A DNA stretch of 24,234 nucleotides from a virus. The notes under the pieces were generated by a model. It made no database searches and was not told the origin of the DNA. It saw nothing but the letters and a program-made list of their open reading frames with translations. Within the stretch, counting starts at the first letter, position 1; the number at the start of each line of letters is the position of its first letter. The translations under genes were made by a program, and so were the position numbers. Location of the stretch: positions 1 to 24,234 of the IMG/VR virus record IMGVR_UViG_3300035564_000053; one strand, given 5' to 3'. Shown here in pieces: positions 1-24,234 of the stretch.

Positions 1-652
<652 letters not shown>

Positions 653-655
653 AAT

Positions 656-847
656 TTACCTTTCTTCTGAAAGTTTATTAATCAGTTCGGCGATTGCCGT
701 TTGGTATTCTTTAAAAATATCATCTCTATCCATTTCGTAATCGCGGTGATTTAAAAGTTTGTAATCTAAGCGATCTGATAACTTCTGTCGCTCCCTGATA
801 AACTCCTGCCACCGGCCAAGCGGGATGTATTTCTTCTGCTGAGACAT
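656..847 (-). CDS. Small hypothetical protein, 63 aa
   Basis: Not recognised. The 63-residue product is charged and predicted helical, with no membrane segment or cysteine. It begins MSQQKKYIPLGRW and ends in a Lys/Glu-rich helix. A good ribosome site (GAGGGAGAT) directly precedes ATG 847. It sits 7 nt after the stop of the upstream 160-aa gene and 3 nt before the start of the Ala-repeat gene, so it belongs to the same leftward transcript. It is AT-rich like its neighbours. Confidence 0.7.
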   Translation of the reverse strand: MSQQKKYIPLGRWQEFIRERQKLSDRLDYKLLNHRDYEMDRDDIFKEYQTAIAELINKLSEER

Positions 848-854
848 ATCTCCC

Positions 855-1337
855 TCAATTAAAAAGGTTGTCGTATTTTAGTTTTGTTTCGGGATTACAT
901 TCTGTTATAACTTTATAACTTCCTTCAAGAAAATAATCAAGCTGATCCATTCTAATATTTTCTTCCATGTTTTCGGCAAACCGCTTTAGGTTATCTAGTT
1001 TATCATCCATCATGCAAAGCATTGCTATAATTGCCATGCCTAATTCCCATTGGTGCGGCGTAACGCATTTTACGCCAGCATCCCAGGTGCCGTTTTTATC
1101 ATCCTTCTTTTCGTTCCTATACTTTTCCTCTTCAATTTGATTTAGGACCACGCCGTATAGGTTATTTGGCAGGTTCGGCTGGCGTGTGATATTTCGGATG
1201 ATCCAGAAGCACCGTTGCCAAGGAATGCCAGAAAACGCTTGTACAAGTGATTCCGATTGCTTTTGAGAAAAATCCTTGTTGCGAACATTTTGGAGTTCGG
1301 AAATTAATCCTTGGTAGTCGCCAGTTTTTAAGAACAT
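855..1337 (-). CDS. Hypothetical phage protein, 160 aa, downstream of replication protein
   Basis: No family recognised. The product is soluble, helical and rich in Trp/Met (PWQRCFWIIRNITRQP near residues 39-54, MAIIAMLCMMDD near 101-112). Its start overlaps the end of the replication-type gene by 10 nt, so the two are probably translationally coupled. AAGGAA lies about 10 nt before the ATG. In many phages the gene after the replisome-organiser-like protein is a helicase loader, but no Walker motif is visible here, so that role is not supported. It may be an accessory replication or host-interaction protein. Confidence 0.65.
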   Translation of the reverse strand: MFLKTGDYQGLISELQNVRNKDFSQKQSESLVQAFSGIPWQRCFWIIRNITRQPNLPNNLYGVVLNQIEEEKYRNEKKDDKNGTWDAGVKCVTPHQWELGMAIIAMLCMMDDKLDNLKRFAENMEENIRMDQLDYFLEGSYKVITECNPETKLKYDNLFN

Positions 1338-2107
1338 TTTGGTATTATTCCTTGCGCTTGCATATTTTCAATGGCTTTTTCGAGGTTTGTTTTTCCTTGC
1401 GGTTGTTCGCTTTTTGGTAGCCATACTTGATTACTTTTTAAATTCAATCCTTTCACAACTGTTGCTGGCCAATCAATAACGTAATCCGGTTTTCCTTTTG
1501 CTGCGTCCTTTTTATTTTTCCATCCCGCTTTTGTTGCCCAAAAGTCTAACCTCATTTTTTCAAGAGATAGAATTAAATCAAGTCCCCTATGGAATGTTTT
1601 TCTTTCTTCCAACCAAACCGTATTTTTTTTAAGCTCGTCAAAAGACTTATTACATCCATCTATATATAATTGGTAGTCGGTTCTCCAAGAAGAATTAAGA
1701 GAATTAGATTGAATAGAATTACATAGAATAGAACTGTCAGGCGTGTTAGGCAATACATTTTTTTGACACTCATTGACATTTTTGTCATTTTCTTGTATAA
1801 CTTCAATCCAGTCAAGTGTTTGTGAAAGATAATTAATTGCAGTGGTTAAAAACTTGGTATCAATTAATGTTAGTAGGGATAAATCGGATAAATCGTATTT
1901 TGTGAGGTCGCCACGCGGATTACACAAGGAACCTTGTTGAACCAAGGCTATCCAACACGCGAAAATTTCAAGTCCATTTTTCTCTGACATGATTTTTCGG
2001 TATCCCTTACCCTGCTTGTTTGGGATAGGAACCCATTTAATATTTTTCCATTGCTTTGAGCGGTCTTGCTCGAAATGTAAATTCCAATCTCTTATGCGTA
2101 TTCTCAT
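1328..2107 (-). CDS. Phage replication-initiation-type (winged-helix, replisome-organiser-like) protein
   Basis: About 259 aa from ATG 2107. The N-terminal part reads 'KWVPIPNKQGKGYRKIMSE', then 'GLEIFACWIALVQQ' and 'CNPRGDL'. This is the layout of the winged-helix N-terminal domain of phage replisome-organiser/DnaD-like initiation proteins, which bind origin DNA and help load the helicase. A linker with a Ser/Asn-rich stretch follows, then a C-terminal region with AGWKNKKDAAKGKPDYVIDWPAT. A TTG codon at 2131 would add 8 residues and has a GGGGGCGG tract upstream; I prefer ATG 2107 because related proteins usually begin at MRIRxW. The gene heads the leftward operon behind the promoter at 2247-2275. 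The assignment rests on motif resemblance, not alignment. Confidence 0.62.
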   Translation of the reverse strand: MRIRIRDWNLHFEQDRSKQWKNIKWVPIPNKQGKGYRKIMSEKNGLEIFACWIALVQQGSLCNPRGDLTKYDLSDLSLLTLIDTKFLTTAINYLSQTLDWIEVIQENDKNVNECQKNVLPNTPDSSILCNSIQSNSLNSSWRTDYQLYIDGCNKSFDELKKNTVWLEERKTFHRGLDLILSLEKMRLDFWATKAGWKNKKDAAKGKPDYVIDWPATVVKGLNLKSNQVWLPKSEQPQGKTNLEKAIENMQAQGIIPKCS

Positions 2108-2246
2108 ACAACCGTAATCTATCCGAATCAATTAAAACCGCCCCCGGAGCACTGGTCTGGACAATGCCCCGAGGAGATAGTTTTTGGGCTACCTGGCTGC
2201 GGCGTTATAGGCTGAAATAAAAAGCGTGGTATCCAGACATAGAAAC

Positions 2247-2275
2247 AATATACTTCCAAATCCACAAAATTGCAA
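2247..2275 (-). promoter_or_regulatory. Sigma70-type promoter for the leftward operon
   Basis: On the minus strand TTGCAA (2275-2270) is followed after exactly 17 nt by TATATT (2252-2247). The predicted start near 2240 lies about 130 nt upstream of the replication gene. It shares hexamers and spacing with the plus-strand promoter at 10055-10083, which supports both. Confidence 0.62.
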
Positions 2276-2334
2276 AACTATTTTATATTATTTTTAGTAC
2301 GCGGTTGGTTAGTATAATTATTATTATTTTATTC

Positions 2335-2363
2335 TTGCTTTTTTAACTGGTCAATGATAAATT
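2335..2363 (+). promoter_or_regulatory. Possible weak rightward promoter before terminase small subunit
   Basis: TTGCTT (2335-2340), a 17-nt gap, then TAAATT (2358-2363; 4 of 6 to the -10 consensus) lie 52 nt before the terminase gene, in a divergent, very AT-rich intergenic stretch (2108-2415). A perfect TATAAT at 2313-2318 is also present but has no credible -35 at the right distance. The remainder of the divergent region holds no gene I can support. Confidence 0.28.
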
Positions 2364-2415
2364 ATAGTCAGATAGTTTTAACCTTAATGAGCTTCTTGCT
2401 TGAAAAGGTGACAAG

Positions 2416-2910
2416 ATGGCTGGTGAAGAAGGTAGAAAAAAGCCAATTGATTTTTCACCAGAACTATTTGATAATGTTTGTGCTGAAATTGCTAAAGGCT
2501 TATCGCTCCGCACTATTTGTTCTTCCCCTGAAATGCCAGAACGGTCAACAATTTACTTGTGGTTAAGAACCAAGCCGGAACTAGTCAACCAGTACGCGCG
2601 CGCTAAAGAAGATTCTGCTGACGCACTGATTGAGGATATGCAGGATATCGCCGATGACGCAACAAATGACTTTATGACTGTGAAAAAGGGAGATGCTGAA
2701 TATGAGATAGAAAATAAAGAATGGTCTAACCGATCAAAACTTCGTGTTGAAACCCGCAAATGGATTGCATCAAAATTAAAGCCCAAAAAATACGGTGAAA
2801 AGTTTGATGTTACCAGTGACTATAAAAAAATAGAATCGCTTTCTGTTGATGAATTAGCTCAACGGATAGCCGCTATTTCCGCAAAAGTAACAGAGCAAAA
2901 AGATGAATGA
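2416..2910 (+). CDS. terS: Terminase small subunit (Sf6 gp1-like)
   Basis: 164 aa. In Sf6-type small terminases an N-terminal helix-turn-helix recognises the packaging site and oligomers feed DNA to the large subunit. The sequence shows the expected order: 'CAEIAKGLSLRTICSSPEMP', then 'STIYLWLR' (helix-turn-helix, residues ~22-53), 'YARAKEDSADALIEDMQDIADD', and 'RVETRKWIASKLKPKKYGEK' near residue 110-130, a hallmark of the family. AAGGTG lies 5 nt before ATG 2416. The stop overlaps the next start as ATGA, coupling it to the large subunit. It is AT-rich compared with the downstream structural genes. Confidence 0.88.
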   Translation: MAGEEGRKKPIDFSPELFDNVCAEIAKGLSLRTICSSPEMPERSTIYLWLRTKPELVNQYARAKEDSADALIEDMQDIADDATNDFMTVKKGDAEYEIENKEWSNRSKLRVETRKWIASKLKPKKYGEKFDVTSDYKKIESLSVDELAQRIAAISAKVTEQKDE

Positions 2911-4436
2911 ACTTACCAGCCCCGCTTTCAAAAGATCAGCTTTTAAAGCTATCCCAAGAGGATCGGACAATATATGCGCTATGTTGGGAGATGGTGTCAA
3001 AAAAAACAAATCCGCAATCAAAAGAATACCAGAATAAATATTACTTTGATCCATATCGATGGGTAGTTGATTTTGTCGATATGGAACTTGCAAAATATCA
3101 CGGAGATGTTCTTAGAATGGTCAAATTGGGTCATTCGAAAATAGCAGTTGTTGGGCCGCACGGACTAGGCAAATCTGTTCTTGCGGCCATTATTATTTTG
3201 TGGGCGGGATCGGTATCGACTGATTGTAAAATTCCAACAACTGCAAGCGCATGGCGACAACTTGAAGAATACCTTTGGCCCGAAGTACATAAGTGGTATT
3301 CAAAGGTTGATTGGGATGCCGTCGAAAAAGCTGGTGGAGGGAAAAAACCAAGATTATTGACACTTGAATGCCAATTTAGCGATCAATCAAAAGCTTTTGC
3401 GGTTGCTTCAGATAACCCAGAAACTATTGAAGGAGCACATGCAAAGCGCATTGTGTATCTGTTTGACGAATCAAAGGCCATACCTGCCGGGACATGGGAA
3501 AGTGCGGAAGGTGCATTTTCAACACCTGGCGACCACCTGCAATTTGCATTTTCAACACCTGGCGATGCTTCAGGTGTTTTTTATTCTATTTGTTCGCGGC
3601 AAAAGGGATATGAAAAATGGAAGGTCCGGCACGTTACTTTAAGAGAAGCAATACGAGCAAAGAGAATAACGCTTGAATGGGCAAGAGAAAAAAGGGCTGC
3701 GTGGGGAAAAGACAACCCCGTCTATCAGAACCGCGTATGGGGTATATTTGCCAAAGATGCTGACGATGCGGTAATACCTCTATCATGGATAAATATGGCA
3801 GTTGCGCGATGGCACGCGTGGATATCCGGGGGACGCGGTCCCGAAGGGAAATTCATTATCGGAGCCGACACTGCCGGTCGCGGCGTCGACAAAACATCCA
3901 TCATGCATCGCATCGGGAACACGATTACAAAAATAGTACGCTATAAAAAATCGCAGCCAATGGAGCTTGCGGGAAAACTAAAAAACGACATGGGCCCGAA
4001 GGCGCTTTTAAATATCGACGTGAGTTATGGCGAGGGTGCGGGAACCGCATACCGCCTTTCAGAATTCGAAGGGTTCCAGCATCGTATCAATTTTGTAAAT
4101 TTCTCCACAAGGACTGACAAGACTGACCGGACTGGCAGCGTCACCTTTGCGAACGTCCGCGCTTTGATGTGGTGGAATATGCGCGAAATGCTGGACCCGG
4201 AAAATAAGGAAGATATTGCGCTCCCTGACGACGAACTTCTGATCGGCGACCTGGTCGCTGTACGTCGAATGCCAATGCGCAGCGACGGCAAACTCTTGAT
4301 CGAATCCAAAGAAGATATCAAAGCGCGAATAGGCCGGTCAACCGACGATGGGGACGCGTGCTGTTTGGCATTCTATCTCGACCATTATGAGGGAACGCGC
4401 GATACTTACGACATGTCCGCTCTTTCTAAACTTTGA
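2907..4436 (+). CDS. terL: Terminase large subunit (ATPase-nuclease packaging motor)
   Basis: 509 aa, full length for the family. The ATPase domain shows Walker A GPHGLGKS (83-90), Walker B IVYLFDE (182-188) and the coupling segment FSTPGD (near 215-220). The RNase H-type nuclease shows acidic residues D321 (GADTAGRG), D371 (NIDVSYGEG) and D483 (DGDA), consistent with two-metal DNA cleavage. It packages and cuts phage DNA at the portal. Two oddities: a 21-nt perfect repeat encodes two adjacent AFSTPGD copies (3512-3532 and 3545-3565), and base composition changes from AT-rich in the ATPase half (16 G/C in 60 at 3001-3060) to GC-rich in the nuclease half (36 in 60 at 3841-3900), suggesting a recombination joint between the domains. 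Confidence 0.95.
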   Translation: MNLPAPLSKDQLLKLSQEDRTIYALCWEMVSKKTNPQSKEYQNKYYFDPYRWVVDFVDMELAKYHGDVLRMVKLGHSKIAVVGPHGLGKSVLAAIIILWAGSVSTDCKIPTTASAWRQLEEYLWPEVHKWYSKVDWDAVEKAGGGKKPRLLTLECQFSDQSKAFAVASDNPETIEGAHAKRIVYLFDESKAIPAGTWESAEGAFSTPGDHLQFAFSTPGDASGVFYSICSRQKGYEKWKVRHVTLREAIRAKRITLEWAREKRAAWGKDNPVYQNRVWGIFAKDADDAVIPLSWINMAVARWHAWISGGRGPEGKFIIGADTAGRGVDKTSIMHRIGNTITKIVRYKKSQPMELAGKLKNDMGPKALLNIDVSYGEGAGTAYRLSEFEGFQHRINFVNFSTRTDKTDRTGSVTFANVRALMWWNMREMLDPENKEDIALPDDELLIGDLVAVRRMPMRSDGKLLIESKEDIKARIGRSTDDGDACCLAFYLDHYEGTRDTYDMSALSKL

Positions 4437-4452
4437 CAATATAGGAGTCGCT

Positions 4453-5802
4453 ATGTCTGATTCTAAAATTACGAAATCTCGAACGACGATGGATGGCTGG
4501 GGAAACCTGATGACCGGCATGGGTGACCCCGCGAGCGACAGAAAAGAGTCAGGGTATTTTTCCGGAGAGATTCGTCTTGGGGAAATGACGTGTCGAAACC
4601 TGTATACGTATTCTGGCCTGGCCCGCACAATCGTTGATATGCTCGTGGATGATGGCCTGAAGAAGTGGTTCACCATCGAAGGCGATACCGACAACATCAT
4701 GGCGAAGGAGTCAAAACGGCTTTTGATGAAGCGCCAGGTTTCGCGTGCGTGGAAATATTCAAGAGCTTACGGTGGCGCACTTCTGGTAATGATGGCAAAC
4801 GATGGCCGAAAACTGGATGAGCCGCTCGACGAAAACAACATCCGGGATATAGAAAAACTGCGCGTGTTCCATCGTTGGAGAATTTCACGCCTCACCTACT
4901 ACCTTGATCAGAACGATCCGAAATACTCCGAAACCGAAACATTCCTGATCACACCGACGCAGCCATTTCAACGGTCATTTCCAGTGCATGAAACGCGGTG
5001 CATTGTGTTCGATGGAATCGACGTTGCTCCTGAGATTCGCCAGGGAAATCAATGGTGGGGTGATTCGGTATATCAGTCAATTTATCAGCGACTCCGGGGG
5101 CTTGGTGAAGGTTTCTTGAATATTGAGCACATCATTGGTGAATTTCTGCTCATGATAACGAAGATAAAAGGACTTGCCCAAAAGCTCGCTACTGGCCAGG
5201 AAAAGGAAGTCTCGGCGCGGATCATGTTAACAAATATGACGCGCAATCTAATGGGATCGTACCTGCTCGACGCCGATGGTGAGGACGCTACTCGTATTAG
5301 CGCGAGCGTAGCCGGTCTGGACAAGCTTATGGAGATTTTGATGATGGGGCTCAGTGCTGATGTACGGTATCCAATCCGTAAATTATTCGGAACCCCAATT
5401 CAAGCTGCAGGACTGGGAAAGGACGGCGACGAAGAAACTGCTGACTACGATAACCGCGTCGCCGGGACACGACAAGACGAATGCGAGCCACAACTGGAGC
5501 GTCTCTGCAAGCTGCTCATGCTGCAAAAAGCAGGTCCGTTCCACGGATCTGAATTGCCTAACTGGTCGATCAAGTGGCCAGCAATTCGTGAGGATTCGCA
5601 GAGCACACAATTGGCGAACAAGAAGATTCAGTCTGAAATTGACAATACATATTATGGGATCGGTCTCGAACCAGCCGACATTCTTAATTCGCGGTTCGGA
5701 GGGGACTCTTATTCGCACGATACGAAGATGAGTGGCAAAATGAAACCAGAGGGAAAAGCAAGTCAGGAGCAGGACGAAGGAGCGAAAAACAGGGCGGATT
5801 AA
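4453..5802 (+). CDS. Portal protein (DUF1073 family)
   Basis: 449 aa from ATG 4453, chosen because GGAG lies just upstream and the product begins MSDSKITKSRTTMDGW; a longer open frame from 4348 overlaps the terminase and lacks a ribosome site. Features typical of DUF1073-type portals are the N-terminal 'YTYSGLARTIVDMLVDDGLKKW', the 'RQVSRAWKYSRAYGGALLVM' segment, 'VHETRCIVFDG', and a C-terminal 'TPIQAAGLGKDG...ADYDNRV'. The portal forms the dodecameric ring at one capsid vertex, docking the terminase and the neck. The extreme C-terminus is Lys/Glu/Gln-rich and probably disordered. It sits in the expected place after terL. Pfam places this domain near the anti-CBASS Acb1 name, but context indicates portal. 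Confidence 0.88.
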   Translation: MSDSKITKSRTTMDGWGNLMTGMGDPASDRKESGYFSGEIRLGEMTCRNLYTYSGLARTIVDMLVDDGLKKWFTIEGDTDNIMAKESKRLLMKRQVSRAWKYSRAYGGALLVMMANDGRKLDEPLDENNIRDIEKLRVFHRWRISRLTYYLDQNDPKYSETETFLITPTQPFQRSFPVHETRCIVFDGIDVAPEIRQGNQWWGDSVYQSIYQRLRGLGEGFLNIEHIIGEFLLMITKIKGLAQKLATGQEKEVSARIMLTNMTRNLMGSYLLDADGEDATRISASVAGLDKLMEILMMGLSADVRYPIRKLFGTPIQAAGLGKDGDEETADYDNRVAGTRQDECEPQLERLCKLLMLQKAGPFHGSELPNWSIKWPAIREDSQSTQLANKKIQSEIDNTYYGIGLEPADILNSRFGGDSYSHDTKMSGKMKPEGKASQEQDEGAKNRAD

Positions 5803-5838
5803 CCGCATCTAATAACCATTAACAAACCGGAGGAACGT

Positions 5839-6255
5839 ATGAGTGATGTCGATGTAAAAGAATTTGCGGGGCCAGGCGGAAAAGTTCTTAACGAACTATT
5901 GGCACGCTTCAATACTCTCGAAATGCGTGTCAAGAAGATCGAGGAGCTGCCGGATACAAAGGCAATTCTCGACGCCTGCAAGGAAATCCACGAAGCGCAT
6001 GTGCAGTTCGCCACCTCTACGCGCTCACTACAGGAGCGGATGATTGACGCTGCGGAGATCAAGACAAAAATCGAAGTCATCCGCAATCGTTGCAATAATG
6101 TGATGCAGATCGCCCCCGCAATTGAAAACTTCATGGCGCTCATGCATTCATTCGCGGCGAAGCTTGGTGGAGCCCTCGTCAATGCCGAGGGTGTATATGT
6201 TTTCCAGCTGAATAAAGGACCGAGGGTGAGTAAGAAGGCAAAGAAACATCCCTGA
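5839..6255 (+). CDS. Hypothetical coiled-coil phage protein between portal and MuF
   Basis: 138 aa, not recognised. It is predicted almost wholly helical, with heptad-like stretches near residues 15-45 (VLNELLARFNTLEMRVKKIEEL) and 55-85, and a basic tail (SKKAKKHP). The ribosome site GGAGGAAC precedes ATG 5839 and the stop overlaps the MuF gene start as TGATG. Position and coiled-coil character fit a head-associated accessory protein, but there is no direct evidence. Base composition matches its neighbours. Confidence 0.72.
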   Translation: MSDVDVKEFAGPGGKVLNELLARFNTLEMRVKKIEELPDTKAILDACKEIHEAHVQFATSTRSLQERMIDAAEIKTKIEVIRNRCNNVMQIAPAIENFMALMHSFAAKLGGALVNAEGVYVFQLNKGPRVSKKAKKHP

Positions 6256-7217
6256 TGAACACTTTCCTCGAACACCATTTTCGCAATACTAGGCCTCCAC
6301 GTCGATTTCCTCGGGGGCCAGTTCATCGTCTACCCGCTCGCGTGTGGCAGGATTACCTTGACGCGCTCAAAACCAAAATAATTGCGCCATGGCGCGAAAC
6401 GTTGGAGCGTCTCGTCATCGCAAAACTGCCATACATTGAGCGGATGGTAGAACTCGAACGCCCAGGCGGATTGCGCACAGACGCCTGGTCCGACGAACTG
6501 AGCCGCCTTCTCGATTCGCTTTCTGTGGAATACAAACAGATTTCTCAGCAGTCGGCGGATATCGCGCAGGGCGTTTTCACCGCAGTTAACGGCGTATCGC
6601 ATGAACAATGGTACCGGATTGCAAAGCGCGTGCTCGGCGTTGATCTTTTTTCGTTTGAGCCGTGGATAGCCAGCGAATCAAAAGCGTTTATTCATGAGAA
6701 CGTTGACCTCATCGTAAAGACGGAGTCGAATGTGCTGAGCGACATTTCCCGTGTGACCATGGGCGGCTTTCGTGAGGGTAAACGCTGGGAAGATTTGAAA
6801 GAAAAAATATTGGGTACTGATCTGACTCCAGGGGTATTCGACAGCGTGGAAACCAGGGCTGAACTCATTGCGCGCGACCAGACCATGAAGCTCTATGGTG
6901 ACCTGGCAGAGAAACGACAGACCAGCGCCGGTCTTTCGCTTTATATCTGGCGCACGATGGAAGATGAGCGTGTTGTCGGCACACCTGGCGGAAAATGGCC
7001 GATCGGAAGCGACAAGCATCGTAATCACTGGAAGATGAACGGCCTGGTCTGCAGGTGGGATGATGCGACCGTCTATGCGGACAGTGTCAGCGACGCTCTT
7101 GCCGGTAAATGGAAGAAACGAACATCCGAAATGCCCGCGCTGCACCCGGGTAAAGAAATACAATGCCGGTGCTATGCAGAGCCGGTGTTCGACACGCTTT
7201 TTACGGGGCCAAAATGA
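6255..7217 (+). CDS. Phage head morphogenesis protein (MuF / SPP1 gp7-like)
   Basis: 320 aa. The C-terminal third carries the MuF-domain signature: 'ELIARDQTMKLYGDLAEKRQ', then 'YIWRTMEDERV...HRNHWKMNGL' and the closing 'LHPGKEIQCRCYAEPVF' (about residues 292-308). MuF-type proteins are minor head proteins bound near the portal and needed for proper head assembly; in some phages they carry C-terminal toxin or enzyme domains, absent here since the protein ends soon after the CRC motif. The N-terminal portion is helical and basic (RPPRRFPRG). It overlaps the preceding gene by one base and the first glycosyltransferase as ATGA, so the glycosyltransferase cassette is coupled directly to a head gene. 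Confidence 0.85.
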   Translation: MNTFLEHHFRNTRPPRRFPRGPVHRLPARVWQDYLDALKTKIIAPWRETLERLVIAKLPYIERMVELERPGGLRTDAWSDELSRLLDSLSVEYKQISQQSADIAQGVFTAVNGVSHEQWYRIAKRVLGVDLFSFEPWIASESKAFIHENVDLIVKTESNVLSDISRVTMGGFREGKRWEDLKEKILGTDLTPGVFDSVETRAELIARDQTMKLYGDLAEKRQTSAGLSLYIWRTMEDERVVGTPGGKWPIGSDKHRNHWKMNGLVCRWDDATVYADSVSDALAGKWKKRTSEMPALHPGKEIQCRCYAEPVFDTLFTGPK

Positions 7218-7870
7218 TACCAGCAATTCATCACCTTATATGGACAACGCCCGACGACTTTTCCGCCAAATATCACGAGTGGCGTCTTTCGTGGATGCGT
7301 AACAATCCCGGGTGGGACTTCTGCGTGTGGCGCTTGTCGGAACTTCCCTATCATCGATTTCCGCAGATGTGCACCGATGTTCTTTTAAACGATAAGGTAC
7401 ATTGGGTGATGAAGACCGATGTCATACGCTGGCTGGTCTTGTGGCTGTATGGCGGCGTGTATTCTGACACCGATGTCGAGTGTGTAAAATCAATGGACCG
7501 TTTTCTTCATGATGAGTGCTTTACCGGCAGATCCTACGTCCCGACGAATATAGGAAACGCCGTGGTCGGGTCCGCGCAGGACCATCCCCTCATGCTTAAA
7601 ATAGCGATAGCAACGGCCGCGTCGATCGCAGCAGACGTGAAAAAGGCAAATGAAAGCATCGCTGAACACACCGTGATTCTGGCCGGTAAAATGCTGGAGA
7701 AGTGTCCGTCCATTTATCCGGCAGAATACTTCTATCCGTTTTCATGGGGGCAGCGCAAGGAAGGCAAAAACAAACCGACAAACGAGTATCCGCAAGCGTA
7801 TTGCGTTCATCACTGGACCGGCCTTGACGCGGATGGCTGGATCGCAGATTCGAAGAAAGTAAAATCATGA
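7214..7870 (+). CDS. GT32-like glycosyltransferase A (DXD sugar-binding)
   Basis: 218 aa from ATG 7214, which overlaps the MuF stop as ATGA; an in-frame start 51 nt upstream lies inside the MuF gene and is unlikely. The GT-A core is visible: 'IHHLIWTTP' near the N-terminus, then 'MKTDVIRWLVLWLYGGVYSD' with the metal/nucleotide-sugar DXD motif D85-T-D87, and a C-terminal 'HHWTGLDADGW'. Members of this group (Gly_transf_sug / Och1-like) transfer a sugar from a nucleotide donor, usually to a glycan or protein. It has no signal peptide or membrane anchor, so it should act in the cytoplasm, on virion protein or phage DNA. It is the most divergent of the three paralogues. Acceptor and donor are unknown. 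Confidence 0.83.
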   Translation: MIPAIHHLIWTTPDDFSAKYHEWRLSWMRNNPGWDFCVWRLSELPYHRFPQMCTDVLLNDKVHWVMKTDVIRWLVLWLYGGVYSDTDVECVKSMDRFLHDECFTGRSYVPTNIGNAVVGSAQDHPLMLKIAIATAASIAADVKKANESIAEHTVILAGKMLEKCPSIYPAEYFYPFSWGQRKEGKNKPTNEYPQAYCVHHWTGLDADGWIADSKKVKS

Positions 7871-8619
7871 ATCAACCTCAAATTATTCCAAAAATTATTC
7901 ATCGCGTGTGGTTTGGAACGAAACCTGTCCCGGAGAACACCATCCGTTTTATCGATATTCAGAAAAGCCTTTGCCGCGACTATGAGAATGTTTTGTGGCG
8001 CGAGGACGACGTTAAATCGCTCTATCCGTTCATGTGCTCGGGCTCCGTTAAAATGTTCGAAGACACTAGAATTAATCCTGTGATTAAGTCTGACATTATG
8101 CGATATGAGCTGTTGTCTTTATTTGGGGGCATCTATATCGATACGGACATTGAGGTGCTGAGGAATTTTGACGAGCTGCTTGCAGCATCATTCTTCTGCG
8201 CTGATGAAGGTATGGGAAATGTCGGCACAGCCTTGCTCGGGTCAGTCCCCTTCCATCCGCTTAACCGCGCCATGTTAGATGCAATTTATAAAAACTACTG
8301 CGATCACGGTGTTCCGACATCTCCAAATCAACAAATGAACTTCTGTGGACCATGGCTATTTACGAAGACCGTAAAGGCTTTTGGTTCTGTTGAGATCCTG
8401 CAGCGTCAAATTCTTTATCCATTTCATTCTCCAAAGCTCCCCGCGACCGTTCATTATTTCAATGGCGGAGGAGCTGCGGGATGGACCAAGTGCATAGGAA
8501 AGGGTGTACATGATACCGAAAATCATTCACCAGGTGTGGCCGGGCAGAGACCCAATACCGGAACGCCTCGTGTCTTTTATGGCCGCAACGTCAAAGTACA
8601 GCCGCGACCACAGCTTTGA
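7867..8619 (+). CDS. GT32-like glycosyltransferase B (possible frame-altered 3' end)
   Basis: 250 aa. The N-terminus 'IIPKIIHRVWFGTKPVPENT' and 'IKSDIMRYELLSLFGGIYID' are classic GT32/Och1-type signatures, with the DXD motif D92-T-D94 and a C-terminal 'VHYFNGGGAAGW'. The start overlaps gene A as ATGA. Oddity: after the conserved GGxGW region it continues ~37 residues, overlapping gene C by 110 nt, with a low-complexity tail (HSPGVAGQRPNTGTPRVF) that reads gene C's start in another frame. Genes A and C end differently, and the expected ATGA stop is present at 8510-8513 but one frame away. A single-base indel near 8480-8510 would explain this. The catalytic core is intact, so activity may be retained. 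Confidence 0.82.
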   Translation: MNQPQIIPKIIHRVWFGTKPVPENTIRFIDIQKSLCRDYENVLWREDDVKSLYPFMCSGSVKMFEDTRINPVIKSDIMRYELLSLFGGIYIDTDIEVLRNFDELLAASFFCADEGMGNVGTALLGSVPFHPLNRAMLDAIYKNYCDHGVPTSPNQQMNFCGPWLFTKTVKAFGSVEILQRQILYPFHSPKLPATVHYFNGGGAAGWTKCIGKGVHDTENHSPGVAGQRPNTGTPRVFYGRNVKVQPRPQL

Positions 8620-9295
8620 GTATTGGTTCTGGACATTGACAGAATCGGGAGAGATTGCTCTTAAGGTCGGCACGCAATACCATATCGTCGATCTTAAGCA
8701 GGCGGGTGCTGATCCTCGCATGTTCGATATGCTCACCGATTCAAAGCTTCACGCAGTGATGAAGGGCGATATTTTACGGTTTGTTATCGACTACCTGTTT
8801 GGTGGATTTTATGCCGATGCTGATGTGGTCGTGTTGAATTTGCAAGAGTCGTTCCTCGAAATGGATTATGTGTGTGGATATGAAAGAGAGCGCGGCAGGG
8901 CTGGACGGCCAGGAATAGGACTTGAGCATAGACCTGTTTGTACAGGGTTCTTTGGTGCTCCGCCACGCTCGCCAGTCAACGAAGCAATGGTCAATAACAT
9001 TCTTCTTGGGTATGAAGCGATGCGTGCATCGAACAAGTATCCTGCCGACATGTGGGACGTGATAGCGTTGACAGTTGATCCGCTTGTAAAAATATGCGAA
9101 CGCTTCAACGTAAAACCGTTTAACAAAGAATATTTCTTTCCCTATCCAATCCCCCAGATAACGCCGCCATTTTCTATTCACTACTATGCGGGTACCGAGC
9201 CTGGCGGATGGACATTTGACCACTGCAAAAATGAGGATTGCCCGCGGTGTCCTGAATTAAAAACCTGTAAAATCAGCCGAGTTGGGAGGAGATAA
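8510..9295 (+). CDS. GT32-like glycosyltransferase C with Cys-rich tail
   Basis: 261 aa from ATG 8510 (AGGAAAGGG ends 5 nt upstream); GTG 8504 is an alternative adding two residues. It shows 'MIPKIIHQVWPGRDPIPERL', 'VMKGDILRFVIDYLFGGFYA' with DXD D103-A-D105, and 'IHYYAGTEPGGWTF' near the end. The Ala within DXD is tolerated because only the acids bind metal and nucleotide-sugar. Unlike A and B it ends in HCKNEDCPRCPELKTC, a C-x4-C-x2-C-x5-C arrangement that could bind zinc. Third of three tandem paralogues; a cytoplasmic enzyme with unknown donor and acceptor. Followed immediately by the methyltransferase (TAAATG). Confidence 0.83.
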   Translation: MIPKIIHQVWPGRDPIPERLVSFMAATSKYSRDHSFEYWFWTLTESGEIALKVGTQYHIVDLKQAGADPRMFDMLTDSKLHAVMKGDILRFVIDYLFGGFYADADVVVLNLQESFLEMDYVCGYERERGRAGRPGIGLEHRPVCTGFFGAPPRSPVNEAMVNNILLGYEAMRASNKYPADMWDVIALTVDPLVKICERFNVKPFNKEYFFPYPIPQITPPFSIHYYAGTEPGGWTFDHCKNEDCPRCPELKTCKISRVGRR

Positions 9296-9820
9296 ATGTA
9301 CATCGACAGAAAAAAATATTATCGAATTTCACCACAACTTTATGGTGGATTAATAAACCTTCTTCTCACGCTCCCTCTATCCATGAAGAAGATGACGGCG
9401 GTAGAGATCGGGTCGTACATAGGGGAATCAGCAAACATTCTTTCCCTGTTTTTCAGCGATGTGATTTGCATTGATCCTATGCTAGACCCGAGCGTGCAGC
9501 AGATTTTTGAGTCAAACACCAGGGGTCGGAACATTGGGCTTATCCCGAAAACGTCCAGGGATGCACACGTTGATCTTTATTCTGGGTCATACGGCCTTGT
9601 CTACATTGACGGAATTCACACGCACCCTGAGGTCAAAGCCGACATCTCAAATTATTATCCGAAAGTGGCGCCCGAGTGCTATATCGGTGGACACGACTAT
9701 GGACCTGGACCAGAGAACGCGGGCGTGGTACAGGCGGTAAACGAAGCGTTCGGAGAACCGGACTTCACATTTTCTGATGAATCATGGCTTGTAAAAAAGA
9801 CACCGGGACGAATGAAATGA
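9296..9820 (+). CDS. Class I SAM-dependent methyltransferase (Methyltransf_24-like)
   Basis: 174 aa. Motif I is VEIGSYIGES (36-45), followed by an acidic motif II 'DVICIDPML', and later 'LVYIDGIHTHPEVKADI' and 'PECYIGGHDYGP', which match the small class I methyltransferases often found with glycosyltransferases (CmcI / Methyltransf_24-like). It would transfer a methyl group from S-adenosylmethionine, plausibly to a sugar added by the upstream enzymes. GGGAGGAG precedes ATG 9296; the preceding stop is adjacent (TAAATG) and the next gene overlaps as ATGA. An intact Rossmann core makes activity likely, but the substrate is inferred only from context. Confidence 0.83.
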   Translation: MYIDRKKYYRISPQLYGGLINLLLTLPLSMKKMTAVEIGSYIGESANILSLFFSDVICIDPMLDPSVQQIFESNTRGRNIGLIPKTSRDAHVDLYSGSYGLVYIDGIHTHPEVKADISNYYPKVAPECYIGGHDYGPGPENAGVVQAVNEAFGEPDFTFSDESWLVKKTPGRMK

Positions 9821-10047
9821 AGACAATCGACGCCACCGACACCATAGAACGCATGCTCAAGAAAGTGGTCGATGAAAACCGGCACACTGGATGCATCGAC
9901 GTCCATATTGAGTGCAATCAGGGAGGCGTTCGGGCGATGAAAGTGGCGGTGAGTTCCAAGATTGCTGCCGGAGAAATAAGGACATCTATCTTCGAATTTG
10001 GAGGCAGCAAACCCGATGTGGTTGAGCCGGTAGAACCAGGCTTTTAA
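9817..10047 (+). CDS. Small hypothetical protein, 76 aa, end of cargo cassette
   Basis: Start chosen at ATG 9817 because it overlaps the methyltransferase stop (ATGA). The product has an N-terminal helix (DTIERMLKKVVDENRHTG) and then a beta-rich part 'CIDVHIECNQGGVRAMKVAV', faintly like the small phage proteins of DUF2292 type, but I cannot assign it. The C-terminus is Pro/Val/Glu-rich. It is the last gene before the promoter and terminator at 10055-10200 and closes the packaging-plus-modification transcript. Confidence 0.68.
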   Translation: MKTIDATDTIERMLKKVVDENRHTGCIDVHIECNQGGVRAMKVAVSSKIAAGEIRTSIFEFGGSKPDVVEPVEPGF

Positions 10048-10054
10048 AAAAACC

Positions 10055-10083
10055 TTGCACCTAAATACATTTTGTGGTATATT
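10055..10083 (+). promoter_or_regulatory. Strong sigma70-type promoter
   Basis: TTGCAC (10055-10060), 17 nt, TATATT (10078-10083) lies 8 nt after the preceding stop. The predicted transcript starts near 10090. This is the best rightward promoter I find in the window and matches the architecture of the leftward promoter at 2247-2275. Confidence 0.68.
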
Positions 10084-10089
10084 AAGGTC

Positions 10090-10200
10090 TGAAGCAGTAC
10101 TTTATCTTGTGATGTAGGTTTCCGGATTCTTTTTCGCCACCCGAGAAAGGGTGACCCGAATAAGCCCGGTTCCAGCCAAAAGCTGGGATCGGGCTTTTTT
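10090..10200 (+). ncRNA. Candidate ~110-nt small RNA or attenuated leader
   Basis: Bounded by the promoter at 10055-10083 and the terminator at 10163-10200. Inside are a hairpin CACCC-GAGAAA-GGGTG (10138-10153) and flanking complementary pieces CCGGATTC (10122-10129) with GAAT (10158-10161) and CCGG (10166-10169). The last piece belongs to the terminator's 5' arm, so the upstream fold and the terminator cannot both form fully. That is the arrangement of an attenuator. No known riboswitch or hammerhead core was recognised. No open frame with a credible start lies within it. Confidence 0.45.
10163..10200 (+). terminator. Intrinsic terminator upstream of DUF2213 gene
   Basis: A 14-bp stem with two G-U pairs (arms 10163-10176 and 10182-10195, AGCCCGG... 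paired with ...CGGGCT), a CAAAA loop and a run of six T (10195-10200). This is a textbook rho-independent terminator. It lies only 29 nt before the next start codon, leaving no space for another promoter. Confidence 0.85.
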
Positions 10201-10229
10201 ATTGTCCACACTTCTCGAAAGTCAAGCAA

Positions 10230-11477
10230 ATGCCGAAAACGATAGCAGACGTCCAGCGGATCGACAAAGCCAGGATCGTCGGGGCCATTAAAAAGACCGA
10301 TGACGGCTATCTGCAAGGCACCGCGGTTGTGGCACGCTCGGGGATTTTGGAATACTTCGAAGGTGGCAAAACAGTCCGCGAGCTCGTGCGTCCTGAAACC
10401 CTTGCAAAAGCAGATTCACTTGATACGCTAAAAATGAAGCCCGTCACCAATGATCATCCCTCCGTCCGCCTTCTCACTCCACAGAACGTCAAAAACTTCC
10501 AAGTGGGAACAACAGGTGATAACGTCAAGGTGGATGATGGGCTTCTCTATTCCTCAGTCACCATTAACGATAGCGCAGCGATTCAGGCTGTTGAACGTGG
10601 CAAACGGGAACTGTCCTGCGGGTACACGTGCGACCTGCTTGAGCAGCCGGGTACCTGGACGACTGGCGAGAAGTATGACCGTGAACAAATTAACCGCAAG
10701 TATAACCATGTTGCGATATGTGACCTCGGGCGAGCCGGTTCCGTTGCGTCGCTTCACCTTGATGCGGCGGATGTTTACGAATGCGGGGAAGTAAAATTCA
10801 AAGACGATTCTTTAAAAACAGATATTAAACCTCTTCAAAGGAGCAGACCAATGCCCGTTCCCATAACCATCAACGGTATCACGTATAACGATCAGGCGCC
10901 GGAAGTGGCGAAGCATATCGAGACGCTGGTATCGGATCTCGCCAAGGCAAAGACGGATAGCGCCAATGCCATTGCCGCGATCCAGACCAAGCTCGATGCA
11001 GCGACCGCCGCCACAACCGCCGTCCAGACCAAGCTCGATGCCGCAAATGTGGAAATCGCTGCTCTTCCTGCGAAGATCATCGCGGCAGGGAAAACCCGCG
11101 CCGATCTCGTTGCACAGGCAAAACCGCACCTCGACAAAGCGGATACCGACAAGATCGACACGCTGAGCGACGCGCAGATCAAGCTTGCCGTGGCAAACAA
11201 GGCGTTCCCCGCGGCAAAGGACAAAATCGCCACGGTGAAAACGGACAACGCGGACGCGGTCGGCGTGTGGTACGAGGCGGCATTGACCGCGCTGAAGAAC
11301 GACAAGACGGATGCAGCAGCTGCAGCGAACCGCGTTGCTGCAAACGGTGCCGCGCATAACGACGGATCAGACAAAGGCGCGGAAGGTGACAAGAAACCGA
11401 AGACCAAAGAAGACGCGGAATCGGAAGTGTGCAACCGTTTCAAGAAAACATCGAACCGCGACGCGCTCATGAAGTAA
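10230..11477 (+). CDS. DUF2213 family: fused prohead protease and scaffold
   Basis: 415 aa. Residues ~1-200 match DUF2213: 'KMKPVTNDHPSVRLLTPQN' with H76, 'GKRELSCGYTCDL' with S129, and 'NHVAICDLGRAGSVASLHLD' with H160. These His/Ser residues are candidates for a serine protease site as in prohead proteases. Residues ~208-415 are Ala/Lys/Asp-rich helical coiled coil ending in a basic tail (KKTSNRDALMK), the character of a capsid scaffold. The ribosome site before ATG 10230 is weak (GAAAG), unlike the strong one before internal Met208. A 19-nt repeat (10981-10999 and 11023-11041) encodes two QTKLDAA units 14 codons apart. Position just before cement and capsid genes fits head maturation. Confidence 0.82.
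   Translation: MPKTIADVQRIDKARIVGAIKKTDDGYLQGTAVVARSGILEYFEGGKTVRELVRPETLAKADSLDTLKMKPVTNDHPSVRLLTPQNVKNFQVGTTGDNVKVDDGLLYSSVTINDSAAIQAVERGKRELSCGYTCDLLEQPGTWTTGEKYDREQINRKYNHVAICDLGRAGSVASLHLDAADVYECGEVKFKDDSLKTDIKPLQRSRPMPVPITINGITYNDQAPEVAKHIETLVSDLAKAKTDSANAIAAIQTKLDAATAATTAVQTKLDAANVEIAALPAKIIAAGKTRADLVAQAKPHLDKADTDKIDTLSDAQIKLAVANKAFPAAKDKIATVKTDNADAVGVWYEAALTALKNDKTDAAAAANRVAANGAAHNDGSDKGAEGDKKPKTKEDAESEVCNRFKKTSNRDALMK
10851..11477 (+). CDS. Nested scaffold protein from internal start (in frame with DUF2213 gene)
   Basis: In-frame ATG 10851 is preceded by AAAGGAG (10837-10843) with a 7-nt spacer, a much better ribosome site than that of the full-length gene. Initiation here gives a 208-aa product starting MPVPITINGITYND that contains exactly the helical scaffold half and its basic C-terminus, without the protease half. 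This mirrors lambda C/Nu3, where scaffold is translated from an internal start in the protease gene. Inferred from sequence only, but the boundary falls precisely at the domain junction. Confidence 0.68.
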   Translation: MPVPITINGITYNDQAPEVAKHIETLVSDLAKAKTDSANAIAAIQTKLDAATAATTAVQTKLDAANVEIAALPAKIIAAGKTRADLVAQAKPHLDKADTDKIDTLSDAQIKLAVANKAFPAAKDKIATVKTDNADAVGVWYEAALTALKNDKTDAAAAANRVAANGAAHNDGSDKGAEGDKKPKTKEDAESEVCNRFKKTSNRDALMK

Positions 11478-11536
11478 GGACCTGAACCGAAAAACAAGTA
11501 AACAAAACTCATAACCATTTCCAAAGGGGAAAGACA

Positions 11537-12358
11537 ATGAATATACCGCAGACCGCTTACAACCTGTACTTCACCAAGGCCATTCTTGGCATGCAGGCAA
11601 TCGCCACGGAAACGTGCGACAAATTCAGCAGAATCGCAAGCGGCATCGTGTACTACGGCCGCGCGCTCATTCAATCCCGCCTGTATGACGGCGTGTGCCG
11701 TCTGCCGCGGGCAAATAAATTCGTGGTGACCGTCTCAGGCGAAATGGCTGCGGGGAACATCGTTACCGCAATCACCCATGGCAAAGCGAAGAATGGCGAG
11801 GTGGACGCTTCGACTGCCATTACAACCATCACCACCGAATTCACCAGCACGCTTGCAGAGACTCTCGCCCAGCACGCAGCTGATATCGCCGCCGCGATGT
11901 CAGACTGCTATTCCTGTATAGCGGCAGGAGCGACAACGCTCACCTTTATCGGTGACTGCGATGACATCACAGCCGTCGCAACGTCCTTCACCAGTCCCGG
12001 CGAGTATGATACCGCGGCCGCCACAACCGCAATTTCGACGCAGGATGCAGTGAGCGATATCTGCGGCGTTTCGTATCTCGACCACGCCAGGCAGCAGCAA
12101 ATTTCCGGCGCCACCTATTACATGGACACAGAGCCCGTCAACATCATGCGGAAGGGCACAATCTGGGTTTACGGCGAAGAAGCGGTTGTTCCCGCATCGA
12201 CGGTGTATGCGCGCCTGCTCGTCAACACCGCAAATTATGCGGGCTATTTCGGCAAGAGCGCCGATTCGTCCAAATGCGTCGCGCTGGTCGGATCGAAGTA
12301 CCAGCAGTCAATCGTGACTGCCGATCTGGTTCCGTTGATAGTGAACCTCCCTCAGTAA
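11537..12358 (+). CDS. Structural cement/decoration protein (Gp24-like)
   Basis: 273 aa. It shares the pattern of phage cement proteins encoded next to DUF2184 capsids: N-terminal 'IASGIVYYGRALIQ', a Thr/Ala-rich central insertion (residues ~80-170), and the C-terminal 'NIMRKGTIWVYGEEAVVPAS' and 'VYARLLVNT' barrel motif. Such proteins sit on capsid local threefold axes and stabilise the shell. The central Ala/Thr-rich part (about 90 residues) could be a surface-exposed insertion. AAAGGGG precedes ATG 11537. It shares a 14-nt 5' leader word (AAACTCATAACCAT, 11505-11518) with the sheath gene (16290-16303). Confidence 0.72.
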   Translation: MNIPQTAYNLYFTKAILGMQAIATETCDKFSRIASGIVYYGRALIQSRLYDGVCRLPRANKFVVTVSGEMAAGNIVTAITHGKAKNGEVDASTAITTITTEFTSTLAETLAQHAADIAAAMSDCYSCIAAGATTLTFIGDCDDITAVATSFTSPGEYDTAAATTAISTQDAVSDICGVSYLDHARQQQISGATYYMDTEPVNIMRKGTIWVYGEEAVVPASTVYARLLVNTANYAGYFGKSADSSKCVALVGSKYQQSIVTADLVPLIVNLPQ

Positions 12359-12418
12359 CGGCAAAGCCTGGGAGTTGAAAAAGTCATAAGTAAACAACCT
12401 TTCAAAAGGAGAAACAGT

Positions 12419-13519
12419 ATGCCGAAAGTAATCAGGTTTGACGGAAAAGAGGGGACGGATTTCCTGGGCCACCTCGCAACGCGCCTTGATGACGTTGCAG
12501 TCTCCAGGGGATATCGGTTCGACACCGCCGGTCAGAGTCTCTCCGTGTGGTTTCAGCGTCAGCTGGAATACATCGAGAGCGACCTGAATTTTGTCGAGTA
12601 TGGCGAGCTTTCCTCGTGGAAGCACATACCCATCGAATCAAAAGGCGGCGACAACAAGTGGTACACCTGGCGCTTGTTCGACAAGGTCGGAAAATGGAAG
12701 ATCGGTGGGACCGACAGTGACGATATTCCCGAAGTCAACATCATGGGCGCCGAGCTGCCCGTACCGATCCGGCCGCTCACCGGCGGATTCAAGTACAACG
12801 TGCAGGAGCTCCTTGACGGCAAACAGGCTGCACAGAACAATCCGAACGCTCCCTCGATCATGGTCGAGCAGCAGAAGGCCACGGCTTGCATGGAAGCGTA
12901 TCAGCAGATCGTCGACCAGATTTGCTGGTTTGCCGACCCGTCCTCGCCGGTTTACGCTGGCCTTACCGGGATTTTCTACAACACATACATCCCGACAGTG
13001 TCGGCAGCGACCGGTACGTCATCGAGCAAGGTGACGTGGTTCAACGCTCTCGGCGTGCCGCAGAAAACCCCCGACGAAGTGCTGGTCGACCTCAACGCTC
13101 CGCTCACCGCAATCCGGGTGAACACGTTGAATCGCTATTCGGCTGACGCAGTGCTCATGCCGATCCAGCATTTCAACTATCTGGCCAACACCCGTATCCA
13201 GGACGTGACCGGAAAAACGATTCTCAAGTTCTGGCTTGAGACGCATCCGGAAATCACGACGCTGGATATCTGCGTACCGTGCCTTAATGTGCCCGCGGGT
13301 GGAAGCCTGGCAGTGGCAACCGACGTCATACTGTACTTCAAGAAGAGTGCCGACGTCGTGAAACTGGTTCTTCCTCGCCAGTTCACTATGCAGCCCATCC
13401 AGGAAGTCGGGTTCAACTACAAGATCCCGTGCTGGGCGACGACTGCCGGTGTCATCACCAAGCGGCCGAAGGCCATGGCGATGCTCATAGGAACGTCGAC
13501 CAACGCAGTAGGATCGTAG
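12419..13519 (+). CDS. Major capsid protein (DUF2184, HK97 fold)
   Basis: 366 aa. Recognisable DUF2184 features are 'FFVEYGEL'-type N-arm text (NFVEYGELSSWKHIPI), 'VNIMGAELPVPIRPLTGGFK', the 'VEQQKATACMEAYQQIVDQI' spine helix, 'DLNAPLTAIRVNT', 'AVLMPIQHFNYLANTRI' and the C-terminal 'PCWATTAGVITKRPKAM'. It is the main shell protein, assembled on the scaffold encoded just upstream. Strong ribosome site AAAAGGAG before ATG 12419. A stable hairpin follows the stop (13538-13563), common after highly expressed capsid genes. Length is normal for the family, with no clear N-terminal propeptide. Confidence 0.9.
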   Translation: MPKVIRFDGKEGTDFLGHLATRLDDVAVSRGYRFDTAGQSLSVWFQRQLEYIESDLNFVEYGELSSWKHIPIESKGGDNKWYTWRLFDKVGKWKIGGTDSDDIPEVNIMGAELPVPIRPLTGGFKYNVQELLDGKQAAQNNPNAPSIMVEQQKATACMEAYQQIVDQICWFADPSSPVYAGLTGIFYNTYIPTVSAATGTSSSKVTWFNALGVPQKTPDEVLVDLNAPLTAIRVNTLNRYSADAVLMPIQHFNYLANTRIQDVTGKTILKFWLETHPEITTLDICVPCLNVPAGGSLAVATDVILYFKKSADVVKLVLPRQFTMQPIQEVGFNYKIPCWATTAGVITKRPKAMAMLIGTSTNAVGS

Positions 13520-13537
13520 ACAAGCAGACAACATCAC

Positions 13538-13563
13538 GGCGGGGCGGCATCTGCTTCCCCGCC
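13538..13563 (+). other. GC-rich hairpin after capsid gene
   Basis: GGCGGGG (13538-13544) pairs perfectly with CCCCGCC (13557-13563) around a 12-nt loop, 18 nt after the capsid stop. No T run follows, so it is not a classic terminator. It may protect the capsid mRNA 3' end or partly lower downstream expression. Confidence 0.6.
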
Positions 13564-13596
13564 ATCTATCCAATCACTGTTTTACCGGAGGGTAAA

Positions 13597-14193
13597 ATGA
13601 TTCTTAATCGTAAAAGGCCGAATGACCACACGACGGCCGGGGTGACATTTCACCCGGGATCTCAATTCATCGCAGATGACTACTACCGGAAACATCTGAA
13701 GGGAAACAAGGATTTCCAGTCCCAGCTCGACGCGGGATTTATGGAAATAATGGTCCCGGCCGAAGAAAGTTTAACTGCGGAAAAAGAAGCTGCGGCTCTT
13801 TTATCAAAGGCGGAAAAAGCTCTGTCCGACAATGCAAAGGTTATTGCAGACGCAAAAACGCCTGATCAGACAAAGAAAGCCGCGCAGGATAAGGTCGCTG
13901 CGCTCCAGACGGATGTTGACAAGGCAAGAGAAAGCGCCAAGGATGCAGCAAACGGAAAACAGAAAACCTCTCTCGCCGAAACCATCGTGACGCTTCCGGA
14001 AATAAAAGCCATCACCATTATCAAGACGATCATCGATGGCGTGGAGCTCAAAGAAATATCGAAACTGGATAAGCGCCGCGAAGTTGTGGCGGCTGCCGAA
14101 GCACAAATTACCCTTCGGCAAGGCACCATGGACGGTATGGCCCCTGTTATTCCGAAGGCAACCGGCAACATTCCCATAGGGGATTTTGAATAA
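13597..14193 (+). CDS. Hypothetical coiled-coil head protein, 198 aa
   Basis: Start at ATG 13597 because GGAGGG lies 6 nt upstream; a longer frame back to 13429 runs through the capsid gene. No family is recognised. The N-terminal ~50 residues (TFHPGSQFIADDYYRKHLKGN) and C-terminal part (LRQGTMDGMAPVIPK) look folded, joined by a long Ala/Lys/Asp coiled coil at ~60-130. Location between capsid and DUF4054 connector suggests a head-completion or internal head role. The coiled coil resembles in style the scaffold upstream but shares no obvious repeat. Confidence 0.72.
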   Translation: MILNRKRPNDHTTAGVTFHPGSQFIADDYYRKHLKGNKDFQSQLDAGFMEIMVPAEESLTAEKEAAALLSKAEKALSDNAKVIADAKTPDQTKKAAQDKVAALQTDVDKARESAKDAANGKQKTSLAETIVTLPEIKAITIIKTIIDGVELKEISKLDKRREVVAAAEAQITLRQGTMDGMAPVIPKATGNIPIGDFE

Positions 14194-14583
14194 ATGTCAG
14201 TTTCAACCCTCATCTCTGCGATTGCCCCCGCGTATGCGTCCGACTCCCGCATTGCCATTTTTACAACGCTGGCAACGCAGCAAACCAGCCGGACGCATTT
14301 CGGACTGAATTACGAATATGCGGTGGCTCTCAGAGTTTGTCACATGATTTTTCGCGCACCGGCAAACGGCCCCGGAACACCAGGGGCCGTTACCAGCGCG
14401 GTCGAAGGTTCGGTTTCTCAGGCATATCAGATTTCTCCGGACCTTATGAAACGTTACGGCGATCTGTGCTGCTCCCCTTACGGCTGCATGCTGGCGAGCT
14501 TGATTGATGGGCATATTGTGGGACAGTTCGCAGTTGGAGGAGGGGCCGGATCACTGGCGACACAGCAAGGAAACAACATCTGA
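14194..14583 (+). CDS. DUF4054-type head-tail connector
   Basis: 129 aa. It shows the layout of DUF4054 adaptor proteins: 'VSTLISAIAPAYASDSRIAIF' at the N-terminus, 'YEYAVALRVCHMIFRAP', then the diagnostic 'AVEGSVSQAYQIS' and 'KRYGDLCCSPYGCMLASLI'. These are the first-ring connectors attached beneath the portal. A Gly-rich C-terminal end (GGGAGSLATQQ) is likely flexible. The start is TAAATG-adjacent to the preceding gene and the end overlaps the next as TGATG, placing it in the continuous head-to-neck operon. Confidence 0.78.
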   Translation: MSVSTLISAIAPAYASDSRIAIFTTLATQQTSRTHFGLNYEYAVALRVCHMIFRAPANGPGTPGAVTSAVEGSVSQAYQISPDLMKRYGDLCCSPYGCMLASLIDGHIVGQFAVGGGAGSLATQQGNNI

Positions 14584-15149
14584 TGCTTCGCCCAACCGTG
14601 GCAATAGAGGAAAAATCAAACGCGTTCGACGCGATGCGCGCAGACCTGAAACTGTTATCTGACGCATTCGTAAAAGTCGGTTTTCCTGAAGGCGCGAAGC
14701 CGGGAAAACCTAAAAATATTCTGGTTGATGCGAAGCCGTATGAGGACATGAGCGAAGTGGCGAGAATTGCAACGTGGAACGAATTCGGTGTCGCAAAAAC
14801 ACAGATTGAAACGATGCGCGGAATCATGACGGGCCGGTCTGCATCGAACTGGAAACTGCCGCCGCGAAATTTTTTCCGTTCCGCGGTCGACGGCAGCAAT
14901 GAGCAGTTGAAAAATGTTAAAGAGCGGCTGTATCAGCAGTTCCTGCTCGGCCGCCTGACCGCGGTTCAGGTCCTCGACAGCCTTGGTTTGTGGATGCAGG
15001 CAAAAATACGGAATTCAATTATCCACGGCAACTGGACGCCGAACGCACCGAGCACGATAAAGCAAAAAGGATCTTCGAAGCCGCTGATCGATTCGTCGCA
15101 GATGCTTAACTCTGTGACCTGGGTAAACAGTTTGTCGAAGGCGAAATAA
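14583..15149 (+). CDS. Putative neck/tail-completion protein (HK97 gp10- or Mu gpG-like)
   Basis: 188 aa. The features 'VKVGFPEGAKPG', 'VARIATWNEFGVAKTQ', 'LPPRNFFRSAVDGS' and C-terminal 'NAPSTIKQKGSSKPLIDSSQ' are shared by phage proteins that complete the tail or neck and contain the 'EFG...PPRPFFR...SKPLIDTGxMxxS' pattern. Position among the connector genes agrees. One-base overlaps on both sides (TGATG, TAATG). The exact ring position in the neck cannot be deduced. Confidence 0.7.
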   Translation: MLRPTVAIEEKSNAFDAMRADLKLLSDAFVKVGFPEGAKPGKPKNILVDAKPYEDMSEVARIATWNEFGVAKTQIETMRGIMTGRSASNWKLPPRNFFRSAVDGSNEQLKNVKERLYQQFLLGRLTAVQVLDSLGLWMQAKIRNSIIHGNWTPNAPSTIKQKGSSKPLIDSSQMLNSVTWVNSLSKAK

Positions 15150-15496
15150 TGCTTTTTTTCAACAGGAAAACTCTTTCGTGTAAACGCTTCGCAGAGGGAG
15201 CGCTTGATCATGGGGTGTATACGAAAGGAGCTGAAACGGCGTTCACGATCAAGGGCAGCGTGCAGGCGATCACTCCGGCTGAGCTTGCGCTGCTCGATGA
15301 AGGAAAAAGAACGAAGCAAAACAGCGTGATCATAACAGAGGACGTTCTTGCCCTGGCCACACAATCGACAAAGGCTGACTGGGTGGAGATCGAAGGCGAA
15401 CAGTACGAAGTGTCAGCAAAATCAAATTGGGACAATGGCGTTTTACCGAATAACCGTTATGTCGTGACGAAAATAGAAAACGCGCAGGATTATTAA
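15149..15496 (+). CDS. Putative head-closure / head-tail joining protein
   Basis: 115 aa, beta-rich. It reads 'TIKGSVQAITPAELALLDEGKRTKQNSVIITEDVLALA', then 'WVEIEGEQYEVSAKSNWDNG', the usual pattern of small head-closure (stopper) proteins that seal the connector and bind the tail. Gene order connector, completion protein, closure protein, terminator is standard. Overlaps the neck terminator start as TAATG. There is no cysteine-rich or enzymatic motif. Assigned from pattern and order. Confidence 0.66.
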   Translation: MLFFNRKTLSCKRFAEGALDHGVYTKGAETAFTIKGSVQAITPAELALLDEGKRTKQNSVIITEDVLALATQSTKADWVEIEGEQYEVSAKSNWDNGVLPNNRYVVTKIENAQDY

Positions 15497-16299
15497 TGTC
15501 CTCTCCTGTTATAACCGTTCAACCTGCAAGCACCCGAGTGAAAATCGGCGAGGCGCTTGCGCTGTCACTTACGGCGACAGGAACGGGAACGCTTACCTAT
15601 CAATGGCAGAAGGACGGTGTTGACCTCACCGGGCAGACAGCGCACTCCCTGACCATTCTCAACTTTGATTACGCGAACGAAGGTGTTTATTCATGCATTG
15701 TTACCAATGGCGACGGAAGCACGACCAGCGACGACGCCACGGTCAAATCAATGCCTGGCCAGCTGGATGAAACGTATCTGCAGCGCAAGCTGTACGACTG
15801 GATAAGCACGATGCTCACGCTGACGAGCAATCCGGATACACGCGCAGCTGGTTCAGTGGCGATGATATGGCACATGCAAGACCTTCCCCGCTTCGCCACC
15901 CCGATCCTTATGGGACGGATTTCGGCTATTGAAAAGATCGGCCGGGATGCCGTTTTTCATCCTGATAACAACGGCAGCAAACGCCAGGCTGGTATCCGTG
16001 AATTCATGCTGTACCTACAGTATTTCGGGGCAGGCGCGATAACCGCTTTACAGAAAATCGCCGACGCTGTTGAAGACCTGGCTGCTATTGCCACGCTGCA
16101 GGAGGACGGCATTTCTCCCGTATGGGCGACACCGGTCCTGGATGCGCACCAGTTTGTCGGGACCGAACCGGAAGACAGGGCCATTCTCGATATCAGGTTC
16201 AGAACGACGAGCGAGTGGAATACCGTTATTGACGTTATCGAATCGGCAGAAGCTACCGGCGAAATAAATGAAACTGACGAAGTAATCATAAACTCATAA
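15496..16299 (+). CDS. Neck terminator protein with N-terminal Ig-like domain
   Basis: 267 aa. Residues ~4-84 form an immunoglobulin-like domain: 'VKIGEALALSLTATGTGTLT' then 'YQWQKDGVDLTGQ' (W37) and 'EGVYSCIVTNGDGST' (Y65, C67). The B-strand cysteine is absent, so no canonical disulfide forms. Residues ~91-267 match the phage neck terminator family: 'DETYLQRKLYDWISTML', 'MGRISAIEKIGRDAVFHP', 'REFMLYLQYFGAGAITALQ' and 'ILDIRFRTTSEWNTVIDVIE'. The terminator ring caps the tail and docks on the head. Ig-like domains on virions are known to display on the surface and may bind glycans or cells. Here it decorates the neck, a less usual place. Codon use is like the neighbours. Confidence 0.83.
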   Translation: MSSPVITVQPASTRVKIGEALALSLTATGTGTLTYQWQKDGVDLTGQTAHSLTILNFDYANEGVYSCIVTNGDGSTTSDDATVKSMPGQLDETYLQRKLYDWISTMLTLTSNPDTRAAGSVAMIWHMQDLPRFATPILMGRISAIEKIGRDAVFHPDNNGSKRQAGIREFMLYLQYFGAGAITALQKIADAVEDLAAIATLQEDGISPVWATPVLDAHQFVGTEPEDRAILDIRFRTTSEWNTVIDVIESAEATGEINETDEVIINS

Positions 16300-16314
16300 C
16301 CATGGAGGTTGCTC

Positions 16315-17406
16315 ATGGCCGGACAATATGACAAGATGATAAAAATTTCCATCACGGAAGCAGCATCTGGCATTTCCGTTGTGGGATTCGGAACGGTGCT
16401 GATCCTGACCCCCGATGCAACATTCGGCGCCAGGACAAAGTCGTATTCCGCGGCAGACGCCGCGCTTGCCGCTGATCTGACAGGAGGATCGAACTCCAAC
16501 GCGTACATAGCAGCCCAAGCAGTTTTCATGCAGAGCCCGGCGCCGACCACCCTCAAGATCGGTCGTGTCGCAGCATACGAAGACCTGGACGACGCCATCG
16601 ACGCGATCAGGATCGAGGACGACGACTGGTATATTGTCATCGCCACGGACAGGGACCCGAACGACATCGAGCCTCTCGCCGCAAAAATCGAGAGCCTGAC
16701 CAAACTGCTCATTTACGCATCAAACGATGCGGATATCCTGGACCCGAACAGCACGACGGACATTGCCTATATCCTCAACGATCTGGGCTACAACAGGACG
16801 GCGGGGATTTATAAAGCGGACTCAACCACGGAAAGAGCGGATGCCGCCCTTGCCGGGTATCTGGGCGGCCAGGACAAGCCCGGATCGTACACAACGTGCT
16901 ACAAGAAGCTCATCGGCCAGGCCACGGATACGCTCACCAGCGCCGAGGAAGACGCTGTTCTGGGCGATCCGCAGTCCGACGACCAGGGCAAGTGCTGCAA
17001 TACCTATCAGTCCGTGGGCGGCGCCGGCAGGTTGCGCTACGGTGTTGTGGCAAGCGGGAAATTCATCGACTACGTCATTTTCAAAGACTGGCTCAAAGCC
17101 CGCCTCCAGGAAGCCATTTTCGCGCTGTTCACCAGCGCTCCCAAGGTTCCGGGCGATATCAACGGCGCAGCAATGATCCAGAACGCCATGGAGCCCGTTT
17201 TCAAGCTCGGGCAGGCAAACAACGCCATCACGCAATTCTCACAGGACGAAGACAAGAAACAGAACGGCGGGTATTACATCACCCTGCCCGACATGTCGCT
17301 GCGGTCGACGGCAGATAAAACGACGCGTCACCTGTCCGGGATCACCTTCGGGTGCTGGTATACGGACGGCATTCACACGGTGGAAATAAGCGGCGTGATT
17401 CTGTAG
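16315..17406 (+). CDS. Contractile tail sheath protein (DUF3383)
   Basis: 363 aa from ATG 16315, with GGAGG (16304-16308) 6 nt upstream. DUF3383 features include the early 'ISVVGFGTVLILTP' and 'RTKSYSAADAALAAD', then 'ALAGYLGGQDKPGSYTTCYK', the C-terminal 'ALFTSAPKVPGDINGAAMIQ', and 'YYITLPDMSLRSTADKTTR' followed by 'ISGVIL'. The sheath polymer contracts to drive the tube through the host envelope, which makes this a myovirus. It is compact for a sheath, close to the small Pam3-like type. Its leader contains the 14-nt word also found before the cement gene. Confidence 0.88.
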   Translation: MAGQYDKMIKISITEAASGISVVGFGTVLILTPDATFGARTKSYSAADAALAADLTGGSNSNAYIAAQAVFMQSPAPTTLKIGRVAAYEDLDDAIDAIRIEDDDWYIVIATDRDPNDIEPLAAKIESLTKLLIYASNDADILDPNSTTDIAYILNDLGYNRTAGIYKADSTTERADAALAGYLGGQDKPGSYTTCYKKLIGQATDTLTSAEEDAVLGDPQSDDQGKCCNTYQSVGGAGRLRYGVVASGKFIDYVIFKDWLKARLQEAIFALFTSAPKVPGDINGAAMIQNAMEPVFKLGQANNAITQFSQDEDKKQNGGYYITLPDMSLRSTADKTTRHLSGITFGCWYTDGIHTVEISGVIL

Positions 17407-17412
17407 TTGACT

Positions 17413-17428
17413 TGTTCCACGTGAAACC
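17413..17428. promoter_or_regulatory. parS-like palindrome (ParB/Spo0J site)
   Basis: TGTTCCACGTGAAACC matches the chromosomal ParB consensus TGTTNCACGTGAAACA at every specified position except the last (14 of 15). It lies in the 53-nt gap between the sheath stop and the tube ribosome site. With 46 allowed words of 4^15 and 24 kb scanned, about 0.001 such sites are expected by chance under even base use. No ParA or ParB gene is visible in the window. Whether host ParB binds is unknown. Confidence 0.68.
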
Positions 17429-17459
17429 TTTGCCAAGAAACCTTAACAGGAGATAAATC

Positions 17460-17891
17460 ATGGGAGCAACAAAGACTTTTGACCCGAAACGCTGGGGACT
17501 CATCGTCGCCGGTGTTCCCGTGGTCGGCCTTGCGTCTGACAACATGATCGACGCGAAACGGTCAGAGGACTCGTACACGAAATACGTCGGCGTCCTCGGT
17601 GAAGTTACGCGGTCGCGGCAGTACAACAAGAGCGGGGAGATCACCTTCCGGCTCATGCAGTCCTCGCCGCTCAACGATGTTTTTTCGGGACTTCGGCAGC
17701 TCGACGAGCAATCGAACGCAGGCGTTGTGCCGGTCATGCTGAAAGATTTTAACAGCACGACCTCCATCACCTGCTCCGAAGCCTGGATTCGCAAGAATCC
17801 CGACTACGGTCTCGGTAAAGACATGAAGGAAGCCGAGTGGACGTTTGACTGCGCCGATCTCGACGAGTTCTTTGGCGGGTCGATAACTTGA
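17460..17891 (+). CDS. Tail tube protein (DUF3277)
   Basis: 143 aa. It begins 'TFDPKRWGLIVAGVPVVGLA' and includes 'DNMIDAKRSEDSYTKYVGVL', 'EITFRLMQSSPLND', 'VPVMLKDFNSTTSITCSEAW' and 'EAEWTFDCADLDEFFGG', the classic pattern of DUF3277 myoviral tube proteins. Stacked hexamers form the inner tube around the tape measure. AGGAGA lies 6 nt before ATG 17460. It is directly preceded by the sheath gene, as is standard, but is separated from the chaperone gene by the inserted HNH endonuclease. Confidence 0.88.
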   Translation: MGATKTFDPKRWGLIVAGVPVVGLASDNMIDAKRSEDSYTKYVGVLGEVTRSRQYNKSGEITFRLMQSSPLNDVFSGLRQLDEQSNAGVVPVMLKDFNSTTSITCSEAWIRKNPDYGLGKDMKEAEWTFDCADLDEFFGGSIT

Positions 17892-17929
17892 TCGCAAGCA
17901 GGGATAGGGTGGCCGCCCGATAAAGAAGT

Positions 17930-17979
17930 CTCCAGCTTCCTTCCCTTTTTAAAAAATCTGGAGTTTTATAATCCTGGAG
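17930..17979 (+). promoter_or_regulatory. Inverted repeats that could mask the HNH ribosome site or terminate
   Basis: CTCCAG (17930-17935) can pair with CTGGAG at 17958-17963, followed by TTTTAT, or with a second CTGGAG at 17974-17979, which is part of the HNH gene's ribosome site. A T5A6 self-complementary run (17946-17956) lies inside. The two pairings exclude each other. This could reduce late read-through or endonuclease translation; the stems are short. Confidence 0.35.
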
Positions 17980-17984
17980 GTTAT

Positions 17985-18455
17985 ATGGGTTCATTTGGTA
18001 GCGGAAGAAAAGAAATACGATTTGTCGTTAATGAAAAAGGTTGTCAATTAAATGTTAGCCACTGTAGAGATAAAAACGGCTACCCGAAAATTTATCGTAA
18101 CGGCAAATACTATCGAATGTCGCACTGGACTTATGAACTTAGGTACGGCAAATCGTTTCCAGATGGGAAATTTGCCTGTCACCATTGCGACGAACCGGCT
18201 TGCCAATCATGGGAAAACGGGCATTTGTATGTCGGAACGGCTTTAGAAAATGCTCAAGAAATGGTAAGGCACGGGAGATGGAGAGGAAATGCTCCAAAAG
18301 GAGAAAACCACTTTCGATCCAAGCTCACCGATGAAAATGTGTTTGAGATCAGAACCGCATTGGGGACACTTAAGGAGATTGGCAAAAAGTTCGGAATAAG
18401 CGGTGTACAAGTATTAAGAATTAAACAACACAAATATTGGAAACATGTAGCATAG
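17985..18455 (+). CDS. HNH homing-type endonuclease
   Basis: 156 aa. The HNH core is 'CHHCDEPACQSWENGHLYVG' (65-84) followed by 'TALENAQEMVRHGR': histidines H66/H67 and H80, N89, and structural cysteines C65, C68 and C73. A C-terminal helix-turn-helix (TLKEIGKKFGISGVQVLRIK, 128-147) would recognise DNA. Such freestanding enzymes nick or cut intronless relatives and spread themselves during mixed infection. Foreign character is clear: 20 G/C in 60 at 18001-18060 against 35 in 60 within the tube gene (17641-17700). It interrupts the usual tube-chaperone order. Strong ribosome site TGGAGG. No intron boundaries are visible, so it is a freestanding insertion. Confidence 0.9.
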   Translation: MGSFGSGRKEIRFVVNEKGCQLNVSHCRDKNGYPKIYRNGKYYRMSHWTYELRYGKSFPDGKFACHHCDEPACQSWENGHLYVGTALENAQEMVRHGRWRGNAPKGENHFRSKLTDENVFEIRTALGTLKEIGKKFGISGVQVLRIKQHKYWKHVA

Positions 18456-18496
18456 TTCTTCTTTATAATCAACCTAAAGAAACGGAGTATTTCTTA

Positions 18497-19006
18497 ATGG
18501 CTGACCCCAAAACCAAAACAATCGACGGACACAGCGTCTACGTCATGCCGTTATTCGGCGAGACGGCGACGCTGGTGTTTTATCAGCTGCAGAAGTGTCT
18601 CGCGCCGGCATTCATCCAGGCGATAGGCGCGCTCAAAGGGATTTTCTCAGAACAGGGCAGCGAAAAATCAGGAATCAACATCGCACAATTCTTGAACGCC
18701 GAGGCAGACATTGATTTCGCCAGGCTGTCGGAAGCGGTCGACGCGATTCATGCAAAGATGAACGCACGCGAATGGCTTGATTTCCTGAAGCAGACGCTGT
18801 CGCAGACGACGGTCGACAACAAGCCGGTTGGCGAAACCCAGCATTATAACGACGTATTCTCCGGGAAAATGCTGCTGCTTTACAAGGTGCTGTGGTATAC
18901 GCTGGAGATAAATTTTTCTGATTTTTTCGGCGTGGTCGGCTCTGGCGTTATGAGGACAGGCGCAACGACGAGTCCGACCGGATCAACGCAAAAGCAAGCG
19001 AACTGA
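18497..19006 (+). CDS. Tail assembly chaperone, short (unshifted) form
   Basis: 169 aa from ATG 18497; CGGAG lies upstream, within the loop of a small AT hairpin (18477-18495). The product begins MADPKTKTIDGHSVYVMPLF and contains 'ETATLVFYQLQKCLAPAFIQ' and 'EADIDFARLSEAVDAIHAKM', consistent with the gp41-like chaperones encoded between tube and tape measure. Past the slippery site at 18922-18928 the unshifted frame adds only a Gly/Thr/Ser/Gln-rich tail before TGA 19004-19006. Tail chaperones coat the tape measure during tail assembly, and short and long forms are both needed in lambda-like systems. Confidence 0.82.
   Translation: MADPKTKTIDGHSVYVMPLFGETATLVFYQLQKCLAPAFIQAIGALKGIFSEQGSEKSGINIAQFLNAEADIDFARLSEAVDAIHAKMNAREWLDFLKQTLSQTTVDNKPVGETQHYNDVFSGKMLLLYKVLWYTLEINFSDFFGVVGSGVMRTGATTSPTGSTQKQAN
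18922..18928 (+). promoter_or_regulatory. -1 ribosomal frameshift slippery site TTTTTTC
   Basis: In the frame of the chaperone gene the heptamer reads T-TTT-TTC, the X-XXY-YYZ form. Slipping back by one base after TTC 18926-18928 continues at CGG 18928 in an open frame that ends at TAA 19201-19203, directly overlapping the tape measure start. This is exactly the arrangement of tail chaperone frameshifts. Confidence 0.82.
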
Positions 19007-19203
19007 TCGCCTGCCTGGATGAAACGGTAAAGGCGAAGCTCCCATTCTGGCGACTGGTGACCGAGGGAATCGCAACCCGCAAAGAGCTCAATGAAAGTTA
19101 CACGTTTATGGACATGATGGAAGCGAGCGCGGTTCTGGATATGAAAAGCGCGGTTGATGCCGCGATAGGTGAAATTACAATGCCGAAGATGCCGGAGAAA
19201 TAA
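18922..19203 (+). CDS. Tail assembly chaperone, -1 frame extension (GT-type)
   Basis: This frame has no ribosome site of its own and is reached by -1 frameshift at 18922-18928. It adds 91 residues, giving a fused product of 235 aa. The extension reads 'LWRYEDRRNDESDRINAKAS', 'PFWRLVTEGIATRKELNESY', 'MDMMEASAVLDMKSAVDAAI', an acidic, helical sequence typical of chaperone T domains. It ends TAATG into the tape measure gene. Without the shift this 200-nt stretch would be the only untranslated part of the tail operon, which supports the model. Known in lambda G/GT and many myoviruses; the frequency here is unknown. Confidence 0.8.
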   Translation, partial: FFRRGRLWRYEDRRNDESDRINAKASELIACLDETVKAKLPFWRLVTEGIATRKELNESYTFMDMMEASAVLDMKSAVDAAIGEITMPKMPEK

Positions 19204-20840
19204 TGACCATTCGTGAATTAATAACAAAGATCGGTTTCACAGTCGACGAGCGTGGCCTGGAAGTCTACGACAAGGCCATCGGTCGCGTATACGACAAGGC
19301 GGACGGTTTATATAAAAATCTGAACCGAGCCGCCGACGGCATTATGCACATCGGCCAGAAGATGTCCATGTATATCTCTGCACCCCTTGCCGCCCTGGCG
19401 ACTGTCTCCGTCATGGCAAAGGTCAAGCTTGAGGACCTGCAGAACGAATGGGGCACGATGCTCAATTCTCAGGAAAAGGGAATCGTCTTCACTAAAGAAA
19501 TGATGGATCTCGACGAAAAATCCCCCTACAACACCGAGCAGATTTCCGCATACGCCAAAGAGCTACATGGCATGGGTGTTCAAACCGATAAGATACTGCC
19601 GAAAATGAAGCTGTTTATGGATATCTCTGCAGGCAGCGGCCTTCCCCTTGAATTCCTCCTTCAGACGGTCCAGATGATCGACAATATCGGGTTTGCAACC
19701 GGTCGCCAGCTGCGCCGCCTTATCATGTCCGGGGCAATCGACAGAAAAGAACTCGGGAAAATGCTGGGCCTTGATCTTTCGAGTGGTGCTGGCATGAAGC
19801 GCATGATGGCGCTCGCTGACCGCGGCAAAGTCACCTCGGGTATGATTGAAAGCATATTCCAGCGCGAAGGCGGACCTGGCGGAAAATATTTCGGGAAAGC
19901 GGAAGAACGGTCGCACACCCTGAAAAAAGGATTCGATAACCTCTGGCACTCGATATTCATGCTGCGCGCGGGGATCGGCGACATGCTTACGAAATCAGTT
20001 GGGCTTTCGAACATCCTGCAAAAACTTGCTGATTGGGTGAATAAGCTCACCGACCGAATTAACAAATTGAGTCCCGGGTGGAAAACATTTCTTGTTGTCA
20101 CCGGCGGCATTGCTTTTGCGATAGGTCCCGCGCTCATCGGCATTGGTAAGCTGCTTAATTTATTCATCGGTCTTAACTCAGCGATGCTTTTCCTCAGGGC
20201 AGCCGGGTTCGCGCAGGGTGCGGGCGGGATTCTCGGAATGTTTAAGGGGCTCGGCGCCGGACTCGGAAAAGTCCTTGTGACTGTGGGCCCGGTCATTGCG
20301 ATGCTGACCATCGTATACTTCCTCATCCAAGACATTTACATGTACGTCAAATACGGGAAAGACGCCTCGCTTTTTGGCGACATGTCGAAGGTATGGGGAA
20401 AACCGTTCGACGACGCAATAAACAACATCGTCATGTTCTTTTTTGATGCCTGGCAGGCTGTGCGAGATTGGTGGGACGATCTGTGGGCGGACCCGTGGAA
20501 GACCATGCGCGACACGCTGCTCCCCGACTGGCTGAAAAGCTTTTTATTTCATCAGGACAAAAACGTGTTCGGCAAGGGAGCGACAAAAGAGTCGGATATG
20601 GCGCAGCAGTATCAAAACTGGCTCACGAGCATGGGCGGGACACCCGCGCAGCTTGCCGGAGCTCCTTCGTCCGCGCTTTCGGCAGGGAAACAGGTCACGC
20701 AGATAAATGTCAACGTGACAACGCCGGTGGTCGCTGGAGCATCCGAAGCAGACAAGACCGCGATAAGCACGCACGCAAAATCAGTCCATCACGAAGTTGC
20801 AAAGAAGATAATAGACTCAATTTACAACCAGTACAAATAA
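19203..20840 (+). CDS. Tail tape measure protein
   Basis: 545 aa. The N-terminus 'ELITKIGFTVDERGLEVYDK' is the typical start of myoviral tape measures. There follow 'MHIGQKMSMYISAPLAALAT', an ATQISxY-like 'SPYNTEQISAYAKELHGMGV', and two hydrophobic segments (residues ~297-325 and ~352-378) that may insert into the host membrane. The C-terminal part has 'QINVNVTTPVV'. Tape measure length sets tail length; at about 0.15 nm per residue this implies a tail of around 80 nm (inference). No lysozyme or peptidase domain is apparent. Overlaps the chaperone extension as TAATG. Confidence 0.88.
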   Translation: MTIRELITKIGFTVDERGLEVYDKAIGRVYDKADGLYKNLNRAADGIMHIGQKMSMYISAPLAALATVSVMAKVKLEDLQNEWGTMLNSQEKGIVFTKEMMDLDEKSPYNTEQISAYAKELHGMGVQTDKILPKMKLFMDISAGSGLPLEFLLQTVQMIDNIGFATGRQLRRLIMSGAIDRKELGKMLGLDLSSGAGMKRMMALADRGKVTSGMIESIFQREGGPGGKYFGKAEERSHTLKKGFDNLWHSIFMLRAGIGDMLTKSVGLSNILQKLADWVNKLTDRINKLSPGWKTFLVVTGGIAFAIGPALIGIGKLLNLFIGLNSAMLFLRAAGFAQGAGGILGMFKGLGAGLGKVLVTVGPVIAMLTIVYFLIQDIYMYVKYGKDASLFGDMSKVWGKPFDDAINNIVMFFFDAWQAVRDWWDDLWADPWKTMRDTLLPDWLKSFLFHQDKNVFGKGATKESDMAQQYQNWLTSMGGTPAQLAGAPSSALSAGKQVTQINVNVTTPVVAGASEADKTAISTHAKSVHHEVAKKIIDSIYNQYK

Positions 20841-20841
20841 T

Positions 20842-21546
20842 ATGGTCGACATCCTTTTAGGCAGAAAAAAAGATCCCCCCTCTATAAAAGAGACAGGCAG
20901 CAGCGCAGTCCTTCTGCAGCTGGATGCCTGTCTCAGCCAATCGCATAAGTACCAGAACAAGGTGACATCGTATCCTGTCGAAACCGGACTCGACATCGCC
21001 GACCACATCAGGCAGGAACCTGAGCAAATCACCATCGAAGGAATTGTTACAAATTCCCCGGTGTCGTTTTTCCCGCTGCTCACTGATTTTAAAACAGTCG
21101 TGAATGGCGGGAAAGACAGGGTGATGACGGCATACGAAACGCTGCTGCTTGTCGCCGGTAGGAAACTCGTAAAGGTTCCCGATTTGAAGGGCGAGAAGAT
21201 CAATACTACCATAGAGACAAAACCGAAATTAATTGATATTTCGGCAAATTTGCGAGTGTTTAACGACATGGTGATCGAGGACCTTGACTTCGATTTCGAC
21301 AATAAAACCGGTGATTCGTTACCATTCAAGGCGACGGCGAAGCGGATTCGCAAGGCGACGACACAGCAGTCGACAATCAATTACACAAGCGGCAGCCTGT
21401 ATGGATCTGGCGGGACCCCGGACCAGACCGATACGGCCGACAAGGGCCAGCAGCAAACGAAGCCCGAACAGCACATGTCCGGTTTGAAGGCGCTCTCGAG
21501 CGGCGAAGGAATGACAGGACTATTAAGCCACGCATTCGATTGGTAA
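20842..21546 (+). CDS. Dit-like baseplate protein
   Basis: 234 aa. Residues ~25-130 resemble the Dit-like N-terminal domain: 'SQSHKYQNKVTSYPVETGLD' then 'IADHIRQEPEQITIEGIVTN', 'TAYETLLLVAGRKLVKVPDL' and 'INTTIETKPKLIDISANLRV'. In myoviruses this protein sits at the top of the baseplate around the tube. The C-terminal ~60 residues are Gly/Ser/Thr/Gln-rich and probably flexible. The start lies one base after the tape measure stop, with no clear ribosome site, so translation is probably coupled. Product assignment rests on the VETGxxIADHIRxxP pattern. Confidence 0.76.
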   Translation: MVDILLGRKKDPPSIKETGSSAVLLQLDACLSQSHKYQNKVTSYPVETGLDIADHIRQEPEQITIEGIVTNSPVSFFPLLTDFKTVVNGGKDRVMTAYETLLLVAGRKLVKVPDLKGEKINTTIETKPKLIDISANLRVFNDMVIEDLDFDFDNKTGDSLPFKATAKRIRKATTQQSTINYTSGSLYGSGGTPDQTDTADKGQQQTKPEQHMSGLKALSSGEGMTGLLSHAFDW

Positions 21547-21549
21547 AGT

Positions 21550-21876
21550 ATGCCGGTAATAATACCTCTTTTTGAAAACGCGAACTTCTCTGAAGCGGTC
21601 ACGCTTGACAACGTTAATTATATACTGTCGTTCAAATGGAATACTCGTGGTGAATTCTGGACAATGGACATTTATGACGGTAACGGCGAGATCATCGCGT
21701 ATGGGTTTAAACTGGTGATCTGGTATCCGTTGACCGTGCAGCACAACAACGTTAATCTCCCTGCAGGGACCTTTGTCCTTGTCGATCCGAGTGCCGCGAC
21801 GCAGTACGATGAAACTGGTCGAAACGATTTTGTTTCCGGACGCAAACTCGAACTTCTCTATGTGAGCGCGCTGTGA
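21550..21876 (+). CDS. Baseplate plug protein (Pam3 gp18-like)
   Basis: 108 aa, beta-rich. It resembles the cyanophage Pam3 gp18 plug domain: 'FSEAVTLDNVNYILSFKWNT' followed by 'RGEFWTMDIYDGNGEIIAYG', and a loop 'PAGTFVLVDPSAATQYDETG'. The plug occupies the hub interior of small contractile baseplates. It begins 3 nt after the previous stop and ends in a GTGA overlap with the hub gene. Length and position between Dit-like and hub genes agree with Pam3-type gene order. Confidence 0.75.
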   Translation: MPVIIPLFENANFSEAVTLDNVNYILSFKWNTRGEFWTMDIYDGNGEIIAYGFKLVIWYPLTVQHNNVNLPAGTFVLVDPSAATQYDETGRNDFVSGRKLELLYVSAL

Positions 21877-22781
21877 ACCAGAACTATTTCAACAGAATTT
21901 ACTCTCTGGAAATCGGGTACCCCTTGCGACCTGACCAGGCTAAAAAGATATCTGGTCTGCGGCTTACGTTCGATATCACAAAAACGGAAACGCCGGAGAG
22001 CAACGCCGCAACCATCACGATAAACAATCTTTCCGACGCGACCAGGTCTTTCATTAAAGAGCGTTCTTCTTTGGACTCCAGCGATGGAATGACAGTGACG
22101 CTGCGGGCTAGCTATGAGGAGCTCGAGGGGAGAGACGAGCTGCCGATTCTCTTCACCGGCGATATCATGGGTGTTTCGCATGACGTGACGAAACCGGAAA
22201 TCGTAACGCGCCTGCTCTGTCACGATGGCCTTGTCTCCATAAAGAAATCAAAGTTCGGAAAATCGTACAAGGCAGGCGTTCACGTTTTCCAGATAATAAA
22301 CGACATTGTGTCGTCGCTCGGGATTCCGCTGCAGGCGAAAGTCGAATCGCTCGGTATCACCGATTACATTTACAACCACGGATATACTTTCAGCGGGAAA
22401 ACATCGGATGCGCTGAGTCGGGTTTGCAATGGGTACGGTCTTCGCTGGTCGTGCCAGAACAACACGATCAAACTTTACCGCGCATGGAATACGGATGGGA
22501 CACCAGGGCATGACAACAAAGCATCGGCAAAAGGCGTCATTATCGGAAGCCCGCGGCGAATCGCAAAAACGATGTCCGGAGTTGAGACGACCGATTTCCG
22601 GGGCTGGGAGTTCGATGCGCTGCTTCTTCCGCAGGCCGAACCAGGCGGGACCGTGCAGATAAGCTCCACGCAGATCCCCGGGTCGCCGGTAAAGCTGCAG
22701 GTCGCCGAAGTGCATCATGCCGGAGACACGCATGGCGACGACTGGAAATCGACGATCAAGGCAAGGGAAACAGGAAAATGA
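21873..22781 (+). CDS. Baseplate hub protein (gp27/XkdQ-like)
   Basis: 302 aa using GTG 21873, which overlaps the plug stop as GTGA; the next Met would truncate conserved text. Pattern of hub proteins: 'GLRLTFDITKTETPESNAAT' and 'ITINNLSDATRSFIK', 'LPILFTGDIMGVSHDVTKPE', 'FQIINDIVSSLGIPL', 'GKTSDALSRVCNGYGLRWSC', and a C-terminal 'SPVKLQVAEVHHAGDTHGDD'. The trimeric hub joins tube and spike. The last segment matches the common hub ending in which the H-x-G-D-T-H-G-D loop contacts the spike. ATGA overlap with the spike gene. Confidence 0.82.
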   Translation: MNQNYFNRIYSLEIGYPLRPDQAKKISGLRLTFDITKTETPESNAATITINNLSDATRSFIKERSSLDSSDGMTVTLRASYEELEGRDELPILFTGDIMGVSHDVTKPEIVTRLLCHDGLVSIKKSKFGKSYKAGVHVFQIINDIVSSLGIPLQAKVESLGITDYIYNHGYTFSGKTSDALSRVCNGYGLRWSCQNNTIKLYRAWNTDGTPGHDNKASAKGVIIGSPRRIAKTMSGVETTDFRGWEFDALLLPQAEPGGTVQISSTQIPGSPVKLQVAEVHHAGDTHGDDWKSTIKARETGK

Positions 22782-23497
22782 ACGGTATCAATGAACGTGA
22801 CGTAGGGCAGGCGATAAACGCGCTCATCCTGAATGTGCTCTCCCGCGAGATGCACACGGCGATGCCCGGGCGCGTTGAGTCTGTTCAGGGGTCGAACCCC
22901 CGCACCGTCAATGTGAAGCCGCTCTTGAAATATGCAACGGTGGACGGGAAACAAACTGAATTCGACATTATCAACGGCGTGATGCTGTTGACGTATGGAT
23001 CGACAATATCATCGGTGACCATGCCCGTGCAAAAGGGTGACCTGGTCCTTTTAATTTTCTGCGAACGGTCTACCGAGAAATGGGCCCGCGCAACCGGAGT
23101 GTCCGATTCCGAGCTCGGCCGCCAGTTTGATTTATCCGACGCGTTTGCTATTCCGTTCAACTTCGCGGCGCTCGAGAGCGGATACAACAACGAAGACATG
23201 ATCGTAAAGCACCAAAACTCAAAGATCACCATGAAGCATGGACTCACCGGCGACACGGTTGAAATAGCGAATTCAACCTCGCCTACTGGCGCAAAGGCCA
23301 CGCTGCTGCCGTCCGGAAACGTTGCAATCGAAACGGCGCCGCTCGGCCTCATTACCTTGAACGGAAAAGCGATTGCTGATGGCGGTACGCTGACGCCGCT
23401 CGATGGCGTGGTGACCGGCATGTGTTCGTGTTCCATCACCGGGGCCCCGCATCCTGTCGTCTCTCTTACGGTGCTTGCAAAAGGATTGGTACCATGA
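22778..23497 (+). CDS. Central spike protein (Gp138 N-terminal domain)
   Basis: 239 aa. The N-terminal 'REMHTAMPGRVESVQGSNPR' and 'TVNVKPLLKYATVDG', then 'SVTMPVQKGDLVLLIFCERS' and 'DLSDAFAIPFNFAA' match the Gp138 OB-fold domain of membrane-piercing spikes. A beta-rich C-terminal part follows (KITMKHGLTGDTVEIANSTS and LITLNGKAIADGGTLTPLDG), likely the trimeric spike shaft. The tip region carries MCSCSITGAPHP; Cys/His there could bind metal as in other spikes, although no HxH motif is visible. ATGA overlaps on both sides. Confidence 0.84.
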   Translation: MNGINERDVGQAINALILNVLSREMHTAMPGRVESVQGSNPRTVNVKPLLKYATVDGKQTEFDIINGVMLLTYGSTISSVTMPVQKGDLVLLIFCERSTEKWARATGVSDSELGRQFDLSDAFAIPFNFAALESGYNNEDMIVKHQNSKITMKHGLTGDTVEIANSTSPTGAKATLLPSGNVAIETAPLGLITLNGKAIADGGTLTPLDGVVTGMCSCSITGAPHPVVSLTVLAKGLVP

Positions 23498-23853
23498 TCG
23501 ACGAAGCACTTGATGTCACAACGCACGATATGGCGTATGCAAATAACGACGGATCTGTTGTCTCCGATCGTTCGCAGGTTGCCCAGAACATTGAAATCAG
23601 GCTCAGGCTTATTTACGGCGAATGGTTTCTCAATACACAGATCGGGGTCCCGTGGTTTGAAAAGGTTTTTGTGAAAAATCCCGACCTGTCGGCCGTCGAC
23701 ATCATCATCAAGTCTACCATTTCCGAAACGCCGGAAGTGGCGGGGATCGTGGCTTATTCGTCCAGTGTTGATGGTGAAAAAAGGAAATTAATCGTTTCGT
23801 TTGTGGCGTCCACGGAATATGGTACCGTATCGTTTTCAAACATGGAGCTATAA
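23494..23853 (+). CDS. Baseplate wedge protein (gp25/DUF2634-like)
   Basis: 119 aa from ATG 23494 (ATGA overlap with the spike stop). The features 'VAQNIEIRLRLIYGEWFLNT' then 'QIGVPWFEKVFVKNP', and 'IIIKSTISETPEVAGIVAYS' with a final beta strand 'FVASTEYGTVSF' are the general gp25/gpW-type wedge pattern (W-x-L-x4-G-V-P-W). The wedge links sheath to the baseplate J protein, encoded next. Full length for the family, with no anomalies. Confidence 0.8.
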   Translation: MIDEALDVTTHDMAYANNDGSVVSDRSQVAQNIEIRLRLIYGEWFLNTQIGVPWFEKVFVKNPDLSAVDIIIKSTISETPEVAGIVAYSSSVDGEKRKLIVSFVASTEYGTVSFSNMEL

Positions 23854-23855
23854 TT

Positions 23856-24234
23856 ATGCCATTTGGAATAACCGAAACCGGTTTTAATAAAATGACGCTG
23901 GCCGATATCAAGGCTGCATTTGGCGCAGCTTATTCTGCCGCTTATGGAAACCCGAACCTAGCGGACGACAGCATCATCGGGATTCGTATCGGAATCATGT
24001 CAAAGCAGATTGCTGACGTTTGGGAGGCCATGGAGGCCGTGTATAACGCTCCTTTCCCGGCAAAGGGTGATGATTCCAGCTTCCCCGACGTTATGGACCT
24101 GGTAGGCCTGCAAATGCTTCCTGCTGCCAAAACAGTGGTTACCTGCCAGCTCACCGGCGACGAGGGTACCGTTATACCCGCAGGATCGCTTATAACGAGC
24201 GCTGCGGGCGATATCTTTGAGCTGACTGCCGAGG
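23856..24234 (+). CDS. Baseplate J-like protein, C-terminus off window
   Basis: 126 codons visible from ATG 23856, running off the right edge. It reads 'FNKMTLADIKAAFGAAYSAA', 'DDSIIGIRIGIMSKQIADVW' and 'PDVMDLVGLQMLPAAKTVVT', then 'EGTVIPAGSLITSAAGDIFE', the standard N-terminus of baseplate J proteins (gp6/gpJ group). J forms the wedge ring with the gp25-like protein and triggers sheath contraction. It starts 2 nt after the wedge gene stop. Confidence 0.85.
   Translation, partial: MPFGITETGFNKMTLADIKAAFGAAYSAAYGNPNLADDSIIGIRIGIMSKQIADVWEAMEAVYNAPFPAKGDDSSFPDVMDLVGLQMLPAAKTVVTCQLTGDEGTVIPAGSLITSAAGDIFELTAE

Follow-up and report, generated by a model that had tools for sequence, protein, structure and literature searches.

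A probable transcription attenuator with two competing, covarying RNA folds ahead of the capsid-to-baseplate genes of a myovirus clade

The region preceding the head-protease gene of a 24.2-kb IMG/VR virus record (the window, of 24,234 nucleotides) probably acts as a transcription attenuator, off by default, for the capsid-to-baseplate operon. Comparison with related phages establishes, at the level of sequence, the arrangement of promoter, leader and terminator, the two mutually exclusive folds of the leader and their conservation; promoter firing, termination by default and regulated switching are what we infer from them.

Gene layout and the promoter-terminator unit

The 5' part of the window encodes, on the + strand, terminase (phrog_1482, phrog_2), portal (phrog_146) and a Mu F-like head gene, which are followed on the same strand by three glycosyltransferase-like genes, a methyltransferase and a small protein without a known family. 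The leader element lies between this small protein and a co-directional block that opens with a DUF2213-type head maturation protease (10230..11477, + strand; phrog_530, E 1.4e-74) and continues with capsid, neck, tail sheath, tape measure and baseplate genes (11537..23497, + strand; PHROG matches), including the major head protein and the baseplate hub. The genes of 11537..23497 would form a single operon with the DUF2213 gene and depend on read-through. At 7163-9820, three adjoining glycosyltransferase (DXD) matches, the third of which is slightly under the Pfam cut-off, and the methyltransferase are inserted among the head genes, and these genes possibly serve virion or DNA modification. 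A tail-region protein at 20842-21546 has matches to a tail fibre family as well as to a family of endolysins. No DNA similarity of the window to known phages was found, and a search for the head protease in GTDB genomes yields no match.

The predicted promoter consists of the -35 hexamer TTGCAC (10055..10060, + strand) and the -10 hexamer TATATT (10078..10083, + strand), with a predicted start site at approximately 10090. The motif TTGNNN-17-TAWATT is present in all six phages compared here, with a spacer of exactly 17 nt; the -35 reads TTGNNN in each of them, and the -10 reads TATATT in five and TAAATT in the sixth. Over both strands of the six phage records, TTG-17-TAWATT occurs 17 times in 255 kb. 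A consensus scan of the window lists 28 promoter-like sites vs 22 +/- 4.3 in shuffles, and the promoter at 10055-10083 is missing from this list because its -35 is too weak.

Terminator scan, folding and covariation identify a putative intrinsic terminator at 10162..10200 (+ strand), in which a stem (10162-10176/10182-10196) encloses the 5-nt loop CAAAA and leads into a T6 run (10195-10200). With 15 pairs and -27.3 kcal/mol, it ranks first by GC pairs in the terminator list of the window, which holds 25 terminator-like sites vs 24.8 in shuffles. An intrinsic terminator is predicted from sequence between the promoter and the first gene in 6/6 phages, with hairpins of -20 to -31 kcal/mol, each followed by a T-run. 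The terminated leader RNA would span 10090..10200 (+ strand, approximately 111 nt), as deduced from the promoter and terminator positions, and the corresponding RNAs of the relatives are predicted to be 86-136 nt long. RNA of 10085-10230 folds better than its shuffles (z -2.95), an excess that probably comes mainly from the terminator.

The preliminary description of this DNA had placed TTGCAC-17-TATATT upstream of a start near 10090, which agrees with the sequence and the start predicted here, and a 14-bp, T6 terminator at 10163-10200; the terminator and its T6 run stand, and the stem is 15 bp long, beginning at 10162. Its distance of 29 nt from the terminator to the DUF2213 start is also correct (ATG at 10230), as is its view that this leaves no space for a further promoter, the gap being only 12-29 nt in all six phages. 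Because the T-run lies so close to the ATG in every case, the capsid genes would require read-through, unless a promoter overlaps the terminator. No ORF common to the six leaders is seen when they are read by eye; ribosome-mediated (leader peptide) attenuation was rejected, the leaders having no conserved ORF.

The two folds and their conservation in related phages

Folding of growing transcripts, together with double changes over five phages, points to an antiterminator at 10122..10169 (+ strand) with four stems. P1 (10122-10125/10166-10169) is followed by a 3-nt bulge, P2 (10129-10131/10162-10164) and P3 (10133-10136/10157-10160) come next, and a 1x3 internal loop separates P3 from P4 (10138-10142/10149-10153). 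The first three stems, CCGG/CCGG, CTT/AAG and TTCG/CGAA, surround a CACCC/GGGTG hairpin, and the fold alone has a predicted energy of -19.4 kcal/mol. The terminator 5' arm overlaps P2' and P1', which makes the two folds mutually exclusive. An upstream fold of this kind, occupying the terminator 5' arm around a CACCC/GGGTG hairpin, had been anticipated in the preliminary description and is located here at 10122-10169.

In the window, L002, L003 and L012, the antiterminator is predicted as a common intermediate that forms immediately before the terminator 3' arm is synthesised, comprising 4 bp, a bulge of 2-3 nt, 3-4 bp, either a mismatch or a bulge, another 3-4 bp, an internal loop of 1x3 and a capped hairpin. 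The pairing fits L094 by alignment, where the predicted fold is weak (-9.3 kcal/mol), and L095 retains the outer stems CCGG-ATT-CTT/AAG-C-CCGG around a longer, different interior. Once its 3' arm is present, the terminator is predicted to outcompete the antiterminator, being stronger by about 6-17 kcal/mol.

The evidence from the window on its own is modest, comprising a good terminator, a plausible but weak promoter and an unremarkable alternative fold. Promoter and fold are unremarkable there owing to the weak -35 and to shuffled leaders that pair about as well: the real leader has little advantage over shuffled ones in pairing with a free terminator 5' arm (p for dG 0.05-0.52), and this single-sequence test of leader-to-arm pairing is non-significant in most phages. 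A loose shape descriptor is matched by chance approximately once per 2 kb, falling to once per 52 kb when a T-run is required as well (26 in 1.36 Mb), so that the shape in one genome alone is weak evidence. At the gathering cut-off, no Rfam family matches in the window, and at a relaxed threshold the best sub-threshold match at 10040-10260 has only E 0.25.

Relatives were sought with the head protease, the major head protein and the product of the gene lying between those two (the scaffold position), which reveals a sparse myovirus clade (L002, L003, L012, L094, L095 and L010/L090) whose scaffold-position proteins are 53-83% identical. A search with six sequences of the scaffold-position protein finds no further contigs. 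All six-phage counts refer to the window, L002, L003, L012, L094 and L095; L010/L090 was left out, as its contig begins within the second gene and is without the leader region. A promoter, a leader and a strong terminator that ends 12-29 nt before the head-protease ATG are present in 6/6 members, whereas 0/53 more distant DUF2213 loci carry a terminator of this kind in the upstream 250 nt. It is this comparison, together with covariation in both predicted folds, that provides support beyond chance. The leader sequences have mostly diverged, that of L012 nearly entirely, and a pattern search for the leader sequence recovers the close relatives and one unrelated match, which was judged to be due to chance.

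A search for covariation of the two competing stems in related phages, as the preliminary description had proposed, finds it in both. In the five phages aligned, 12/17 antiterminator pairs and 10/17 terminator pairs are doubly changed, and 92.6% and 98.7% of the cells, respectively, are paired, counts that lean towards the structure since the alignment was fitted to it by hand with N at gaps. None of the shuffles attains the observed pairing (0/500 for the antiterminator and 0/500 for the terminator), and sliding the partner by one column lowers the pairing to <=57% and <=65%, respectively. In L012, the P1 5' strand, the terminator 5' arm and the terminator 3' arm (alignment columns 3-4, 46-47 and 74-75) are swapped from GG/CC/GG to CC/GG/CC, and both folds survive; within the alignment, this three-strand compensation is the strongest single item of evidence. 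A structure model built from four phages, without L095 and L012, recovers L095 with E 1.1e-4 in 428 kb, and the identical alignment without structure misses it even when matches with E up to 10 are admitted. The model that excludes L012, which is the most informative sequence, does not recover it.

Proposed attenuation and alternative explanations

The covariation in both folds and the lack of room for a promoter in the relatives support attenuation ahead of the capsid/tail block. In the proposed mechanism, a sigma-70-type promoter would start the RNA near 10090, and the nascent 10122-10169 segment would fold first as the antiterminator, whose 3' strand is the terminator 5' arm. On emergence of the terminator 3' arm (10182-10196), the antiterminator would give way to the stronger terminator, and transcription would halt at approximately 10200 to give an RNA of roughly 110 nt. 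Read-through into the capsid genes would require the antiterminator to persist, most probably by means of a trans-acting factor late in infection. No unpaired nucleotides of the antiterminator are conserved, its internal and apical loops varying among the phages, in contrast to most sites at which ligands or proteins bind. This speaks against a conventional aptamer and would be compatible with a protein that reads shape, a factor acting on the polymerase, or the lack of any regulator.

The last of these would correspond to a fixed partial terminator, in which the folds set a constant, regulator-free ratio of read-through into the capsid operon. The absence of aptamer-like conserved nucleotides fits such a device, as does an antiterminator about 6-17 kcal/mol weaker than the terminator; however, a fixed ratio needs just a tuned terminator, and a conserved extra fold with three-strand compensation exceeds that need. 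This explanation is considered quite unlikely.

Alternatively, control may resemble that of lambda pR'-tR', with a Q-like protein loaded at the promoter making the polymerase resistant to termination; the alternative fold would then be no more than a folding intermediate. The order of elements agrees with the lambda pR'-6S RNA-tR' region, where a promoter, a short leader (of approximately 100 nt in the order compared) and a terminator precede the late morphogenesis genes, and Q and AlpA are loaded at an element embedded in the promoter, after which the polymerase passes downstream terminators (PMC6606751, PMC9371919). In contrast to the lambda system, the phage leader has a conserved antiterminator fold, the conservation of whose pairs Q-type control would leave unexplained, and it is located between the packaging/modification genes and the capsid genes. 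Additionally, comparison by eye finds no sequence common to the six -35/-10 spacers that could correspond to a conserved promoter element, and the scanned window proteins include no Q-like gene, which could lie elsewhere because the record is a fragment. Control of this type is regarded as unlikely.

The unit may also be read as a stand-alone small RNA gene, with the 86-136-nt RNA as its regulatory or structural product and read-through as leaky background. It forms a full promoter-to-terminator unit with conserved structure and no conserved ORF, and in L003 (IMGVR_UViG_3300036885_000129) a 32-nt repeat, GTCGCGCCTTTCGTAGGCGCGTGGATTGAAAC, at 1166-1197 between the promoter and the antiterminator matches the solitary-repeat arrangement of RNA anti-CRISPR candidates (PMC10651486). 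Against this reading, which we consider very improbable, no unpaired sequence is conserved for pairing with a target, the antiterminator excludes the terminator, so that a stable terminated RNA cannot hold P1/P2, and the position is always 12-29 nt before the same head-protease gene. The L003 repeat is a full type I-C-like repeat, 81% identical to that beside the Nitratidesulfovibrio vulgaris type I-C cas operon; it is present in a single copy on the 16-kb record, with no second copy, and is unique in IMG/VR by exact match. Solitary and located behind a promoter, it is a candidate RNA anti-CRISPR (Racr); neither the window nor any of the four remaining relatives has it.

Terminator/antiterminator leaders as such are well known (review PMC3369936). 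The proposed attenuator resembles the RAT elements of BglG/SacY/LicT in having, just ahead of the first gene, an antiterminator stem that contains internal loops and overlaps the terminator 5' arm; it differs in that conserved unpaired RAT nucleotides are absent, no BglG-type protein was found, the leader precedes capsid genes and no Rfam match is obtained. HK022 put RNA is likewise a structured phage leader near a promoter that potentially prevents termination; put comprises two stem-loops in ~70 nt, binds to RNA polymerase and affects terminators that are 10 kb or more distant (PMC9378689), whereas the fold of this clade directly excludes the adjacent terminator.

A candidate regulator and the biological meaning of the element

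The small protein at 9817..10047 (+ strand; 76 aa from this ATG, in an ORF that opens at 9784) sits at the end of the modification block in all six phages. Its counterparts in the other records, recovered by a profile search that finds it in every record, are L002:4673-4876, L109:155-349, L105:4161-4373 (- strand), L108:4273-4527 (- strand) and L094:4087-4278. No Pfam family matches it, and the idea of a DUF2292/YezD kind of protein was dropped for want of such a match; its structure model, a helix with three strands, has pLDDT 75, and comparison with PDB folds gives nothing with E below 0.36. By position only, it is the best candidate for a regulator that stabilises the antiterminator, an assignment that is tentative. 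The fuller scenario, a clade-specific phage system in which a small phage protein encoded where the packaging/modification block ends would attach to the nascent leader, keep the antiterminator in place and turn on the capsid-to-baseplate operon, is doubtful.

In three relatives, further genes, some of them on the opposite strand, separate the small protein from the element: L003 has an HNH-type endonuclease there, L012 has unknown genes, and L095 has an Imm5-like protein with small unknown ORFs. With such genes intervening upstream, capsid mRNA would most obviously come from the promoter of the element itself. Of the attenuator first proposed between the modification block and the capsid block, the place ahead of the capsid/tail genes is supported by the covariation and the lack of promoter room; the element goes with the capsid block and not with the modification block, given the intervening genes in three relatives. 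The interval from the small protein to the element is a spot of cargo insertion (L109:346-1092, L105:2694-4183, L108:2914-4070).

The classical means of turning on phage late genes are activators, new sigma factors and Q-type modifiers of the polymerase. The open literature searched yielded no account of a covarying attenuator ahead of a phage capsid operon, which does not prove that none exists. A conserved terminator/antiterminator leader before the capsid operon would constitute an RNA-fold timing switch for virion assembly, as well as a structured RNA family outside Rfam, and the element offers one candidate regulator to test, together with concrete mutations that break and restore P1/P2. 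If the small protein does hold the antiterminator, the late switch of these phages would operate through alternative RNA folds rather than through a Q-type polymerase modifier.
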